In this document: positions 1 through 64,000 of the stretch, in pieces
Position numbering within the stretch: the first letter of the stretch is position 1
Layout of the letters: each line of letters begins with the position of its first letter
Assembly: GCA_016870175.1 (NCBI GenBank)
Contig: VGCG01000003.1
Span: 1 to 64,000 of the forward strand
Direction of reading: 5' to 3'
Length of the DNA: 64,000 nucleotides
Origin: Alphaproteobacteria bacterium
Lineage (GTDB): Bacteria; Pseudomonadota; Alphaproteobacteria; Pelagibacterales; Pelagibacteraceae
Notes under the pieces: generated by a model
The model's input: the letters and a program-made list of their open reading frames with translations, nothing else
Database searches by the model: none
Told to the model about the DNA's origin: nothing
Program-made: the position numbers and the translations under genes

Positions 1-575
1 ATATTTTTTATAGAGTTTTCTTTTAAGACACTGCATAACATTTCAATATCTTTTATTTTACCACTTAATACAACTTGACCTTCAGAGTTATCGTTTGCAA
101 TTTGAATACTAAATTTTTCTTTATTTTTTCTCAATATCTCTTCTATTATTTCAATAGTAGTACCTAATATAGCAACCATGCCACCTTCACCTTCAGGAAT
201 GGCATTTTGCATAGCATCCCCTCTTATTCTTAAAATTTTTAAAGTTTCTGAAAAATCTAAATAACCTGCACATGATAATGCAGAATATTCTCCCAAAGAA
301 TGACCTGCAAAATATTTTGCTTTATTTAATTTAATATTAAATTCTTTTTGAGCTACACTAAATATTGCGTAACTAATCAAAAAAATTGCTGGTTGAGTAT
401 TAATTGTTAAATCCAATTCGGTTTTAGGGCCCTCTAAAATTAAACTGGATAGTGGAAATTGAAGGATATTATCAGCCTCCTTGAAAAGATTTTTAACTAA
501 ATCAAATTTATCATAGAATTCTTTTCCCATACCTATAATTTGTGATCCTTGACCTGGGAAAATTACTGAAAACAT
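1..575 (-). CDS. fabD: Malonyl-CoA:ACP transacylase, FabD (3' end outside window)
   Basis: FabD transfers malonyl from CoA to acyl carrier protein in the cytoplasm, supplying the extender unit for fatty acid synthesis. The N-terminus reads MFSVIFPGQGSQ, the usual start of this family, and the nucleophile elbow GHSLGEYSAL with the catalytic Ser is visible near residue 90. A second family block, around RGDAMQ, follows. The start ATG is at 575. About 190 codons are present and the C-terminal third runs off the left edge. It is divergent from rpsF, with 83 bases between start codons that must hold both promoters. Confidence 0.95.
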   Translation of the reverse strand, partial: MFSVIFPGQGSQIIGMGKEFYDKFDLVKNLFKEADNILQFPLSSLILEGPKTELDLTINTQPAIFLISYAIFSVAQKEFNIKLNKAKYFAGHSLGEYSALSCAGYLDFSETLKILRIRGDAMQNAIPEGEGGMVAILGTTIEIIEEILRKNKEKFSIQIANDNSEGQVVLSGKIKDIEMLCSVLKENSIKN

Positions 576-658
576 CTAAAAACTATTTGTTTTGTTTTTT
601 ATCTATTGTAATTAAAGATTTATAATAGTATATCCTCATTTTTTACTAAAGAACTTAA

Positions 659-1021
659 ATGAATTTATACGAACATACAATTATTGCGAGACAAGATGCA
701 TCTCCAAGCGAAATTAAACAATTGACTGAAAAATATTCAAAAATTATTGAAAAAAATAACGGTGAAGTAGTCAAAATGGAAAATTGGGGTCTTTTAAATT
801 TATCTCATGAGATTAAAAAAAATAAAAAAGGTAGCTATATTCATTTTAAACTTAAGGGTAATGGAAGCGTTATTGATGAACTAGAAAAAAATGAAGCGAT
901 AGACAAAAAATTATTAAGATACTTAACTATAAAAGTTAAAAATTTTGATTTAGAAACTAATTATTTTGCTAAACGTGAAGAACGAGAAGATATTAATAAA
1001 AAAGAAAATAATTCAAACTAA
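659..1021 (+). CDS. rpsF: 30S ribosomal protein S6
   Basis: Small-subunit ribosomal protein that binds the central domain of 16S rRNA together with S18. The start [15 protein letters not shown] is the standard S6 opening, and a central NWGLLNL-type segment and [10 protein letters not shown] strand fit the ferredoxin-like fold. The charged Lys/Glu-rich tail is usual for alphaproteobacterial S6. It is the first gene of an rpsF-rpsR-rplI block, with 2 bases before rpsR. No S6:S18-binding leader could be recognised with confidence in the short 5' region. Confidence 0.97.
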
Positions 1022-1023
1022 TT

Positions 1024-1296
1024 ATGCCTAAAAGAAAAAGTAACAAAAGAAACACTACACAAAGTAATTTTGCCAAACTGAGTATTTTTCAGCCAAATAA
1101 ATACAAATTTAAAAAATCATGTCCATTATCTATTAAGGGTGCACCAGTGATTGATTACAAAAATATTCGATTACTTAAAAAATACATGTCAGAAAATGGA
1201 AAAATATTACCCTCTAGAATAACCAATGTCAGTCAAAAAAAACAAAGAGAATTATCCTTATCAATTAAAAGAGCTAGAAATTTAGCATTATTGTAA
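1024..1296 (+). CDS. rpsR: 30S ribosomal protein S18
   Basis: Basic small-subunit protein that pairs with S6 on the 16S rRNA platform. The core reads [22 protein letters not shown], here quoted only in part: IDYKNIRLL and GKILPSRI are the S18 signature blocks. The C-terminus [11 protein letters not shown] is also typical. It is 90 residues long, normal for the family, and lies 2 bases after rpsF and 1 base before rplI, so the three are translated as one operon. Confidence 0.97.
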
Positions 1297-1297
1297 A

Positions 1298-1756
1298 ATG
1301 AAAGTTATTTTATTAGAAAATCTAAAAAGAATTGGATCTATCGGTGAAATAATAGATGTTAAAAGAGGCTTTGGAAGAAATTTTTTAATAGCCAACAAAA
1401 AAGCTCTTTTTGCCTCAAAAGAAAATATTGCTCAGGTTGAAAAAATTAAATCAGATTTGTCTAAAAAAGATAATGAAAAAAAGCTAGAAGCTAGAAAAAT
1501 TTATGAAAAAATAAACAATAAAGAATATCAAGTTAAGAAATTAAGCACTGAAAATAAAGAATTATATGGTTCAGTAAAGCCAACTGAAATTGCAAAAATT
1601 ATTAATGATAATGACAAAATCGATATCAAACCATCAATGATTCAACCTATTCATGATATTAAATCTATAGGTAAGTTTAAGGTAAAAGTATTTCTACACC
1701 CAGAAGTTGATGCTCAAATAACTATTGATGTTAAATCAGCAGAAGTAATCCAATAA
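1298..1756 (+). CDS. rplI: 50S ribosomal protein L9
   Basis: Large-subunit protein that binds 23S rRNA and helps maintain reading frame. The N-terminal rRNA-binding domain starts MKVILLENLKRIGSIGEI and continues through VKRGFGRNFLI. A long Lys/Glu-rich connecting helix (about residues 40-75) leads to the C-terminal domain with ELYGSVKPTEIA. The 152-residue length is normal. The ATG follows the rpsR stop after one base, indicating translational coupling. Confidence 0.97.
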   Translation: MKVILLENLKRIGSIGEIIDVKRGFGRNFLIANKKALFASKENIAQVEKIKSDLSKKDNEKKLEARKIYEKINNKEYQVKKLSTENKELYGSVKPTEIAKIINDNDKIDIKPSMIQPIHDIKSIGKFKVKVFLHPEVDAQITIDVKSAEVIQ

Positions 1757-1826
1757 TTATACAACTTTCTCCCCAGCAGTTATTAATAATTTTTTTTTGG
1801 AATTTTTTATGTAATTTGTTTTTTAA

Positions 1827-3245
1827 ATGGAAAATAATTTAAGAGTTATAAAAGATAAATTTAAAGAGCTTCCAAATAATATTGAGGCGGAGCAAGCAAT
1901 TATTGGTTCATTGCTAATGAGCAATGAAATATTTGATGAAATTAGCTTGATGTTAAAAAGTAATCACTTTTATGATCCAATGCATCAGAAAATCTTTTCG
2001 GCCATTGAAAATCTAATTTATAGAGGTATGCTTGCAAATCCAATAACTCTAAAAAATTACTTTGAAAATGAAAAAGATGATTTAAACATTCCTGAATATC
2101 TCGTTAAAATTACTAAATTTTCAACATCAACAAGACAGGCAAACGAATACTCAAAAATTATCTACGATATGTTTGTCAGAAGAGAACTTATTAAAATTTC
2201 AGAACAAACAATAGATAGCGCAAAGTTAAACGACTTAGAAACTAATGGACAAACTATAATCGAAAATTCAGAAAGATTGTTGTTTGATCTTGCAGAAAAA
2301 GGCTCTTTTAATTCTTCAATTATAAAATTTGATGAGGCCATGAGACAAACAATTGAAATGGCCTCTGCAGCCTATAAAAATGAAGAGGGAATAGTTGGGG
2401 TACCAACTGGTCTTAGAGATCTAGATGATAGATTGGGCGGACTGCACCGATCTGATTTAATAATTATTGCTGGCCGTCCTTCCATGGGTAAAACATCTCT
2501 TGCTACTAATATTGCTTTCAACGCAGCTAAAAAACTTCAAGAAAGTGGAAAAAAATCATCAATTGCATTTTTTTCTCTTGAAATGTCATCTGAACAACTT
2601 TCAACAAGAATTCTAGCTGAACAATCTAGAATTAGATCAAATGATATTAGAAGAGGGAAAATTTCCGAGGAACAATTTGATAAGTTTTTAGAGGTTTCAA
2701 AAAATATTGCCGAGCTTCCTCTTTATATAGATGAAACACCGGCAATTAGTATTGCTGCTATGAGTAACAGATCAAGACGAATTAAAAGAATGCATGGGCT
2801 TGATATGATTATTGTAGACTATATTCAGCTAATGAAAGGAACTTCATTTAATAAAGATGGAAGAGTTCAAGAAATCTCTCAGATTACTCAAGGCCTTAAG
2901 GCTATAGCGAAAGAACTTTCAATTCCTGTTGTTGCTTTATCGCAATTATCAAGACAAGTTGAACAAAGAGATGATCACATACCTCAACTCGCAGATTTGA
3001 GAGAGTCTGGATCCATTGAACAAGATGCCGATGTCGTTATGTTTGTTTATAGGGAGGGTTATTATCTTCAAAGAAAAGAGCCTAGAGAAGCAACCGTCGA
3101 ACATGCTGAATGGCAAGCTAAAATGAATGAGGTTGCACATTTGGCGCAGATAATTATTGGAAAACAAAGACACGGCCCTACTGGTAAAATAAACTTAGAA
3201 TTTGAGGAACAATTTACTAAATTTAAGGATACTCAATTAAGCTAA
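1827..3245 (+). CDS. dnaB: Replicative DNA helicase DnaB
   Basis: Hexameric 5'-3' helicase that unwinds DNA at the replication fork. It has the N-terminal primase-interacting domain (residues 15-120, beginning LPNNIEAEQAIIGSLL), a linker, then a RecA-type ATPase domain. Walker A is GRPSMGKTS near residue 215 and Walker B is MIIVDYIQLM near 330; the DLRESGSIEQDAD block and a C-terminal RHGPTG follow. The 472-residue length is standard and no intein is present. It lies 70 bases after rplI, as in many proteobacteria. Confidence 0.97.
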   Translation: MENNLRVIKDKFKELPNNIEAEQAIIGSLLMSNEIFDEISLMLKSNHFYDPMHQKIFSAIENLIYRGMLANPITLKNYFENEKDDLNIPEYLVKITKFSTSTRQANEYSKIIYDMFVRRELIKISEQTIDSAKLNDLETNGQTIIENSERLLFDLAEKGSFNSSIIKFDEAMRQTIEMASAAYKNEEGIVGVPTGLRDLDDRLGGLHRSDLIIIAGRPSMGKTSLATNIAFNAAKKLQESGKKSSIAFFSLEMSSEQLSTRILAEQSRIRSNDIRRGKISEEQFDKFLEVSKNIAELPLYIDETPAISIAAMSNRSRRIKRMHGLDMIIVDYIQLMKGTSFNKDGRVQEISQITQGLKAIAKELSIPVVALSQLSRQVEQRDDHIPQLADLRESGSIEQDADVVMFVYREGYYLQRKEPREATVEHAEWQAKMNEVAHLAQIIIGKQRHGPTGKINLEFEEQFTKFKDTQLS

Positions 3246-3266
3246 ATTCAATTATATAGCCTATGA

Positions 3267-5657
3267 ATGTTATCTTTTTTATACCAAAATACTGTTATTA
3301 AAAATCCAAAAACAATTTTTGCGTTATTGATAATTGCTGTATTAAGTTTTGGATACTATTTAAAAGATTTTAGTTTAGATGCCTCATCTGAAACCTTGTT
3401 AATCGAAGGAGATCCTGATTTTGCATATCTTGAAGAAATTACAGAACGATATGGTTCTAAAGAATTTTTGCTATTAACCTATACTCCTAGTGAGGGAATG
3501 GTGAGTGATGCGTCGATTAATAATTTATTAAGCCTAAAATATAAAATTCAAACTTTTAATTGGGTGCATAGTGTTATTACTATTCTAGATATACCATTAT
3601 TAGACAATTCAGATGCACCTATTCAAGAAAGATTAGAAAATTTTAAAACACTTAAAGATGAAGGTGTTAATAAAGAGAGGGGTTTTCAAGAAATTTTAAA
3701 TAGTCCTGTTTTTAAAAACCTTTTAATTAGTGAGGACGGCAAAACCACTGGTATTCTTGTGTATATAAAACCTAATGAAAAATTAATAAATATTGAAAAT
3801 AAATCTAAAGCAGAAATAGAAAATTATAAAAATTTTATAAAAAAACAAAACCATGAAAACATCATTGAAATTAGAGATGTTATTAGAAGTTATGAGGATA
3901 TTGGTAAAATTTATCTAGGCGGGATTCCAATGATTGCGGATGATATGATGACATTTGTAAAAAATGATATCATTATTTTTGGATTGGGGGTCCTATTATT
4001 TATTATTGCCACTTTATGGTTTGTCTTTAGAAAACTTATTTGGATTATAATTCCAATTAGCAGCTGTTTTTTTTCAGTTGTTATTATGATGGGATTACTT
4101 GGAATTGTAGGATGGCAAGTTACGGTGATTTCGTCAAATTTTATTGCTTTAATGTTAATTTTAACGATAGCAATGAATATTCATATGAGTGCTAGATTTT
4201 TACAACTAAAAAAAGATTTTCCTAATCATAATAATTTTGAAATTCTTAATATCACCACCAGTAAAATGTTTATGCCCATTTTATATACTGTGCTAACAAC
4301 TATAGTTGCATTTTTATCTTTGGTATTAAGTAATATTAAACCAATTATAGATTTCGGTTGGATGATGACCATTGGTCTTACGGTATCTTTTATTATAACT
4401 TTTACTTTGCTGCCTAGCCTCTTGGGATTTACATCAGCAGAAAATATAATTTTGCAAGAGACAAAAAATTCAAAAATAACATCATTTTTTGGTGAATTAT
4501 CTCTGAATAATAAAAAAACAATTATTGGTATTACTTTTTTAGTAATTATTTTAAGTGTCTTTGGGATAAGCCGTCTTGAGGTTGAAAACAGTTTCATTAA
4601 CTATTTCAATAAAAATACGGAAATTTATAAAGGAATGAAACTAATTGATGATGAATTAGGAGGCACAACGCCTTTGGAAATCATTTTAAAATTTCCTAAA
4701 AAAGAAACTCAATATCAAGAGGAAATTGATGCTGATGATTGGGGAGCTGAGGAGGAAGGTAATGAGGAAAAATATTGGTTTACAAAGGATAAAATAGATA
4801 AAATTACCTCTGTTCACAATTATCTAGATGGCTTACCTCAAGTTGGAAAAGTTTTATCATTTTCTTCAATTATAGAAATTGCCAAACAATTAAATAATAA
4901 CAAGCCTCTTGGAACTTTAGAGATGGCAGTACTTTATTCTAAGATTCCTCAAAGTATTAAAACAGAGATTGTCGATCCATATATTTCTATAAAAGATAAT
5001 GAGGCAAGAATAAATTTAAGAATTATTGACTCACAAGAGAACTTAAGGAGAGATGATTTAATTAATAAAATTAATTTTGATTTAAAAAATAAAATTGGCT
5101 TAAAAGAAGATGAATATAAAATTGGAGGAGTTTTAATTTTATTTAATAATTTACTCCAAAGTTTATTTAAATCTCAAATTTTAAGTTTAGGACTAGTGAT
5201 GACTGGAATTTTCGCTATGTTTGTAGTTTTGTTTAAAAATATAAAATTATCTGTTATTGGCGTTGTACCAAATTTTATTGCTGCACTTTTAATTTTAGGA
5301 ATTATTGGATTACTTGGAGTTCCTTTAGATATGATGACTATCACAATTGCCTCGATCACTATTGGAATTGCCGTTGACAATAGCATTCATTATATTTACA
5401 GGTTTAGAGAGGAATTTAATATCAACAAAGATTATATCAAAACCGTAAAAGTTTGTCATTCGACTGTCGGTGTTGCTATATTAAATACTTCTATTACTAT
5501 TATTTTCGGTTTTTCAATTTTAATCTTTTCTAAATTCATTCCAACAATATATTTTGGAATGTTTACCGGGCTTGCAATGTTGTTGGCTATGATATTTGTG
5601 CTTACTTTATTACCGTGTTTAATTTTAATTGCTAAACCCTTTGGAAATGAGCTTTAA
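3267..5657 (+). CDS. MMPL/RND-superfamily membrane transporter
   Basis: Inner-membrane exporter of the RND superfamily, substrate unknown. The 796-residue chain has the typical duplicated plan: one N-terminal membrane helix, a large soluble loop (about residues 35-225), a bundle of about five helices, then a second helix, loop and bundle. The second bundle holds GIAVDNSIHYIYRFREE, the MMPL motif with a charged residue in the membrane helix. The equivalent site in the first bundle reads LTIAMNIHMSARF and lacks the acidic residue. An acidic insert lies around residues 485-505. Homologues include hopanoid and lipid transporters (HpnN-like), but no hopanoid genes are nearby. It abuts cvpA (stop and start share one base). 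Confidence 0.85.
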   Translation: MLSFLYQNTVIKNPKTIFALLIIAVLSFGYYLKDFSLDASSETLLIEGDPDFAYLEEITERYGSKEFLLLTYTPSEGMVSDASINNLLSLKYKIQTFNWVHSVITILDIPLLDNSDAPIQERLENFKTLKDEGVNKERGFQEILNSPVFKNLLISEDGKTTGILVYIKPNEKLINIENKSKAEIENYKNFIKKQNHENIIEIRDVIRSYEDIGKIYLGGIPMIADDMMTFVKNDIIIFGLGVLLFIIATLWFVFRKLIWIIIPISSCFFSVVIMMGLLGIVGWQVTVISSNFIALMLILTIAMNIHMSARFLQLKKDFPNHNNFEILNITTSKMFMPILYTVLTTIVAFLSLVLSNIKPIIDFGWMMTIGLTVSFIITFTLLPSLLGFTSAENIILQETKNSKITSFFGELSLNNKKTIIGITFLVIILSVFGISRLEVENSFINYFNKNTEIYKGMKLIDDELGGTTPLEIILKFPKKETQYQEEIDADDWGAEEEGNEEKYWFTKDKIDKITSVHNYLDGLPQVGKVLSFSSIIEIAKQLNNNKPLGTLEMAVLYSKIPQSIKTEIVDPYISIKDNEARINLRIIDSQENLRRDDLINKINFDLKNKIGLKEDEYKIGGVLILFNNLLQSLFKSQILSLGLVMTGIFAMFVVLFKNIKLSVIGVVPNFIAALLILGIIGLLGVPLDMMTITIASITIGIAVDNSIHYIYRFREEFNINKDYIKTVKVCHSTVGVAILNTSITIIFGFSILIFSKFIPTIYFGMFTGLAMLLAMIFVLTLLPCLILIAKPFGNEL

Positions 5658-6202
5658 TGCTAGAAACGTTAAAAATTTTTTTTGTTGAAAGATCAATAAT
5701 TGACCTTTTATATATGACAATTTCAATTTTCTATTCAATCCAATGTTATATTAGAGGATTTATTTTAAGTTTACTTAGCATGGCTAAATGGGTATTAGCT
5801 TATATTGTAACGATAAGTTTATTTCCAAGAGCTAAACCTTATTTAAAAGATATAATTGACAATGAATATATACTCGATATTGGTTTGAATATTAGTATAT
5901 TTGTTATTGCAATCTTTGTAATATTATTTGTTAATAAATTAATAAGCAAAGCAGTCATCTATTCACGTCTTGGTGGATTAGATGCCATGTTTGGATTCTT
6001 TTTTGGTTTTGTTAAGGCCTATATTTATTCATTGTTTATTTTTTCAGCTATTCACATTGTCTATAACTATGATAAATGGCCGATAAATTTAGATAAATCA
6101 TACGTCTTTCCATATTTAGAAAAAGGTAGTAACTATCTTTTGAACGAATTTCCCAATGAGAAAATATACCAAGATTCTAAGGAAAAAATTAACAATATTT
6201 GA
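5657..6202 (+). CDS. cvpA: CvpA family membrane protein
   Basis: Small inner-membrane protein of the CvpA (colicin V production) family, linked to envelope homeostasis; its molecular role is unsettled. Four hydrophobic segments are visible within residues 10-125, with the family pattern IRGFILSLL and later LGGLDAMFGFFFG, where the Gly-rich segment is the CvpA signature. It starts at the stop of the MMPL gene and its end overlaps purF by 47 bases. The cvpA-purF pairing is conserved in proteobacteria. Confidence 0.9.
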   Translation: MLETLKIFFVERSIIDLLYMTISIFYSIQCYIRGFILSLLSMAKWVLAYIVTISLFPRAKPYLKDIIDNEYILDIGLNISIFVIAIFVILFVNKLISKAVIYSRLGGLDAMFGFFFGFVKAYIYSLFIFSAIHIVYNYDKWPINLDKSYVFPYLEKGSNYLLNEFPNEKIYQDSKEKINNI

Positions 6203-7637
6203 CCCAAAATTAAGAGAGGAATGCGGAGTATTTGGTATCAGTAATAATCCAGACGCATCTGCACTTACTGCACTGGGTCTTCACGCACTTCAACATCGTG
6301 GACAAGAGGGTTGTGGAATAGTTAGTTTTGATGGAAGAAAATATTATTCTGAAAAAAGATTTGGTTTAGTGGGTGATAACTTTAATGACGAAAAATTATT
6401 AAAAAATCTAAAAGGAAATTATGCTATTGGTCATAACAGATATAGTACGACTGGCGAAAATACTTTAAGAAATATTCAACCATTTTTTGCAGATACAAAC
6501 GCTGGGGGAATTGGCATAGCTCATAACGGAAATCTGACTAATTCGATTACTCTTAGAAAAAAACTAGTTGAGGATGGTGCTATTTTTTACTCAACTTCAG
6601 ATACAGAAACAATTGTTCATTTAATTTCAAAATCTAAAAGACTTAAAACAATTGATAAAATCATTGATGCAATATTTCAAATACAAGGTGGTTATGCTCT
6701 AGTCATGTTAACTCAAGAAGCTTTAATAGGCGTTAAAGATCCATTCGGGATAAGGCCATTAATAATAGGAAAATTAAAAGATAGTTATGTTTTAGCTTCA
6801 GAAACATGTGCGTTAGATATTATTGGAGCAAAATTTGTAAGAGAAGTTGAAAATGGTGAAATAGTTATGATTGAAAATAATCAGCTTCAAAGTATCAAAC
6901 CCTTCCCTCCTCAAAAAGTTAGACCATGTGTATTTGAATATATTTATTTTGCAAGACCAGATAGTTTTATAAATGGCAAAACTGCGTATGAACATAGAAA
7001 AAATCTTGGTAAAGAACTTGCCCAAGAAAATAATATTGACGCTGACATAATTGTGCCAGTTCCGGACTCAGGAAATGCTGCTGCGCTAGGATTTGCACAA
7101 TCTATTGGTAAAAATTTTGAGCATGGTCTTATTCGAAACCATTATGTAGGTAGAACTTTTATTGAACCAAGTCAAAAAATTAGAAGTTTAGGAGTAAAAT
7201 TAAAATTAAATGCAAATCAAACAACAATCAAAAATAAAAAAATAATCCTAATTGACGACTCGTTAGTAAGGGGTACAACTTCGCACAAAATTGTTAAAAT
7301 GTTGTATGATGCTGGTGCTAAAGAAGTACATGTTCAAATAGCGTGTCCAGAGATAAGATATCCTGATTTTTATGGGGTAGACACACCTACCAAAAAAGAA
7401 TTATTAGCAGCAAACAAAACTAACAATGAAATTTGTGAATACATAGGAGCTAAATCCCTAAAATTTCTCTCATTGGACGGATTATATAGAGCCATAGGCT
7501 TTGAAAAGAGAAATAATAACTACCCTCAATTAACCGATCACTATTTTACTGGTGATTACCCAGTTAAACCAGTTGATGAACTTGGAGATAATAAAATAAC
7601 TCAATTATCTTTACTAAGCAGTGGATCAAATAACTAA
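6156..7637 (+). CDS. purF: Amidophosphoribosyltransferase PurF
   Basis: First committed step of purine synthesis: PRPP plus glutamine gives phosphoribosylamine. The N-terminal Ntn-glutaminase begins at the EECGVFGI motif, whose Cys (residue 23) is the nucleophile after a 22-residue leader is removed. RGQEG and HNRYSTTG follow. The PRPP loop IILIDDSLVRGTTS is in the C-terminal half. Of the four cysteines that bind the 4Fe-4S cluster in Bacillus-type PurF, only the first (RPCVFEYIYF) is evident; the others read PDFYG and LTDHYFTGDYP. The ATG at 6156 lies inside cvpA and is the only in-frame start upstream of the Cys. Confidence 0.95.
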   Translation: MRKYTKILRKKLTIFDPKLREECGVFGISNNPDASALTALGLHALQHRGQEGCGIVSFDGRKYYSEKRFGLVGDNFNDEKLLKNLKGNYAIGHNRYSTTGENTLRNIQPFFADTNAGGIGIAHNGNLTNSITLRKKLVEDGAIFYSTSDTETIVHLISKSKRLKTIDKIIDAIFQIQGGYALVMLTQEALIGVKDPFGIRPLIIGKLKDSYVLASETCALDIIGAKFVREVENGEIVMIENNQLQSIKPFPPQKVRPCVFEYIYFARPDSFINGKTAYEHRKNLGKELAQENNIDADIIVPVPDSGNAAALGFAQSIGKNFEHGLIRNHYVGRTFIEPSQKIRSLGVKLKLNANQTTIKNKKIILIDDSLVRGTTSHKIVKMLYDAGAKEVHVQIACPEIRYPDFYGVDTPTKKELLAANKTNNEICEYIGAKSLKFLSLDGLYRAIGFEKRNNNYPQLTDHYFTGDYPVKPVDELGDNKITQLSLLSSGSNN

Positions 7638-7772
7638 TCAATTAATCAAAAGTCTGAACTTTTTAATCACCAATATTTGATCAATTTTTAAAGGATTAAA
7701 TAATATTATTAATATTTAAAAAAATTGAATTCTTTGCTTTAAATTTATTAATAAACTAATATCTAGATATTG

Positions 7773-9068
7773 ATGATAAACACAAAAAATCAAATTATCG
7801 AGTACTTTAAATCTGGAGTAAAGGATTTAAAAAATATTAAAATAGGAATTGAACATGAAAAATTTCTTTTTAATATTAAAGATGATAAAAGGATAAATTA
7901 TTCTAAGGTTAAAGAAATTTTCGACGCTCTTACAGAATTTGGTTGGAAACCTGTATATGAAAAAAATAATATTATAGCTTTAAACAAAGGAGGTAAAAAT
8001 ATAACTCTGGAACCTGGAAATCAAATTGAACTTTCAGGAGATAAGCTAAACCATATCCATGAAGTTTGCTCAGAAGCTCAAGATTATTTATTTGAATTGA
8101 GACAAGTTACCAAAAAACTAAATATAAAAATTGTTAGTGCAGGATTTGATCCAATTTCAAAATTAGAAAACATACCAAACAATCCAAAACAACGATATAA
8201 GCTCATGACTAGAGATATGCCTAAGGGAGGTCAGTTAAGTCTAGATATGATGTACAGAACTTGTGGTACCCAAGTGAATATTGATTATATTTCAGAAGAA
8301 GATTTTGTTAAAAAATTTAGAATTGTAAATTCAATTGTTCCTATTTCAATTGCTTTGTTTGCAAACTCCTCAATAGTTGAAAAAAAAAATAGCAATTACT
8401 TATCTTATAGGTCAAAAGTTTGGCAAAATACTTCTCGGGGTGGTCTTCCGAAAATATTTTTTGAAAAATTAAATTTTGAAAAATACGCAGATTTTGTAAT
8501 TAATTTTCCTATTTTATTTATACAACATAATAATAATTATATTTCTGGTAAAAATTATATTTTTAAAGATTTTATGGAAGGCAAAATAAGTGAAATAGAT
8601 AACAGATTACCTACCGAGGATGATTTAACTACACATTTGACCACAATTTTTACCGAAAATAGATTAAAAAAATATATTGAACTTAGATCTATGGATGCTT
8701 GTGGTTGGGATTGCTTATGTTCAGGTCCTGCTTTTAATACTGGTTTACTTTATGGAAATATTGATGAAACTTATGAATTAATCTCAAAGTGGGACAAAGA
8801 CAAAATTATTAACGCCTATTTTGAGGCACCTAAAAAAGGTTTTAACACTCAATTAATGGGAAAAGATCTTCTTTATTGGGCATCAATTTTATTAGAACTT
8901 TCAAAGAAAGGCCTAAATAAAAGAGATTTTTTAAATAAACATAAAAAAAATGAAACTATATTTTTAGATCATTTACAAAAAGTAATTGATAATAGAACTA
9001 CCAATGCAGATCATATGATTAATAAATTTTCAATAAATGAAAATTTAGATGAATTGTATGACAAATAA
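7773..9068 (+). CDS. gshA: Glutamate-cysteine ligase, plant/alphaproteobacterial (GCS2) type
   Basis: Makes gamma-glutamylcysteine from Glu, Cys and ATP, the rate-limiting step of glutathione synthesis. Family features are IGIEHEKFLF near residue 25 (metal/ATP-binding Glu), TLEPGNQIELSG near 85, MYRTCGTQVNIDY near 165 and ELRSMDACGWDC near 310. The length (about 431 residues) fits GCS2 enzymes rather than E. coli-type GshA. A TTG sits directly before the ATG at 7773; the ATG is preferred. The end overlaps gshB, so the two steps are coupled. Confidence 0.93.
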   Translation: MINTKNQIIEYFKSGVKDLKNIKIGIEHEKFLFNIKDDKRINYSKVKEIFDALTEFGWKPVYEKNNIIALNKGGKNITLEPGNQIELSGDKLNHIHEVCSEAQDYLFELRQVTKKLNIKIVSAGFDPISKLENIPNNPKQRYKLMTRDMPKGGQLSLDMMYRTCGTQVNIDYISEEDFVKKFRIVNSIVPISIALFANSSIVEKKNSNYLSYRSKVWQNTSRGGLPKIFFEKLNFEKYADFVINFPILFIQHNNNYISGKNYIFKDFMEGKISEIDNRLPTEDDLTTHLTTIFTENRLKKYIELRSMDACGWDCLCSGPAFNTGLLYGNIDETYELISKWDKDKIINAYFEAPKKGFNTQLMGKDLLYWASILLELSKKGLNKRDFLNKHKKNETIFLDHLQKVIDNRTTNADHMINKFSINENLDELYDK

Positions 9069-9984
9069 AATAGTTGCCATCCAAGGAAATCATCCTTCAA
9101 AATTAAAACCACTTACAGATACTAGTGTTTTTCTGGCAACCGAAATACAGAAAAAAAAGTATAAAATTTATTATTATGAACCTAAAAATTTATCGATAAT
9201 TAATAAAAACGTAATTGCAGAGGGATATTTTATTAAATTTAATTATTATAATAAAAATTTTTATAAAATATTAAAAAAGCAAAAATTAAATCTCAGTAAA
9301 TGTAAATTTATTTTAATTAGGCAAAATCCTCCTTTTAATCTAGAATATATTTCAACTACATATATTTTAGATACAATAAAGCATAAAGTTAAAATTATTA
9401 ATGATCCAACTGCAATTAGAAATGTCTCTGAAAAATTATATTCTAGCAAATATCAAAAATATATGCCAAGCACTATATTTACTCAAAATATTCATGAAAT
9501 TAAAAACTTTTTTAAAAATCATCCAAAAGTAATTGTGAAACCCATCCATGGTCATGGCGGAAACGATATATATCTTTTTAATAAATTTAATAAAAATTTA
9601 ATTAATAAAATTATAAAAAAACATAACCACATTATGTGCCAAAAATTTTTACCAAAAATATCTAAGGGTGATAAAAGAGTTTTTTTAATTAATGGTAAAA
9701 TAGCTGGAGTCATTTCGAGAGTGCCGAAAAAAGGGTCTTATTTAAGTAATATGAGTAAAGGAGGCCAAGCTATAAATATTTCTCTAACTAAAAAAGAAGC
9801 TTACATTTCAAAAATAATTGCTCAAGATTTAAAAAAACAAAAAATTTATTTATCAGGAATAGATTTTATTGATCAAAAACTTAATGGAGATATTAATGTC
9901 ACCTCACCTACTGGGCTTAAAACTTTATACGACTTATCTGGAATAAATCTCGCTAAAACTTTTTGGAAAGAATTAAAAGCTTGA
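9058..9984 (+). CDS. gshB: Glutathione synthetase
   Basis: ATP-grasp ligase adding glycine to gamma-glutamylcysteine. The N-terminal domain opens KIVAIQGNHPSKLKPLTDTS. The ATP-grasp region contains VIVKPIHGHGGNDIYLF, then GDKRVFLINGKIAG and, near the end, the substrate-loop segment INVTSPTGLKTLYDLSG, a strong GshB signature. Two in-frame ATGs (9049 and 9058) lie within the last codons of gshA; 9058 gives the shorter overlap and a family-like N-terminus. The protein is Lys/Ile/Asn-rich, reflecting the AT bias. Confidence 0.93.
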   Translation: MTNKIVAIQGNHPSKLKPLTDTSVFLATEIQKKKYKIYYYEPKNLSIINKNVIAEGYFIKFNYYNKNFYKILKKQKLNLSKCKFILIRQNPPFNLEYISTTYILDTIKHKVKIINDPTAIRNVSEKLYSSKYQKYMPSTIFTQNIHEIKNFFKNHPKVIVKPIHGHGGNDIYLFNKFNKNLINKIIKKHNHIMCQKFLPKISKGDKRVFLINGKIAGVISRVPKKGSYLSNMSKGGQAINISLTKKEAYISKIIAQDLKKQKIYLSGIDFIDQKLNGDINVTSPTGLKTLYDLSGINLAKTFWKELKA

Positions 9985-10841
9985 AAAATTTATCTGACCA
10001 ACAAAAAGGCTCACTGTTGGCATTCATTGCCATCATGTTTATTACGCCAGATAGTTTGTTTATTAGATTGTCTGGTATTGAAACTTGGAGCCTAGTTTTT
10101 TATAGAGGAGCAATTCCTTTTTTAGTTGTTTTATTTATCATGTTGCTAATTTATAAATTAAATTTCTTTAAAATATTAAAATTAAGTGGCCTTCATGGTT
10201 TGATTTATATCTCTACATTTGCCGTAACCAACATAGCTTTTGTGGTATCAGTTCAAAACACTAATGTGGCCAATACCTTGGTAATGATCGCTATGGCTCC
10301 AATGTTATCTGCGATTCTAGGTGCTTTTTTTTTAAAAGAAATGCCAGACAAAAAAACTTGGATTGCAATTGCTGTAACTTTTATTGCTGCAGTTTATATT
10401 TTCTACGACTCTCTTCAATTAGGCAATATTTTTGGGGATATGCTGGGACTTGTTACAGCTCTTGGATTGGCTATGGGAGCTGTAACTATAAGATCTGCTA
10501 AGAAAAAAAACCTGGTACCCGCAGCTGTTGTTGGAAAAATGCTTGTAGCAATTTTTGCAATGTTTTTTGTCGAAACATATTTGTTAGTTGAAAGAAATCT
10601 ATGGTTAGTTCCCTTAATGTGTATTATGTGTGTTGCAATTCCTTTTGTTTTAGTAACTATTGCACCAAGATTTATTCCAGCTGAAGAAGTAAATCTTTTC
10701 TTTCTGCTAGAAACAATCATTGGACCATTTTGGGTTTGGCTTGTAATCAAAGAACAACCTAGTTTAGAAACGCTTCAAGGTGGTATTATTATTATCCTAA
10801 CTATAGCTATTCATTCTTTTTTAAAACTTAAAAATTCATAA
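9981..10841 (+). CDS. EamA/DMT-superfamily permease
   Basis: Ten-helix drug/metabolite transporter family protein in the inner membrane; substrate not deducible. Two EamA repeats are visible (about residues 10-140 and 155-285), each ending in a helix after a family-typical turn such as FFLKEMPDKKTWIAIA. The second repeat ends FWVWLVIKEQPSLETLQGG. No ATG is available near the N-terminus. A TTG at 9981 overlaps the gshB stop (TTGA) and has GGAAAG ten bases upstream; a TTG at 9963 is the alternative. The tight link to gshAB hints at a thiol or amino-acid derivative, but this is only context. Confidence 0.85.
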   Translation: MKNLSDQQKGSLLAFIAIMFITPDSLFIRLSGIETWSLVFYRGAIPFLVVLFIMLLIYKLNFFKILKLSGLHGLIYISTFAVTNIAFVVSVQNTNVANTLVMIAMAPMLSAILGAFFLKEMPDKKTWIAIAVTFIAAVYIFYDSLQLGNIFGDMLGLVTALGLAMGAVTIRSAKKKNLVPAAVVGKMLVAIFAMFFVETYLLVERNLWLVPLMCIMCVAIPFVLVTIAPRFIPAEEVNLFFLLETIIGPFWVWLVIKEQPSLETLQGGIIIILTIAIHSFLKLKNS

Positions 10842-10898
10842 ACTTGTCACAATAAAGACTTTATTCAAGAATAAGTCCAAACTAAATAAAATCGATTT

Positions 10899-12173
10899 AT
10901 GAAAAAAATAGTAACGAATACCTGGGCACTTTTTTTAGGGATAAGCTTAATGATGATTGCTCATGGTTACCAAAGTTCACTTCTAGGAATAAGAGCTGTT
11001 CAAGAAGATTTCACGGTAATTTCAACCGGTTTTATTTTGTCAGGTTATTTTGCTGGTTATTTTTTAGGAGCAAAAACAATTCCAACAATCATAGGTCGTG
11101 TTGGTCATATAAGAGCCTTTGCAGCATTTGCCTCACTTGCTTCAATAGCAGTTTTACTTCATTCAATTATTATAAATCCATTTGCCTGGTTTTTATTAAG
11201 GTTAATTACTGGAATGAGTTTAGTCTCGATGTATACCATCTCTGAAAGTTGGTTAAATGAAAGATCATCTAATCAAAACCGTGGAAGTGTGTTGTCAATT
11301 TATATGGTTGTCTTATATGGCTCAATGGCATTTGGAATGTTTTTACTTAATTTTAGTAGTCCAAAAAATTTTGAACCTTTTATTTTAATTTCTTTATTAA
11401 TGTCACTAGCGTTAGTGCCTATTCTATTAACTAGAAGAGAAGCTCCTAATTTTAGAGATATCAAAGGAATGTCTTTAAAAGAACTTTATAAAACTTCACC
11501 TCTTGGAATGGTTAGTGCTGTACTTTATGGAACTATGCAGTCTGCATTACTTTCTCTATTGGCTGTATATGCGGCCTCGATGAATTTTACTATTTTTGAG
11601 ATTTCACTTGTAACATTTTTGTTAACCATCTCAGGAGCGGTATCTCAGTGGCCCATTGGAAAAATTTCGGATGTTTTTGATAGAAGAAAAGTAATTATAT
11701 GTCTAACCTTTATCTCTGCTTTTTTTGCTTTATGTACAATGTATTCATCAAACTCAATGTATTTACCTGATGGTTTAGGATCTTCAAAAGTATGGTTTTA
11801 TTTATTTTTGGTACTATTTTCTTTTGCAAGTCTGCCTATGTTTGCAATAATTTTTGCTCATACAAATGATTTTATTTCTAAAGAAAAATTTGTTGCCGCT
11901 GGTGCAGGATTGCAATTCGCATATGGTTTGGGTGCAATAAGTGGTCCATACTTGTGCTCTATTTTAATGAATTTAGTTGGTTCAAATGGATATTTTATAT
12001 TTATAATATTTTTTCATTTATTAATTGGAGTTTTTGCAATCTATCGTATGTCAGTAAGATCCAGTGTTTATAACCCAGACGTCCAGTTTGTAGCAATTCC
12101 TCAAACCATAACAGCTATTGGGATGGAATTAAATCCTAATACTATGCCAATAGATAGATCCGTAACAAAATAA
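10899..12173 (+). CDS. MFS transporter, YcaD-like
   Basis: Twelve-helix major facilitator superfamily permease. The N-terminal half contains YFLGAKTIPTIIGRVGHIR, corresponding to the loop 2-3 MFS motif, and SESWLNERSSNQNRG, a block shared with E. coli YcaD-type permeases. The second half repeats the loop motif as GKISDVFDRRKVI. A hydrophilic tail follows the last helix from about residue 385. The substrate is unknown. It stands alone, 57 bases after the EamA gene, with a putative AT-rich promoter between. Confidence 0.88.
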   Translation: MKKIVTNTWALFLGISLMMIAHGYQSSLLGIRAVQEDFTVISTGFILSGYFAGYFLGAKTIPTIIGRVGHIRAFAAFASLASIAVLLHSIIINPFAWFLLRLITGMSLVSMYTISESWLNERSSNQNRGSVLSIYMVVLYGSMAFGMFLLNFSSPKNFEPFILISLLMSLALVPILLTRREAPNFRDIKGMSLKELYKTSPLGMVSAVLYGTMQSALLSLLAVYAASMNFTIFEISLVTFLLTISGAVSQWPIGKISDVFDRRKVIICLTFISAFFALCTMYSSNSMYLPDGLGSSKVWFYLFLVLFSFASLPMFAIIFAHTNDFISKEKFVAAGAGLQFAYGLGAISGPYLCSILMNLVGSNGYFIFIIFFHLLIGVFAIYRMSVRSSVYNPDVQFVAIPQTITAIGMELNPNTMPIDRSVTK

Positions 12174-12233
12174 ATAGTAAAATTATAATAATTTTTAAAA
12201 ATTATAAAACAATGGTAGGATTTAAATAAATAT

Positions 12234-12719
12234 ATGCCTTCTTTTGATGTTGTAAGTAGAATTAATTATCAAGAATTTGATAATGCCCTTGCTAATTGTT
12301 TGAGAGAAATTGGAACTCGTTATGATTTTAAAGGGTTAAATATTTCAATTGAAAGAAAAGATAAGACAATTACCACTCTTGCTCCTGATAATTTAAAACT
12401 TAAGCAGATTAATGAATTACTACAAACTCATCTTGTAAGACGTAAAGTAGATCCAAGAGTAATTAAAATAAAAAATTCAGAAAATGCAACCGGTGGCACC
12501 ATAAGACAAATAAGTGAATTGAAAGAAGGAATTGATCAGGAGACAGCAAAAAAAATTATCACTCAAATAAAAAGCTTAAAACTTAAAATTCAAATTAAAA
12601 TTCAAGGAGAAGAGTTACGTGCTGATGGAAAAAAGAGAGATGACTTACAACAAGCAATCTCAACTATCAGAGCTATTGATATTGGTTTGCCAATTGAATT
12701 TATAAATTTTAGAGATTAA
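12234..12719 (+). CDS. yajQ: YajQ family cyclic-di-GMP/nucleotide-binding protein
   Basis: Cytoplasmic protein of the YajQ (UPF0234) family, made of two ferredoxin-like domains. Members bind nucleotides, and some bind cyclic di-GMP and modulate transcription factors. The start MPSFDVVSRINYQEFDNAL and the block TRYDFKG are hallmark sequences; QISELKEGID and KIQGEELRADGKKRDDLQ fit the second domain. The 161-residue length is exact for the family. It is a single gene, followed by about 290 bases of non-coding DNA. Confidence 0.93.
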   Translation: MPSFDVVSRINYQEFDNALANCLREIGTRYDFKGLNISIERKDKTITTLAPDNLKLKQINELLQTHLVRRKVDPRVIKIKNSENATGGTIRQISELKEGIDQETAKKIITQIKSLKLKIQIKIQGEELRADGKKRDDLQQAISTIRAIDIGLPIEFINFRD

Positions 12720-12811
12720 ATTTTGCAATCGCGCTAGAAAAATACCAAAATATAATCATAAAATTTTATCACATACTATTTGATTAAATTTATTTTTCTT
12801 AAAGACAGTAC

Positions 12812-12874
12812 ACGATTGGTAAAAAAAATTATCTTATTGCTACAAGGTGTCACGTCTACTGGCAATATCGGTTA
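12812..12874 (+). other. GC-richer stretch with inverted repeats upstream of DMGDH-like gene
   Basis: The non-coding stretch 12720-13007 has no credible ORF. Inside it lies a less AT-rich segment with TATTGC (12835-12840) and GCAATA (12862-12867), a perfect 6-bp pairing around a 21-base loop. An alternative outer pairing of CGATTG (12813-12818) with CAATATCG (12863-12870) is possible. It could be part of a leader RNA of the DMGDH-like gene or an unrecognised small RNA. It does not match glycine or SAM riboswitch cores that I can recall, and there is no U-tract behind it. Confidence 0.25.
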
Positions 12875-13007
12875 AAATAAATTTTAAAGCAAGTTTTCTA
12901 ACAAATAGAAAATAAATAAAATTTAATGTCTAAAAAAAATATCAAATAGAAATTTATACTTAATTAATTAAATTTAAGATAATTTATTTTTATGTTAATA
13001 TTTGTTA

Positions 13008-15437
13008 ATGGATAAAATTCAATCTCATGCAAAGCTTGTAATTGTAGGCGGTGGTATAATGGGTGTCAGTCTTTTATATCATTTAACAAAAGAAGGTTGG
13101 AATGATGTTGTTCTCATCGAAAAAAGTGAATTAACTTCTGGATCAACTTGGCATGCAGCAGGACAATGTCCACACATGATGGGAAGTTTAAGCCTTGCGA
13201 AAATTCATCTTCATTCAACAAATCTTTATAAATCACTAGAAAAAGAAACTGGTCAACCAACAGGTTTTCATGAAACGGGAAGTTTAAGACTTGCCTATAC
13301 TAACAAAGATCTCGAATGGTTTCATCATGTCAAAGGAGTTTTAGATATCGCAGGATCACCTTGCTCAATTATTTCAACTGATGAAATAAATAAGTTTCAT
13401 CCATTTATTAAACTTGATGGAATCTTAGGTGCATTTCATACACCTGAGGATGGCTATACTGACCCAACTAGCACTACTAATGCAATGGCTAAAGGTGCAC
13501 GAAACCGTGGAGCTAAAATTTATCGAAAAAATAGAGTGATTGACATCAAGCAACTTACGTCAGGTGAATGGAAAGTAATAACTGAAAAAGGTGAAATTAT
13601 TTGTGAACATGTGGTAAATTCTGCAGGGAGTTTTTGTCCAGAAGTTTCTGCGATGGTTGGTCTTAAAAATGTTCCAAGTATCAATATGATACATCAGTAT
13701 TTAGTCACAGAGTCTCATCCACAAATAGAAAAATTAAATAAAGAACTTCCAGTAGTTAGAGATCCAGAGTCTTCATCTTATTTAAGGCAGGAAGGTAAAG
13801 GATTATTAATAGGACCTTATGAAAAGGGCGCTGTAGCATGGGCATTAGATGGCATGGATTGGAAATTTGACATGCAATTATTAGAACCAGATTTAGATAG
13901 AATAGAAAAACACCTTGAAAAAGGTATGGATAGAATTCCACAGTTTAAGGACGTTGGAATTAAAAGAATTATTTGTGGTCCTATTACTCATACGCCTGAT
14001 GATAATTTTTTAGCTGGTCCAGCACCAGGACTAAGAAATTTTTGGATGTTTTGTGCAGCGAGTATTGGAATTGCTCAAGGAGGAGGGGCAGGAAAATACA
14101 TGGCTGAACAAATTGTTCACGGGGACTCTGAAATAAATATGTTAGAATTTGAACCAAGACGTTTCATGAGCTGGGTCAATAAAGAGTATTCAGTCGAAAA
14201 ATCAAAAGAACAATATAGAAGAATGTACGTTGCATCAATGCCCCATGAAACAATTGATGTTGGAAGACCCATGAAAATCTCAGGTGTATATCAAAAACTC
14301 AAAAATAAAGGTGCAGAATATTTTGATATTTATGGTTGGGAGAAACCAGCCTGGTTTAATCATGAACAAATTAAAGAAAATTTAAGCTTCAAACGAAATA
14401 ATATTTTTTCATCTATTCAAAAAGAATGTGAGCATGTTCATAATCATGTGGGTATAATTGATTTAAGCACATTCTCTAAATTTGAAATTATTGGAGAAGA
14501 TAGTTTTAATTTTTTAGATCGACTGTGTGTTAATCGAATTCCCAAAAAAAATGGTAGTATAGTTTTGACTCATCTGTTAAGTAAAATAGGTCGAATTCAA
14601 AGCGAATTTACTATTATAAAATTAAAAGAACATCTTTATTATGGATTGTCAGCAGCATCTTCAGAGATTAGAGATTTAGATTGGTTTACTCAACATAAAT
14701 TGAATAATGAAAGGGTTGAAATTAAAAATATTACTTTAAAAAAAGGTGTTCTTGGAATAATTGGACCTCAATCTAGAATTGTTTTACAAAAAATTACTGA
14801 AACTGATTTAAGTAATGACAATTTTCCTTGGCTAAAATCTAAAGAGTTGAAAATAAAAAATATTGATGTAATTGCCCTAAGAGTTAATTACATGGGTGAA
14901 CTTGGCTGGGAATTACATTGTTCAATGAATAAACTAAGTGAACTTTATGACTTAATTTGGGACGCTGGATTAGATTATAAAATTATTGATTTTGGTTCTC
15001 ATTCAATGAATTCATTAAGAATGGAAAAAGGTTATAGAGGTTGGGGTAGTGAATTAACACCAGAAATTTCTGTGGTTGAGGCGGGGTTAGATCGTTTTTT
15101 TAATTTAAAGCAAAAAAATAATTTTATTGGATCAAAAAAAATAGTTGAACTTACAAATCAAAAAATAAAAACTAAATTAGTTTACCTAGAGGTTGATGCA
15201 AAAAACGCTGATGTATTTGGTAACGAACCAGTTTATTTTCAAGATAAAAAAATAGGCTTAACAACCTCTGGTGCTTATGGTTTTAGAGTTAAAAAAAGTT
15301 TAGCTTTTGCTTATGTCGAAGCATCACTTGATAAACTTGGTAATGAATTTTTTATTGATATTCAGGGAGATAAAATAAAAGCTAGAATAATTCAAGAACC
15401 AGCTTTTGATCCAAATAATGAAAGATTAAAATCCTAA
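13008..15437 (+). CDS. Dimethylglycine/sarcosine dehydrogenase-like flavoprotein (DAO + GcvT domains)
   Basis: Two-part enzyme of the DMGDH/SARDH/PDH family. An N-terminal FAD-binding DAO domain (residues about 10-385) opens VIVGGGIMGVSLLYHL. The block SGSTWHAAGQ marks the flavin-attachment region, with His where DMGDH binds FAD covalently. From about residue 430 a GcvT-like tetrahydrofolate domain follows, with GIIDLSTFSKFEI, VNYMGELGWELH and GYRGWGSELTPE. The likely reaction is oxidative demethylation of dimethylglycine or sarcosine with formaldehyde passed to folate. BHMT, which releases dimethylglycine, is the next gene. ATG at 13008 is preferred over TTG at 13002. Exact substrate is uncertain. 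Confidence 0.85.
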   Translation: MDKIQSHAKLVIVGGGIMGVSLLYHLTKEGWNDVVLIEKSELTSGSTWHAAGQCPHMMGSLSLAKIHLHSTNLYKSLEKETGQPTGFHETGSLRLAYTNKDLEWFHHVKGVLDIAGSPCSIISTDEINKFHPFIKLDGILGAFHTPEDGYTDPTSTTNAMAKGARNRGAKIYRKNRVIDIKQLTSGEWKVITEKGEIICEHVVNSAGSFCPEVSAMVGLKNVPSINMIHQYLVTESHPQIEKLNKELPVVRDPESSSYLRQEGKGLLIGPYEKGAVAWALDGMDWKFDMQLLEPDLDRIEKHLEKGMDRIPQFKDVGIKRIICGPITHTPDDNFLAGPAPGLRNFWMFCAASIGIAQGGGAGKYMAEQIVHGDSEINMLEFEPRRFMSWVNKEYSVEKSKEQYRRMYVASMPHETIDVGRPMKISGVYQKLKNKGAEYFDIYGWEKPAWFNHEQIKENLSFKRNNIFSSIQKECEHVHNHVGIIDLSTFSKFEIIGEDSFNFLDRLCVNRIPKKNGSIVLTHLLSKIGRIQSEFTIIKLKEHLYYGLSAASSEIRDLDWFTQHKLNNERVEIKNITLKKGVLGIIGPQSRIVLQKITETDLSNDNFPWLKSKELKIKNIDVIALRVNYMGELGWELHCSMNKLSELYDLIWDAGLDYKIIDFGSHSMNSLRMEKGYRGWGSELTPEISVVEAGLDRFFNLKQKNNFIGSKKIVELTNQKIKTKLVYLEVDAKNADVFGNEPVYFQDKKIGLTTSGAYGFRVKKSLAFAYVEASLDKLGNEFFIDIQGDKIKARIIQEPAFDPNNERLKS

Positions 15438-15726
15438 GATTGAGTTTGTTTATCAATAATTTTTTAAAATTAAAGAAAGCATTTTTATCTATAAAATTTA
15501 AGAGTGAACAATCATACACCTTATTATAACTGCAATAAAATTTTTTTTATTGAAGAAAATAAATTTAATTTTGAGAAAACTAAAAATTCCATTTGAAAAT
15601 TAAACAGTAATCATATTATTATTTACAGTTAAAAAAATTATTATTTAAAAAATTTTAAATAACTAGAAAAAATTTCGTCAATAATATTCTATAGTTTTTT
15701 AATATTAAATTTATAAAAAATAACAT

Positions 15727-15768
15727 TTGACTTATGAGGTTAAATTTAATTAATAAGTATAGCGCTAT
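15727..15768 (+). promoter_or_regulatory. Putative promoter and palindrome upstream of bhmT leader
   Basis: TTGACT (15727-15732) is followed after 17 bases by TTAATA (15750-15755), a plausible sigma-70 promoter with a weak -10 box. The expected start would fall close to a perfect 10-bp palindrome, ATAGCGCTAT (15759-15768), which could be an operator or simply the 5' end of the leader. The preceding 15438-15726 is extremely AT-rich, and I see nothing coding or structured in it. Confidence 0.35.
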
Positions 15769-15788
15769 CTTAATTTTAATTGCAAATC

Positions 15789-15842
15789 GCCTAAAAAACC
15801 TGCTATAAACTAGGCAACCTTATAAACAGGTGGTTTTTTTTT
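15789..15842 (+). promoter_or_regulatory. Pseudoknot with terminator-like 3' end in bhmT leader (element 1)
   Basis: GCCTA (15789-15793) pairs with TAGGC (15811-15815). Loop sequence ACCTG (15798-15802) pairs with CAGGT (15827-15831), forming an H-type pseudoknot. The second pairing is followed by GG and nine T (15834-15842), so the ACCTG/CAGGT stem plus an A-run/T-run extension also looks like an intrinsic terminator. TATAAAC occurs twice, before each 3' strand. This organisation resembles the compact SAM-II/SAM-V riboswitch folds, and tandem SAM-II/SAM-V leaders are known in marine alphaproteobacteria. I cannot assign the class by eye. Confidence 0.5.
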
Positions 15843-15862
15843 AGAATTTTCTAAAATAAAAT

Positions 15863-15914
15863 CAGGTATTTAACCAAATTGTGCACCTTGCGCTATGCTA
15901 AAGCACTAAAATGG
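15863..15914 (+). promoter_or_regulatory. SAM-II/SAM-V-like riboswitch aptamer before bhmT (element 2)
   Basis: AGGT (15864-15867) pairs with ACCT (15885-15888). The loop ATTTAACC (15868-15875) matches the SAM-II core, whose U-rich strand lines the SAM pocket. GTGC (15881-15884) pairs with GCAC (15903-15906), and CCA (15874-15876) with TGG (15912-15914), closing the pseudoknot around CTAAAA, as in the SAM-II 3' segment GCTAAAAAGG. A purine-rich Shine-Dalgarno-like run (15915-15924) follows directly. SAM control fits bhmT, which makes methionine, the SAM precursor. Confidence 0.65.
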
Positions 15915-15989
15915 AAGAGGAGAGTAAATTGTTTTCACACTCTTTGCTTAGTGTTTTCAGTTTTTTTTCTTCTACCGCTAGGAGAGAAA

Positions 15990-17051
15990 ATGACAACAAA
16001 TAAATTAAAAGAAAGATTAGATAAGGGACCTGTAATTTGTGCTGAAGGTTTTTTATTTGAAATTGAAAGAAGAGGCTATATGGCGTCAGGAGAATTTGTG
16101 CCAATGGTGTCTTTGGATCACCCTGAAGTTCTTGAAAATTTGCACAGAGAATATCAGCATGCGGGATCAGATATTGTTGAAGCTTTTACTTACAATGGGC
16201 ACAGAGAAAAAATGCGAGTTATTGGAAAGGAAGAATTGGTTGAACCACTTAACCGATCTGCATTAAAAATAGCAAAAAAAGTTGCTTTAGATACTCCCAA
16301 AGGATCTAAGCCAAATTTAATGGCTGGAAATATCTCTAATTCAAATATTTGGAAAGAAGATGATAAGCAAGCTAAAAAAGAGGTTGAACGTATGTTTTCA
16401 GAGATGATTGGATGGGCAGTGGATGAGGGCGCTGATATGTTAATTGGTGAAACTTTTTATTATGCTGAAGAGGCTTTTAAGGCTTTAGAGATTATGAAAA
16501 AATCTAATCTGCCTACTGTATTGACTATCGCTCCAATGGGTGAAAATAAAATGAGAGATGGAAAATCTGTTGTTGATACCTGTAAAGAGTTGGAGCAAAG
16601 AGGAGCTGATGTTGTGGGATTAAATTGTTTTAGAGGACCTGCAACAATGTTACCGTTTTTAAAAGAGATTAGAAAAGCAGTCAAATGTCACGTTGGTGCT
16701 TTACCTATACCCTATAGAACAAATGAGAAATTTCCAACTTTTTTCAATTTACCAGATAGAGACGATTGTAGCTGCCCATCACCACATGGAAGAACATTTC
16801 CTACAGCTCTTGATCCACATTTTTGCAACAGATATGAGATAGGACAATTTGCAAAAAAAGCGAATACATTAGGTGTAAATTATCTTGGTGTTTGTTGTGG
16901 TGCTAACCCAATGTTAATAAGAGAAGTAGCCGAGTCTGTTGGGTTAAAAGTGCCCGCAAGTAAATACAGAGAGAATATGGAAAATCATTTTATGTATGGC
17001 ACAAATAAAAGAATTCCAAAACATATGACTGAATATGGAGACAAGGCGTAA
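15990..17051 (+). CDS. bhmT: Betaine-homocysteine S-methyltransferase
   Basis: Transfers a methyl group from glycine betaine to homocysteine, giving methionine and dimethylglycine. The Zn site is complete: the Cys of GLNCFRGP (about residue 215) and the Cys pair in GVCCGANP (about 300). VICAEGFLFEIERRGY near the N-terminus is the family start. ATG at 15990 is chosen because AGGAG (15980-15984) sits upstream and the N-terminus MTTNKLKERL fits; the frame stays open back to 15879 but that would run through the riboswitch. It is probably regulated by SAM through its leader and coupled to the DMGDH-like protein upstream. Confidence 0.92.
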   Translation: MTTNKLKERLDKGPVICAEGFLFEIERRGYMASGEFVPMVSLDHPEVLENLHREYQHAGSDIVEAFTYNGHREKMRVIGKEELVEPLNRSALKIAKKVALDTPKGSKPNLMAGNISNSNIWKEDDKQAKKEVERMFSEMIGWAVDEGADMLIGETFYYAEEAFKALEIMKKSNLPTVLTIAPMGENKMRDGKSVVDTCKELEQRGADVVGLNCFRGPATMLPFLKEIRKAVKCHVGALPIPYRTNEKFPTFFNLPDRDDCSCPSPHGRTFPTALDPHFCNRYEIGQFAKKANTLGVNYLGVCCGANPMLIREVAESVGLKVPASKYRENMENHFMYGTNKRIPKHMTEYGDKA

Positions 17052-17279
17052 ATAAAACTTTATTTTGTAGGACTTAAGTCTTTTGGGTAAATTAAGAGAT
17101 TGTACCTGACCGAAAAGCCCACATCGATCATAGTATTAATTTTAATGTGATCTTAAGTTTATAACTAATAAATATTAAAGATTTTAATGATTCCTGAGGT
17201 TTATATGTGTCATTCTTGACCATAGAAAAGCATCGAAATCGGATTATCTGAATAAACATAATATTAATTAAGAGATTAA

Positions 17280-17879
17280 ATGCAAAACCAACCAAATAAT
17301 ATTTCTGACAAAATAGCCTACGGATTAACTATGTTTTTTCGTTGGTTTGCTGACACTTTTTTCGCAAAACGTTACGGTCATAGAGCGGTAGTTTTAGAAA
17401 CTGTTGCTGGCGTTCCTGGTATGGTTGCAGGAATGTGGACTCACTTAAAGAGTTTACGACAACTACGTACTGGATATGGTCCAACCATTAGAACTTTGTT
17501 AAGTGAAGCCGAAAATGAACGTATGCATTTAATGATCTTCATAGCCATAATAAACCCAAATAGGTTTGAACGTTGGCTAATTATTTTTGCTCAATTCATT
17601 TTTTGGCATTTTTATTTTTTTCTTTATATTTTCTTTCCTAAAATTGCTCATCGTATGGTAGGATATTTTGAAAACCAGGCAGTAATCAGCTATACGCATT
17701 ATTTAGAGGAGATCGATGCAGGCAGAACAGAAAACATTCCTGCACCAAAGATTGCTATAGATTATTATGGTTTAAATCCAGATGCGAAGTTACGTGATGT
17801 TATAATTGCAGTAAGAGCTGATGAACAAGGACATGCTGATGTTAATCATGACATGGCCAATCAGCTTGCAAAAAAATAA
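17280..17879 (+). CDS. aox: Alternative oxidase (AOX)
   Basis: Di-iron ubiquinol oxidase of the inner membrane that passes electrons to oxygen without pumping protons. The four iron-ligand motifs are present: LETVAGVPGM, EAENERMHLM (ExxH), ENQAVISYTHYLEEI and RADEQGHADVNH (ExxH). Two hydrophobic helices lie between residues 95 and 125. The 199-residue length fits the short bacterial form without a mitochondrial targeting region or regulatory Cys. It is followed after 5 bases by the DUF3147 gene. The 228-base region upstream (17052-17279) has no ORF; a GACTTAAGTC palindrome at 17081-17090 may mark the end of bhmT. Confidence 0.93.
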   Translation: MQNQPNNISDKIAYGLTMFFRWFADTFFAKRYGHRAVVLETVAGVPGMVAGMWTHLKSLRQLRTGYGPTIRTLLSEAENERMHLMIFIAIINPNRFERWLIIFAQFIFWHFYFFLYIFFPKIAHRMVGYFENQAVISYTHYLEEIDAGRTENIPAPKIAIDYYGLNPDAKLRDVIIAVRADEQGHADVNHDMANQLAKK

Positions 17880-17884
17880 ATTAA

Positions 17885-18235
17885 ATGAATTGGATTATAC
17901 TAAAATATCTATTTACTGCAGGTGCGGTTGTTCTAATATCGGAGATTGCCAAAAAAAGTGATCGCCTGGGCGGCTTAATTGCAGCGTTACCCTTAGTAAC
18001 GGTCTTAACTTTACTATGGTTATACATTGAAGATCAACCAAAAGAAAAAATTGCCAATCATGCCTATTATACTTTTTGGTATGTATTACCAACACTGCCG
18101 ATGTTTATAATATTTCCTTATTTCTTAAAAAAATTTGGATTTTGGTTAACGTTAAGTTTAAGTGTAATAGTGACTTTAGTAGCTTTTTATATTTTTGCAA
18201 AATTTATTAAATTTTTTGGAATTGAACTTTTATAA
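17885..18235 (+). CDS. DUF3147 family small membrane protein
   Basis: Protein of 116 residues with four predicted membrane helices: residues about 4-20, 30-48, 62-80 and 86-110. The conserved block DRLGGLIAALPLVTVLTLLW places it in the DUF3147 family, whose function is unknown. The ATG comes 5 bases after the alternative oxidase stop, so the two are very likely co-transcribed. That suggests a role near the quinol oxidase, but nothing in the sequence proves it. Confidence 0.8.
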   Translation: MNWIILKYLFTAGAVVLISEIAKKSDRLGGLIAALPLVTVLTLLWLYIEDQPKEKIANHAYYTFWYVLPTLPMFIIFPYFLKKFGFWLTLSLSVIVTLVAFYIFAKFIKFFGIELL

Positions 18236-18290
18236 AAAGTTAAAACTTAAAAATAAATAGAAAATTATATCGTTTGAGGTATAATTTTAC

Positions 18291-18671
18291 ATGACATTCG
18301 TAAAAAATCTTAAATCAGTCACTAATCAAAAATGGACTGTGAGCGAAAAATATCCAGGAGTTAGATGGAAGTATTTAATTGACGGAGATTTTACCAAAAG
18401 TTCTTCTCTTTCACTCGGTTTTTGTGAAATAGCTCCAGGAGGCAACTTAACTCTTCATTATCACTCACCAGCAGAAATCTATGTGATTACAAATGGTAAA
18501 GGTATATTAAATAAATCTGGCGAACTTGAAGAAATCAAAAAAAATGATGTAGTTTATATTGATGGAAATGCAAAGCATGGTTTAAAGAATATTGGCACAG
18601 AAACTCTGGAATTCTATTGGATTTTTCCAACAGATCGTTTTTCAGAGATTGAATATTTTTCGTCAAACTGA
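18291..18671 (+). CDS. Cupin-domain protein
   Basis: Small single-domain cupin (126 residues). The two metal-binding cupin motifs are visible: GGNLTLHYHSPAEIYVITNG, with two His and a Glu, and later GNAKHGLKNIG with the third His. This is consistent with a mononuclear-metal sugar- or acid-binding protein, or with an enzyme related to DMSP lyases or isomerases, but the fold alone does not give a reaction. TATAAT at 18280-18285 ends only five bases before the ATG, so a leaderless transcript is possible if it acts as a -10 box. Confidence 0.8.
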   Translation: MTFVKNLKSVTNQKWTVSEKYPGVRWKYLIDGDFTKSSSLSLGFCEIAPGGNLTLHYHSPAEIYVITNGKGILNKSGELEEIKKNDVVYIDGNAKHGLKNIGTETLEFYWIFPTDRFSEIEYFSSN

Positions 18672-18709
18672 GTTATTAAGCACTGTAAAATTAAAAAATA
18701 CTTTAAACT

Positions 18710-19144
18710 CTAACTAGTTATATATTTTTGTAAGTGATTGATAAGTTCTTTTTGTTCTTCAATCATAATTTTTAGAACATCACCAATTGAAATTATTCCA
18801 ACAATTTTTTTGTTCTCTAAAATCGGAAGGTGTCTAATTTTTTTTTCAGTCATTATTTGCATGCACTGATCAATTTTGTAATCTTTAGTAATAGTTATTA
18901 ATTCTTTGGTCATAACTTCCTCTAACAATGTATCTTTACTATTCTTACCCTTTAAAATAATTTTTCTTGCATAGTCTCTTTCAGAAAAAATACCAACATG
19001 ATCATTATTATTGTCAACAACAATAATTGCACCTATGTTTTTTTCTGACATCAAGATAAGTGCTTGCCTTACATTTTGATCCTTCAAAATAGTCCAAATT
19101 TTTCTATTTTTATTTATTTTTAGAAAATCGTCTATTTTAAACAA
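18710..19144 (-). CDS. Two-CBS-domain protein
   Basis: Cytoplasmic protein of 144 residues made of a Bateman pair: CBS1 at about residues 10-65 (ALILMSEKNIGAIIVVD, FSERDYARKI) and CBS2 at about 75-130 (CMQIMTEKKIRHLPILE, GIISIGDVLK). Stand-alone CBS pairs bind adenine nucleotides and often act as regulatory sensors. It follows the 46-residue membrane protein on the same strand after 15 bases and is probably in one transcript with it. Confidence 0.88.
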   Translation of the reverse strand: MFKIDDFLKINKNRKIWTILKDQNVRQALILMSEKNIGAIIVVDNNNDHVGIFSERDYARKIILKGKNSKDTLLEEVMTKELITITKDYKIDQCMQIMTEKKIRHLPILENKKIVGIISIGDVLKIMIEEQKELINHLQKYITS

Positions 19145-19159
19145 AATTAGCTTCCTTTT

Positions 19160-19300
19160 TTATATGTTGTCCTTTTTTTTTAGAAGTTCAATTATTTCAT
19201 CTAGCTTCTTATGAACAACTTTAAGATTTTTATAAGGAACAAAATAAATAAATAGTCCTAGTACTATTATTGTTAAAATTAAAAATTGCAAAGTGCTCAT
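19160..19300 (-). CDS. 46-residue single-pass membrane micro-protein
   Basis: Reading the minus strand from ATG at 19300 to TAA at 19160 gives 46 residues. There is one hydrophobic helix (LQFLILTIIVLGLFIYFV, residues 4-21) followed by a basic amphipathic tail (YKNLKVVHKKLDEIIELLKK, residues 23-42) that could form a coiled coil. The layout, with a positive cytoplasmic tail and a downstream CBS gene 15 bases away, looks like a real small membrane protein rather than chance. No family name can be given. Confidence 0.55.
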   Translation of the reverse strand: MSTLQFLILTIIVLGLFIYFVPYKNLKVVHKKLDEIIELLKKKDNI

Positions 19301-19437
19301 ATATCTTTAATTCTATATTAAAACTAAGTTAATATACACGTAAAAACACCCAACTTTATCTTACTAAATTGTAAAACCAAATTAGGAATTCTTATTTTAT
19401 GATTTCAGTAGATCAAATAATTTTATTTATTAAAAAA

Positions 19438-20295
19438 TTATTTTTTATTTATTAGTTCACTTATAAAATTCTCTCCATAACCATCATCCACTGCTTTTTG
19501 AAAATATTTTTTATTTATCTCGGCAGTTTTTTCAGCTTCAGGGAAGTCTTTTAAAAGGTCTTGAATATAAATTAAATCTTTGACTGAATTTTTTGCAGTA
19601 AATTTAAAACCGGTATAATCATTATTTAACAAATTTTCAAAAACTCTACCTAAAGCTACTGAATTTCCTGATCCTAGTTTTGCAACATCGTATAATTTTT
19701 TAAGATCTAAACCTAATTCTCGTGCAGCTTTTGCCATATGATTGATCAATGCAGCATTTCCTAAAGTTAAAAAATTGTTTAAAAGTTTTGATTTTGCGCC
19801 CATTCCAACAGGACCAAAATGATAATAATTTTTACAAAATATTTTTAAGTAAGGTTCTGCTATTTTAAAATTTTCATTTGAAGCTCCAACAATCCCTCCT
19901 AAAATACCCTCTTCAGCTTGAACTGGACCACCCATCACTGGACACTCAACATATTTAATATTGTTAGCTTTGTAGATGGCCTCAGTTTCAATTGATCCTG
20001 TTTTATTGTGTGTCGTAATATCAATTACAAGCGAATCTGAATTTAATATTTTAGACATTTTTTCAGATATAAATTTAGCAATAGGAGTATTTGTTACACA
20101 CATAAACAAAATATTAAGGTTTTTATTTGCAAATTCTTCAAATGAATTAACCTCTATAGCACCCTCATTATTTATTTTATCAATAAATTTTCTATTTTTA
20201 TTTGCAATCACAAAAAGTTTATGGCCATATTTTAAGATATTTTTAGCTACACCATAGCCCATATAACCTACACCAATAAATCCAATATTTTTCAC
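19438..20295 (-). CDS. 3-hydroxyisobutyrate dehydrogenase-family NAD(P)-dependent oxidoreductase
   Basis: Beta-hydroxyacid dehydrogenase. The Rossmann motif GFIGVGYMGYGVAKN begins the chain. The substrate-binding motif appears as ECPVMGGPVQAEEG, near residue 120, and the catalytic Lys lies in GAKSKLLNN near residue 170. Length 285 is typical. Substrates of this family include 3-hydroxyisobutyrate, tartronate semialdehyde and succinic semialdehyde; the sequence does not decide among them. It is a monocistronic minus-strand gene. Confidence 0.85.
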   Translation of the reverse strand: MKNIGFIGVGYMGYGVAKNILKYGHKLFVIANKNRKFIDKINNEGAIEVNSFEEFANKNLNILFMCVTNTPIAKFISEKMSKILNSDSLVIDITTHNKTGSIETEAIYKANNIKYVECPVMGGPVQAEEGILGGIVGASNENFKIAEPYLKIFCKNYYHFGPVGMGAKSKLLNNFLTLGNAALINHMAKAARELGLDLKKLYDVAKLGSGNSVALGRVFENLLNNDYTGFKFTAKNSVKDLIYIQDLLKDFPEAEKTAEINKKYFQKAVDDGYGENFISELINKK

Positions 20296-20443
20296 TTTCT
20301 AAGATTATCTAAAATTTTAACAAGTGTCATTAGCTTATAACAAAAATTTTATAGCTTTGTATAATGGTTGAAAAATTTTTGGACCAAAATGAGCGTCAAA
20401 ATTTAAAGCAAATAGTTCGTCTACTATTTTCAGCTACCTCAGC

Positions 20444-20992
20444 TCAATAATTTATTTTAAACATGGCCTCATTTCTTCTAAAAGGGGGTAATGTAAAAGG
20501 ACTATTATAGGTAGCTCTTATAGGATTACCAATTATTGAAATATTATTCCTTGATAATTCTTTTTCTAAAATTTCTTTATGCTTTATAAAATTAGCATCT
20601 GAGGATCTGCCGGAATATCTTAATACTGCATAATAACCCTCTTCAATTTTAATAATTCTTACATCAGCTTCAGCAGGAACTGGTACATTACTTTCAACAA
20701 ATACTTTGGGTAAATAAAATTGCATAGTCATAACTCCACTTTTTTCTATAACAGTAACAGGTGTAGTCATTTCTATTTTTTGTTTTTTTTCATTTCCACC
20801 AGAAATATAATTATACAATTTTCTAAAACTATAGCTTTGATCAGAAGTTATGGTCTCTACTGCTAATCGATCTGAGTATTTTCTTATTTCATAAATATCA
20901 TTTTTGCTTACTAGTTCATATTTTGCTTCTTCAGTTGCCATTGCGTTAGAGTAGAGAAAAATAATTAAAATAAATATTTTTTTCACAATCAA
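20444..20992 (-). CDS. SOUL/HBP-family heme-binding protein, exported
   Basis: Protein of 182 residues with a signal peptide (MIVKKIFILIIFLYSNAMA, probable cleavage after Ala19) and a SOUL domain: YEIRKYSDRLAVET, RKLYNYISGGNEKKQKIEMTTPV (in part) and AVLRYSGRSSDANF are family blocks. SOUL proteins bind heme or tetrapyrroles weakly; bacterial roles are poorly known. The signal peptide places it in the periplasm. The IEMTTPV motif is intact. It is a single gene. Confidence 0.85.
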   Translation of the reverse strand: MIVKKIFILIIFLYSNAMATEEAKYELVSKNDIYEIRKYSDRLAVETITSDQSYSFRKLYNYISGGNEKKQKIEMTTPVTVIEKSGVMTMQFYLPKVFVESNVPVPAEADVRIIKIEEGYYAVLRYSGRSSDANFIKHKEILEKELSRNNISIIGNPIRATYNSPFTLPPFRRNEAMFKINY

Positions 20993-21217
20993 AAGTTACT
21001 AAATATTTTTTTAGGAGTCTATTAGCTAATAACTTTATTATTTAAATGTTATTTTTTAAATTAGCTATGATTTTAGTTAAGATACCTCATTTTTTTCAAT
21101 TAGAGAAAATAGGAATTATTTTTTTTAAGTTAAAAAAAACGGCTTTATTTTTTAAAAAAAATTAATATATTTTCAAGAAATTTTTAATTAAAACTTTGTA
21201 ATAAAAAATTATATTTC

Positions 21218-21868
21218 ATGAAAAAATTAAGTTTTTATATAATCTACTTTTTCTTTAATACTGCAGGATTTGCCAATGAAAAACTGATTAAATCAATTGA
21301 TTTAAAAATTCAAGAACTTGGTGAATATTCAGAAATTAAAAACTATCCAACAGGATTTTTTGAGGTGGTTGCAAAACACTGTGAAGAAAATAAAGATTTT
21401 AAATGCATAACAGCTGATGTAGCAGGTAAGATGTCGGCTATGTTTAATCGAGGTGAAACTTATAATCAAAGTAATCCAGAAAATCAATTATATGCTATGG
21501 CCTTATTCGAGATTTTTTACTTAAGTAATTTAAATAACAATAAATATTATTTAACCAAATTTAAATCTGGGTGGCCAAAGGAAAAAAAATTTAGCAAACA
21601 AGTCTCGAACTTGATAAAGCTTAATGAGTCGCGAAGAAAAATGAGGGAGACTGTTGGTTTAAGCTTATCTAACAGTCCAGAGGAAGCAATGAATGCTTAT
21701 TGGAATCTTGGAACTTTTTTATCAAAGGGAACTTTACAAAAACAGAATGTTTCAAAAGAATATCAAGAAAAAAAAAATATACTAGACTCTTATAACAATT
21801 CTATCTCAAAACTTAAATCAACTATCCAAAATCAAGAATTGGAAGAAATTTATGATTACTTAAAATGA
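21218..21868 (+). CDS. Exported protein of unknown function, partner of the 790-aa repeat protein
   Basis: I do not recognise a family. The 216-residue product begins with a signal peptide (MKKLSFYIIYFFFNTAGFA, likely cleaved near residue 19). The rest is helical and charged, with two Cys (CEENKDFKC, about residues 63-69) that could form a disulfide, and a C-terminal coiled-coil-prone segment after residue 185. A NAYWNLGTFLSKGT segment hints at a TPR-like helix. Its stop overlaps the start of the 790-aa gene by 4 bases (ATGA), so the two products are probably made together and act together in the periplasm or outside. Confidence 0.7.
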   Translation: MKKLSFYIIYFFFNTAGFANEKLIKSIDLKIQELGEYSEIKNYPTGFFEVVAKHCEENKDFKCITADVAGKMSAMFNRGETYNQSNPENQLYAMALFEIFYLSNLNNNKYYLTKFKSGWPKEKKFSKQVSNLIKLNESRRKMRETVGLSLSNSPEEAMNAYWNLGTFLSKGTLQKQNVSKEYQEKKNILDSYNNSISKLKSTIQNQELEEIYDYLK

Positions 21869-24237
21869 TAAAAATAATTTATTTTATTTTGAGTTTATTT
21901 TTATTTACGATAAGCTTTATTAACCAAGGCTCAGCAGAAATTTGTAAAAACATTCAAGACGCGTACAAAGATTTTGATAGTGATATTAAAAAATTAAATA
22001 AAAAAGTTAATAAAACTAAAAATCCAAATGATCCTAACCTACAAGCTATAGATGAAGCTTTCGTACAAATTAATCAAATACTCTCTGTAGCCAATCCATC
22101 TTGTGATAAAAAAAATTTAGATCTGCTTGAGTCTAATTTAAACTTTCTTTCAGCAATGATTGATAAGACTTCAAAATTAATTCCTAATGAATATGAAAAA
22201 GACTTAAGCAAAATTGACATCTCACAAATTAAAGAGGTTGACCCTCAGATAATTACTGAAATTTCCTCTTCAATGAAATTAAGAAGGACAGATAATCAAC
22301 AGACTTTGCTTGAGGACATGATAGTTCTTAAGGAGAATGGGGTTGATGTTTTTAAAATTAATTCTGATTTAAATAAAAAAGGTATTTCTATAATTTCTAA
22401 TGAGGAAATCTCAGAAGTAATTTCTAAGAACGCAGATGATAAAAAGTTAAAAAGTGACATCATAAAAGAATTAAAATTGAGCGGAGCAACAAGTGATGAG
22501 ATACTCCAACTTGAAAAAGGCATTCAGCTTGCAAGCATCCAGCCTGAAAAAAATTTGAAAAGCGAGGATAATCCTATTAAAATTGAACGTGTTAAACCTT
22601 CGGAAAAAAGAATTGACTCAATAACCACACTTAAAACCCTTTCATTATTAAAAATAAATAATGCTGATGACAGGCAATCAACAGGGGTTCCATATGAAGA
22701 ATTTTCTAAAATAGAAAACGAATTAAGCTCGCAGATTAAGGCAGCAGGTTTCAATCAAGAACAATCTAAACAAGTGATGTTTAATCTTAGAACGAAGTAT
22801 GTTGATGTTTGGTTTCATGCTAGGGAAGTCTATGAAAAAGTCTTAACTAATGGTGGAACTATTGAACAAGCAGTAAGTGCTGAACGAAATTGGCTTAATC
22901 AAGGTGGTGGTAATTTTGGTTTAAAAAAATGGATAGATTTATTTAATAAAAATACATCTACGACCATTGAGCAAAGATATTCTTTGAAAGATTATTTAAA
23001 TGAACTTAATCCTAACCAAATAAAAGTGGAATTGGCTTCTGCAGATCGAATTGCTAAAGAAGCACAGGCAAGAGTTTTGAGTTATTTTACAGTTGAAGAT
23101 CCAACTGGTGAACGTAGATCAGCGGGTAAAATCGTTGACGAAGCGAAAGCAATCAGCAATAAAGTAAAAGAGTCTGCAATAAAATATGGTATCAACGCAT
23201 CGAAAGCAGAAATTTTAGCTTCCAACGCTGCAATGTCTTATTTGAATACTTGGTATGCAGGAACCCTCGTATCCGAAGCACAACTAGCAAAGGGTTATAC
23301 GTGGGAAGGAGTAAATGGAGCTGATCAAGCAGTCATGAATTGGTACAACAGTTTAGCTGAAGACAGTGAAATAAAAAAATGGGACGCTAGGCTCTACAAT
23401 CCATCTGATGATAATGATTTTAATGATGATGAATTAGACTATCTTCCTAATGATGAGGCGCTTCAAAAATGGTTTTCAAAATTAAATGACTCTGATTTTA
23501 CCAAACTCAACCCTTCAGATCAAAGAATAAATTCCGAAGCTTTAGCACGCACACTTTCGTACTTAAAATTTAATGATCAAGGAAATATTGCAGGAGATCT
23601 TGGCAAAGAGGTTGAAGAAATACAAAAATCAATAATAGATTATGCTACTAGTCAAGGTATCAAAGGTAAAGAGATTGAAATCATATCAACAAATGCTGTA
23701 AAAAGATATTTAGATATTTGGTTCGAGGGAACGTTAATTTCGGAAACAGAATTAGCAAAAGGTAATACCTGGAAAGAAGCAGACGCAGCAGTAGATAAGT
23801 GGGCAAATTCTTTGACAGGCGATATGGTAGTATGGGCTAATCTATTGTACGGTGATAATGAAAGATTTAAAGCTGACGATCAGTTTTTTACAAAATTATC
23901 TAATTACTTATTAGTAGATCTAGAATTAGGCAAGACTAAATCACTGGCTGATCCTAAAAAAGACAACCCTAATTCTATATCTAAAAATACATGGAATCCA
24001 AAAGATGCGATAGGAACAGGAAATTTTAAAGGTCTTAGTGCTGCAGAAGCGCTAGGAAGTAATTTAAGTGCAGCAGTAAAAGAAATACAAGCTTCACTAA
24101 ATTCAGGAGCAGTAATTAGAGGGGCTGATGGAAGCGAAATATCAGTAGAAGCTGCACTGTCATCTATGCCTGCTGGAGGTAAGATAAATCCGGATGGAAC
24201 ACTGGAGCCTGTACCTTCAACTACTGTTAATCCCTGA
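21865..24237 (+). CDS. Large exported protein with three ~110-residue repeats, unknown function
   Basis: The 790-residue chain starts with a signal peptide (hydrophobic residues 3-19, likely cut near GSA24). Residues 25-245 are Lys/Asp-rich and helical with Cys27 and Cys80. Then come three copies of a repeat at about 254-366, 398-515 and 556-665. Copies 2 and 3 share YL.TW/IWF/Y.GTL.SE..LAKG.TW....W.NSL; copy 1 is more divergent (YVDVWFHAREVYEKVL). Between copies lie Asp/Asn-rich linkers such as PSDDNDFNDDELDY (about 513-526), resembling Ca-binding stretches. The tail is Gly/Ser/Ala-rich and ends without a membrane anchor. No catalytic motif is seen; surface or extracellular structure seems likely. 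Confidence 0.7.
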   Translation: MIKIIYFILSLFLFTISFINQGSAEICKNIQDAYKDFDSDIKKLNKKVNKTKNPNDPNLQAIDEAFVQINQILSVANPSCDKKNLDLLESNLNFLSAMIDKTSKLIPNEYEKDLSKIDISQIKEVDPQIITEISSSMKLRRTDNQQTLLEDMIVLKENGVDVFKINSDLNKKGISIISNEEISEVISKNADDKKLKSDIIKELKLSGATSDEILQLEKGIQLASIQPEKNLKSEDNPIKIERVKPSEKRIDSITTLKTLSLLKINNADDRQSTGVPYEEFSKIENELSSQIKAAGFNQEQSKQVMFNLRTKYVDVWFHAREVYEKVLTNGGTIEQAVSAERNWLNQGGGNFGLKKWIDLFNKNTSTTIEQRYSLKDYLNELNPNQIKVELASADRIAKEAQARVLSYFTVEDPTGERRSAGKIVDEAKAISNKVKESAIKYGINASKAEILASNAAMSYLNTWYAGTLVSEAQLAKGYTWEGVNGADQAVMNWYNSLAEDSEIKKWDARLYNPSDDNDFNDDELDYLPNDEALQKWFSKLNDSDFTKLNPSDQRINSEALARTLSYLKFNDQGNIAGDLGKEVEEIQKSIIDYATSQGIKGKEIEIISTNAVKRYLDIWFEGTLISETELAKGNTWKEADAAVDKWANSLTGDMVVWANLLYGDNERFKADDQFFTKLSNYLLVDLELGKTKSLADPKKDNPNSISKNTWNPKDAIGTGNFKGLSAAEALGSNLSAAVKEIQASLNSGAVIRGADGSEISVEAALSSMPAGGKINPDGTLEPVPSTTVNP
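22624..23859 (+). repeat. Three coding repeats within the 790-aa secreted protein
   Basis: The repeat units are about 22624-22962, 23056-23409 and 23530-23859. They are recognised at protein level. The best block is NAAMSYLNTWYAGTLVSEAQ in unit 2 against NAVKRYLDIWFEGTLISETE in unit 3, followed by LAKG.TW in both. Unit 1 keeps the LSLL start, the helix ending at W and the closing NWLNQ. The DNA copies have diverged strongly, so the duplication is old and no recent recombination is apparent. Confidence 0.7.
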
Positions 24238-24331
24238 AATAACAATCTATCTAATCAATAATTTTATGGATTGGTTAATTTCTTCTAATATAGCTTTTAC
24301 TAAATTATATAATTATAAATATTTTCAAATT

Positions 24332-25480
24332 TTATAAAAATTTTGAAAGTATTTTAGGAATTTGATCTTTAAAACCAAAAAAACCTTTGTTTGAAAAAGG
24401 GAAACAAAATTGATCATATTCTCTTGCCAAATAAAAAATTTTAACTTTATCTTTGAATTCACTAATAAAATCATTTTCATATCCACAACTAAGGTATGGC
24501 ATAATCACATGATCAATTTTTTTTTCTTTTATAAATTTTAAAATATCATCAGAATTTTTGAAAACTGTACTAGCACCGAAATCACTTTTAATTTGATCAA
24601 AAATTTCTAAATTAATTTTTGCCTTGAAATCTAATACTTTTTTTGAATAATTTTTATTATGCAAGAAATCATTAAAATCAAATAAACCATAATTGTTAAA
24701 AGTTTTTTGTTTATGTTTTAATAAATAACAACTATCTAAATTGTGCACTAAAAATAAAGAATTTTCGTACTCCATGTTATCAAAGTGAAGAGGAGATTGT
24801 GCAAAATTTTCACTTTCAGATAACGGGCTTGCGTTTTCATTTAATTTTAAATTCTCATATTTTTTAGTTGAAAATTTATTTATATTCCAACTAGTTGCTA
24901 AATAATGTTTTCCTTTTGTTTGAAGTCCAGCAACCCAACGCCAACTTAAAGTATTTGAGGCAGCATCACCATCAAGTAAATGTTTAAGAAAAAAATCAGC
25001 TCCTAATTGCCATGGGAGTTTTAAAGTGAAAATCCAAATACTTGCAAACCACATTCTTGCGTGGTTATGCAAATATCCTGTCTCTTTTAACTCCTGTGCC
25101 CAATCATTAAAACATTCAACAGTTGTTTTTGCATTAATTGCATTTTGGTAATTAATATTTTTTTTATAGTCTTCTAAGTTGACCAGGTCTTCTCTATATA
25201 CCTCCCAAACCCTTGGTCTCAATTCTAACCAACCTTTCCAGTATGTTCGCCAAAATACTTCCTGAATAAATTTTTCAATAGTTGTGTAAGAATATTTTGA
25301 GTGGGCAGATTTTATAAGTTCTAACTCGTCTATAACGCGGTGAGTTATGTATTTAGATAAACAACTGGTATTTGTTCTGTTAAATTTACCAAAATCAAAA
25401 TTTCTATCTCTTGAATATTTGCTTAAATATTTTTCAGAAAAATTATTAAAATGTTTAAGTGCCTCATCTCTAATATGCAT
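24332..25480 (-). CDS. Photolyase/cryptochrome-family FAD-binding protein of unusual layout
   Basis: Residues 1-215 are the helical FAD domain of photolyases: TSCLSKYITHR (phosphate loop), FIQEVFWRTYWKGW, TGYLHNHARMWFAS, then LLDGDAASNTLSWRWVAGLQTKGK. The usual N-terminal antenna-binding Rossmann domain is absent. Instead about 130 residues follow the FAD domain (from about 245), with strands such as SLFLVHNLDSCYLL, IDHVIMPYLSCGY and VKIFYLAREYDQFCFP that look Rossmann-like. This could be a rearranged antenna domain or a different one. Repair of UV damage or a light-sensing role is inferred from the family; the substrate is unknown. Confidence 0.75.
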   Translation of the reverse strand: MHIRDEALKHFNNFSEKYLSKYSRDRNFDFGKFNRTNTSCLSKYITHRVIDELELIKSAHSKYSYTTIEKFIQEVFWRTYWKGWLELRPRVWEVYREDLVNLEDYKKNINYQNAINAKTTVECFNDWAQELKETGYLHNHARMWFASIWIFTLKLPWQLGADFFLKHLLDGDAASNTLSWRWVAGLQTKGKHYLATSWNINKFSTKKYENLKLNENASPLSESENFAQSPLHFDNMEYENSLFLVHNLDSCYLLKHKQKTFNNYGLFDFNDFLHNKNYSKKVLDFKAKINLEIFDQIKSDFGASTVFKNSDDILKFIKEKKIDHVIMPYLSCGYENDFISEFKDKVKIFYLAREYDQFCFPFSNKGFFGFKDQIPKILSKFL

Positions 25481-25601
25481 AGTTTAATAAATTATTGCAA
25501 GTTTCAAAAAACTTCACCAAACAAGTTTAATATCTTTTTTTTTCTTTTGTTAATAAGAAATAAAATTTTTGACTCTCTAACTTTTTATTTAAATTAGTGA
25601 A

Positions 25602-25650
25602 ATCCTCACTCATTTAGTGTAAACTAAATAAAAACTATAGATTTGAGGAT
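25602..25650 (+). promoter_or_regulatory. Nested inverted repeats upstream of the 75-aa gene
   Basis: ATCCTCA (25602-25608) pairs with TGAGGAT (25644-25650), and inside it TTTAGT (25613-25618) pairs with ACTAAA (25623-25628) around a GTAA tetraloop. Together they can form a two-part hairpin that ends 20 bases before the ATG at 25671. There is no U-tract, so an operator or leader structure is more likely than a terminator. The rest of 25481-25670 shows nothing further. Confidence 0.35.
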
Positions 25651-25670
25651 AAATCAAGTTTTGAGATATC

Positions 25671-25898
25671 ATGAATAAAGAAAATGCCAGTAAATTGTGG
25701 AAATTAATTCAGACCTCCGGTGATTTTTTAAAAGGTCAATTACCAGAACATCCAAATCATCCAAAAGGTCGTAACCCTTATGCACATGTTGCTTTATGCG
25801 TTAAAGAAAAATTCAATGCTAGTTACAAAGACATTCCAGACGAAAAATTTGATGAAGTAATAAAATATATAGAATTTATAAAAAAAAATCCGAATTAA
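25671..25898 (+). CDS. Small conserved-looking protein of unknown function (75 aa)
   Basis: Soluble 75-residue protein with no signal peptide or membrane helix. It has an amphipathic N-terminal helix (NASKLWKLIQTSGDFLKGQL), a Pro/His-rich middle (PEHPNHPKGRNPYAHVALCV) with one Cys, and a C-terminal helix DEKFDEVIKYIEFIKKNP. The composition and balanced codon use suggest a genuine gene. No family name comes to mind. It overlaps the 3' end of the convergent MOSC gene by 4 bases. Confidence 0.7.
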   Translation: MNKENASKLWKLIQTSGDFLKGQLPEHPNHPKGRNPYAHVALCVKEKFNASYKDIPDEKFDEVIKYIEFIKKNPN

Positions 25899-26671
25899 CC
25901 TAAGGTTATTTTGTCATTTAAAGATATTTTGCCACTGTTTAAGGGACTTAAGTAAATGCCCATGTCGATATGGCCGTAAGTTTTTTTTAACTTTAAAGGG
26001 AGATTAATATCTTGTTCAACTGAGTTGACTTTAAGATTGGTGGCTGAACATCTTGGAATATGATTTAAAACTTTAAATTTAATTTGATTAATTTTAATGA
26101 TTTTATCAATCCAACTTCTTTCATCAAAAGCATTAATTCCATTGATATAAATATTCCCTCTAAAACGTTCAAATTCAATTTTTCGATTAATTTTTCTTTC
26201 AAAATCTTTAATACTATTTAAATTTATTAATGAAATTGTGTTTGAAACACGGTTTGAATAAGTGGTATCAAAAAACGGATATTTTATATTTTTTAGTAAA
26301 TAAATTGGCCCAGTTATAGTTTTTTCAATTTCTAAAAATTTATTTGAAAGTTTAAGAGCTTCTTTTTGTTTACTTGCATCTATTGAAATAATCTTTCTAT
26401 TTTTTAAGAAAAGACTAATTAAGCCATTTTCATAAACAAAATTAAATTTATTTAAACTGGGTGTATTTTTAAGAGTTAAAAAATTTATTAAGTGTCTTTG
26501 ATGTGGATTTTTTGCTATTGATTTAGCCTTATCAAGTTTAAGATTTCTAGAAAAAGCAAAAATTCTATCATCTATAATTCCTAAATTTTTTTTTATTAAA
26601 AAAAATTTTGCTTTTTGAAAAGATAATGATTTAATCGGCGAGTAATAAAGCGATGAAATAGTACAATTCAT
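25895..26671 (-). CDS. MOSC-domain protein
   Basis: The 258-residue chain has an N-terminal MOSC beta-barrel (ISSLYYSPIKSLSFQKAKF, GIIDDRIFAF) and the C-terminal MOSC domain with FRGNIYINGINAFDERSW and a Cys in IPRCSATNL, the expected sulfur-carrying position. MOSC proteins (MOCS3/mARC-like) bind the molybdenum cofactor or carry sulfur for it. It is 8 bases downstream of the amidinotransferase on the same strand. Since moeA and mobA lie just upstream on this strand, a molybdenum-linked reductase role is plausible. Confidence 0.82.
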   Translation of the reverse strand: MNCTISSLYYSPIKSLSFQKAKFFLIKKNLGIIDDRIFAFSRNLKLDKAKSIAKNPHQRHLINFLTLKNTPSLNKFNFVYENGLISLFLKNRKIISIDASKQKEALKLSNKFLEIEKTITGPIYLLKNIKYPFFDTTYSNRVSNTISLINLNSIKDFERKINRKIEFERFRGNIYINGINAFDERSWIDKIIKINQIKFKVLNHIPRCSATNLKVNSVEQDINLPLKLKKTYGHIDMGIYLSPLNSGKISLNDKITLG

Positions 26672-26679
26672 CCTATAAA

Positions 26680-27795
26680 TTATTGTTTTGGGAAATAATC
26701 CTTTAATTCTCCTTCACGATATACATCTGCAGTGCAGCAATGTAACCCGCCACCAAATGCATAAGCATCTCTAAGTTCAACTGGTATTACTTCCATGCCT
26801 AATTTATCTAACTGCTCAGCTTGATAAACTTCACTTTTTTCAACACAAACTGTTTTTGGATCAAGAACTAAAACGTTCATCGACAGCCAAACAGATGAAT
26901 AACATAATGGTGGTGGTTGGTTGTGCGCCGGTTGAGCTGAGTCAACTATTCTCCATCCATTATTTTCAAATAATTTTCTTTGTTCTTTTGGTAAACGTCG
27001 TTGAGGATTATTAATTATTAATCCCTCTTTTATAGGTGTGAAAGTTGCATCTATATGAATTGGATATGGATCTCCAGGAAAATTGACAGCATGAACTCTA
27101 TGGTCTTTGAAATGTCTTTTTAGCCAATCAATACCTTTTAAATTAGTTGTAAAACCGTGTTGGACTACCAAATCTTTTCCAAATCTTAAAACATCAGCTG
27201 CATCAAACAAAGGCTCTTCTTCGGTAGTTACAAAAAACTTTTTTTCTGTCCAATCTAATCTTTTTTGAATCCCAATTTTATCAGATAAATAATCCTTTCG
27301 ATAATCTGCGTCGGTTAATCTTGGTTTTGGAGCAGATTCATGTCTCATGTTGTTGTCTTGATTATAATACATTTTTAATAAAGGCCTATAACATAAGTAC
27401 TCAAACCATCGACAACGATAACTCATCGTAGCTTCTAATATTTCATTTCCCACAGTTAACAAAACATCTCTCGGGGGCATACAGCCAAACATTGTTTCTG
27501 CTCTCCAATCTGGAGTTGATATATTTTGATTAAAATTAATTGGAGTTGGTCGATCAACTTTTATTCCTCTTTTTTTTAACATATTTGCAAAATCATCAAG
27601 TAATTGGTTCGCTTTATCGACTGTGTCCTGAGTTCTTGGTCCAAATTGACCCCTCATGTCTGAGTCCTCTGGAACTTTTGCATCAAGTGCAGGTTCAGGT
27701 GCTGGAATACAGGTTCCATCAGCTTTTCCAACAATCACATGTTTTAACGGATCCCACTCATTCCAACTATTTACAATTTTTTTATTTTCAATCAT
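26680..27795 (-). CDS. Glycine amidinotransferase (AGAT)-like enzyme
   Basis: Homologue of arginine:glycine amidinotransferase, which moves the amidino group of arginine to an amine. Active-site blocks are clear: FDAADVLRFGKDL (Asp, near residue 200), PIHIDATFTPI (His, near 246) and FGGGLHCCTADVYREG (catalytic Cys, near 352), aligning with Asp254, His303 and Cys407 of human AGAT. The N-terminus NEWDPLKHVIVGKADGTCIP also matches. Length 371 equals the mature enzyme. It lies 3 bases after a creatinase gene, pointing to guanidinoacetate/creatine-type substrates; no guanidinoacetate methyltransferase is visible, so the true acceptor is open. Confidence 0.87.
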   Translation of the reverse strand: MIENKKIVNSWNEWDPLKHVIVGKADGTCIPAPEPALDAKVPEDSDMRGQFGPRTQDTVDKANQLLDDFANMLKKRGIKVDRPTPINFNQNISTPDWRAETMFGCMPPRDVLLTVGNEILEATMSYRCRWFEYLCYRPLLKMYYNQDNNMRHESAPKPRLTDADYRKDYLSDKIGIQKRLDWTEKKFFVTTEEEPLFDAADVLRFGKDLVVQHGFTTNLKGIDWLKRHFKDHRVHAVNFPGDPYPIHIDATFTPIKEGLIINNPQRRLPKEQRKLFENNGWRIVDSAQPAHNQPPPLCYSSVWLSMNVLVLDPKTVCVEKSEVYQAEQLDKLGMEVIPVELRDAYAFGGGLHCCTADVYREGELKDYFPKQ

Positions 27796-27798
27796 TTT

Positions 27799-29019
27799 TT
27801 AATTACTTTTAATTATATTGTGTTCGGGACCACAAGGAAATTTTGTAATATTTTCTGCAGTATTTTTTCCAATTATTAATATGTCATGTTCTCGGTATCC
27901 CCCTGCTCCTGGCTTATCCTCAGGGATCATAATCATTGGCTCCATGGATATCACCATGTTTTCCTCCAATACCGTATCAATATCCTCTCTGAGTTCCAAG
28001 CCTGCTTCTCTACCATAAAAATGGGAAAGAACTCCAAATGAATGTCCATAACCAAATGTTCGGTACTGCAAATATCCTAATTCAGCAAACAATTCATTGA
28101 GTTCGCGACAAATATCTGAACATTTAATTCCTGGTTTAATTAATTCTAATCCTCTTTTGTGTACTTTGATATTTGCCTCCCATGCTTTTAAAGAAGCATC
28201 ATCTGCATGATTTAAAAACAAAGTTCTTTCTAAAGCAGTATAATATCCTGAAATCATTGGGAATGTATTTAAAGATAAAATATCTCCTGAGACTAATTTT
28301 CGATTTGTTTTTGGATTATGAGCACCGTCAGTATTAATTCCTGACTGAAACCATACCCATGTATCCATATATTCTGCCCCTGGATAAGTTTTTGCTATTT
28401 CTCTCTCCATTCGATCACGTCCAGCAATAGCTACTTCAATCTCCGTATTTCCTACTCTTACATTTTTTACAATTTCTTCACCTCCAATATCTGCAATTCT
28501 TGCTCCATTTTTTATAATTTCTATTTCTTCATTTGATTTTACCATTCTTAAATTCATCAAATCTTTGGAAACATCACTAAATACTGAAAAAGTAAAAATA
28601 GAACCTATTTTATCTTTCATATCTAAAGTCATATGATCATATTCAAGACCAATATATTTTGGAGGTTGATCTCGACCAATTATTGCAACAATAGCTTTCA
28701 AAAAATTATCTCTCTTCCAATCAGTATAAATTATATTTTCACAATTAGATCTTCGCCATGGTTGACTGGCATCAATGTTCGCTGAGATAGTAGTGATTTT
28801 ATCTTGTGTAACTACACAACCATAGGGTCTACCAAATGAACAATAAATGAAGCCAGTATAATAAGCAATATTATGCATGGAGGTTAAAATAATCATTTCT
28901 ATATTTTTTTTGTTCATAACTACTCTTAGATTATTTATTCTTCGATCATATTCCTGCTTAGTAAAAGGAAGTTTTACTTTTTCTCCATTCTTTAATGTAA
29001 AAAAATCTGGCCGTTCCAT
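27799..29019 (-). CDS. Creatinase (creatine amidinohydrolase)
   Basis: Hydrolyses creatine to sarcosine and urea. It is a pita-bread (M24-fold) enzyme that, unlike aminopeptidases, lacks the metal site. The 406-residue protein follows Pseudomonas creatinase closely throughout: YYTGFIYCSFGRPYGCVVT, ANIDASQPWRRS, FQSGINTDGAHNP (catalytic His near residue 232), RTFGYGHSFG, SMEPMIMIPE and GAGGYREHDILI. The pattern is diagnostic for creatinase rather than Xaa-Pro peptidase. It sits between an EamA permease (8 bases upstream) and the amidinotransferase, so it is likely part of a guanidino-compound operon; the sarcosine product can feed the DAO-type oxidases elsewhere in this window. Confidence 0.92.
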   Translation of the reverse strand: MERPDFFTLKNGEKVKLPFTKQEYDRRINNLRVVMNKKNIEMIILTSMHNIAYYTGFIYCSFGRPYGCVVTQDKITTISANIDASQPWRRSNCENIIYTDWKRDNFLKAIVAIIGRDQPPKYIGLEYDHMTLDMKDKIGSIFTFSVFSDVSKDLMNLRMVKSNEEIEIIKNGARIADIGGEEIVKNVRVGNTEIEVAIAGRDRMEREIAKTYPGAEYMDTWVWFQSGINTDGAHNPKTNRKLVSGDILSLNTFPMISGYYTALERTLFLNHADDASLKAWEANIKVHKRGLELIKPGIKCSDICRELNELFAELGYLQYRTFGYGHSFGVLSHFYGREAGLELREDIDTVLEENMVISMEPMIMIPEDKPGAGGYREHDILIIGKNTAENITKFPCGPEHNIIKSN

Positions 29020-29026
29020 AAATTTT

Positions 29027-29932
29027 TTAATTTAAAGCAATGTATCTTTTGTGCCATTTCATCACAAGACTGTAATAAGTAATAGAAATGAGTAAAAAAA
29101 ACCCTCCTATTATAGTATTGGTTGAAGGTACCTCGTTAATACCAAACCAAGGTAGCCATACCCAAAAAATACCTCCGATTACTTCAGTCAATGATAGTAA
29201 AGTTAATTCTGCAGCAGGAATTGCTTTAGAACCAATTGAATAAAAGATTAAACCTAAACAAACCAAAGTCCCATGCAAAGAAAACAATAGACTATTATGG
29301 CTTGTAGAAAAAAATGACATATCGTTTGCTGAGATCATAACACCTGCAAAGACAAAACAAAACATTCCTGCAAAAGCGACAGTTGTAAATTTCGGAGTCG
29401 CAATTCTCCATCTCAAAGTTACAGAATAAACCGAAAAGCCAATTGATGCAAAAATACCGAAAATTAAACCCATTAATGTCGTCTCTTCAGTATTGTCAAA
29501 CGCAATAATAATTAATCCTAATGTCGCGATAAAAATTGAAATCCAAACATTTAAAGTAATTTTTTCTCCCAAAAATAAAAAAGCGAGCAACGCTGTAAAA
29601 AAAGGCATAGCCGCCAAACAGAGCAAAGTCACCGCAGCGCTTGTATTTGTAATAGAATAAATGAAACATATCATTGCAACTGCTAAACCAGAAGAACCTA
29701 TTAACCCTGATGATCCAATCCTATAATAATTTTTGTAAAAAGTTTTTCCCTCAGTAAAATACAAGTATAAATTCAAAAGAACAAAAATAGTCAATCCGCG
29801 AGTAAAAATATATTGCCATGGTACTAAATGAGGATCTTCCATATATCTTATGGTCAAGGCACCAAACGACCAAAGTAAACCAGCAAATAAAACAATTGGC
29901 GCTGCTATTTTTGGGTCTTTAACTTCAATCAT
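29027..29932 (-). CDS. EamA/DMT-superfamily permease beside creatinase
   Basis: Ten hydrophobic helices in two EamA repeats (about residues 10-140 and 155-290). Family turns are FLGEKITLNVWISIFIA near residue 125 and GGIFWVWLPWFGINEVPSTNTIIGG (in part) near 260. It is the first gene of the permease-creatinase-amidinotransferase run with gaps of 8 and 3 bases, so creatine or a related guanidino compound is the obvious candidate cargo. That is context only; EamA proteins can import or export. Confidence 0.85.
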   Translation of the reverse strand: MIEVKDPKIAAPIVLFAGLLWSFGALTIRYMEDPHLVPWQYIFTRGLTIFVLLNLYLYFTEGKTFYKNYYRIGSSGLIGSSGLAVAMICFIYSITNTSAAVTLLCLAAMPFFTALLAFLFLGEKITLNVWISIFIATLGLIIIAFDNTEETTLMGLIFGIFASIGFSVYSVTLRWRIATPKFTTVAFAGMFCFVFAGVMISANDMSFFSTSHNSLLFSLHGTLVCLGLIFYSIGSKAIPAAELTLLSLTEVIGGIFWVWLPWFGINEVPSTNTIIGGFFLLISITYYSLVMKWHKRYIALN

Positions 29933-29982
29933 TTCGAAGAACTTAGATGTAATTAATTTTAATTCAACAAAAATGAGATTGT

Positions 29983-31224
29983 CTAAATTAAATTATTATT
30001 AGATGAGTTTTGAAAATAACAGTCAATGATTTGACCTTTTTTAAAGTTAGATTTACCAGATGGAAATAATGTCCAAATATTAGAATTAACAAATGATTTT
30101 ATTCTAAAAGATTCCTGCCCCAATAAAACTTCTACTTCTAATTTACCATTATTAGTTGTGCTAATTTTACTTTTAATAAATCGAGTAAAATTTTTCTTTT
30201 TAGTAAAATTATTTTTTAAAATTGCTTTAATTGGTTGCTCTTTTTTTATATTCAGGCAATTTGCTAAATATGGGTATACAAAAAACCTAAAACATGCTGC
30301 TGAGGAAATAGGGTTACCTGGTAACCCAAAAATAACTTTATGTTTACCCTTAATTTTTGCAAATAAAATTGGTTTTCCTGGTCTAATAGCAACACCTTTA
30401 AAATAATTCGAAAGATCAAATTTTTTAATTACACTTGGTATAAAATCAAATTTACCAGCAGAAACTGCTCCTGAAGTAATAATTAAATCAATTTTGTCCT
30501 TAAGCATTTTATCAACATACATTTTAAAAATATTTTCATGGTTATCCTTTAAAATTCCCCCATTAATAAAATTAAATAAAAAATTATTTTTTAAAGAGCC
30601 AATATAATGACTAATAGAGTTTCTTACTTTCCAGACTGGAACATATAAGTTATTAGAAATTTCATTTCCGGTTGAAAAAAATAAGATATTTGGTTTTTTT
30701 TTAACTTTAACCTTATTAATTCCTAGTGTTTTTAAAGCTAAAACATGATTTGGTTGAATTATAGTTCCTTTTGTAAATATCAAATTATTTTTTTTATAAT
30801 CAGATCCTAAAAATCTAACATTATTATTTTTTTTAACTTTCTTATTTATCAAAATGTATTTACTATTTTTTTTATTAGAATAAAAAATAACTTGTTCTAT
30901 TGGAATAATTGTATCTAAACCTTTAGGAATATTGCCCCCAGTCATAATCTCAACTGCATCAAGTTTTTTAATTTTTTTTTTAAAAGGCTTATTCCCAGCG
31001 GCAATTGAACCGATGATCTTAAACTTTTGAGAAAAATTTTTAGTATCTTTCGAACAAACAGCGTAACCATCAAATGCGGCATTATTTGCAGATGGATAAT
31101 TATATTTAGAGCGAACTTCTGCTGCAGCTACTCTATTAATACTCTCTGTGCTATTAATAATCTCATCTTCAATTTTTATTTTTGCTTTATTTAAAATATT
31201 TAAAGATTTTTGATAACTAATCAT
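29983..31224 (-). CDS. moeA: Molybdopterin molybdenumtransferase MoeA
   Basis: Inserts molybdate into adenylylated molybdopterin. The N-terminal part has SANNAAFDGYAVCSKDT and EIMTGGNIPKGLDTIIPIE, both MoeA blocks. The central MoCF domain shows FFSTGNEISN and TSGAVSAGKFDFIP, and GVAIRPGKPILFAKI and FGLPGNPISSAACF come next. Length 413 is normal. The start overlaps the mobA end by 8 bases. Its product serves the formate dehydrogenase encoded just across on the plus strand. Confidence 0.93.
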   Translation of the reverse strand: MISYQKSLNILNKAKIKIEDEIINSTESINRVAAAEVRSKYNYPSANNAAFDGYAVCSKDTKNFSQKFKIIGSIAAGNKPFKKKIKKLDAVEIMTGGNIPKGLDTIIPIEQVIFYSNKKNSKYILINKKVKKNNNVRFLGSDYKKNNLIFTKGTIIQPNHVLALKTLGINKVKVKKKPNILFFSTGNEISNNLYVPVWKVRNSISHYIGSLKNNFLFNFINGGILKDNHENIFKMYVDKMLKDKIDLIITSGAVSAGKFDFIPSVIKKFDLSNYFKGVAIRPGKPILFAKIKGKHKVIFGLPGNPISSAACFRFFVYPYLANCLNIKKEQPIKAILKNNFTKKKNFTRFIKSKISTTNNGKLEVEVLLGQESFRIKSFVNSNIWTLFPSGKSNFKKGQIIDCYFQNSSNNNLI

Positions 31225-31849
31225 TTTTATTTAAAATTTTATTTGCAATTTTTAAATCCTCTTTTGTATTGATGTTAAAAAAAGGATCAAACTTTTCAAA
31301 ATCAATATTAATAACTTTTACGCCGATACTATTAGCCCAAGTCTCAACTTTTCTTTTTCCTTTGTTAATTAAATCATCCTCCAATTGATCCAGTAATTTT
31401 AAAGACCAAAGTCCAAATATGTTATGACGAGTGTTATTAGATTTAATAAAAAAAAGTTTACTATCATGGAATTTAATTTTTTTTAAAAAATCTTGAAGAC
31501 ATTCCTTTTTAAAAAAGGGAGTATCTGTAGGAAACGTATAAATCCATTGAAAATTTTTATTGAACTGTTTTACCCACTTCATAGCAGTTAATACGCCACC
31601 TAGTGGACCTAAATCCTTTTTGAAATCTTTTATTTTTGAAATTTTTTTTGAATTCATATGATCTATTTCATTGTTTGTAATGATTAAAATTTCACTAAAC
31701 TCATCATGAATCTCAGATAAAATATAATCAATTAATATTTTTCCATTTAAAATTACCTGAGATTTATCCAAACCAAATCTTTTAGATTGTCCTCCTGCTA
31801 GCACTACACCTAAAATATTGTTATCATCCATTAATAAAATATAAGACAT
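31217..31849 (-). CDS. mobA: Molybdenum cofactor guanylyltransferase MobA
   Basis: Attaches GMP to the molybdenum cofactor, giving the MGD form used by DMSO-reductase-family enzymes. GVVLAGGQSKRFGLDKSQVIL is the nucleotide-binding signature, and YTFPTDTPFF holds the metal-binding Asp. Length is 210 residues from the ATG at 31849, or 204 from the ATG at 31831, which puts the GG motif nearer the usual position. It is divergent from the formate dehydrogenase operon with only 24 bases between starts, so the promoters overlap. Confidence 0.92.
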   Translation of the reverse strand: MSYILLMDDNNILGVVLAGGQSKRFGLDKSQVILNGKILIDYILSEIHDEFSEILIITNNEIDHMNSKKISKIKDFKKDLGPLGGVLTAMKWVKQFNKNFQWIYTFPTDTPFFKKECLQDFLKKIKFHDSKLFFIKSNNTRHNIFGLWSLKLLDQLEDDLINKGKRKVETWANSIGVKVINIDFEKFDPFFNINTKEDLKIANKILNKND

Positions 31850-31873
31850 TAATAAATGATTTAAACAAATATT

Positions 31874-32272
31874 ATGGATCTAAGAATTTTAGAAATTGCC
31901 GCTAGAACTGAGAATAATAAAATACTCGATAATTATACACACAAATCTAAAAATAAAAATCCAGTTTGTGGCGATGAAATGGAAATTTGCTTATTAGTTG
32001 AAGACAATGTTGTTAAAGATATTGGATATCAATGTAAATCTTGTGTTTATTGTCAGGCTTCTGTGAGTTTAGTGTCAAGAAAAATTAAAAATAAAAAAAT
32101 TGATGAAATTAAGAATTTTATCCATACTGTCGAAAATCTTTTCAATAATGCAAAAGTAAATCTAGACAAAAACTGGGATGATCTTGTTGAGCTTTTTGAT
32201 AAAAAAAATTTATCAAGAAAAGATTGTTTGCTACTGCCACTTAAAACAGTTCTTAAAGCTCTTAAGTTATAA
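31874..32272 (+). CDS. NifU/IscU-like Fe-S scaffold-type protein of the formate dehydrogenase operon
   Basis: Protein of 132 residues with an IscU/NifU-N pattern: NPVCGDEMEICLLV (first Cys plus Asp), YQCKSCVYCQASVSLVS (second Cys region, with two additional Cys) and SRKDCLLLPLKTVLKAL (third Cys). Scaffold proteins of this type hold a 2Fe-2S cluster. It opens the operon with fdhD and the formate dehydrogenase subunits 17 bases downstream, so it may load clusters into the Fe-S-rich dehydrogenase. The sequence is distant from housekeeping IscU. Confidence 0.78.
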   Translation: MDLRILEIAARTENNKILDNYTHKSKNKNPVCGDEMEICLLVEDNVVKDIGYQCKSCVYCQASVSLVSRKIKNKKIDEIKNFIHTVENLFNNAKVNLDKNWDDLVELFDKKNLSRKDCLLLPLKTVLKALKL

Positions 32273-32289
32273 ATGATTAAAACAATTTA

Positions 32290-33132
32290 ATGAATAATAA
32301 ATATAAAGTTTTAAAATTTAAATCTAATAGATTTGAAAAAATTGAAGATTTAATTTCAATAGAGGAGCCATTAGAGATCTCTTTAAAATTTAAGAATGAT
32401 CAAAAATGGGTTACCCAGATTTTATCCATTACTATGAGATCTCCAGGGGATGATAAAGATTTAGTTAGAGGTTTTTTATTTAATGAACAAATTGTTCAAG
32501 ATATTAATCACATAGATTCAATTGAAAGTTTTGGGGATCAAGTTGGTAAATATAAAATTCAAAATAGAATTTTAGTTACATTAAATAATTCTAAAAATGT
32601 AAATATCAATAAAATTAAGAGAGATTTTTTAACTAATTCCTCATGTGGCGTTTGCGGTAAATCATCATTAGACGCACTTGAAATTATAAAAACAAATAAA
32701 ACATTTAGTTCTGAACCAAAGATAACCAAAGAGATAATTATGCAGTCTCCGAGAATTTTGAGAGAAAACCAATCTGAATTTTCTAAAACAGGTGGCATCC
32801 ATGCAAGTGGCCTTTTTAAAAGTAATGGTAGTTTGATAGCACTTAAAGAAGATGTGGGGCGGCACAACGCTCTAGATAAACTCGTGGGACATGTATTAAT
32901 AAAAAATAAATTAGATCCTAAAAATCAATTTATTGCATGCTCGGGCCGACTGAATTTTGAATTAGTTCAAAAAGTCTTGATAACTAATATTGGGATAATG
33001 ATTGGTGTTGGTGCACCGACAAGTTTGGCCATTGATCTTGCTAATAAATTTGATATGACCCTCATAGGATTTGTAAAAGATGATAGTTTTAACATTTATA
33101 CAAATAACCAAAAAGTTATTGTAAACAAATAA
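32290..33132 (+). CDS. fdhD: Formate dehydrogenase accessory sulfurtransferase FdhD
   Basis: Passes sulfur from cysteine desulfurase to the Mo-bis-MGD cofactor, needed for active formate dehydrogenase. The swinging-loop motif TNSSCGVCGKSSLD (CxxC near residue 120) is present, along with GGIHASGLF, KEDVGRHNALDKLVG and SGRLNFELVQK. Length 280 is typical. Gap to the next gene is 17 bases. It supports the reading that the downstream enzyme is a true molybdenum formate dehydrogenase. Confidence 0.94.
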   Translation: MNNKYKVLKFKSNRFEKIEDLISIEEPLEISLKFKNDQKWVTQILSITMRSPGDDKDLVRGFLFNEQIVQDINHIDSIESFGDQVGKYKIQNRILVTLNNSKNVNINKIKRDFLTNSSCGVCGKSSLDALEIIKTNKTFSSEPKITKEIIMQSPRILRENQSEFSKTGGIHASGLFKSNGSLIALKEDVGRHNALDKLVGHVLIKNKLDPKNQFIACSGRLNFELVQKVLITNIGIMIGVGAPTSLAIDLANKFDMTLIGFVKDDSFNIYTNNQKVIVNK

Positions 33133-33149
33133 GCAAAAGAGAAGATTTT

Positions 33150-34805
33150 GTGTCAAAAAACATTAGTAATTTATCGGGAAGAATTGGTTTAAAAAATAAT
33201 TTATTCAAACAAATTTCAGAAAATACTTTAAATAATTCTCCAAAAGATCTTAAAGAAATAGCCAAAGAATTTAATTTGGGTGTTTCTACACTTCATGGTG
33301 CAGAGTCTTTTTATGAATTTTTAAGGCCTTCCCACAGACAAAAGAAGGCATTTGTTTGCAATGGAAGTGCATGTATGTGTGCTGGAACGCAAGAAAAATT
33401 AAAAAACACATTAAAACAAAAACTAGGTGAGGATAAAGTCGGGGAAATGTTTTGCTTAGGCCATTGTTATGAAAATCATGCTTTTCATTATAATGGTGAA
33501 AATTATGCCGGTAAAGATATTGAGAAAATCGATCAAATTTTAAAAGGTGAAGTTTTCCAACAAGATAAATTTTTTTCTAAAAGTTTTGCTACGACAAGTT
33601 TTTTAATGGACGACAAGCTATCTTCTATTAATCAATTCAAAGATCAATTAACTAGATTTTTAAAAGTAGATAAAAAAGAAATAATAAAATCTTTACTGGA
33701 GTCTAATCTTACAGGAAGAGGTGGCGCAGGTTTTCCAACTGGGATGAAATGGGATTTGTGCAGTAAAGCCAGTGGAAATAAAAAATATGTTATTTGCAAT
33801 GCCGACGAGGGCGACTCAGGTGCATTTTCTGATAGATATCTATTAGAAGACCAGCCATTAAAAGTTTTATTTGGTATGGTTATTTGTGGATATGTTATTG
33901 GAAGCAATGAAGGCGTCTTGTACATAAGAGGTGAATATCCCAAATCAATTGAGGCTATCAATGGTTGTATTAATGAACTTAAAAAAACCAATTTAATTGG
34001 AGAAAATATTTTAGGAACCCAATTTTGTTTTGATCTTAATATTTGCATAGGCCAAGGAGCATATATATGTGGTGAGGAAACAGCTTTAATTGCCTCAATA
34101 GAAGGTAGACGAGCCGAGGTAGATGTTCGACCTCCATTTCCTGTTACAGAAGGATTGTATAAAAAACCAACTGTAGTTAATAATGTAGAAACATTAGCTG
34201 CTGCAAGTGGAATTTTAATTAATGGTGCTGAAAAATTCTCAAGAATAGGGAATAAAAAATCAGCCGGTACAAAACTTGTTTGTCTTGATAGTTTTTTTAA
34301 TAATCCTGGTGTTTATGAAATAGACATGGGGACACCTATGAAAAAAATATTTAATGAAATTGGCGGTGGGTACAAAAAACCCATTAAAGCTTTTCAAATA
34401 GGTGGGCCTTTAGGAGGAGTTGTTCCTTTAAATGAAATTGATAATTTAAACTTAGATTTTCAAGAATTTACTTCTAAAGGTTTTATGTTGGGTCACGCAA
34501 GTGTTGTTAGTATTCCAAAAGATTTTTCGATGATTGAGTATATTCATCATTTATTTAAATTTTCTGCAGAAGAGTCGTGTGGTAAATGCTTTCCAGGAAG
34601 ACTTGGATCATATAGAGGTAAAGAAATGTTTGACCAAGCAAAAAATAAAACTGCTAAAATTCCACTAAAATTACTTAACGAATTACTAATTACCATGCAA
34701 AAAGGTTGTTTATGTGCTCTTTGTGGAGCAATCCCTACTCCTATTTTGAATATTCTTAAGTACTTTGGAGATGAAATGAAAAATGATATAGTTAAAGATA
34801 ATTAA
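33150..34805 (+). CDS. NAD-dependent formate dehydrogenase beta subunit (NuoE-NuoF fusion)
   Basis: Diaphorase subunit that passes electrons to NAD+. Residues about 1-140 are a NuoE-like 2Fe-2S domain (FVCNGSACMCAGT and FCLGHCYENHAF supply four Cys), normally a separate gamma subunit. The rest is NuoF-like: GRGGAGFPTGMKWDLC (FMN/NADH site), NADEGDSGAFSDR, GQGAYICGEETALI and the 4Fe-4S ligands SCGKCFPGRLGS with a later Cys in GCLCALCGA. Translation starts at GTG (33150). It overlaps the alpha subunit by one base. Confidence 0.92.
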   Translation: MSKNISNLSGRIGLKNNLFKQISENTLNNSPKDLKEIAKEFNLGVSTLHGAESFYEFLRPSHRQKKAFVCNGSACMCAGTQEKLKNTLKQKLGEDKVGEMFCLGHCYENHAFHYNGENYAGKDIEKIDQILKGEVFQQDKFFSKSFATTSFLMDDKLSSINQFKDQLTRFLKVDKKEIIKSLLESNLTGRGGAGFPTGMKWDLCSKASGNKKYVICNADEGDSGAFSDRYLLEDQPLKVLFGMVICGYVIGSNEGVLYIRGEYPKSIEAINGCINELKKTNLIGENILGTQFCFDLNICIGQGAYICGEETALIASIEGRRAEVDVRPPFPVTEGLYKKPTVVNNVETLAAASGILINGAEKFSRIGNKKSAGTKLVCLDSFFNNPGVYEIDMGTPMKKIFNEIGGGYKKPIKAFQIGGPLGGVVPLNEIDNLNLDFQEFTSKGFMLGHASVVSIPKDFSMIEYIHHLFKFSAEESCGKCFPGRLGSYRGKEMFDQAKNKTAKIPLKLLNELLITMQKGCLCALCGAIPTPILNILKYFGDEMKNDIVKDN

Positions 34806-37573
34806 TGAGCTCCGAAAAAAGAAAAATAGCCTATATAGATGGAAAACCATATGAAATTGGTCTTAACCATACATCAATTTTAAAGTTTGTTAAAAGTTAT
34901 GTTGGTGAGAAAAAGGTACCTTCGCTATGTGATGATCCTAATCTTGCGCCTTATGGTGCGTGCAGAATTTGTTCAGTTGAAGTTGCTTTAGTAAAAGATG
35001 GACCTACAAAAGTAGTTGCTTCTTGTCATACTCCTGTGGTTGAGAATCAACATATTTTTACAAACAATGAAAATTTAACAAATCTTAGAAAAAATATTAT
35101 TGAATTAGTCTTAACAGACCATCCAATGACTTGTGGCACTTGTGAGGTAAATAACAATTGTGAACTTCAAACTGTAGCAAATGATTTAGGCATATCAGAT
35201 CATCGATATAATAATCCAAAACAACACAAAGGCATTCCAAGAGATACTTCTCATGATTACATGAGAATGAATTTGGATAACTGTATTAATTGTGGAAGAT
35301 GTGTAAGAGCATGTGACGAAATTCAAGGATCATTTGTTTTAACAATGTCGGGGAGAGGCTTTGAGTCTAGGATTACAGCTGATAACGATATGCTTTTTGG
35401 TGACTCGTCTTGCGTTTCATGTGGCGCATGCGCACATACATGTCCAACAGATGCTATCTCTGATGTTTTTCAATCTAAATCTGCTGAAGTCGACAAAAAA
35501 GTTAGAACGACATGTTCATATTGTGGAGTGGGTTGCAACCTTGAGGCTTCAATTAAAGATAACAAAGTAGTTGCAATTGATACTCCTAAAGAAACAGAAG
35601 TTAACGCTGGTCACACTTGTATAAAAGGAAGATATGCTTTTGGCTTTTATGATCATCCTGACAGATTAAAAACGCCTCTTATTAGAAGAAATGGTAAATT
35701 TGAAAAAGCCACATGGGATGAAGCTTACGATTTTATCAAAAAAGAAATGAATCGAATTATTAAAAATAATGGCCCAGATGCAATTGCTGGTATTTCATCG
35801 GCAAGATGCACTAACGAAGAAAACTATATTTTTCAAAAAATGATTAGAGCTGTTGTTGGTACCAACAGTATAGATTGTTGTGCAAGAATTTGTCACTCAC
35901 CTACTGCATGGGGAATGCAACAAACTTTCGGGACTGGCGCTGCAACTAATTCAACTGAAGATATTTATCATGCAGATTTATTTTTAATCATTGGTGCAAA
36001 TCCAACAAATGCTCACCCAGTAACTGGTGCAAAAATTAAACAGCAAGTCATGAAAGGAAAAAAATTAATTGTTTTAGATCCAATTACTACTGAACTTGCC
36101 AAACTAGCTGACTATCATATTAAGCTAAGACCAGGAACTAACGTAGCGGTATTAAATATGATGCTACACTTCATCGTTAAATCCAAATTGTATAATTTAG
36201 ATTTTGTAAGAGATAGAACTGAGGGTTTTGACAATTTTATTAGAGAAATTGAAAGACAAGATGTTGATCATTTAGCAAAAGTAGCTGGAGTTGATAAACA
36301 ATTAGTTAAAGAAGCTGCAATTGCCTATGCCACAGCAAAAAATTCAATAGAATTTCACGGCTTAGGAGTAACTGAACATGAACAGGGCTCAAAAACAGTG
36401 ATGTTAATAGCAGATCTTGCAATGATTACAGGAAATATTGGGAGAAGAGGTGTTGGAGTAAATCCACTTAGAGGTCAAAACAATGTTCAAGGTGCTGCAG
36501 ATATGGGGTGCCAACCTCATCAAGGGGCTGGTTACTTTGAAGTTGCAGACGAAAAAATTCAAAAATTCTATAGTGAAAAATACGGTGTAACCCACCCAAC
36601 AAAACCTGGATTAAAAATTCCAGAAATGTTTGAAGCTGCAATTAAAAAAGAATTAAAAGCAGTGTGGATAATAGGAGAAGACATTGTTCAAACAGATCCT
36701 AATAGTGCCCATGTAGTCGAAGCTATGAATTCTTTAGAATTATTAGTCGTTCAAGAAATTTTTATGAGCGAAACTGCAAAACTTGCTACTGTAGTTTTGC
36801 CAGGTACAACATTCTTAGAAAAAAATGGTACTTTTACCAACACGGAAAGAAGAATTCAAAGAGTAAACCAAGCTGTCCCGCCATTACCAGGAACAAAACC
36901 AGATGGAGAAATTGTAACTGATATGATGCAAAAACTTGGATTTAATCAACCCACTTATGATGCTGATCAAGTCTTACAAGAAATTGCAGATATCGTTCCG
37001 TTCTTTAAAGGAGTTACAAGAGAAAGACTAGGTAAATTCGGCTTACAATGGCCAGTAAATGAAGATGGCACAGATACGAAAATTTTACATACAAAAACTT
37101 TTAAACTTGGCAAAGGTCGTTTAAAAAACTTTGATTGGAAAGAGTCTACCGAAATAGAAAAAAATAAAAAAAAATTTCCATTAATTCTTACAACTAGTAG
37201 AGTTTTGCAGCATTATAATTGTGCAACTATGACCAGAAGAACAAAAAATATTAACATAGTAAATGAAGATATTCTTTTGATGCATCCTAAAGATGCTGCA
37301 GATAGAGATATTAATACAGGTGACATTGGAAGATTATATTCTGGCAGAGGAGAAGTTGCTCTTAAAGTCGAGGTGACTGATAAAGTTAAACAAGGAATTG
37401 TTTTTACAACTTTTCATTTTCCAGAACACATGGTTAATATGGTTACAGGCCATGGTAAAGATGAAGAAACTAAGTGTGCAGAATACAAGGTTTCCTCTGT
37501 AGAAGTTCAAAAAATTTCAAATCAATTTAAAACAATTGTTGAACCAAAAGAAAATCAAGCAGAAGTCAGTTAA
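34805..37573 (+). CDS. Molybdenum formate dehydrogenase alpha subunit
   Basis: Catalytic subunit oxidising formate to CO2. Order: N-terminal 2Fe-2S domain (PSLCDD, YGACRICSVE, VVASCH), His-Cys 4Fe-4S (HPMTCGTCEVNNNCEL), two 4Fe-4S motifs (CINCGRCVRACDE, CVSCGACAHTCP), the proximal 4Fe-4S (CSYCGVGCNL) and the Mo-bis-MGD domain. The active-site segment is DCCARICHSPTAWG with Cys (not selenocysteine) before His. The C-terminal MoCo domain contains LQHYNCATMTRRT. Length 922 fits FdsA/FdhF-type cytosolic enzymes. There is no signal peptide, so it acts in the cytoplasm with the beta subunit. Confidence 0.94.
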   Translation: MSSEKRKIAYIDGKPYEIGLNHTSILKFVKSYVGEKKVPSLCDDPNLAPYGACRICSVEVALVKDGPTKVVASCHTPVVENQHIFTNNENLTNLRKNIIELVLTDHPMTCGTCEVNNNCELQTVANDLGISDHRYNNPKQHKGIPRDTSHDYMRMNLDNCINCGRCVRACDEIQGSFVLTMSGRGFESRITADNDMLFGDSSCVSCGACAHTCPTDAISDVFQSKSAEVDKKVRTTCSYCGVGCNLEASIKDNKVVAIDTPKETEVNAGHTCIKGRYAFGFYDHPDRLKTPLIRRNGKFEKATWDEAYDFIKKEMNRIIKNNGPDAIAGISSARCTNEENYIFQKMIRAVVGTNSIDCCARICHSPTAWGMQQTFGTGAATNSTEDIYHADLFLIIGANPTNAHPVTGAKIKQQVMKGKKLIVLDPITTELAKLADYHIKLRPGTNVAVLNMMLHFIVKSKLYNLDFVRDRTEGFDNFIREIERQDVDHLAKVAGVDKQLVKEAAIAYATAKNSIEFHGLGVTEHEQGSKTVMLIADLAMITGNIGRRGVGVNPLRGQNNVQGAADMGCQPHQGAGYFEVADEKIQKFYSEKYGVTHPTKPGLKIPEMFEAAIKKELKAVWIIGEDIVQTDPNSAHVVEAMNSLELLVVQEIFMSETAKLATVVLPGTTFLEKNGTFTNTERRIQRVNQAVPPLPGTKPDGEIVTDMMQKLGFNQPTYDADQVLQEIADIVPFFKGVTRERLGKFGLQWPVNEDGTDTKILHTKTFKLGKGRLKNFDWKESTEIEKNKKKFPLILTTSRVLQHYNCATMTRRTKNINIVNEDILLMHPKDAADRDINTGDIGRLYSGRGEVALKVEVTDKVKQGIVFTTFHFPEHMVNMVTGHGKDEETKCAEYKVSSVEVQKISNQFKTIVEPKENQAEVS

Positions 37574-37579
37574 ATAAAA

Positions 37580-39028
37580 ATGACCATAGGTTGGCATTTT
37601 GACAATACCTACGCAAAATTATCTGATACATTCAAAGAAACTATAAAGCCAGTTCCAGTTAAAAATCCAAAATTAGTTATATTAAATGAGGAATTAGCAA
37701 AAGAGTTAGGGTTGGATTTTTCTAAAGTTAACCAAGAAGAGTTATCTAAAATTTTTTCAGGAAACAACTTACCTATAGGGAGTGATACAATCGCTCAAGC
37801 TTACGCTGGACATCAATTTGGTCATTTTACAATGCTAGGAGATGGAAGAGCAATCCTTTTAGGTGAACATTTATCAAATAAAAACAAGCGTTTTGATATC
37901 CAATTTAAGGGATCTGGAAAAACCTCTTTTTCAAGAAGTGGTGATGGGCGAGCAGTTTTAGGACCGATGCTCAGAGAATATATAATTAGCGAAGCAATGC
38001 ATGCTCTAAATATTCCAACAACAAGAAGTTTAGCGGTAGTTAAAACTGGAGAACTAGTTGCAAGAGAGGAACTTTTACCAGGGGCAATCTTAACTCGAAT
38101 TGCATCAAGCCATATTAGAGTTGGAACTTTTCAATATATTGCGGCAAAGCAAAATTTAGAAGAATTAGTCATCTTAATGAATTACACTATTGAGAGACAT
38201 TTTCCAGAAATTAAATCTTCTAAGTATAAAGCACTAGACTTACTAAATTTATTAATTGAAAAACAATGCCAATTGGTAGTTGATTGGATGCGTGTTGGTT
38301 TTGTTCATGGAGTAATGAATACAGACAATATGACAATTTCTGGTGAAACTATTGATTATGGACCCTGTGCATTTATGGATCAATATAATCCTTTAACTGT
38401 TTTTAGTTCAATCGATCAATTTGGTCGATATGCTTATGCCAATCAACCAAAAATTACAAAATGGAATTTAGCAAGATTTGCTGAATGTATTATTCCTTTG
38501 ATAAACGATGATCAAGACCACGCAATTAAAATTATTACAGATGTAATTGATAATTTTGAAAAAGTTTATGAAAAAAAATGGCTTAGCATGATGAAAAAAA
38601 AACTTGGACTATTCGGTGATGATAAAAATGATAAAAAATTAATAACTGATTTATTAAACTTGATGCAAAACCATCATGCTGATTACACAAATACTTTTTG
38701 TTATTTAATGAATTTAAAAATTGAGAACGATCAAATATTTAACAACAAAGATTTTATAAATTGGTTTAATCATTGGGAAAAAAGAGTAAAAAAAAATAAT
38801 ATTCCAAAGGAAAAATATCTAAAATTAATGCGAAGTCATAATCCATTAGTTATTCCTAGAAATCATAAGGTTGAAGAGGCTTTGAAGGCAGCTAGTGAAG
38901 ACAATCTAGATATAATGAATAAATTATTAATAATTTTAAAAAAACCCTACGATTATCAAAATGACATTATTCACTATCAATCACCTTCCCCTTTAAGTGA
39001 AAAATATCAAACTTTTTGCGGTACTTAA
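37580..39028 (+). CDS. selO: Protein AMPylase SelO (YdiU family)
   Basis: Pseudokinase that transfers AMP from ATP to protein Ser/Thr/Tyr. Blocks match the family: QAYAGHQFGHFTMLGDGRA (in part, GDGRAILLGE), FKGSGKTSFSRSGDGRAVLG, PTTRSLAVV, GFVHGVMNTDNM and IDYGPCAFMDQYNP; the two Asp/Asn metal sites are intact. The C-terminus ends YQTFCGT, a conserved Cys-containing tail. It starts 6 bases after the formate dehydrogenase alpha subunit, so it is probably in that operon. Known targets in other bacteria relate to redox stress; a link with formate dehydrogenase is not established. Confidence 0.92.
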   Translation: MTIGWHFDNTYAKLSDTFKETIKPVPVKNPKLVILNEELAKELGLDFSKVNQEELSKIFSGNNLPIGSDTIAQAYAGHQFGHFTMLGDGRAILLGEHLSNKNKRFDIQFKGSGKTSFSRSGDGRAVLGPMLREYIISEAMHALNIPTTRSLAVVKTGELVAREELLPGAILTRIASSHIRVGTFQYIAAKQNLEELVILMNYTIERHFPEIKSSKYKALDLLNLLIEKQCQLVVDWMRVGFVHGVMNTDNMTISGETIDYGPCAFMDQYNPLTVFSSIDQFGRYAYANQPKITKWNLARFAECIIPLINDDQDHAIKIITDVIDNFEKVYEKKWLSMMKKKLGLFGDDKNDKKLITDLLNLMQNHHADYTNTFCYLMNLKIENDQIFNNKDFINWFNHWEKRVKKNNIPKEKYLKLMRSHNPLVIPRNHKVEEALKAASEDNLDIMNKLLIILKKPYDYQNDIIHYQSPSPLSEKYQTFCGT

Positions 39029-39031
39029 AAC

Positions 39032-40135
39032 TTATAACACATATGGCTCTGGTCTTGCTTTTTGTCCAAGTACTCTTTCAACCGCCATACTTGAAATATC
39101 AATCGTTTGATAAGCACCAGTGGTAATTAGCTCACTTAACGCTCTTCCAATACCAGGTGCCTGCATTACGCCTCTTCCTGTAAATCCTGTTGCCAAATAA
39201 ACGTTGTCGAATTTAGGATGTTTTCCTACAACAGCATTATGATCTAATCTATTACAATCATAATAACCTGCCCAACCTCCTGTTAATTTTAATTCTTCAA
39301 AAACAGGAATTCTAAGTGCTAAAGCCGGCCAGACTAATTCCTCAAAATCTTCCCATGCTGGCTCTAAATCTTTTGCATCAAACACAGATTTAGGTGAACC
39401 AGCCAAATACTCTTTTCCCTCTGGTCTACAATAAATTCCTGTAGTTAAATCACCTATTAGAGGCATCTTAGAAATATGTGTCGGGCACTTTACTCTAAAA
39501 ACTGTATGTTTTTGTGGTTCAACTGGTATATCCTCGAGCAATTCTTTAGTCCAACAACCTGCTGCAGATATAATAATTTTAGCATTAATCTCTGAAAGTG
39601 ATTTTACATTACCTTTAATAAATTCTGCACCAAGATCGACTGCTTTACTTTTGAGAGCACTATGAAATAAAAAAGGGTCTATCCATCCTTCAGTTTGGTT
39701 ATCGGTAAAAGTAGCTGTTTCAATACCTTTAGTATTTATATAAGAAAAATAATTTGACAATTCAGAACCTTTTACATTCTTTGTACCAGCATCACATATT
39801 TTGTGATTTTCTAGAGCTTTATATTGTTCCTCGGCATGCTCTGGTCCAAATAATAACAAATAGCCATTTGGAACCATGCTAGCTGTTGGGTTTGGGTTTT
39901 TTTTGGTTTTTAATAAATGAGGTATTTGAAAAATAAATTCTCTTGCAAATTTTCCCAGTAGTATATTTTCTTTTTGCAAAAATTGTCTTCTAAAACCACC
40001 TAAAGACAATGGAAAGGATGCTGTTTTGTAAGTTGGATCCTTTTCAATAACTTTAACTTTTCGACCTGCCTTTGCTAAAAAATAAGCAGAAGAAACACCT
40101 ATAATGCCTCCACCAACAATAACAACGTCATCCAT
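39032..40135 (-). CDS. DAO-family FAD-dependent oxidase (sarcosine oxidase beta-like)
   Basis: Flavoprotein of the glycine/sarcosine/D-amino-acid oxidase family. The FAD motif VVIVGGGIIGVSSAYFLAKAG opens the chain and SLGGFRRQF follows near residue 45. The C-terminal FAD-contact stretch reads ATGFTGRGVMQAPGIGRALSEL. Length 367 is typical of single-subunit oxidases and dehydrogenases. The amine substrate cannot be read from sequence; sarcosine (from creatine or betaine breakdown) is a reasonable guess given the other genes here. It is convergent with selO. Confidence 0.83.
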   Translation of the reverse strand: MDDVVIVGGGIIGVSSAYFLAKAGRKVKVIEKDPTYKTASFPLSLGGFRRQFLQKENILLGKFAREFIFQIPHLLKTKKNPNPTASMVPNGYLLLFGPEHAEEQYKALENHKICDAGTKNVKGSELSNYFSYINTKGIETATFTDNQTEGWIDPFLFHSALKSKAVDLGAEFIKGNVKSLSEINAKIIISAAGCWTKELLEDIPVEPQKHTVFRVKCPTHISKMPLIGDLTTGIYCRPEGKEYLAGSPKSVFDAKDLEPAWEDFEELVWPALALRIPVFEELKLTGGWAGYYDCNRLDHNAVVGKHPKFDNVYLATGFTGRGVMQAPGIGRALSELITTGAYQTIDISSMAVERVLGQKARPEPYVL

Positions 40136-40137
40136 GA

Positions 40138-40605
40138 TTAATTTAAATTTAATAAAGCTATATTAAGCACTAATGCAAAAGTACTCCAAAGTAAATATGG
40201 TATTATTAAATAAAAACTAAATAAATTAACGCGTCTAAATCTTATAATAAGTATTATTATTAAGCCAATTAGAATTAGCAATACAACAAATGCTAAAAAA
40301 ATTTCGTGAAAAACAAAAAAGACAATACTCCAGGTAGTATTAAAAATTATTTGAATAAAATAGATAATAACTGTACTAGCATCTCGATTTTTGCTATGCC
40401 AAAAAAGCCAAATTGCTGATGCCATCATTAAATAAAGTGTGGTCCAAACTGGAGCAAAAATCCAATCAGGTGGATTAAAAAAAGGCTTTGTAAGCGTTGA
40501 ATACCAAGGTTCTTTATATTTAATTGTAGCAAACCCACCAATAATTGAAGCTGAAAATGTAATAATTAAAAAAAATATTAATGATAAAAATTTATTTTTA
40601 AGCAT
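40138..40605 (-). CDS. tspO: TspO/MBR family membrane protein
   Basis: Five-helix outer- or inner-membrane protein of the TspO (tryptophan-rich sensory protein) family, which binds porphyrins and participates in light/oxygen and stress responses. Signature residues are KEPWYSTLTKPFFNPPDWIFAPVWT (in part) with PPDW and FAPVWT, and WSIVFF in helix 3. ATG at 40605 is preferred; earlier ATGs at 40623/40620 would leave almost no room for the divergent SDR gene's promoter. It ends 2 bases before the DAO gene. Confidence 0.9.
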   Translation of the reverse strand: MLKNKFLSLIFFLIITFSASIIGGFATIKYKEPWYSTLTKPFFNPPDWIFAPVWTTLYLMMASAIWLFWHSKNRDASTVIIYFIQIIFNTTWSIVFFVFHEIFLAFVVLLILIGLIIILIIRFRRVNLFSFYLIIPYLLWSTFALVLNIALLNLN

Positions 40606-40628
40606 ATTGGTAATATACATCATCAATA

Positions 40629-41378
40629 ATGAATAAAAAAACTATTTGGATAACTGGAGGAAGCACAGGTATTGGTAAAGCATTGGCAATTAAATTTGCA
40701 AATGAGGGTTGGAATGTTGCAATTTCAGCCAGAACAGAGGCACAGCTATATGAAATCTCTCAAAATAATAAAAATATTAATGGATTTCCTCTCGATGTTA
40801 CCAATAAATTAAAATGCACAGAAGTTTTTCAGGAAATAAAAAATAAATACCAAGATATTGATATATGTTTTTTTTCAACTGGAACATGGGATCCCAAAAA
40901 AGAAGAATATATAGATTTAGAACATATTGAAAAAGTATTTAAAGTGAATTTTTTTGGAACTTTAAATAGTGTCAAAGCAGTTGAAGAATATTTTAAAAAT
41001 AAAAAAAAAGGCACTATAGCAATTGTCTCATCAATTGCTGGTTATAGGGGTTTACCAAACTCTACCGGTTATGGTCCTTCAAAGTCTGCATTAAATAATT
41101 TAACAGAAAGCCTGTATTTTAATTTTAAAAAATACAATGTTCGGATTTGCTTAGTCTCACCAGGATTTATTAAAACTCCAATGACAGATAAAAATAACTT
41201 TAAAATGCCTTTTTTAAAAACAACAGAATATGCAGCTAATAAAATTTATGATGGATTAATTAACAAAAAAGTGTTTGAAATTCATTTTCCTAAAGAATTA
41301 ACTATTATATTTAAGCTTCTAAGTTTTTTACCAAACATAATTTACTTTAGATTAATTAAACTACTCACTAAATATTAG
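40629..41378 (+). CDS. Short-chain dehydrogenase/reductase
   Basis: Rossmann-fold oxidoreductase: TGGSTGIGKALAIKF (cofactor loop), NVAISART with an Arg suggesting NADP preference, the catalytic Ser in IVSSIAGYRG, and the YGPSK motif (Tyr and Lys). Length 249. The C-terminal hydrophobic stretch (LSFLPNIIYFRLIKL) suggests membrane association. It is convergent with the DUF3833-CFA-DUF1365-FAD set; a similar SDR occurs in lipid-modification clusters of other alphaproteobacteria, so it may belong with them. Confidence 0.88.
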   Translation: MNKKTIWITGGSTGIGKALAIKFANEGWNVAISARTEAQLYEISQNNKNINGFPLDVTNKLKCTEVFQEIKNKYQDIDICFFSTGTWDPKKEEYIDLEHIEKVFKVNFFGTLNSVKAVEEYFKNKKKGTIAIVSSIAGYRGLPNSTGYGPSKSALNNLTESLYFNFKKYNVRICLVSPGFIKTPMTDKNNFKMPFLKTTEYAANKIYDGLINKKVFEIHFPKELTIIFKLLSFLPNIIYFRLIKLLTKY

Positions 41379-41385
41379 AAAACAA

Positions 41386-41934
41386 TTAATCTTTAACAAA
41401 AAAAACTGTTAATTCAGCGACTTTTATTCCAAACTTAGTCATTGTAGCTCTATTGATTGCAACTTTTTCATCTTGCATAAATATCCAATCATCAAAAGTA
41501 ATTTTGATTTTTTTGCCTTTAACTGGAACTAATAAAACATACTCAAATTTAAAAGCTGGACCGTAAGAATATCCTTTTGCCTTTCCAACAACGTCTCCTG
41601 CTGCTCCTTCATAATTATTTTCATCAATTTTATTAATTAACCACTGTCTTGTTTGGACTTCACCATCGTTCCAATTAAATTTTTCATCCAAGGTAAGCTT
41701 GTTACCATCCCACTTTCCATTTAAATCTGCTATAAATTGTCTTGTCACTTTACCAGATCTATTTTGAAGTATTCCCCAGGCTTTAATATTACCAGATAAA
41801 TAATTTTCAATTATTAATCTTGGTTTTTTGTCTTTAAAATCTTCTGGTTTCATAGCGCTATTTTTCGAACAGCTTGTAATTAAGAATAAAGAAATTATCA
41901 ATAAAATTGATCTTATTGGTATAAATTTAAGCAT
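41386..41934 (-). CDS. DUF3833 family lipoprotein
   Basis: The 182-residue product starts with a lipoprotein signal peptide whose lipobox LITSC puts the lipidated Cys near residue 22. The body matches DUF3833: SGNIKAWGILQNRSGKVTR, KWDGNKLTLDEKFNWNDGE and AINRATMTKFG, a beta-rich lipocalin-like layout. Molecular function is unknown. It is the last gene of the minus-strand FAD-DUF1365-CFA run, 17 bases after the methyltransferase, and the same set travels together in other proteobacteria. Confidence 0.82.
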   Translation of the reverse strand: MLKFIPIRSILLIISLFLITSCSKNSAMKPEDFKDKKPRLIIENYLSGNIKAWGILQNRSGKVTRQFIADLNGKWDGNKLTLDEKFNWNDGEVQTRQWLINKIDENNYEGAAGDVVGKAKGYSYGPAFKFEYVLLVPVKGKKIKITFDDWIFMQDEKVAINRATMTKFGIKVAELTVFFVKD

Positions 41935-41951
41935 ATAGTTTAATTGATATA

Positions 41952-43130
41952 CTATTTGTTTAGAAGTGAGAATTGAATTAAATCAATATTCTTTGATTTA
42001 AAGCCTGCTTCACAGTAGCATAAGTAAAATTCCCACATTCTTTTGAAGTTTAAATCAAATCCCTGTTTTTTAATTAAATCCCATTTTTTTAAAAAAGTAT
42101 CTCTCCAAATTACCAATGTATTAGAATAATGATCTGCATAAGATTTGTATGAACTAAAAATTAGATTGTTGTTTGTAGCATATTTCTGCAAACTACCTAT
42201 TGATGGCAGAAAGCCACCGGGAAAAATGTATTTTCGAATAAAATCTTGTTTATTTTTATATCGATCGTACAATCTTTCATTTATCGTTATAGCCTGAATG
42301 GCTGCGATACCTCCATTAAATAAATTTTTTTTTATTACACTAAAATAACTATCTAAGTAATTTTGACCAACCGCTTCTATCATTTCTATTGATGCGATTG
42401 AATTATATTTGCTTTTTAGATCTCGATAATCTTTAATTTCTATATTTACTTTTTCATTTAAACCGCACTTATAAATTCTATTTTTAGCAAATTCGAATTG
42501 CTTTTGAGAAATAGTAATACAATCGAGTTTTACATTATAATTTTTTCCCAAATACTCTGCAAAACCTCCCCAACCACACCCAATTTCAAGAATTTTATCT
42601 CCCTCGCTAGGTTTAATTAAATCTATCAATTTTTGGTATTTATTATTTTGAGCTTTTGATAGCTCTTTAGAATTTTCATCAAATATAGCACTAGAATAAG
42701 TCAAGGTATCATCTAACCATAAAGAAAAAAAATCATTTCCTAAGTCATAATGTTTAGCAATATTTTTTTTGCTACGATCTTTTGTGTTTTTAATTAATTT
42801 ATTTCTCAAAAAATTAATTAAAGGAAAATCAAAAAAATTACTGAATTTGTAAATAATATTTATATTTTTAGCTAATAACTCAATTAAATCTGAAAGGCTA
42901 CTAGTTTGAAATTCACCTCTCATATAACATTCAGCAAAAGCTATATCTCCTCCTCTAATTAATTTAAACATTAAACTCGGAGATTTAATTGTAATATGGC
43001 TTTTATGAGAACTTTCTGAGTCGCCAAACTTTAAAAGATCCCCCCTAAAAGTTGTAACTTCTAAATAGCCATATTTAATATTTTTTAAAAGATAAAATAC
43101 TATATTGTCAGCTAGAGTATATAAGAACAT
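41952..43130 (-). CDS. CFA-family SAM-dependent fatty-acyl methyltransferase
   Basis: Member of the cyclopropane-fatty-acyl-phospholipid synthase family (392 residues). The SAM site is ILEIGCGWGGFAEYLG near residue 190, preceded by AKHYDLGNDFFSLWLDDTLTYSSA, the lipid-site signature. The product may be a cyclopropane or a methylated acyl chain on phospholipids; the family does not decide this. The start overlaps the DUF1365 stop. Its company (DUF1365, FAD oxidoreductase, DUF3833) resembles the Rhodobacter cluster tied to methylated/furan fatty acids and singlet-oxygen defence more than plain CFA synthase. Confidence 0.9.
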   Translation of the reverse strand: MFLYTLADNIVFYLLKNIKYGYLEVTTFRGDLLKFGDSESSHKSHITIKSPSLMFKLIRGGDIAFAECYMRGEFQTSSLSDLIELLAKNINIIYKFSNFFDFPLINFLRNKLIKNTKDRSKKNIAKHYDLGNDFFSLWLDDTLTYSSAIFDENSKELSKAQNNKYQKLIDLIKPSEGDKILEIGCGWGGFAEYLGKNYNVKLDCITISQKQFEFAKNRIYKCGLNEKVNIEIKDYRDLKSKYNSIASIEMIEAVGQNYLDSYFSVIKKNLFNGGIAAIQAITINERLYDRYKNKQDFIRKYIFPGGFLPSIGSLQKYATNNNLIFSSYKSYADHYSNTLVIWRDTFLKKWDLIKKQGFDLNFKRMWEFYLCYCEAGFKSKNIDLIQFSLLNK

Positions 43131-43894
43131 TAGTTTTCGATTGATACGCTATTGTATATTTTAATTTTTTTTTTAACAATTTTTATTCCTTTAATCCATA
43201 ATTTAAATGCCTCATAATGTATTGCAGCAATTATCTTAAAGGTCATTATCGGATGACTTAAATAAGCTTTAATTATTTCTTTACTTGAAAAATCGACTCT
43301 TTGACCATCTTGCGATGCATACAATATTTTTCCATGTTGATCATACTGATCTATTATAACTAAAATTTTATCAGCGGGTTTCAATATTTTAAAACGATAA
43401 TTACAGTCCATTTCTATAAATGGTGATACATATAATTTTTTTGAACAACTATGTTTCAATAAATTTTCATTATTAATATTTTTAAAAATATAGGTATGCT
43501 GTTCACCGAATGTGTTTTTAACCTCATAAAGAATTGATATAAGCTGTTCGTTTACATCGTAAATATAAAAAACACTTAACGGATTGAATACGTAACCTAG
43601 TATTCGTGGAAAACATAAAAGTTTTATTTTAATATCTTCTGTTTTGATATTATTTTTTTTTAAATGCTCAAGTACCCAATTAATTAAAGATGAACCATCT
43701 CTCTTTCCATGATCTTTTTCGAAAAAGCTTATTAAATTAAATTTATTAAATGAAAAAAATTTTATTTTTTTATCTAGTATTTCTAATTCTGATAAATCAA
43801 TTAATATTGAAAATATTTTATACTTAAAGAAGTGAGCTTTTGGTTTAAATCTTTTGTGAACGACAGTTCCATTATAAATAGAAGATTTAATCAT
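43130..43894 (-). CDS. DUF1365 family protein
   Basis: Protein of 254 residues with the DUF1365 pattern: YNGTVVHKRFKPKAHFFKYKI at the N-terminus, LCFPRILGYVFNPLSVFYIYD in the middle and YLSHPIMTFKIIAAIHYEAFKLWIKG near the end. No catalytic function is established. It overlaps the FAD oxidoreductase by 8 bases and abuts the CFA-type methyltransferase, so the three are made from one transcript. It likely acts at the membrane on acyl chains, by association. Confidence 0.87.
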   Translation of the reverse strand: MIKSSIYNGTVVHKRFKPKAHFFKYKIFSILIDLSELEILDKKIKFFSFNKFNLISFFEKDHGKRDGSSLINWVLEHLKKNNIKTEDIKIKLLCFPRILGYVFNPLSVFYIYDVNEQLISILYEVKNTFGEQHTYIFKNINNENLLKHSCSKKLYVSPFIEMDCNYRFKILKPADKILVIIDQYDQHGKILYASQDGQRVDFSSKEIIKAYLSHPIMTFKIIAAIHYEAFKLWIKGIKIVKKKIKIYNSVSIEN

Positions 43895-45134
43895 TTAACA
43901 TTTTAAGTAAGTCAATTGAAGATTTTATTCCATCTTCATGAAATCCATAACCAAAATAACTTCCACTAAATAAGGTGTTCTTTTTATTTTGAATTTCTGG
44001 TAATTTTAATTGGCTCTTTAAAACATTTTCATCATAATAAGGATGCATAAACTCAATTTTTTTATAAACTAAGTTATCCTCAATTTTAAAAAAAGGATTC
44101 ATAGTTAAAAAAATATTTCTATCAATTTCAAGATTTTGTAATTGATTGAGCCAATAAGTTATTGATGATTGTTGAAGATTATTTGAATTTAAAGATGAAT
44201 TCCATGAGCACCAAACTTTTCGATTTTTTGGCATTACAGCTTGATCGAAGTGTATTATCGCAATATTTTTTTTATATTTAAATTTTCCAAGAACCTCCTT
44301 TTCTTCTTTTGTTATGTCCGCTAAAATTTTTAAAGTTTCATCTGCATGAGTAGATAATACTACTTTATCGTAATTAAAAAATTCACTCTCAGAACCATAA
44401 TAAACTTTTACACCATTATCATTTCTAATAATTTTTTTTATTTCGTAATTTTTATAATATTCTCCACTAATATTAGCTAAAATTTTATCCACATAAGTTT
44501 TACTTCTATTTGTAACTGTAAACCATTGCGGCCTATTACTTAATTTAAATAAGCCATGATTTTTAAAAAAATTAATAAAAAAAATTAACGGCATATTTGA
44601 CGCTTCATAAGGTGGCATAGACCAAATGGCTGAAACCATTGGTATTATATGGTAATTTATAAAGTATTGTGAGATTTTTATATGCTTAAGATATTCACCA
44701 ATTGTCATTTCTTTAGACAAACTTTTTATTTGAATTTTTTCACATCGATTATAAAAACTGATTATCTCAAAAAACATTTTAACAAATTTTAGATTAAAAA
44801 AATTTTTTTTATTGGAGAAAATACCTTTGATACCCTTACCGCAGTATTCTATGTTAGAGTCTTTAACAGTTACTGAAAAGGACATATCGCTTTTTTCAAT
44901 TTGAATGTTATTTTCCTCAAAAAAACTAATCAACTTAGGATAAGTTACTTTATTAAAAACCATAAATCCTATATCAACTTGTACTTTTTGATTATTTCTA
45001 TACTCAACATCAAGTGTATATGAATGACCTCCAAAACGGTCTTCTTTTTCAAATAAATCGACTTTATGTTTTTTTGATAGGTAGTATGCAGAACTCAATC
45101 CTGAAATTCCAGATCCTATTACTGCAATCTTCAT
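43887..45134 (-). CDS. FAD-dependent amine-oxidase-like oxidoreductase of the CFA/DUF1365 cluster
   Basis: The FAD-binding start is KIAVIGSGISGLSSAYYLS with FEKEDRFGGHSYT, typical of the NAD(P)/FAD flavoprotein family that includes amine oxidases and carotenoid desaturases. Later blocks are SAIWSMPPYEASNMP and SGSYFGYGFHEDGIKS. Length 415. Homologues next to DUF1365 and CFA genes are induced by singlet oxygen in Rhodobacter and handle lipid oxidation/desaturation; that assignment is by homology and context. It is the first gene of the minus-strand run. Confidence 0.85.
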   Translation of the reverse strand: MKIAVIGSGISGLSSAYYLSKKHKVDLFEKEDRFGGHSYTLDVEYRNNQKVQVDIGFMVFNKVTYPKLISFFEENNIQIEKSDMSFSVTVKDSNIEYCGKGIKGIFSNKKNFFNLKFVKMFFEIISFYNRCEKIQIKSLSKEMTIGEYLKHIKISQYFINYHIIPMVSAIWSMPPYEASNMPLIFFINFFKNHGLFKLSNRPQWFTVTNRSKTYVDKILANISGEYYKNYEIKKIIRNDNGVKVYYGSESEFFNYDKVVLSTHADETLKILADITKEEKEVLGKFKYKKNIAIIHFDQAVMPKNRKVWCSWNSSLNSNNLQQSSITYWLNQLQNLEIDRNIFLTMNPFFKIEDNLVYKKIEFMHPYYDENVLKSQLKLPEIQNKKNTLFSGSYFGYGFHEDGIKSSIDLLKMLND

Positions 45135-45226
45135 TATTTTTTAGTATTTTTATCAATTAATATTTTTAGACTCATTAATAGCAGAGAATGAAAAAAATTC
45201 ATTTTCGTTTAATCATTAAATATTTA

Positions 45227-46096
45227 TTAATTTTTTTTTGCTAATACGTGTAGGTTATAAAATTGAAGTAGAACTGCAATAATAACTATTGTTCCACCAA
45301 GCAAAATTGTGCTTGGTGGTTTTTCAGCTAAAAAAATCCACGCCCATATCGGACCTAAAACCGCCTCTGTAAGCATAATTATTCCTACCATGGCGGATGG
45401 GGTTGTTTGTGCTCCAATTGTTATTAAAATAAAACCGATTCCTAATTGTAAAAATCCTGCTAAAAAGCCCAAAAAGATATCATTCGGAGAAATTATAATT
45501 TTTTCAGACATCAAATAACCAATCATCAACGAAAATATCCCTGCTATAAATTGAATAGGGATCATATCAACGTTAGGATATTTTCTAATTATCAAAATTA
45601 AAACTGCAAAAGATAATGGCATAATGAAAGAGACTATGTTTCCAAGCATTTGGCCGCCAGACAAAGAATTCCCAATCATTAAAAAAATACCAGCAATAGC
45701 CAAAATGATTGATGTCAATGTTATTACTGAAATTTTTTCTTTTAAAAAAAAATATCCAAAAATTGCCAAAAAAATTGTTTGTGTTTGAAGAATGAAATTA
45801 ACATTTGCAACCGAAGTGTTATACATTGCAAATACGTATCCACAAAAACCCAACGACAAAATTAAGCCTCCCAAAATTCCAGGAATGCCTGAGATATAAA
45901 ATATTTTAAAGATTTTTTGTTTATAAGTAAAAATTAAGTAAAAATTAATAACAATTAAAAAAAAAATAGTTCTCCAAAATAAAATTTGCCAGGGACTTGC
46001 ACCTTCAAACAACTTTACAATAAGCCCTCCAAAACTTAAGGTCGATGCACCTAAAAAAACTAATAACGGTCCTGGCAATTTTTTAATTAAATTCAT
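45227..46096 (-). CDS. EamA/DMT-superfamily permease
   Basis: Ten-helix permease with two EamA repeats. Repeat 1 ends FFLKEKISVITLTSIILAIAG and repeat 2 ends GPIWAWIFLAEKPPSTILLGG (each quoted in part as FLKEKIS and FLAEKPP, the family turn). Length 289. It overlaps the pxpC end by 14 bases, so it may be co-transcribed with the 5-oxoprolinase subunits and move pyroglutamate or a related acid. The cargo is a guess from context. Confidence 0.85.
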   Translation of the reverse strand: MNLIKKLPGPLLVFLGASTLSFGGLIVKLFEGASPWQILFWRTIFFLIVINFYLIFTYKQKIFKIFYISGIPGILGGLILSLGFCGYVFAMYNTSVANVNFILQTQTIFLAIFGYFFLKEKISVITLTSIILAIAGIFLMIGNSLSGGQMLGNIVSFIMPLSFAVLILIIRKYPNVDMIPIQFIAGIFSLMIGYLMSEKIIISPNDIFLGFLAGFLQLGIGFILITIGAQTTPSAMVGIIMLTEAVLGPIWAWIFLAEKPPSTILLGGTIVIIAVLLQFYNLHVLAKKN

Positions 46097-47057
46097 TTAA
46101 ATTTTTTGCATATTTATCAATTTCATTTAAATATTTTTTATATAGTTCTTCAGCTTCTTCAAGATTTACTTCTTTAAAATTAACTTCGGAATTAGGCATC
46201 AGCTGAGCTATATTATCCAAATCAGCAGATATGACTGTTGCTATTTTTGGATAACCTCCGATTGTTCCATGGTCTGCAAGCATGATAATTGGATTACCAT
46301 CTGCTGGAACTTGAATAGTGCCTTTAATTATCCCTTCTGACCTAATATTTGTGTTTACTATATTTTCCAGCTCAGGTCCTGATAATCGAATACCCATGCG
46401 ATCAACCAAATTTGTAATTTTAAATGACTCGGTAAAAAATATTTTTTTTGATTTTTCAGAAAAGAAATCGAAATTTGTTCCTTTCATTACTCTAATAACT
46501 TTTTCTCTAGAATTTTTAAATCCTGTTTGTCTTTCTCTAAGAACTTCATTAAATTCATTTTTAATGAAAATTTTTTCACCAATTGAAAATTTTTTTCCAT
46601 TATTGGGACCTATTCCTGCTTTGGTATTTATAGAATAACTATTCCAGATTTTTTTTAAATTAAAACCACCTTTAATTGCTAAATAGCCATATAAGGAATT
46701 TTTAGTTGATTTAATATCAATTTGATCTCCATGATTAAGATAATAGATCTGATAGCAGTTACCTTTTTCAATACTTGAATTGTTTCGAATAACATCAAAT
46801 ATAATTTCACCTGAAATACACACCGCAACTTTACCATTATATAGTTTTAAAAGAGGTCCTTGAAATGCAAACTCAATAACCCCCTCATTAATATTATTAT
46901 TTAATATGAGATTAGATAACTTAAAATTTTTTTGATCTACAGCTCCACTAACTGTAATTCCAAGATGATATAGATGATTTCTTCCTGAGTCTTGAATGGT
47001 TGTATTAGTACCGGGCCTACAAACTTCAAAATAAATATTTTTATTTCCAATTATCAT
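46083..47057 (-). CDS. pxpC: 5-oxoprolinase subunit C (biotin-dependent carboxyltransferase family)
   Basis: Subunit of the three-part PxpABC ATP-dependent 5-oxoprolinase, which opens pyroglutamate to glutamate. The family (allophanate hydrolase subunit 2/KipA) shows TTIQDSGRNHLYHLGI near residue 20, AYLAIKGGF-type block here as GYLAIKGGF, and GTIQVPADGNPIIMLADHGTIGGYPKIA (in part) near residue 250. Length 324. The start overlaps pxpB by 17 bases. The complex scavenges pyroglutamate formed spontaneously from glutamine/glutamate and by glutathione turnover. Confidence 0.92.
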   Translation of the reverse strand: MIIGNKNIYFEVCRPGTNTTIQDSGRNHLYHLGITVSGAVDQKNFKLSNLILNNNINEGVIEFAFQGPLLKLYNGKVAVCISGEIIFDVIRNNSSIEKGNCYQIYYLNHGDQIDIKSTKNSLYGYLAIKGGFNLKKIWNSYSINTKAGIGPNNGKKFSIGEKIFIKNEFNEVLRERQTGFKNSREKVIRVMKGTNFDFFSEKSKKIFFTESFKITNLVDRMGIRLSGPELENIVNTNIRSEGIIKGTIQVPADGNPIIMLADHGTIGGYPKIATVISADLDNIAQLMPNSEVNFKEVNLEEAEELYKKYLNEIDKYAKNLNEFN

Positions 47058-47724
47058 GTTGTTTTTTGGTAATTGGATAAAACTTTATTTTATCACCAGG
47101 GTTAATTAAATTAGGTTTAATTTCATCAAGTTTATTAAAAATTTTTAGCGGGGTATTTCCAATAATATTCCAACCTCCAGGGCTTTGAGATGTATAAATA
47201 TTCGTAAACTGTTCAGTTATTCCAACAGAACCCTCAGGAACATTTACCCTTGGTGTTTCTAATCTTTGACAACGAATTTTTTCGTTAATATCTCCTAAAA
47301 AAGGCATACCAGCTACAAATCCAGTCATATAACAAAAATATTCCTGTTGATAAAACAAATCTAAGATTTGTTCTTTTGATTGATTGGTTATTTTAGTTAT
47401 TCTTTCAAAATCAAGCGCAAAATCTCCTTCTGAACAAATAGGTATTTTTATGTTTTGATGAGAGGTTTTTTTAAAATTAATTAGTTTTAAATTTAAAACA
47501 AAATCCTTTACTTTTTGATAGTTAGTAATAGATAAATCTAAACTTATTATCAGTTTGTTATAGGATGGGGTTAAGTTAATTATCCCTTCAATTTTTTTTA
47601 ACTCATTAAGTTTTGAGATTTGGTTAAAAAAATTGATCACTCTAGAATTTATTTCTTGATTAACTTCAGAGCCAAAATCACAATAAACAGCTGCGTCACC
47701 AAGAGGTAGTATATTTTTAATCAT
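47041..47724 (-). CDS. pxpB: 5-oxoprolinase subunit B
   Basis: Allophanate hydrolase subunit 1/KipI family, the partner of PxpC. Recognisable blocks are LPLGDAAVYCDFG at the N-terminus, PICSEGDFALDFERI, YFCYMTGFVAGMPFLGDI and RVNVPEGSVGITEQFTNIY, then SPGGWNIIGNTPLKIF. Length 227. It is divergent from pxpA with 27 bases between start codons, an unusual layout because the three subunits are more often in one operon. Confidence 0.92.
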   Translation of the reverse strand: MIKNILPLGDAAVYCDFGSEVNQEINSRVINFFNQISKLNELKKIEGIINLTPSYNKLIISLDLSITNYQKVKDFVLNLKLINFKKTSHQNIKIPICSEGDFALDFERITKITNQSKEQILDLFYQQEYFCYMTGFVAGMPFLGDINEKIRCQRLETPRVNVPEGSVGITEQFTNIYTSQSPGGWNIIGNTPLKIFNKLDEIKPNLINPGDKIKFYPITKKQHDNWK

Positions 47725-47751
47725 TGCATGTTATACTTAAGATTTATAAGT

Positions 47752-48525
47752 ATGGAAATTAATATCAACTGTGATTTAGGCGAAAAATCTAAATATCATT
47801 CAAATAAAAACGATCCTGATTTGCTCAAATTAGTTAATTCAGCAAATATTGCTTGCGGCTATCACGCTGGTGATAACGAGTCAATGAATCAAGTTGTTGA
47901 AATTTCAAAAAAGAATGGTGTAAGTATTGGAGCACATCCATCATTTTATGATTTAGAAAATTTCGGAAGAAATAGAATGTATCTTTCCCCTGCTGAAATA
48001 AGAAAATTAGTAATTGATCAATATGAAATATTAGAAAAAATTGCATCAGGTCATGGAGAAAAAGTTACTCATATAAAACCACATGGTGCTTTGAATAATA
48101 TGGCCTGTGAGGATATTGAACTTGCAACTACCCTAGCAAAAACTATAAATGAAATAAATAAAAATTTAATTTACTTGGTACCTACAGGATCCAAAATGGA
48201 ACAAGCGGCTCAAAAACTCGACATGAAAATCGCTTGTGAAATTTTCGCAGATAGAAATTACGAAGATGACGGAAATTTAGTTTCTAGAAAAAAATCTAAT
48301 GCATTAATTACTGATCCCAATCTAGCTAAAAAACACGTTTTAAGCATGGTTAAAAATCAGGCCCTTAATTGTTATAGCGGAAAGCAAATTCAGTGTGAAA
48401 TAGACTCTGTATGTATACACGGTGACAATGAAAATGCATTGGTAGCCGCAAAATTTATCAGAGAGAGTCTTTTAGAAAATGGAATTACTTTAAAACCCTT
48501 AAATAAAATGGCTAAATTTATATAG
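47752..48525 (+). CDS. pxpA: 5-oxoprolinase subunit A (LamB/YcsF family)
   Basis: Subunit A of the pyroglutamate-opening complex. The start MEININCDLGEKSK and the blocks ANIACGYHAGDNESMNQV, GAHPSFYDLENFGRN, HIKPHGALNNMA and CEIFADRNYEDDGNLVSR are family signatures. ATG at 47752 is chosen over one at 47728 because it gives the usual N-terminus right before the first strand. The divergent start next to pxpB implies a shared regulatory region of only 27 bases. The stop is directly followed by the ATG of the TPR gene. Confidence 0.92.
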   Translation: MEININCDLGEKSKYHSNKNDPDLLKLVNSANIACGYHAGDNESMNQVVEISKKNGVSIGAHPSFYDLENFGRNRMYLSPAEIRKLVIDQYEILEKIASGHGEKVTHIKPHGALNNMACEDIELATTLAKTINEINKNLIYLVPTGSKMEQAAQKLDMKIACEIFADRNYEDDGNLVSRKKSNALITDPNLAKKHVLSMVKNQALNCYSGKQIQCEIDSVCIHGDNENALVAAKFIRESLLENGITLKPLNKMAKFI

Positions 48526-49023
48526 ATGTCAAAAAAAATTATTCTCCTCATATTTACACTTTTAACTTTTACTAACATTTGTTATTCTGCCGGTTCCTCT
48601 GGTGGGTCTTCAGACAATTCCTCCAATAAAACTGATTATAGTAAAGCAGTTGATTTAATTAATTCTGCAAAAAAATATGAAAAAAAAGAACAAAATGACA
48701 AAGCTCAAGAAAAATACAAAAAAGCCAATGAATTGTTAATAAAATCAAACAATGACAAACCTAATAATGCAGATACTTTGAATTATTTAGGATTTACAAC
48801 TAGAAAACTAGGCGATTATGTGAATGGAGAAAAGTATTATTTAGAAGGACTAGCTATAGATCCCAATCACAAAGGTATTAACGAATATTTAGGAGAGCTT
48901 TACGTAGTTACAGGAAGAATTGAATTAGCTAATGAAAGGCTATCAGTTCTAGAGTCATGCAAATGTGAAGAGTATAATGAATTAAAAGAAATAATTCAGG
49001 GAACTAAAAAATCAAAATTTTAA
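48526..49023 (+). CDS. Exported TPR-repeat protein
   Basis: Protein of 165 residues with a signal peptide (about residues 1-22, ending CYSA), a Ser/Gly-rich linker (GSSGGSSDNSSN) and three TPR-like helix pairs: YSKAVDLINSAKKYEKKEQNDKAQEKYKKA, ADTLNYLGFTTRKLGDYVNGEKYYLEGLAIDP (each in part) and a last one near IELANERLSVLE. Cys pair CKC lies near residue 147. It probably mediates protein contacts in the periplasm. It starts right after the pxpA stop (TAGATG), though a functional link is not evident. Confidence 0.8.
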   Translation: MSKKIILLIFTLLTFTNICYSAGSSGGSSDNSSNKTDYSKAVDLINSAKKYEKKEQNDKAQEKYKKANELLIKSNNDKPNNADTLNYLGFTTRKLGDYVNGEKYYLEGLAIDPNHKGINEYLGELYVVTGRIELANERLSVLESCKCEEYNELKEIIQGTKKSKF

Positions 49024-50453
49024 TTCCAGCCACCTACAGCCTTTACCTCTAAAAATTCCTCAAGACCATAAGTACCGGCTTCACGCCCAATACCAGAGTG
49101 TTTAAATCCCCCAAAAGGTGCGTCGTCAGCGATACCTGCTCCATTAACCTCCACCATCCCAGATCTTAACTTTCTAACTAATCTTTTAATTTTTTCTGGA
49201 TCTTGAGTTTGGATATAATTCGTTAATCCGTATGGAGTGTCATTTGCAATTTGAATAGCCTGTTCCTCTGTTTCAAATGGTATTACTGACAATACTGGTC
49301 CAAATATTTCTGTTTTTGCAATTACCATATCATTACTTACATCAGCAAAAACAGTAGGTTTGACATAGTAACCTTTTTCAAGACCTTTTGGCTTGCCGAG
49401 ACCTCCTGCTATTAAATTTGCTCCTTGATCAATACCTTTTTGAATTAACTTTTGAATTTTATTAAATTGAGCTTCAGAAATAACTGGTCCGATATGATCT
49501 CCTGCTTTTTCAGGATCACCAACTTTAAATTCATTGGTATATTTTTTTAGCCTTTCTATAGCTTCCTTATAAATTGATTTTTCAACTAACATTCGAGTCG
49601 GCGCATTACAGGATTGACCAGAATTCTTGAAACATCTAAATGCTCCTCTCTCTATTGCTTCAGAGTCCGCATCTTTAAAAATAATATTTGCTCCTTTACC
49701 ACCAAGCTCTAAACTAATTCTCTTAAAATCTTTTGCAGCATTTTGCGAAATTAAAGCACCTGCTCTTGTTGATCCAGTAAATGAAATCATATTAATATCT
49801 GGGTGACTGGTTAAAGCATTGCCTGTTGTAGCACCATCACCATTAACAAGATTAAATACACCATTTGGAAATTTTACTTCATGGATAATTTCAGCAAGTA
49901 TAATTGATGATAAAGGTGCTAACTCAGATGGCTTTAAAACCATTGTACATCCAGAAGCTAAAGCAGGAATTACTTTTAAGCATACCTGGTTCATTGGCCA
50001 GTTCCAAGGAGTAATTAATGCACAAATTCCTTTCGACTCATATATAAGCCTTTGATTTGGAGCATGTTCACCTAAGGGTTTTTCAAAATTAAAGTTTTTT
50101 AAATGTTTAATAAAAGATTTTATATGGGTTGCTCCACTACTAACTTGCGATTTACTTGCAAAATCCTTTGGGGCGCCCATTTCCATTCTAATAGCAATAG
50201 CGATTTCATCCCAACGTTTAATATAATTTTCATAAACTTTCTCTATCAGCTCTACTCTTTGTTTTTTAGAGGAAAAAGCCCAAGTCTCAAACGCTTTCTT
50301 TGCAGCACTAACAGCCAAATCTACATCTTCTTTTTCGCCAAGAGATATAACAGCTACATTTTCCTCAGTTGCTGGATTAATTATATTTATTAATTTAGAG
50401 CTTTTGGGCTTAACCCAATGACCATTAATATAGAAATTTTTTTTATCCAACAT
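49020..50453 (-). CDS. NAD(P)-dependent aldehyde dehydrogenase
   Basis: ALDH-superfamily enzyme of 477 residues. The catalytic Cys is in FKNSGQSCNAPTRM (about residue 281), the general base Glu in LELGGKGANI (about 247), and SFTGSTRAG carries the cofactor loop. The C-terminal FGGFKHSGIGREAG is typical. Substrates could be betaine aldehyde, aminobutyraldehyde or a guanidino-aldehyde; the adjacent ureohydrolase (14 bases upstream) supports a polyamine/guanidino route, where such aldehydes arise. Confidence 0.9.
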   Translation of the reverse strand: MLDKKNFYINGHWVKPKSSKLINIINPATEENVAVISLGEKEDVDLAVSAAKKAFETWAFSSKKQRVELIEKVYENYIKRWDEIAIAIRMEMGAPKDFASKSQVSSGATHIKSFIKHLKNFNFEKPLGEHAPNQRLIYESKGICALITPWNWPMNQVCLKVIPALASGCTMVLKPSELAPLSSIILAEIIHEVKFPNGVFNLVNGDGATTGNALTSHPDINMISFTGSTRAGALISQNAAKDFKRISLELGGKGANIIFKDADSEAIERGAFRCFKNSGQSCNAPTRMLVEKSIYKEAIERLKKYTNEFKVGDPEKAGDHIGPVISEAQFNKIQKLIQKGIDQGANLIAGGLGKPKGLEKGYYVKPTVFADVSNDMVIAKTEIFGPVLSVIPFETEEQAIQIANDTPYGLTNYIQTQDPEKIKRLVRKLRSGMVEVNGAGIADDAPFGGFKHSGIGREAGTYGLEEFLEVKAVGGWN

Positions 50454-50467
50454 ATGAAAACTATTCT

Positions 50468-51430
50468 TTATTTATTTTTTGCAAATAAATTTGTTAATTC
50501 AAATACAATTGTTGCTGCCGCTAAAGAAGTAACCTCAGCATGATCATACGCTGGCGATACTTCAACGACATCTGCTGATATTAAATTTAAGCCTGATAAA
50601 CCTCTAAGAACATTGACAATTTCTCTAGTTGTCATACCAGCAATCTCAGGGGTCCCAGTTCCAGGGGCAAAGGCTGGATCTAATACATCAATATCGATTG
50701 AAAGATATAATGGATGATTACCAACTCGGTCTCTTATTCTTTGAGCAATTTTATCTGTGCCTTGAGTTTGAAATTCATCACAATGAATTATTTTAAAACC
50801 AAAACTTTCATCATTTTTAATATCATTTCTACTATAAAGAGGACCTCTAATACCAACGTGCATTGAGGCATCGTCTAAAAATAAATTTTCCTCTCTAGCC
50901 CTTCTAAATGGGGTACCGTGAGTGTAAGGAGCTCCAAAATAAGTATCCCAAGTATCAAGATGAGCATCAAAATGAACTAAAGCCACAGGACCATTATTTA
51001 TTTTATTAACTGCTCGTAAAAGAGGAAGAGCAATCGTATGATCACCACCTAAACTTATGATAGCTCCGACTTTATTTAATAACTCGGTTGCCCCATCTTC
51101 AATTTGTTTAATTGCCTCATTAATATTAAATGGATTGCAGGCAATATCACCAGCATCCGCTACTTGTTGATCTTTAAAAGGTTCAAGATCATAACTTGGA
51201 TGATAATTTGTTCTTAAGTGTCTCGAGGCTTGACGGATACCTTGTGGGCCAAATCTTGCTCCAGGTCGATAACTAGTTCCTGCATCAAACGGCACACCAA
51301 CAATAGCAACATCACAACTTTCGACATCTCTTAATTCAGGTAATCTTGCAAAAGTAGACGGTCCAGCATATCTTGGAACCTTCGTTCCCATGACGGGTTG
51401 GATAGGATTTTTGTTACGCTCTTTTTTCAT
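50468..51430 (-). CDS. Ureohydrolase: agmatinase or guanidino-acid amidinohydrolase
   Basis: Binuclear-manganese arginase/agmatinase-family enzyme that removes urea from a guanidino group. Metal ligands are in LGGDHTIALP (His), VHFDAHLDTWD (Asp, His, Asp) and SIDIDVLDPAFAPGTGTPE (two Asp). SYRPGARFGP and HGTPFRRA are also family blocks. Length 320. The sequence resembles agmatinases but guanidinobutyrase/guanidinopropionase-type enzymes cannot be excluded. The minus-strand aldehyde dehydrogenase follows after 14 bases, compatible with guanidino-acid or polyamine breakdown. Confidence 0.87.
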   Translation of the reverse strand: MKKERNKNPIQPVMGTKVPRYAGPSTFARLPELRDVESCDVAIVGVPFDAGTSYRPGARFGPQGIRQASRHLRTNYHPSYDLEPFKDQQVADAGDIACNPFNINEAIKQIEDGATELLNKVGAIISLGGDHTIALPLLRAVNKINNGPVALVHFDAHLDTWDTYFGAPYTHGTPFRRAREENLFLDDASMHVGIRGPLYSRNDIKNDESFGFKIIHCDEFQTQGTDKIAQRIRDRVGNHPLYLSIDIDVLDPAFAPGTGTPEIAGMTTREIVNVLRGLSGLNLISADVVEVSPAYDHAEVTSLAAATIVFELTNLFAKNK

Positions 51431-51486
51431 TTATATAAAAAATATACCACATTATAATTAAATCGAATATCATCTAATTTAAAATT

Positions 51487-52209
51487 ATGAGGATTTTAAA
51501 GCTTTTATTTATAATTTTTATTTTAATAATACCTGCAAAAGCAAATACGATTTACAATCTTACTCAAATTCCTGATTTAGAAATTTATGAGTTAAATACG
51601 CATAATAATCTAATTTATTTATATGCTTTAAAACCATTTAGACTTGGAGTTGAAAAAAATATAAGTTGTTTTAACTCAGAAAAAGAAATACTTGAAAAAA
51701 AATTTCGAGTTATTAAAAAAAATTTAGATAGATATTCAAAAGAATTTTTAAAAAAAATTGGTCTTAAATATCTTGTGATGTGCGAAGATTTATCAATATC
51801 TGGAATAAATACTGCAGGAATTCCTAATAATATTATGAAAACTTTAATTATAGATATAAAATTTAACGAAAAATATTTTGAGAGAGTTATTCATCACGAG
51901 TTATTTCATTTGATTAATGATAGTAACAAACTGCTCTTTAATCAAGATGAATGGCGAAGTTATAATATAAAAAATTTTAAATATGCAGATTGTTCTACAT
52001 GCACTGATAAATTAGGACTCGATACTTATTCTAATACTCAAGGTTTTTTAACTGAATATTCTAAATCAACCCCATCTGAGGATATGGCAGAAGTATTTTC
52101 ACACTTAATGATTGGTAAATTTGAATTCAAAGAAGATATTATTTTAAATAAAAAAATAAGATTTATTAAAAGAAATATAGAAAAAATAGACAATAATTTT
52201 CAATTTTAA
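51487..52209 (+). CDS. Putative exported zinc metalloprotease-like protein
   Basis: Protein of 240 residues with a signal peptide (MRILKLLFIIFILIIPAKA, about 19 residues). A zincin motif HELFH (HExxH, about residues 137-141) is preceded by another His, and DMAEVFSHLMIG (about 200-211) could supply a third Glu ligand. Two Cys near CSTCTD (about 178) may form a disulfide. No named family is recognised. It is followed after one base by a cyclophilin gene, so both may serve periplasmic protein handling. Confidence 0.65.
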   Translation: MRILKLLFIIFILIIPAKANTIYNLTQIPDLEIYELNTHNNLIYLYALKPFRLGVEKNISCFNSEKEILEKKFRVIKKNLDRYSKEFLKKIGLKYLVMCEDLSISGINTAGIPNNIMKTLIIDIKFNEKYFERVIHHELFHLINDSNKLLFNQDEWRSYNIKNFKYADCSTCTDKLGLDTYSNTQGFLTEYSKSTPSEDMAEVFSHLMIGKFEFKEDIILNKKIRFIKRNIEKIDNNFQF

Positions 52210-52210
52210 A

Positions 52211-52855
52211 ATGATTACAAAAATTAAAGCAACAATATTTGAAAAAATAATATTAGTCTTTCTAATTTTACTCGGAATTTTTACAATAAGTTTTTTTATC
52301 GTGATTAAAAATAAATGTTTGTTTATAAAAGATTTTGATCCTCAGAATATTAAATTTGATAAACCCGACAATATTGCAATTTTAAACGCCCCTTGTGGAA
52401 ATGTAATAATTGAACTTTATCCGGAAATTTCCCCAAATGCTGTAAATAGATTTAAGCTGCTAATTCAATCAGGAGCTTATGATAATGTCGCCTTTCATAG
52501 AGTAATCAAAGATAAATTAATCCAAGCGGGTGATGTTGAGTTTGGTAAAAAAGAACTTATTAATTATGGAAAAATAGGAACAGGTAAATCAGGATTAGGA
52601 ACAATTAAATCTGAATTAAATCCAGAATTTGATTACAAAAAAGGAAGCGTTGGATTAGCGAAAGCATTTGAAAATGACACTGAAGATAGTCAGTTTTTTA
52701 TACTTCTTCAAGATGAGCCATTATTTTCTGGTGAATATACTCCCGTAGGAAGAGTTTTGTACGGTTTAGATATATTACATAAAATTAAATATGAAATCTA
52801 TTCAGAATATGTATTGAGGCCAGATTTTATTAAAACATTTAAAATGTTAAATTAA
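52211..52855 (+). CDS. Membrane-anchored cyclophilin-type peptidyl-prolyl isomerase
   Basis: One N-terminal helix (about residues 14-32) is followed by a periplasmic cyclophilin domain: VIIELYPEISPNAVNRFKLL, VAFHRVIKDKLIQAGDVE (the Arg of FHRV is the active-site residue), GSVGLAKAFENDTEDSQFFILL and TPVGRVLYGLDILHKI. Length 214. It catalyses cis-trans isomerisation of X-Pro bonds and assists folding. Start comes one base after the metalloprotease-like gene; its end overlaps the convergent dehydrogenase by 4 bases. Confidence 0.9.
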   Translation: MITKIKATIFEKIILVFLILLGIFTISFFIVIKNKCLFIKDFDPQNIKFDKPDNIAILNAPCGNVIIELYPEISPNAVNRFKLLIQSGAYDNVAFHRVIKDKLIQAGDVEFGKKELINYGKIGTGKSGLGTIKSELNPEFDYKKGSVGLAKAFENDTEDSQFFILLQDEPLFSGEYTPVGRVLYGLDILHKIKYEIYSEYVLRPDFIKTFKMLN

Positions 52856-53880
52856 TAACCTAACTTTTTATTTATTTGATTAAAAAGCTTTTGACCTTTA
52901 ATAAATAATCTTAAATTCTTAAAAAATAAACTCAATGTCATATTTATGTAATTGCCTTTATCATCAGATGATACATGGGGTGTAATAATAAGATTAGGAA
53001 TATTCCAAAATTTTGATTTTTTTTGTAACGGTTCTGACGAAAATACATCAAGTATTGCTCCGGCTAATCTTTCTTCCTTCAGCATTTCACACAAACATTC
53101 ATAATCTAAAGCTGATTGACGACCAATATTTACTATTCCGCAAGTGGGTTTAAGTAAATTTAATCTTTTACGATTAATCAAATTTTTAGTTTGATTTGTT
53201 TCAGGAAGTGCAAGATACAAAATATCAGCTTCTGATAATACACTATCAATTTTATCAATTGTAATAATTTTAGAAAATCCTTTAACTTTTTTTCCTCTTT
53301 TATTTACTCCAATAATATTTGCTCCCAAAGGCGCTACTAGTTTAGCCATCGAGGATCCAAGTGAACCTGTACCTAAAACTACAATATTTTTTCCTGCAAT
53401 TGGGTTGCTAAATAAAGAAACAAATTTTTTATTTTTTTGATTGGTAATAATTTTTGGTAGATAATTTTGAAGCATCAAAACGCTCATTAACCCATATTCT
53501 CCTGCCTTTTTAGATTGGATACCACTATTATTAGTTATTATTAATTCTTTGGGTGACCAATCAAATGGGGATAAGTGCTCAACACCTACTGCTGTACAAT
53601 GGATCCATTTTAAATTTGGGGCAATTTTTATAATATTTTTTTTTGGGAAATCATAAGTAAGCAAGATATTAGTATTTGACATTGAAGAAATAAAATTATC
53701 TTCATCCCAATCAATAAAAAATTCTACTTTTTTAAAAATATCTTTTTGATTATTTATAAATTTTTCAATGTGTTTATTGGTAATTGTATAATTCTTTTCA
53801 CCCTCTAAGTCTGTTGGAAATGTCCCAGGCCTAGCATGATTATTTTTTATATGTACTTTAATTTTTTTACTATTTATCAA
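52852..53880 (-). CDS. D-2-hydroxyacid dehydrogenase family protein
   Basis: NAD-dependent 2-hydroxyacid dehydrogenase (342 residues). The nucleotide site is IVVLGTGSLGSSMAKLVAPLG, and the catalytic Arg, Glu and His positions appear in VNIGRQSALD, SSEPLQ and ITPHVSSDD. Such enzymes reduce keto-acids such as glyoxylate or hydroxypyruvate. No ATG is found near the start; a TTG at 53880 is the best start. It follows the ABC permease gene after 73 bases on the same strand, so it may be the last gene of the transport operon and handle the imported compound. Confidence 0.83.
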   Translation of the reverse strand: MINSKKIKVHIKNNHARPGTFPTDLEGEKNYTITNKHIEKFINNQKDIFKKVEFFIDWDEDNFISSMSNTNILLTYDFPKKNIIKIAPNLKWIHCTAVGVEHLSPFDWSPKELIITNNSGIQSKKAGEYGLMSVLMLQNYLPKIITNQKNKKFVSLFSNPIAGKNIVVLGTGSLGSSMAKLVAPLGANIIGVNKRGKKVKGFSKIITIDKIDSVLSEADILYLALPETNQTKNLINRKRLNLLKPTCGIVNIGRQSALDYECLCEMLKEERLAGAILDVFSSEPLQKKSKFWNIPNLIITPHVSSDDKGNYINMTLSLFFKNLRLFIKGQKLFNQINKKLGY

Positions 53881-53953
53881 AATTTTTTAAAATATATCAA
53901 ACCAACTATGAATTTTAATAATATAAATATATTTTGTTCTATGTTATGTTTCT

Positions 53954-54811
53954 TTAATTTCTATTTATGCCTCTTAATCTTTCAGATCTTCTTCTTAACA
54001 ATTCTGCTGTCAAAAGAATCAAAGTTGACAAAATAATTAAACACGTTGCTACAGATAAAATAACTGGGCTTATTTGTTCTCTTAAACCTACCCACATTTG
54101 AATTGGTATAGTGGTATTTTCAAGACCCGCCAAAAACAACACAACCACAACCTCATCAAACGATGTTACAAAGGCGAACAAAGCTCCAGATATCACTCCT
54201 GGCATAATTAAAGGTAAAGTGATTTTCATAAATGTATTTATAGGATTGCTTCCAAGACTTGCAGCAGCTTTTGTAACGCTATGATCAAATCCCGATAAAG
54301 TTGCAGTTACCGTGATTACTACAAATGGTGTGCCTAAAATAATATGGGACAATACAATTCCAGTATGTGTTGCTGCTAAACCAACTTTCGCCATAAAGAA
54401 AAAAATTGCAGTTCCAGAAATAATTAACGGAACAATCATTGGTGAAATTAGTAATGCCATAAATGCAGCTTTGTATGGCATATACCTGCTACTTAAACCT
54501 ACTGCTGCTACTGTTCCTAGAATTGTAGAACCAATGGTTGCAAAGATAGCAATAATGAAACTATTTTTAGTTGCTAACCCCCAGGGATTTTTAGTGCCAA
54601 ATATCATTTCTTTATACCATCTTAAAGAAAAAGCCTCTGGGTCCAATCTTAGCATTTTTTCTGAAAAGTGAAGGAATGGTTCAGCATTAAATGAGAGAGG
54701 AATAATCACAAACAAAGGTGCAATTAAAAATAAAAATACTAAACCACAAATCACCAAATATGAATAATGCCATATTCTATAATGTAATGGTGTATAATTT
54801 GGTAACGCCAT
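53954..54811 (-). CDS. potC: ABC transporter permease, PotC-like
   Basis: Inner-membrane permease of the spermidine/putrescine-type ABC family. Six helices are visible in 285 residues. The EAA loop that contacts the ATPase reads KAAASLGSNPINTFMKITLPLIMPG, quoted in part. FVTSFDEVVVVLFLAG is typical of PotC-type subunits. It starts 3 bases after potB. Which compound is imported (putrescine, spermidine or another amine) cannot be read from the sequence; gene names follow family resemblance. Confidence 0.87.
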   Translation of the reverse strand: MALPNYTPLHYRIWHYSYLVICGLVFLFLIAPLFVIIPLSFNAEPFLHFSEKMLRLDPEAFSLRWYKEMIFGTKNPWGLATKNSFIIAIFATIGSTILGTVAAVGLSSRYMPYKAAFMALLISPMIVPLIISGTAIFFFMAKVGLAATHTGIVLSHIILGTPFVVITVTATLSGFDHSVTKAAASLGSNPINTFMKITLPLIMPGVISGALFAFVTSFDEVVVVLFLAGLENTTIPIQMWVGLREQISPVILSVATCLIILSTLILLTAELLRRRSERLRGINRN

Positions 54812-54814
54812 AAG

Positions 54815-56062
54815 TTATCCTAGTCTAATATTATCAATTCCTACTAATTTATGGTAAATCCAATATATTGTTAAAACTCCAACTAACAACATAGTTCCAA
54901 GAGCTGAAGCAAAAGCCCAATCTAGTGAATATTTCATGTGATAAGCAATTACATTACTAATTAATGTTCCACTGGCACCCCCTACAAGAGCAGGAGTAAT
55001 ATAATATCCAATTGCTAAAATAAATACCAACAAGCATCCAGCTCCAATTCCAGGAATTGTTAGGGGAAAATAAATTTTCATAAAAGACATAAAAGGAGTT
55101 CCGCCTAAAGATTTACCAGCTTTCATCAAGCTTGATGGAATATTTTTCATAACACTATAAAGAGGTAGAACCATAAATGGCAATAAAATTTGTGACATAG
55201 TTACAAATGTACCTACCATATTATGCATTAACTCAGGTTTATTTTCGTTTGTAAATAAGCCAAGCCATACTAGTGTATTATTTATAGGACCTTCTTGCTG
55301 AAGCATGATCATCCAACTTGATGTTCTTACAAGTAATGATGTCCAAAAGGGTAACAAGACACATATCATTAATATATTGCTATATTTCATTGGTAAGGTC
55401 GCTAGTAAGTACGCGATCGGATAAGAAAGAAAAAAACAACAAACAGTAACCCAAAATGCCACTTTCAAAGTTCTAAGCCATAGTAGAACATGAATACTTT
55501 TCTCCTCTTCAACTTGAACAATTTTTTTTTGTTGATCTAGTTCTAAATCAATACCTTTTAAATATTTACTGTAGGACCATTTTGATGAAGAGTTTTTTAT
55601 TGCTAACCAATAATCTTGGTTATTCCAGATTTCATGAGCATTAATAAACTGTTCTTTATAATTTTCTTTTTCAAAATTTAAAATCAATTTATTAGTTTTT
55701 TTAAGACCACTACTAAATCCAGATTTTTCGTAATTTAATCTTTGAAATAACTTTCCAGATTTTTTATCTTTTGCAAGTGGATAAAAATCATTATAAAAAG
55801 CTTCATAAACGTCTTCGCCAGGTAATTCTTTGCCATCCCATTTTTCTAATGCGGTAAAAGTGTTGGGAAGCATTTCTGTGATCATTCGATTATCAACACT
55901 TTTAAACAACATATCTACTAACGGAAAAACAAATATAATTAAAATAAAGAAAAATAATGGAGCAACTAATAATAATGCTCTAATTTTATTTTTTCTTTCA
56001 GCTTTTTTAAGACTTTTTTCTAAAGGTAATCCGTCAGAGGATAAAATTATTTTTGTACTCAT
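54815..56062 (-). CDS. potB: ABC transporter permease, PotB-like with large periplasmic insert
   Basis: Partner permease of 415 residues, longer than E. coli PotB. After the first helix (about residues 28-50) about 140 extra residues precede helix 2, in the place where MalF carries its P2 domain; this stretch is hydrophilic (includes ALEKWDGKELPGEDVYEAFY). The EAA loop is KAGKSLGGTPFMSFMKIYFPLTIPG, quoted in part. The ATG lies directly after the U-tract of the hairpin that follows potD, leaving no room for a normal ribosome-binding site. Confidence 0.85.
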   Translation of the reverse strand: MSTKIILSSDGLPLEKSLKKAERKNKIRALLLVAPLFFFILIIFVFPLVDMLFKSVDNRMITEMLPNTFTALEKWDGKELPGEDVYEAFYNDFYPLAKDKKSGKLFQRLNYEKSGFSSGLKKTNKLILNFEKENYKEQFINAHEIWNNQDYWLAIKNSSSKWSYSKYLKGIDLELDQQKKIVQVEEEKSIHVLLWLRTLKVAFWVTVCCFFLSYPIAYLLATLPMKYSNILMICVLLPFWTSLLVRTSSWMIMLQQEGPINNTLVWLGLFTNENKPELMHNMVGTFVTMSQILLPFMVLPLYSVMKNIPSSLMKAGKSLGGTPFMSFMKIYFPLTIPGIGAGCLLVFILAIGYYITPALVGGASGTLISNVIAYHMKYSLDWAFASALGTMLLVGVLTIYWIYHKLVGIDNIRLG

Positions 56063-56094
56063 AAAAAAAAAGGGCGGTTATAAATAACCGCCCT
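56063..56094 (-). terminator. Intrinsic terminator/attenuator between potD and potB
   Basis: On the minus strand AGGGCGGTTA and TAACCGCCCT (56085-56094 and 56071-56080) form a perfect 10-bp stem around a four-base loop, followed by eight U (56063-56070). It is the strongest hairpin in the window and sits 36 bases after the potD stop and immediately before the potB ATG. It likely stops most transcripts after potD and lets a fraction continue, as expected for an operon in which the binding protein is needed in excess. Alternatively, it protects the potD mRNA end. Confidence 0.9.
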
Positions 56095-56129
56095 AATTAT
56101 ATAATAAAATTATTATCTATAAAACTAAA

Positions 56130-57251
56130 TTATAGACCAGCTTTCATAGCTTCCCATTTTTCTTGCAGTTCAGTATTGTTATCTGCCCAAAAAACAGGGT
56201 CATTTAGAATATATGATTTAGTGTTAGCAGGAGCTGTTGGCATTTCTGGTACCATATTAGTTTTACCATCGTTAAACCAAGGCTCTCCTTTTGTCATTAT
56301 TTCTATTGAAGATTTTCTCCACGGAGCATAAGCAATATATTTTGCGCTTCCAGCTAAACCTTCAGGACTTGTCATTTCTTTTAAAGCTGCCATAGCTTGA
56401 CCGTTTTCATAGTTTGGACCACCTTTAACTAATGCGAAATATTCATAGTCAAGAATTTGTCCATCCCAAACTTGGACGATTGGGGCTCCTTCAACTTTTG
56501 CTGCCTTGAAAAATCTTCCATTCCAGCCAGTTGACATAACCACTTCACCACTTACAAGAATTTCTGGCGCTTGCGCTCCAGCACTCCAGAATACGCATCC
56601 ACCATTAGGGTCTGTGCATAGTGTTTTGAATTTATTTAAAGCTCTTTCTACTCCTTCTGGAGTTTTAAGTGCATCATAAATCGCTTTTCCACCTTTTCCT
56701 GGCTTAATTCCATCACCAGCTAAAGCAATTTCTAAATTGCCTAAAGCATCTTTATAGATACCTCTTTTTCCTGGGAATTTTTTTGTATTAAAAAAATCCT
56801 CGATAGTTTTAGGAGTGCCTTTTACGTTTTTTGTATTATAGGCATAGATCCAAGAGTATAAGATGTTTCCAACTGCGCATTTAGAGGGCATATCAGTGAA
56901 GAAGTCTTTACTTGCAGGGGTTCCATCTGGAGCTGGGTAAAAATCCTTATCAAAATCAAATTCGTGGAAAATTCCCTCGTCACATCCAATAATAGTATCC
57001 ATTGCGTAAACATCAATGATATCCCATGTTATTTTTTTAGCTTCTATTTGAGCTTTAATTTCTGATAATCCACCAGTGTAGTCTACCCAATCAATTGGTA
57101 TACCAAGCTTTTTTGCTGCAGGATCACCATACCCTAATTTTTGACTTTCTGTATAAGCTCCACCGAAAGACACTACAGTTACTGCAAATGCTGATGAAGT
57201 TATTGAAAGAACAAAAGAAAGAGCAAGTAGTAATTTACTTATTTTTTTCAT
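56130..57251 (-). CDS. potD: Periplasmic substrate-binding protein, PotD-like
   Basis: Captures the substrate for the ABC importer in the periplasm. The signal peptide is clear (MKKISKLLLALSFVLSITSSAFA, cut near residue 23), followed by VVSFGGAYTES, the family-1 polyamine/Fe-binding-protein fold. STGWNGRFFKA and VWDGQILDYEYFA are PotD-like contact regions. A strong GGAGGATAAA ribosome-binding site precedes the ATG at 57251, the best in this operon, consistent with high expression. Downstream, a terminator separates it from the permeases. Confidence 0.88.
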   Translation of the reverse strand: MKKISKLLLALSFVLSITSSAFAVTVVSFGGAYTESQKLGYGDPAAKKLGIPIDWVDYTGGLSEIKAQIEAKKITWDIIDVYAMDTIIGCDEGIFHEFDFDKDFYPAPDGTPASKDFFTDMPSKCAVGNILYSWIYAYNTKNVKGTPKTIEDFFNTKKFPGKRGIYKDALGNLEIALAGDGIKPGKGGKAIYDALKTPEGVERALNKFKTLCTDPNGGCVFWSAGAQAPEILVSGEVVMSTGWNGRFFKAAKVEGAPIVQVWDGQILDYEYFALVKGGPNYENGQAMAALKEMTSPEGLAGSAKYIAYAPWRKSSIEIMTKGEPWFNDGKTNMVPEMPTAPANTKSYILNDPVFWADNNTELQEKWEAMKAGL

Positions 57252-57363
57252 TTATCCTCCGATTAAATGTTTTTTATATAAAGTCTTATTACAACTTCAA
57301 ATTATGTGAGAGTCAATATGCAAATTATGATTTAAATTATTTAATTATTCAGGAAATTATTGT

Positions 57364-58449
57364 TTATTTAGGGTCTAGGGCTCTACAATCCACTGAATTC
57401 CAACCTACGTTTATTTCTTTACCTATCTTTATTTTCATATCACTTGAAATATTTGGAACCTTTAAAATAAACTCTTTGTTTCTTAATAAATTTACTCTCA
57501 ATCGAGTATGGTCTCCATGATAAATAATTTCTTCGATGATTCCTTTATAATTATTATCCATTGGTGTTCTTGAATCAATGATTGCTCTTTCGGGTCTTAG
57601 AGAAATAGTAGTCTTTTGTCCTTTTGATTTTACAAAAATTGGATTAGATAATATTTCCTCTCCTGAACTTAATTTCACTTTACATTTGCCGTCTGCTAAT
57701 TCAGTGACTTCACCTTTAAAAGTATTATTCTCTCCAATGAATTTGGCAACGAAAGAGTTCATTGGCTCTTCATACAATTCATTGGGAGTTGAAAGTTGTT
57801 GAATTTTTCCATCATTAAAAACTGCAATTCTGTTGGACATTGTTAACGCTTCAGTTTGATCATGTGTAACATATACAACCGTCACACCAATATTTTCATG
57901 TATATGTTTAATTTCATATTGCATGTTTTCTCGCAAATTTTTATCTAATGCTCCTAGAGGTTCATCCATTAAAACCAACTTAGGATCAAATACTAAAGAT
58001 CTCGCAACCGCTACTCTTTGTTGTTGTCCTCCAGATAATTGCATCGGCATTCTTGCTTGGTATCCTTGAAGAGATACCATGGATAATGCTTTATCAATTT
58101 TTTTATCAATATCGTCCTTTGGAATTTTTCTTACTCTTAATGGAAACGCTAAATTTTCATAAACAGTCATATGAGGAAATAAAGCATAATTTTGAAAAAC
58201 CATTCCAATACCTCTTTTGTGTGGTGGAACATTTGATATCGCTTGATTATCTATATAAATTTCTCCATTAGTTGGAGTTTCAAATCCAGCAAGCATCATT
58301 AAACATGTAGTCTTCCCTGAACCAGATGGCCCCAACATTGTAACAAATTCGCCTTCTTTAATATTTAAATTTAAACCCTTAACGACTAAGACCTTGCCAT
58401 CATAGCTTTTGTCTACATTTTCAAATCTTACAAAATTTTCCTTAGCCAT
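57364..58449 (-). CDS. potA: ABC transporter ATP-binding protein, PotA-like
   Basis: ATPase subunit for the importer. Walker A is GPSGSGKTTCLMML (about residues 37-50), the signature is LSGGQQQRVAVARSLV, Walker B is KLVLMDEPLGALD and the switch is VTHDQTEAL. A C-terminal TOBE-like regulatory domain follows from about residue 280 (TTISLRPERAI). ATG at 58449 is preferred over a GTG at 58455. It is the first gene of the operon potA-potD-potB-potC, with about 112 bases to potD. Confidence 0.92.
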   Translation of the reverse strand: MAKENFVRFENVDKSYDGKVLVVKGLNLNIKEGEFVTMLGPSGSGKTTCLMMLAGFETPTNGEIYIDNQAISNVPPHKRGIGMVFQNYALFPHMTVYENLAFPLRVRKIPKDDIDKKIDKALSMVSLQGYQARMPMQLSGGQQQRVAVARSLVFDPKLVLMDEPLGALDKNLRENMQYEIKHIHENIGVTVVYVTHDQTEALTMSNRIAVFNDGKIQQLSTPNELYEEPMNSFVAKFIGENNTFKGEVTELADGKCKVKLSSGEEILSNPIFVKSKGQKTTISLRPERAIIDSRTPMDNNYKGIIEEIIYHGDHTRLRVNLLRNKEFILKVPNISSDMKIKIGKEINVGWNSVDCRALDPK

Positions 58450-58623
58450 CAACACTTTAAAACATTTGTTTAAAAAATAATCAAGTTCTTATTTTGGTAT
58501 GAATTTTTCTTAATAATTAACAATTTCAAATTAAAATTATTTTTATTAGTCACTTATTTTAAAACTATACAATTTGATTATCATAAAATACATATCTAGC
58601 TCAATCTTAAAGCAAAATTTACA

Positions 58624-59490
58624 ATGAAAATAAAAGATATATTAATTGCCTTGCTGGTCCCTACTATGCTTGGTTTTGGTTATGCTATTGCAAAACCGGC
58701 AATGGAATATTTTCCACCATTTTTGCTCACTGGTATTAGATTTACTATACCAGCATTAATGCTGGTATGGTGGTTTCCAGTTCCGAAAGGATTGTTGTTA
58801 GATATTTTTAAAATTTCGTTTATTGGTAGCACTTTACAATATGGCATGTCTTATTCTGGATTAAATATGGTTGATGCGTCTTCTGCTGTTCTTCTTGTCC
58901 AGTTAGAAACTCCTTTTGGAATAATAATTGCATTTTTTTTATTAAAAGAAGTGCCGAGTTTTAAAAATATAATTGCAGTAGCAATTAGTTTAATTGGTGT
59001 AATAATTTTATCAGGGGCTCCAAATCTTTATGGTAAATATCTTGCAATTTTTTTACTTTCAGCAGGTGCTTTCACTTGGTCTCTTGCTCAAGTAATGGCG
59101 AAACCAATAAGTAATAAAATCAGTCCTATTGCTTTAATGACTTGGCTTTGCGTATTTTCAGGACCAATGTTACTTATTACATCAGCAATATTTGACGGTA
59201 ATCCAATAAAATATTTTTTTGCGGCAGATCTAGCTAGCTTATTAACTTTGGCTTTTTTAGGATTTATTATGCATCCAATTTCGTATGTCGCTTGGTACTA
59301 TGTTTTAGGAAAATATGAAGTTAACAAAGTAATGCCTGTATTCCTTTTGCTTCCTGTTGTAGGATTTATAACTGCTATAGTTTTACTTGGCGAACAACCA
59401 TCTCCCAAAGTATATCTTGGCGGATCAATTATTATCTTTGGAGTTAGTTTAATATTATTTAAAGACTCAAAAAAGAAAAGTAAAATTTAA
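58624..59490 (+). CDS. EamA/DMT-superfamily permease
   Basis: Ten-helix permease of 288 residues with two EamA repeats. The first starts IALLVPTMLGFGYAIAKPAM and ends FFLLKEVPSFKNIIAVA; the second ends VLLGEQPSPKVYLGGS. No cargo can be deduced. Divergent from the ABC operon, with about 170 AT-rich bases between starts that hold both promoters. The reading frame ends in a Lys-rich tail typical of this family's cytosolic C-terminus. Confidence 0.85.
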   Translation: MKIKDILIALLVPTMLGFGYAIAKPAMEYFPPFLLTGIRFTIPALMLVWWFPVPKGLLLDIFKISFIGSTLQYGMSYSGLNMVDASSAVLLVQLETPFGIIIAFFLLKEVPSFKNIIAVAISLIGVIILSGAPNLYGKYLAIFLLSAGAFTWSLAQVMAKPISNKISPIALMTWLCVFSGPMLLITSAIFDGNPIKYFFAADLASLLTLAFLGFIMHPISYVAWYYVLGKYEVNKVMPVFLLLPVVGFITAIVLLGEQPSPKVYLGGSIIIFGVSLILFKDSKKKSKI

Positions 59491-59578
59491 CAAGATAAAT
59501 TGTTAATGTGTGTTTTAGCCCAATAACTTCTACTATGTAATAACTTTATTGTCCAAAATTTATAATTCTATTATAGAT

Positions 59579-60316
59579 ATGCTTATAAAAATGGAAATAA
59601 CAGAATTACAAAAAGATTTAGCAGCAACTTTTAGATGGACGGCTAGATTAAATATGCACGAAGCTGTAGCAAATCACTTTAGCGCTTGCGTTCCAGGATC
59701 CACTGATTTTTATATAAATAAAGCTGGAGTACATTTTAGCCGTATGAAAGCTAGTGATTTAATATTGGTTACGAAAAATAATAAAGAAAAATTAAAAAAA
59801 AATCCTGAAATTGTAGATCCAACTGCAATTTTTATCCATGGAACTATTCATGAAAAAGTACCTCATGCAAAATGCATTTTTCACGTACATTCAAAATATG
59901 CAACTGCATTGTCAACTCTTAAAAATCCAACCTTGCCACCAATAGATCAAAATACGATGATGTTTTATAATAGGTTTTCAGTTTTCAAAGAATTTGGAGG
60001 ATTGGGCTTTGAAGAAGAGTCATTAAAAATGGCAAAAGCACTAGGTAATAAACAACACATGTTACTATGTAATCATGGACTATTAACCACCGGCGAGACA
60101 ATAGCTGATGGTTTTAATTATTTATATTACTTTGAAAAAGCTGCCGAAACTTATTTAACTGCTTTATCAACCAATAAAGAGTTAAATATAGTAAATGATG
60201 CGATTGCAGAAAAAACTGCTGAAGAGCTTAATAATTTTCCGATTAATTTAGCAAGAATGTTTTTAGATCAAATAAGACTAATTTTAGACAAAGAGGAACC
60301 TGATTACAAAAATTAA
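59579..60316 (+). CDS. Class II aldolase/adducin family protein
   Basis: Zn-dependent aldolase-fold protein. The metal-binding His residues lie in IFHVHSKYATAL (HxH) and in LLCNHGLLTTGETI (third His), and NHFSACVPGSTDFYINKAG fits the N-terminal region. Homologues include L-fuculose-phosphate aldolase and adducin-like decarboxylases; the actual reaction is unknown. The frame is open upstream to a TTG at 59549; ATG at 59579 (or 59591) matches the family start better. Length is about 245 residues. Confidence 0.83.
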   Translation: MLIKMEITELQKDLAATFRWTARLNMHEAVANHFSACVPGSTDFYINKAGVHFSRMKASDLILVTKNNKEKLKKNPEIVDPTAIFIHGTIHEKVPHAKCIFHVHSKYATALSTLKNPTLPPIDQNTMMFYNRFSVFKEFGGLGFEEESLKMAKALGNKQHMLLCNHGLLTTGETIADGFNYLYYFEKAAETYLTALSTNKELNIVNDAIAEKTAEELNNFPINLARMFLDQIRLILDKEEPDYKN

Positions 60317-60379
60317 ACGTGAATATTTTTCTAAAAGCTAAAAATAATTGAAGATAAATCAATAAAATTAGTAGCATAA

Positions 60380-61321
60380 ATGAAATCAGAAAAAAATAAT
60401 CTTAAAGGAATTTTGTATGTGCTTATTGGAATGGCTATTTTTACTATTCAGGATGCTTCTATAAAATGGATATTTAATGACACGGCTTTATACGAACTTT
60501 ACTTTGGAAGATCTATTATTGCTTTTGTGTTTCTTTTAATATTTATGAAATATAAAAAAATAAAACTTAATTTAAAAACGCATTATCCTTTTTTAACTAC
60601 TTTAAGGGTATTACTTTTTATTCTTGGTTTTAGTTTTTTTTATACGTCGCTAATATTCATGTCATTATCAATGGCCTATGCTTTATTTTTCTCAAGCCCC
60701 TTTTTTATCTCTATTTTTTCGAAAATTTTTCTAAAAGAAAAAATCGGGATTAGACGTATAGGTGCCATAGTTGTCGGTTTTATAGGGGTCTATATTGTCT
60801 TAAATCCAGATTTTAATGATTTTAAAATTATAAACTTAGGACCAGTTGCTTGTGGATTTTGTTATGCTGGATCAATGATTATTGTAAAAATAACTAATGA
60901 AAAAGATAATGTTTATACTCAGTTATCACACCTTTATATTGGAGCTATAATTGTAAGTCTAATTTTCTTTGTTTTTATTGGTGATGGAAGGTTTGACAAT
61001 TCATCTAATCCTTCAGAGCAATTTATTTTGAGAGAATGGTTTTCTAATCCAAAATCAGCTTGGCCAGTAATTTTCTTAATGGGCTGCTGTGGAGCAATTG
61101 CATTTACTCTTCTCTTTAAAGCTTATAATATTGGATCACCACCGACTATCTCTTTATTTGAATATTCTTTGATCATATACGGATCAATAGCAGGATATAT
61201 TCTTTTTAATGAAATACCTTCAAGACAAACAATTTTTGGATCTTTTGTAATTATTTCCTCTGGACTTTATATTTTTTATAGAGAAAAAATTAAAAATCAA
61301 GAAATTGATCTCAAATATTAA
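60380..61321 (+). CDS. EamA/DMT-superfamily permease
   Basis: Permease of 313 residues with ten helices; EamA repeat 1 has GRSIIAFVFLLIFMKY and KIFLKEKIGIRRIGAIVVG, repeat 2 has FKAYNIGSPPTISLFEYS. A longer loop (residues 200-225, containing SSNPSEQFILREW) lies between helices in the second half. It is the first of two adjacent EamA genes; separated by about 60 bases from the next, which is similar in plan but not in sequence detail, so a recent tandem duplication is not supported. Confidence 0.85.
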   Translation: MKSEKNNLKGILYVLIGMAIFTIQDASIKWIFNDTALYELYFGRSIIAFVFLLIFMKYKKIKLNLKTHYPFLTTLRVLLFILGFSFFYTSLIFMSLSMAYALFFSSPFFISIFSKIFLKEKIGIRRIGAIVVGFIGVYIVLNPDFNDFKIINLGPVACGFCYAGSMIIVKITNEKDNVYTQLSHLYIGAIIVSLIFFVFIGDGRFDNSSNPSEQFILREWFSNPKSAWPVIFLMGCCGAIAFTLLFKAYNIGSPPTISLFEYSLIIYGSIAGYILFNEIPSRQTIFGSFVIISSGLYIFYREKIKNQEIDLKY

Positions 61322-61382
61322 TTGCTTTTAACTATTGAAATTTTAAAAACTTTTTAAAATTCTAAATATTAAATTTTTAGTG

Positions 61383-62270
61383 ATGACCAATAAAAACATT
61401 TATATTCCATTCATTATTTTATCAGTTTTTTTTAGTGCAGCTTTATCAGCTTTAATAAAACTTGCTCAACAAGATACCAATGTTTTTACTGCTGCTTTTT
61501 TTAGATTTTTTTTTGGAATTTTATTACTTTTTCCTTTTTTTATTAAAACTAAGCTTAAGGTTTTAAAAACACCGAATTTAAAAATTCATATTTTAAGAGT
61601 TATAATCATTTACCCTTCAATGTTATTATTTTTTTATGCAATTAATTTTGTGTCAATTGAAAAAGCAAACTCACTAACTTTTGTTGTACCTTTTATTACA
61701 ACAATTTTAGCGATAATTTTTTTAAAAGAAAAAATTTATATTCATAGAATAATTTCATTAATCCTAGGTTTTATAGGTATGCTTATTATAATAAGACCTG
61801 GCATAATTGAAGTTTCATTGGGCGTTTATATGATTTTAATTTCTTCTTTTCTTTGGGGGATAGTAATTATTATTACAAAAAAATTATCAAAAGATGATTC
61901 TGCATTAACAATTTTATCTTATCAATATATTTTTATGTTTTTAATTAGTTTTGTTTTTGCAATATTTAATTGGCAACCACCCTCGCTTGAAAGTCTTATT
62001 TATCTATTTTTGGCAGGCTTATCAGGGACCATATTTCATTTAACATCTTATCAAGCCTACAAATTAGTAGATGTTTCTTTAGTACAGCCATATTTTTTTT
62101 TAGTTTTGGTGTTTGCCTCAATATTCGGTTATTTCATCTTTAAAGAAATACCCGATATTTATACATGGATTGGGACTGGAATTATCTTTACTGGAGCATT
62201 AATTATTTCAATAAAAGAAATACAAATTAATAAAAGTATTGTTAGCAAAAATCTTAATACTGAACTTTGA
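61383..62270 (+). CDS. EamA/DMT-superfamily permease
   Basis: Permease of about 295 residues with ten helices and two EamA repeats (IIFLKEKIYIHRIISLILGFIG in repeat 1; FGYFIFKEIPDIYTWIG in repeat 2). A GTG at 61380 is immediately upstream of the ATG chosen. No substrate can be given. The end of the gene is only 6 bases from the convergent MazG-like gene. Confidence 0.85.
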   Translation: MTNKNIYIPFIILSVFFSAALSALIKLAQQDTNVFTAAFFRFFFGILLLFPFFIKTKLKVLKTPNLKIHILRVIIIYPSMLLFFYAINFVSIEKANSLTFVVPFITTILAIIFLKEKIYIHRIISLILGFIGMLIIIRPGIIEVSLGVYMILISSFLWGIVIIITKKLSKDDSALTILSYQYIFMFLISFVFAIFNWQPPSLESLIYLFLAGLSGTIFHLTSYQAYKLVDVSLVQPYFFLVLVFASIFGYFIFKEIPDIYTWIGTGIIFTGALIISIKEIQINKSIVSKNLNTEL

Positions 62271-62276
62271 TTTAAA

Positions 62277-62606
62277 TTAGTAACGCATATTTGATCTTCT
62301 TTTAGATAATTTTACAGGATATTTTTTTGCATTTTTGATCATTTTTTTGAAAAAACTTTTTTCAATATCAATATTCATTTTTTTTGAAATTCTAACCAAA
62401 TAAAAAAATATATCTGCAATTTCATCTGCCACTTTTTCCTTATCTAATCTTTTAATATCACTATCTTTTAACCATTGAAAAATTTCTACTAGCTCAGAGG
62501 CTTCAACTGAAAGAGCCATAGATAAATTTTTAGGAGAATGAAATTGATCCCAATTCCTAACTTTGACAAAACTTTCTATCTTTTTATTAATTTTCTTTAA
62601 ATCCAT
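62277..62606 (-). CDS. MazG-like nucleotide pyrophosphohydrolase (dCTPase type)
   Basis: All-alpha NTP pyrophosphatase of 109 residues. VRNWDQFHSPKNLSMALSVEASELVEIFQW (in part) has the Trp/His start and the ExxE of the magnesium site, and KVADEIADIFFYLVRIS carries the second acidic ExxD. The single-domain form resembles dCTP pyrophosphatase 1 (RS21-C6). It likely cleans the nucleotide pool of non-canonical or excess dNTPs. It is monocistronic, convergent with the EamA gene. Confidence 0.9.
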   Translation of the reverse strand: MDLKKINKKIESFVKVRNWDQFHSPKNLSMALSVEASELVEIFQWLKDSDIKRLDKEKVADEIADIFFYLVRISKKMNIDIEKSFFKKMIKNAKKYPVKLSKRRSNMRY

Positions 62607-62633
62607 AAAAAAAAAGCTATCTAATTTAACTAT

Positions 62634-62732
62634 ATGATTAAATTACATAAAAAATTAAATAAGACCATCTTTAAAATTAAAAATTTAGAGTTTTACAAGT
62701 CCAAACTAAGAAATAATTTTAAATTTTATTAA
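62634..62732 (+). CDS. Candidate 32-residue basic micro-ORF upstream of rlmJ
   Basis: From ATG 62634 to TAA at 62730-62732: a Lys/Asn/Phe-rich peptide (MIKLHKKLNKTIFKIKN then LEFYKSKLRNNFKFY) with no homologue I recognise. Its stop is immediately followed by the ATG of a second short ORF. Without a clear ribosome-binding site it may be chance in such AT-rich DNA, but the stop-start contacts through to rlmJ are noteworthy. Confidence 0.25.
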   Translation: MIKLHKKLNKTIFKIKNLEFYKSKLRNNFKFY

Positions 62733-62804
62733 ATGATGTCTTTTAATAAAAAAATAAACACTAAATTGGTAAAGAAATTAAAAAATTTTAAAAAAATTCT
62801 CTAA
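62733..62804 (+). CDS. Candidate 23-residue micro-ORF abutting rlmJ
   Basis: Encodes a short basic peptide (MMSFNKKINTKLVKKLKN then FKKIL). The start follows the previous stop with no spacer (TAAATG), and its own stop (62802-62804) is directly followed by the rlmJ ATG, again TAAATG. It could be a leader peptide for translational coupling to rlmJ or a coincidence. No family is known. Confidence 0.25.
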   Translation: MMSFNKKINTKLVKKLKNFKKIL

Positions 62805-63635
62805 ATGCTCAGTTACAGACACGGATTTCATGCTGGAAATTTTGCAGATGTTTTTAAGCATTTCTTACTTGTTTATTTGTTGAAAAAATTAAAAAACAAA
62901 AAACCATTCTCTTTTATTGATGCCTTTGCAGGTGCTGGAAAGTATTTTTTAAATGATCCTTTTATGAAAAAAAATAAAGAGTATTTAAATGGTATTACAA
63001 AAGTTTTATCATCTAATATTAAAGACCCTTTTATAAAGGATTATTTAGATCTGGTTAAAATAGGAAATTTTAATAATAAAACAATATCTTTTTACCCAGG
63101 TTCTTGCCTTTTATCTTTGATGGTTTTAGATAAAAAAGATAAAATTTATTTATCAGAACTTCATAATAATGAATTTACAATTTTAAAAAAAAATTTTGAA
63201 AAAAATAAAAATATTAAAATTGAAAAAAAAGATGCCTATTCTTTTTTAAATCAAATAATCAATTTTTATAAAGGTAACAAATTAATTTTAATTGATCCAT
63301 CCTATGAAGTTAAAAATGAATACGAAAAAATTATTAAATTGGTCAAACATAATACAAATCAATTTCCCAGTAGTTGTTTTTTAATTTGGTATCCTGTTTT
63401 AGAGTCTGAAAAAACTTACCTTTTTATTAAAAAATTTATAAATACAAATGTTCAAAATTTAACTCATATCAACATTCAATTAAAAAATTCATTTTTACGT
63501 ATGCAAGGAACTGGTTTCTTTATTGTAAATGCACCATCAAATATGAAAAATGATGTTAGTGAAGGGCTCGAGACTTTATTAGAAATTCTCAAAGATAAAA
63601 ATTTCAAGGCTCAAATAAATTTTAATACTTTTTAG
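62805..63635 (+). CDS. rlmJ: 23S rRNA (adenine-2030-N6)-methyltransferase RlmJ
   Basis: Methylates A2030 of 23S rRNA. The N-terminus MLSYRHGFHAGNFADVFKHFLL is highly diagnostic. The SAM-binding site is FIDAFAGAGKYFL near residue 45, and the catalytic LILIDPSYEVKNEY (DPSY in place of the common DPPY) lies near 165. The C-terminal LRMQGTGFFIVNAP also matches. Length 276. It directly follows two micro-ORFs. Confidence 0.93.
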   Translation: MLSYRHGFHAGNFADVFKHFLLVYLLKKLKNKKPFSFIDAFAGAGKYFLNDPFMKKNKEYLNGITKVLSSNIKDPFIKDYLDLVKIGNFNNKTISFYPGSCLLSLMVLDKKDKIYLSELHNNEFTILKKNFEKNKNIKIEKKDAYSFLNQIINFYKGNKLILIDPSYEVKNEYEKIIKLVKHNTNQFPSSCFLIWYPVLESEKTYLFIKKFINTNVQNLTHINIQLKNSFLRMQGTGFFIVNAPSNMKNDVSEGLETLLEILKDKNFKAQINFNTF

Positions 63636-63768
63636 AAATTCTTAGACAATTTTAAATTCAATAGATATTGTTGTCATAAATACTTTATTAATATAATTTA
63701 CACCTGATTCTAAGAATATAGTTTATTTGTAGTGAGTGTTCTAAAATTATTGAATTTACTTTGATATT

Positions 63769-63790
63769 ATTGGCTAAATCCTTAGCCAAT
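63769..63790. terminator. Strong inverted repeat downstream of rlmJ
   Basis: ATTGGCTAA (63769-63777) and TTAGCCAAT (63782-63790) form a perfect 9-bp stem with an ATCC tetraloop. The downstream plus strand (TTAGATTAG) is only partly T-rich, so as a terminator for rlmJ it would be weak; an operator is an alternative. The stretch 63636-63768 before it shows nothing else. Confidence 0.5.
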
Positions 63791-63838
63791 TTAGATTAGT
63801 AAGTAAAATTTTCTATTTCTCATAAATCTAATTTGTGT

Positions 63839-63850
63839 TAGTAATTACTA
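63839..63850. promoter_or_regulatory. 12-bp palindrome, possible operator of the right-edge gene
   Basis: TAGTAATTACTA is a perfect palindrome lying 100 bases before the ATG of the luciferase-like gene and 10 bases before the structured leader. Such dyad-symmetric sites often bind dimeric repressors. In AT-rich DNA short palindromes also occur by chance, so confidence is limited. Confidence 0.3.
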
Positions 63851-63860
63851 CCTTAAAAAG

Positions 63861-63926
63861 CGATACATAACTCGTCGAGAGTAAAGGTTAATACCGTGTC
63901 GAAAGTGGGATCGGTCGTCTTTTTTA
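63861..63926 (+). promoter_or_regulatory. Structured, GC-richer leader with possible attenuator before luciferase-like gene
   Basis: Three mutually related hairpins are visible. ACTC (63870-63873) pairs with GAGT (63879-63882) around GTCGA. GGT (63886-63888) pairs with ACC (63893-63895) around TAAT. ACCG plus GTC (63893-63896, 63898-63900) pairs with GAT plus CGGT (63909-63911, 63912-63915), followed after CGTC by six T (63920-63925). The last hairpin looks like an intrinsic terminator and competes with the second for ACC. This is the layout of a riboswitch or attenuator, but the core fits no class I know. Confidence 0.45.
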
Positions 63927-63949
63927 AATAACAATTTAAAGGAGGCATG

Positions 63950-64000
63950 ATGAAATTTGGATATTTCTGCAACACTACTAATTGGAAACATAAACCATAC
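63950..64000 (+). CDS. Luciferase-like (LLM) flavin-dependent monooxygenase, 5' end only
   Basis: The first 17 codons after the preferred ATG read MKFGYFCNTTNWKHKPY, which looks like the beta-strand start of bacterial-luciferase-family monooxygenases (MKFGxF). A strong AAAGGAGG ribosome-binding site (63938-63945) precedes two ATGs at 63947 and 63950; the second has the better spacing. The product continues past the right edge, so the enzyme type is only provisional. Known relatives oxidise alkanesulfonates, alkanes or amines using FMNH2. Confidence 0.55.
   Translation, partial: MKFGYFCNTTNWKHKPY

Follow-up and report, generated by a model that had tools for sequence, protein, structure and literature searches.

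A putative three-stage SAM-sensing leader of bhmT in SAR11 bacteria, with a SAM-V riboswitch that may act on a distal Shine-Dalgarno sequence

The bhmT Locus

The 64,000-nt stretch of DNA considered here (the window) belongs to a SAR11-type genome (G000), 82% complete and assembled in 81 contigs. Its forward strand carries at 15990..17051 a bhmT-like gene, whose 353-aa product is a member of the homocysteine S-methyltransferase family (PF02574, E 7.5e-37) and shows up to 94% identity to the orthologues from SAR11 (Pelagibacteraceae); no relatives of the window with a BHMT identity above 94% were found. When the protein was compared with NCBIfam no equivalog cut-off was reached, and the name bhmT was given on the grounds of the kinship with these orthologues and of the published tandem leader. 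In the BHMT tree the protein is placed on a short branch (0.033) and is not decaying. The gene upstream of bhmT encodes a dimethylglycine/sarcosine-dehydrogenase-like protein with the DAO, FAO_M, and GCV_T domains, which fits betaine use, and bhmT is directly followed by a gene for an alternative oxidase (17280-17876; PF01786, E 6.7e-76). Homologues of bhmT are also present in records labelled as SAR86 or gammaproteobacteria (L137, L141-L145, L148-L150, L155, L157, L158, L160, and others), and the gene looks to be common to SAR86 and SAR11; most of the leaders in the records so labelled have a SAM-II-like element that lacks a T run, and in none of them is SAM-V readable.

A tandem SAM-II/SAM-V leader of bhmT has been reported in Candidatus Pelagibacter ubique (PMC2704228, PMC5069961, PMC9481103). 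In PMC9481103 it is cited to illustrate a bi-mechanism riboswitch; 149 tandems are given there, and SAM-V is said always to control access to the RBS. The initial annotation of the window had proposed such a double leader, SAM-II followed by SAM-V, and this was borne out, for SAM-V by a covariance model and for SAM-II by a homology model; the outcome named there as refuting, no significant match to any SAM class and no compensatory changes in homologous leaders, did not occur, since the SAM-V match is significant and homologous leaders exist.

The SAM-V Aptamer

The SAM-V riboswitch aptamer occupies 15855..15919 on the forward strand. It matches RF01826 over model positions 1 to 66 with 53.5 bits (gathering cut-off 41; E 7.6e-6 for the whole 64 kb), the sole gathering-level Rfam match within the window, and this run of the covariance model places the downstream element of the initial annotation in the SAM-V class. 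According to the RF01826 alignment, P1 is formed by AGGU 15864-15867 with ACCU 15885-15888, and P2 by GUGC 15881-15884 with GCAC 15903-15906, both on the forward strand. In the published structural model, the binding of SAM to SAM-V leads to the formation of a short helix, P2a, with the adjoining Shine-Dalgarno (SD) sequence (PMC6061858); in the window the trinucleotide CCA (15874..15876, +) is, judged by its sequence, the putative P2a partner of the tail UGG (15912-15914) when SAM is bound.

The score of the window is low compared with the approximately 72-86 bits in the 19 relatives scanned other than L110. In L110 the SAM-V element preceding bhmT (L110:687-751) is also weakened (50.4 bits) and its SAM-II is intact-looking, a mirror image of the window. 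A second SAM-V located just downstream of bhmT was seen in two relatives, L112:3035-3099 (58.4 bits) and L110:1886-1950 (57.6 bits), and the gene following bhmT there may also be under SAM-V. The genome of the window itself contains a second SAM-V as well, scoring 76.3 bits, and a metY-like gene starts 17 nt after it; the names metY and metX of the own-genome genes are those that we presume from the published association.

The Eroded SAM-II Aptamer and Its Terminator

Upstream of SAM-V, at 15756..15842 (+), a diverged SAM-II aptamer and the remnant of an intrinsic terminator are found. They were recognised with R1, a covariance model made from the leaders of 32 relatives with the window left out, which aligns to the window end to end (positions 1-92 of 92; 45.8 bits, E 4.6e-8 in 64 kb). 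The second-best R1 match in the window (45411-45502, with the string AAAUCCUGCUAAA) has 15.9 bits and E 0.23, which is chance level. Eighteen named loci outside the training set gave 72.0-100.4 bits, and only these define the range for comparison; 37 of 43 other sources gave 72 to 110.5 bits, several of them being training rows under another name and at least ten of the unnamed stretches being on contigs equal in length to training contigs. A full-length match with a score below those of the relatives indicates that the window carries a diverged homologue of SAM-II. It departs from the relatives at 16 of 53 near-invariant columns, and no relative does so at more than 3. The Rfam SAM-II model, RF00521, has no match at E<=10 in 15440-16000 of the window, and in the relatives it gives sub-threshold matches at this site in 13 of the 20 leaders scanned (best 32.9 bits vs. 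the cut-off of 36), all 20 lying below the gathering score. The identity and homology of these parts of the leader are thus supported directly.

In 54 of 80 leaders this position is taken by the pattern of a SAM-II aptamer plus terminator; from these leaders, 26 were picked for alignment A2 and 32 for alignment A3 for nearness and spread; only one genome carries an eroded SAM-II. In A2 and in the cmsearch alignment the 5' strand of SAM-II P1 lies at 15761..15766 (+) and its partner at 15786-15791; the window has kept the central GCG:CGC and lost two of the six pairs (A15761/C15791 and C15765/U15787). The P2 pseudoknot strand UUGC at 15780..15783 (+) is opposite GCUA 15802-15805, with 3/3 counted P2 pairs kept in 27/27 rows. 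All eight SAM-contact bases named in PMC11508383, when mapped onto the alignment, are kept in the window, and SAM-II may still bind SAM there, although the output of the stage is worn. The P1 5' strand is spanned by a perfect 10-base palindrome, ATAGCGCTAT, at 15759-15768, and the GCGCTAT of this region is repeated within SAM-V at 15890-15896. Two further SAM-II-like elements were noticed: one on contig 1 of the same genome (RF00521 21.9 bits, R1 44.3), whose printed core is intact-looking, and one right before bhmT in the G012 leader L189, which is without SAM-V (RF00521 26.2 bits, R1 44.8) and is perhaps translational.

The aptamer begins at 15761, upstream of the first element of the initial annotation, which had been drawn as an H-type pseudoknot pairing GCCTA with TAGGC and ACCTG with CAGGT. 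The strings themselves are at the positions given (GCCTA 15789-15793, TAGGC 15811-15815, ACCTG 15798-15802, CAGGT 15827-15831 and 15863-15867, nine T 15834-15842). The pseudoknot did not hold up: across 26 leaders and the window it is paired in 65% of cells, two single pairs being broken in 25 and 22 of the 27 rows, respectively, compared with 95% of cells for SAM-II P1/P2 plus the terminator in the same 27-row alignment. Ordinary pseudoknot-free folding of the window stretch was no better than that of shuffles (z -0.30 and -0.99). On some measures the drawn pseudoknot does beat its shuffles (its covariation score was reached by 3 of 500), in our view because ACCTG:CAGGT overlaps the longer hairpin of the relatives that competes with SAM-II; the nine-pair antiterminator of the relatives is paired in 90% of cells, with no covariation. 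The suggested communication of the two elements through pairing of ACCTG with the second CAGGT was dropped as well, this pairing not being conserved: the eight closest leaders, L101-L108, have CGGGT at that site in SAM-V. What had been drawn as the first element thus comprises the 3' half of the diverged SAM-II aptamer and its terminator.

The remnant terminator (15815..15842, +), delimited by alignment and energy, consists of CAACC 15815-15819 opposite GGUGG 15829-15833, with one A/G mismatch, followed by the nine T at 15834-15842. Its hairpin core has an energy of -2.3 kcal/mol vs. a mean of -7.3 in the 54 relatives, and the long hairpin -5.4 vs. a mean of -13.3 (sd 1.8, n 54); a terminator scan found no terminator-like site in the leader of the window. 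Of the earlier suggestion that this element stops transcription, the T run stands, but an effective stop is unsupported, given the weak stem and the outcome of the scan. Since the terminator is eroded in the genome of the window, the SAM-dependent transcription stop is probably weak or lost there.

Two Layouts of the bhmT Leader

The SD-like string next to SAM-V had been taken as that of bhmT. The string is indeed present, but it is not the SD sequence of the gene: it precedes the start of bhmT by about 70 nt, and a second one, AGGAG, is located at 15980-15984 (+; SD2), separated from the start by 15985-15989. The ATG of bhmT is 65 nt past the last base of the SAM-V tail and is thus provided with an SD sequence of its own, the one directly 3' of the aptamer not belonging to it.

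When 81 bhmT leaders were sorted by rule, in 20 of them the gene starts close to SAM-V, in 35 it does not, and 26 are cut or have no pattern-readable SAM-V. Two of the 35, L129 and L171, with spacers of 171-180 nt, were set aside, leaving 33 relay-type leaders with the window included; one of these, L110, is outside the relay alignment A1, as its SAM-V end is off the pattern. In L129 and L171 an ATG follows soon after SAM-V, within the spacer to bhmT, and may open a separate small ORF. In the 32 aligned relay-type leaders, the distance from the first G of the tail to the ATG is 68-79 nt. In-frame stops between SAM-V and the ATG of bhmT are present in 26 of the 33 (L129 and L171 subtracted), which makes the distal ATG the start in those leaders. 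Two other uses of the upstream SD were considered and rejected. A conserved upstream ORF is not apparent, a suitably spaced start codon following in just 5 of the 33 leaders (L129 and L171 again excluded) and the spacer lengths not differing by multiples of three; an in-frame N-terminal extension of the protein meets stops in 26 of 33, the frame being open in the window itself. At metY-like loci the gene starts 12-15 nt after SAM-V in 28 of 28 cases read out of 30 tried (17 nt in the own genome), the 30 being the best-scoring SAM-V loci and thus a non-random sample; the two loci left unread are L016 and L024. When the two layouts are mapped onto the BHMT tree, 6 changes are required, and supported branches force at least 5 of them.

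A Proposed Relay Hairpin between SAM-V and the Distal SD

In the relay leaders three segments follow each other: the purine tail of SAM-V (GGAGAAAAG and similar), a pyrimidine strand (CUUUUCUCC), and the second SD (GGAGAAAAA). In the window, the tail GGAAGAGGAGAG (15913..15924, +) includes the SD-like AGGAG at 15918-15922, which we read as a decoy SD, i.e., a competitor. The relay, or anti-SD, strand UUUUUUUUCUUCUACC (15961..15976, +), delimited by pairing, covariation, and folding, has two possible partners. Through 15965-15976 it opposes the tail, with 11 of 12 pairs formed and one A/A mismatch; alternatively, it opposes UAGGAGAGAAAA (15979-15990) over SD2 and the start, in a hairpin of 15963-15974 with 15979-15990 that has 12 pairs and -10.2 kcal/mol (RNAfold) and covers SD2 and the A of the ATG. 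As computed, a single strand can therefore pair either with the SD or with a competitor upstream of it, which is what characterises an anti-SD relay platform.

All of the first six bases are paired between tail and strand in 30 of 32 rows, and between SD2 and strand in 27 of 32. The strands consist of purine and pyrimidine runs, so that their complementarity is partly compositional, and the rows are relatives and not independent; in a strand-swap permutation of these 32 rows, the own strands gave -20.3 vs. -16.8 kcal/mol (sd 0.5) for the swapped ones, a value reached in 0 of 2000 permutations. The same outcome (0/2000) was obtained for the nine rows under 70% identity (-19.4 vs. -15.5), and for the relay strand with SD2 in these nine rows the count was 40 of 2000, which is weaker evidence. 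Position 7 varies in concert in all three strands: 22 rows have A-U-A, and the 6 rows with G-C-G are L117-L120 and L131/L164, two separated clades on the tree. RNAalifold applied to a MAFFT alignment gave 6 weak pairs and no two-sided change, which we consider uninformative because the inner stems, we think, shift in the alignment.

Folding computations agree with an exchange of partners. With the tail free, the probability of SD2 being unpaired has a mean of 0.447 (median 0.334), and with the tail blocked up to the first two G it has a mean of 0.032 (median 0.002); with four blocked, each of the 32 rows shows a fall of two-fold or more. In 320 shuffled spacers blocking changed it from 0.343 to 0.269, and when the blocked pair was moved along the spacer the effect peaked at tail bases 1-6. 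The complementarity and covariation of the strands and the computed effect of a blocked tail are the parts of the relay that these comparisons show. In the window the values are 0.015 with the tail free and 0.001 with it blocked, i.e., by the folding model SD2 is nearly always off, and L113, L114, and L116-L119 have free-tail values at or under 0.031. In all these leaders the relay would need co-transcriptional folding or an SD2 hairpin less stable than that computed by the model.

Proposed Mechanism and Alternative Explanations

We propose that SAM-V controls bhmT through the relay hairpin, and that bhmT in SAR11 is preceded by a three-stage SAM-sensing leader, a reading to which we assign a probability of roughly 0.6. 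The first stage would be the SAM-II aptamer with its intrinsic terminator (15756-15842), eroded in the genome of the window, where its SAM-dependent stop of transcription is probably weak or lost; the second would be the SAM-V aptamer (15855-15919), and the third the relay hairpin. Without SAM, the SAM-V tail (15913-15924) would hold the pyrimidine strand (15961-15976), leaving SD2 (15980-15984) open and bhmT expressed. With SAM, the P2a helix would capture the first GG of the tail, and the freed pyrimidine strand would then cover SD2 and the start codon, turning bhmT off. In relay leaders the SD beside SAM-V would compete with the true SD, and once its GG has been taken up by P2a the pyrimidine strand should be released; the same OFF logic as in the published SAM-V would be kept and carried about 70 nt farther. 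The GG of the tail is assigned to P2a by analogy with the published SAM-V, and we infer SAM binding by the leader RNA, the formation of P2a in it, the direction of the switch, and the loss of termination.

A wider version of this reading, to which we give even odds, would apply to much of SAR11: the SD beside SAM-V would be a decoy and not simply be covered, with the tail of the aptamer exchanging partners in a three-strand switch that also involves the pyrimidine strand and the true SD; relay and direct layouts would have been swapped at least five times, and in the genome of the window the SAM-II stage would be in the process of disappearing, with compensating changes maintaining the relay.

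Two other explanations appear improbable to about the same degree. One of them is that the 30S subunit binds the SD beside SAM-V and starts at the distal ATG, SAM hiding that SD and the hairpin merely bringing both sites together. Nearly the same distance and logic are described for Sinorhizobium meliloti metA, where the start is 74 nt downstream within a SAM-II system (PMC9373788), and no row of A1 lacks the purine tail. The second AUG of metA is, however, preceded only by weak SD-like sequences and failed outside its own context, whereas a second full GGAG stands shortly before the start in 32 of 32 relay rows; in addition, the spacer strand of these leaders is complementary to both SDs, with the three-way change at one position. 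The other explanation accepts the relay hairpin but makes it non-switching, serving RNA stability or basal repression, with SAM-V decayed in the window. It agrees with SD2 of the window being closed in both computed states and with the SAM-V score being low for the clade; it is at odds with the conservation of the competition in 32 of 32 rows, with a SAM-V that is still above the family cut-off, and with the short branch of a BHMT protein that is not decaying.

Less probable still is the view of the initial annotation, namely that the first element is an active pseudoknot stopping transcription on SAM binding and that the SD beside SAM-V serves bhmT: in relatives the homologous SAM-II units are followed by a strong terminator, and the window retains the SAM-contact bases, but the drawn pairing is absent as a conserved fold in the homologues, the terminator stem of the window is weak, the SD in question is followed by in-frame stops in 26 of 33 relay-type leaders and lies about 70 nt from the start, and the SAM-II domain of a related tandem was reportedly unresponsive to SAM in the full-length RNA (PMC11508383).

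Relation to Known Systems and Significance

The closest known relative is the bhmT tandem of Candidatus P. ubique, which has the same gene and the same order of SAM-II, nine-U terminator, and SAM-V. The window differs from it in its eroded SAM-II and terminator. In the available portions of the papers on that tandem one SD is described, beside SAM-V, and a second SD with a shared anti-SD strand goes unmentioned. Strain HTCC1062 itself probably has the relay layout, judging from its bhmT intergenic region of 261 nt and from one probe printed in PMC11508383, which matches the leader of L115, a relay type.

With the metY SAM-V (RF01826; structure 6FZ0, PMC6061858) the window shares the aptamer family, the conserved core, and the SD-like tail; metY-type genes start 12-17 nt after the aptamer, whereas bhmT of the window is about 70 nt from the tail, behind the relay hairpin. 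The metA leader of S. meliloti resembles it in combining a SAM switch and an internal SD with a start 74 nt downstream; it differs in having SAM-II and not SAM-V, a terminator in between, and weak SD-like sequences before the start used, and the mechanism proposed for it is ribosome loading and not an anti-SD relay (PMC9373788). Anti-SD translational riboswitches in general, called common in PMC9481103, likewise work with mutually exclusive hairpins, one of which hides the SD; unlike in that general platform, the competitor strand of the window is itself an SD-like copy. The tandem SAM-II/SAM-V before bhmT is thus already known, and the relay via a second SD is apparently new for SAM-V: no description of it was found in the literature searched, which comprised excerpts of papers and had the founding SAM-V paper (Poiata et al. 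2009) outside its scope.

SAR11 bacteria, which are very abundant in the ocean, have few routes to methionine, BHMT being one of them (PMC12478193). In the work cited on the tandem, regulation is attributed to the SD next to SAM-V. Should the true SD be located about 70 nt farther and be reached via a relay, constructs ending at SAM-V would miss the expression platform. The repeated swaps between the direct and relay layouts provide a natural series for studies of the evolution of expression platforms.

Follow-up and report, generated by a model that had tools for sequence, protein, structure and literature searches.

The window, i.e. the whole 64,000 nucleotide stretch of DNA that was analysed, carries two overlapping genes, here called A and B. 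Both were taken from the ORF list. Gene A (21218..21868, + strand; profile A1) encodes a predicted exported helical partner protein of 216 aa and gene B (21865..24237, + strand; profile A2, E 9e-60) a predicted exported triple-repeat protein of 790 aa. As originally predicted the two ORFs overlap by four bases, which form the stop/start sequence ATGA at 21865..21868 (+). Many relatives have the same -4 or -1 overlaps. Against the profile of the A core window A scored 251 bits and against the N-terminal profile of B window B reached E 9e-60, both proteins being themselves rows of these profiles. Pairwise BLAST matched window B to the B protein of G078b with E 2e-19.

The N-termini of both proteins are signal-peptide-like in their hydropathy, in line with the prediction that both products carry signal peptides. 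Reading the sequence by eye places the putative signal peptide of A, MKKLSFYIIYFFFNTAGFA, at 21218..21274 (+) and that of B, MIKIIYFILSLFLFTISFINQGSA, at 21865..21936 (+). The segment of B has a hydropathy of 2.47. That of A is only moderately hydrophobic (1.37 vs 2.1-2.9 in most relatives). Behind the signal segments, hydropathy revealed no stretch in A or B long enough for a membrane anchor, such that the tail of B is free of an anchor as had been proposed.

Searches of Pfam, PHROGs, NCBIfam, PADLOC and PDB sequences with the single proteins and with profiles gave no credible match, and Foldseek returned nothing at E<=0.001 from PDB and BFVD. The earlier statement that no family is recognised thus held for sequence as well as structure searches, none of which gave a confident match to a characterised domain. 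VIA-align found common helical-bundle matches only. Tape-measure proteins were enriched in the viral Foldseek list (E 0.02-0.8, TM <=0.13), which we took as generic long-helix similarity. No relative of A/B was found in viral collections and phage records, and the PADLOC defence models gave 0 families for window A and B; PADLOC matches of a 1139-aa relative sit on its coiled coil and are against SMC-like models. The literature that we searched holds no description of the module. Within the libraries, structures and papers searchable A/B is therefore new as a protein family. Since lineage-specific orphan families are common, "new" applies to the family and not necessarily to the kind of function.

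Distribution and coupling of the two genes

The profile of A matched in 32 of 300 genomes of the genus (~11%) and in 17 of 197 genomes of the order; in 289 genomes of the class and 249 of the phylum there was no match beyond the window's own genome, which is 82% complete at 0.96 Mb. Scanning 84,980 species genomes with one short motif, an approach that may miss distant members, gave 38 loci. All 38 belong to Pelagibacteraceae, i.e. SAR11, as do the named relatives, and judged by isolate names most come from single-cell genomes. Relatives in the genome collection were reached only via the A profile, the search with the single B protein being unsuccessful.

At 28 loci A lies directly before B with a gap of -14 to +5 bases, and at 25 further loci among those examined the two are fused. 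For two A genes no B could be recognised (in L160 and, for a 237-aa A, in L149). The fused proteins (554-873 aa, uncharacterised; e.g. L165 and G022) contain A and the N-terminal domain of B in the same order behind one signal peptide; in G022 a single 672-aa protein aligns to A and then to the start of B. They differ from the window pair in being a single chain, some with an N-terminal SHOCT segment, and in most of them the repeats are replaced by a shorter C-terminal part of another kind (..YGSFADAVAAYN..GTNYTVE.AKEALG). The fused forms make up one clade plus an independent fusion in L147 that lies inside the split clade, and the history of A/B includes at least two fusion or fission events. 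At L147:1028-8206 a split pair (320 + 1177 aa) is directly followed by the independently fused A-B protein of 873 aa. At L045:6341-8465 an unrelated-looking 391-aa ORF takes the place of the B domain behind an A that belongs to the fused clade; this may be a broken copy of a fused gene.

Tree distances of A and of the N-terminal domain of B correlated with r=0.92 in a mirror-tree comparison, the permutation maximum being 0.42. For both genes dN/dS was ~0.2-0.3 in close relatives and it was low in all compared parts of B, which indicates purifying selection in the relatives. A/B constitutes a genuine two-part family of Pelagibacteraceae that is kept by selection, and its pairing is well supported. 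The proposals of a single two-gene system and of a selected function were thus both supported, the former by the adjacent split loci, the fused loci and the congruent trees, the latter by the purifying selection.

The SHOCT domain (PF09851) follows the signal peptide in 3 of 22 fused relatives (best E 1.8e-6) and was without a match in window A or B. Oligomerisation has been tested for one SHOCT domain and found unsupported (PMC3581485), such that the domain gives no function for A/B.

Predicted interface of A and B

Insight into how the two proteins may interact came from the AlphaFold model of the fused protein L165, in which residues 101-360 have a pLDDT of ~81-97. According to the model and the alignments its helix 252-279 is the counterpart of the last helix of split A, which for the window pair would correspond to 21755..21856 (+). 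The helices 285-306, 313-328 and 333-354 match the first three of split B, and short strands lie at 244-247 in the A part and 359-362 in the B part. Residues ~250-360 form a four-helix bundle, as confirmed by structural matches. From this secondary structure and the bundle matches of L165, which belongs to a different clade than the window pair with ~30% identity in A, we read the last helix of A and the first three helices of B as one composite four-helix bundle domain, in which the two strands may pair. By extrapolation from the fused chain, the split proteins should then form a complex, and A and B are probably an obligate heterodimer. In the window the B part of this predicted interface is the N-terminal helical domain (21937..22404, +; residues ~25-180), a separate domain that is conserved family-wide. 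The alignment of relatives shows F76, M94, E98, R139, M142 and R143 as conserved residues of A.

A is basic in 34 of 34 proteins, which is common in these surroundings (56% of neighbouring ORFs are basic), and B is acidic in 30 of 30 with a pI of 4.1-5.0, which is unusual there (neighbouring ORFs 7%). The number of Cys is even in 61 of 64 proteins, and 108 of 115 Cys have a second one no more than 12 residues away, compared to 500 of 2047 in the neighbouring ORFs used as control. Such close pairs fit disulfides in an oxidising compartment outside the cytoplasm.

The bundle of the base aligns to cytochrome b562/BRIL-type bundles with a Z of 9.9 and an rmsd of 2.2 over 95 residues, lower than the Z of ~13 above which a match of helical bundles means more than a common arrangement. 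In contrast to cytochrome b562 the N-terminal domain of B has no invariant residue and hence no conserved heme ligands. Homology between A and the N-terminal domain of B was unsupported: the match had a probability of 11% and covered no more than the junction between the end of A and the start of B. Altogether A/B provides a testable two-chain architecture with no known relatives, for which the natural fused and split forms should ease in vitro complex tests.

Modular architecture of B

Common to all B proteins are the first ~150-170 residues, whereas the remainder varies by type. The length ranges from 319 to 1648 aa and the central regions are interchangeable: one type has three helical repeats (the window and L141-L145), one consists of coiled-coil proteins of ~1140-1650 aa, one has ~45-residue repeats (L113/L168), one is Gly/Met/Ala-rich with ~820-850 aa, and a short form comprises 319 aa. 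The 692-aa B at L113:6965-9043 (the same as L168) contains about nine of the ~45-residue repeats with the pattern ..LSPRGHSIY.SMK.YG.S..DIK..LY.AGE... The Gly/Met/Ala-rich form occurs in L046-L049, L104, L105, L108 and L110 and in several loci adjoins a ~336-aa secreted protein (MRGKDGQWVRPHPGPFIWNHIEKEKG) as well as paralogous secreted proteins of ~380-480 aa.

For window B three repeats of ~110 residues had been proposed. The number and the unit size stood, with three copies of a ~105-115 residue core, but the period is longer, ~150 residues (offsets 147-159). Smith-Waterman scores of 93/200/100 for the three comparisons were far above the maxima of 61/69/62 from 2000 shuffles (z 11-28), i.e. 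the repeats are homologous. They occupy only residues ~254-665. Alignment scores, profile matches and predicted secondary structure place repeat 1 (aa 254-361) at 22624..22947, repeat 2 (aa 396-512) at 23050..23400 and repeat 3 (aa 555-665) at 23527..23859, all on the + strand. All copies have the same predicted series of helices, with lengths of 14/14/14, 19/21/20, 31/31/30 and 13/11/14 residues, such that the repeat units agree with each other. Trp, Tyr, Asp and Gly positions are conserved within them. The three-repeat architecture was also found in five Pelagibacteraceae relatives, with 18 of 18 copies detected at E<=1e-33. An AlphaFold model of window B from 15 sequences was of moderate quality (pLDDT 68, pTM 0.52), the repeats being mostly at pLDDT 70-94.

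Two details of the original prediction failed. The acidic linkers were thought to resemble calcium-binding stretches; the linker SDDNDFNDDELD at 23404..23439 (+) is neither EF-hand nor RTX in the motif scan, which gave no match to these patterns anywhere in window B, nor did Pfam match an EF-hand loop or calcium-binding family there. The GGxGxD nonapeptide repeats of RTX and type I secreted adhesins are likewise not found in window B. The tail, described as Gly/Ser-rich, has a Gly+Ser content of just 23%, and its residues 725-785 belong to a conserved C-terminal module (24037..24225, +; GAVIRGADG.EISV.EAL..MP.GG.INPDGTL.P) that is common to B proteins with other middle regions. Over these 61 residues the identity to the 1139-aa B of G078 is 72%, compared to ~26% elsewhere. 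In 201 genus genomes the module was confined to B proteins, and the independently fused protein of L147 ends in it. We rejected a recent exchange of the tail at the DNA level on account of its 66% DNA identity, and a comparison of the tail with the repeat left homology between them unsupported. The repeat of window B strongly fits L141-L145 and only weakly the B group of 1138-1177 aa (E 4e-8 to 9e-5), the group that the C-terminal module fits; the B proteins are thus mosaics.

Genomic setting and possible roles

The pair lies in a slot (10899-27795) between a gene for an MFS transporter (10899-12173) and one for an amidinotransferase (26680-27795). The edges of this slot are conserved in relatives and its content is variable. 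In the window it holds, among others, dimethylglycine-dehydrogenase-like, betaine-homocysteine-methyltransferase-like, SOUL and cryptochrome/photolyase-like genes in addition to A/B. In relatives the borders are the amidinotransferase with a 75-aa ORF on one side and an MFS transporter block on the other. In G174 the slot contains a fused A-B in the same orientation as the split pair of the window; the 12 further genomes examined have neither A nor B there, some of their stretches stopping before the MFS gene. Other types of the A/B module occupy other chromosomal sites.

The periplasm, which is large in SAR11 cells, is the likeliest location of A/B, because both proteins have signal peptides and no later membrane segment and because the loci examined share no recurrent secretion gene next to the pair. 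A further step across the outer membrane is possible. We tentatively favour a module that is exported, probably to the periplasm, and acts as a scaffold or in binding, its base being constant and its arm variable. A and B would be co-translated, would each cross the inner membrane by means of a signal peptide of their own and would remain soluble. Basic A and the first ~150 residues of acidic B would then fold into the shared helical base, in which the last helix of A would complete the four-helix bundle with the first three of B and a strand of A would pair with one of B. The rest of B would be the working arm, in the window the three ~150-residue all-helical repeats plus the C-terminal module. 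Lineages would keep the base and change the length (319-1648 aa) and type of the arm, which in such an envelope scaffold or binding rod would set the bound target or the reach. A scaffold for an envelope complex is the best of the three roles originally suggested, its location and role being inferred; for the other two, a surface layer or an adhesin, no positive evidence was obtained. SAR11 are among the most abundant cells of the ocean and have streamlined genomes, in which an exported module of 2-5 kb that purifying selection maintains should earn its cost.

Two-partner secretion systems, autotransporters, RTX adhesins and S-layer proteins are large, exported and repeat-bearing, sometimes with a small partner gene. 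A/B resembles them in its large exported repeat protein, but B is without their defining domains or motifs. Pfam matched neither a TPS domain nor an Omp85-type partner in A or B, and compared to such a partner A has 216 aa and is predicted to be helical from the fused homologue. SLH or known S-layer domains gave no Pfam match either, which covers S-layers with known domains only.

An adhesin at the cell surface or released, whose B would bind particles, cells or glycans beyond the outer membrane with A as chaperone or anchor, is rather unlikely. While B is large, modular, exported and repeat-bearing, with a variable arm and a disordered tail, and the distribution of the pair is patchy, B is predicted to be all-helical, Pfam and NCBIfam gave no adhesin, autotransporter, TPS or RTX match, the RTX motif is absent, and the loci examined have no recurring secretion gene. 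Somewhat less probable is a polymorphic envelope system of SAR11, in which the constant two-chain base would carry a recognition arm that lineages exchange in chromosomal slots of variable content, for phage exclusion or for recognition of other cells or particles.

The narrower idea of an envelope factor that excludes phages or serves in competition, with constant base, exchangeable arm and variable slot as signs of an arms race, fits the variable slot, the sparse distribution, the hypervariable middle and the mosaic tail of B. We consider it improbable given that window A/B has no PADLOC match and no viral relatives, that no toxin-like or immunity gene was recognised beside it and that dN/dS is low across the compared parts of B. 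Equally improbable is a protein that binds or stores a nutrient or metal in the periplasm, with one ligand per repeat: the kept Trp/Tyr/Asp/Gly positions, the exported location and the oligotrophic host would suit it, but in the loci examined no transporter is conserved next to the pair, and neither a known binding-protein fold nor a metal motif was found. The fused versions in relatives and the incomplete assembly (82%) might have raised the suspicion that the ORFs are spurious or decaying, or that faulty assembly split a single gene. This highly improbable explanation is refuted by the split pairs with a second signal peptide in 28 loci, many from single-cell genomes, and by the purifying selection.

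As a separate observation, L045:13048-14939 encodes three similar secreted proteins of ~200 aa in tandem (..DISEFQIEGMSIGDSLLDY..).
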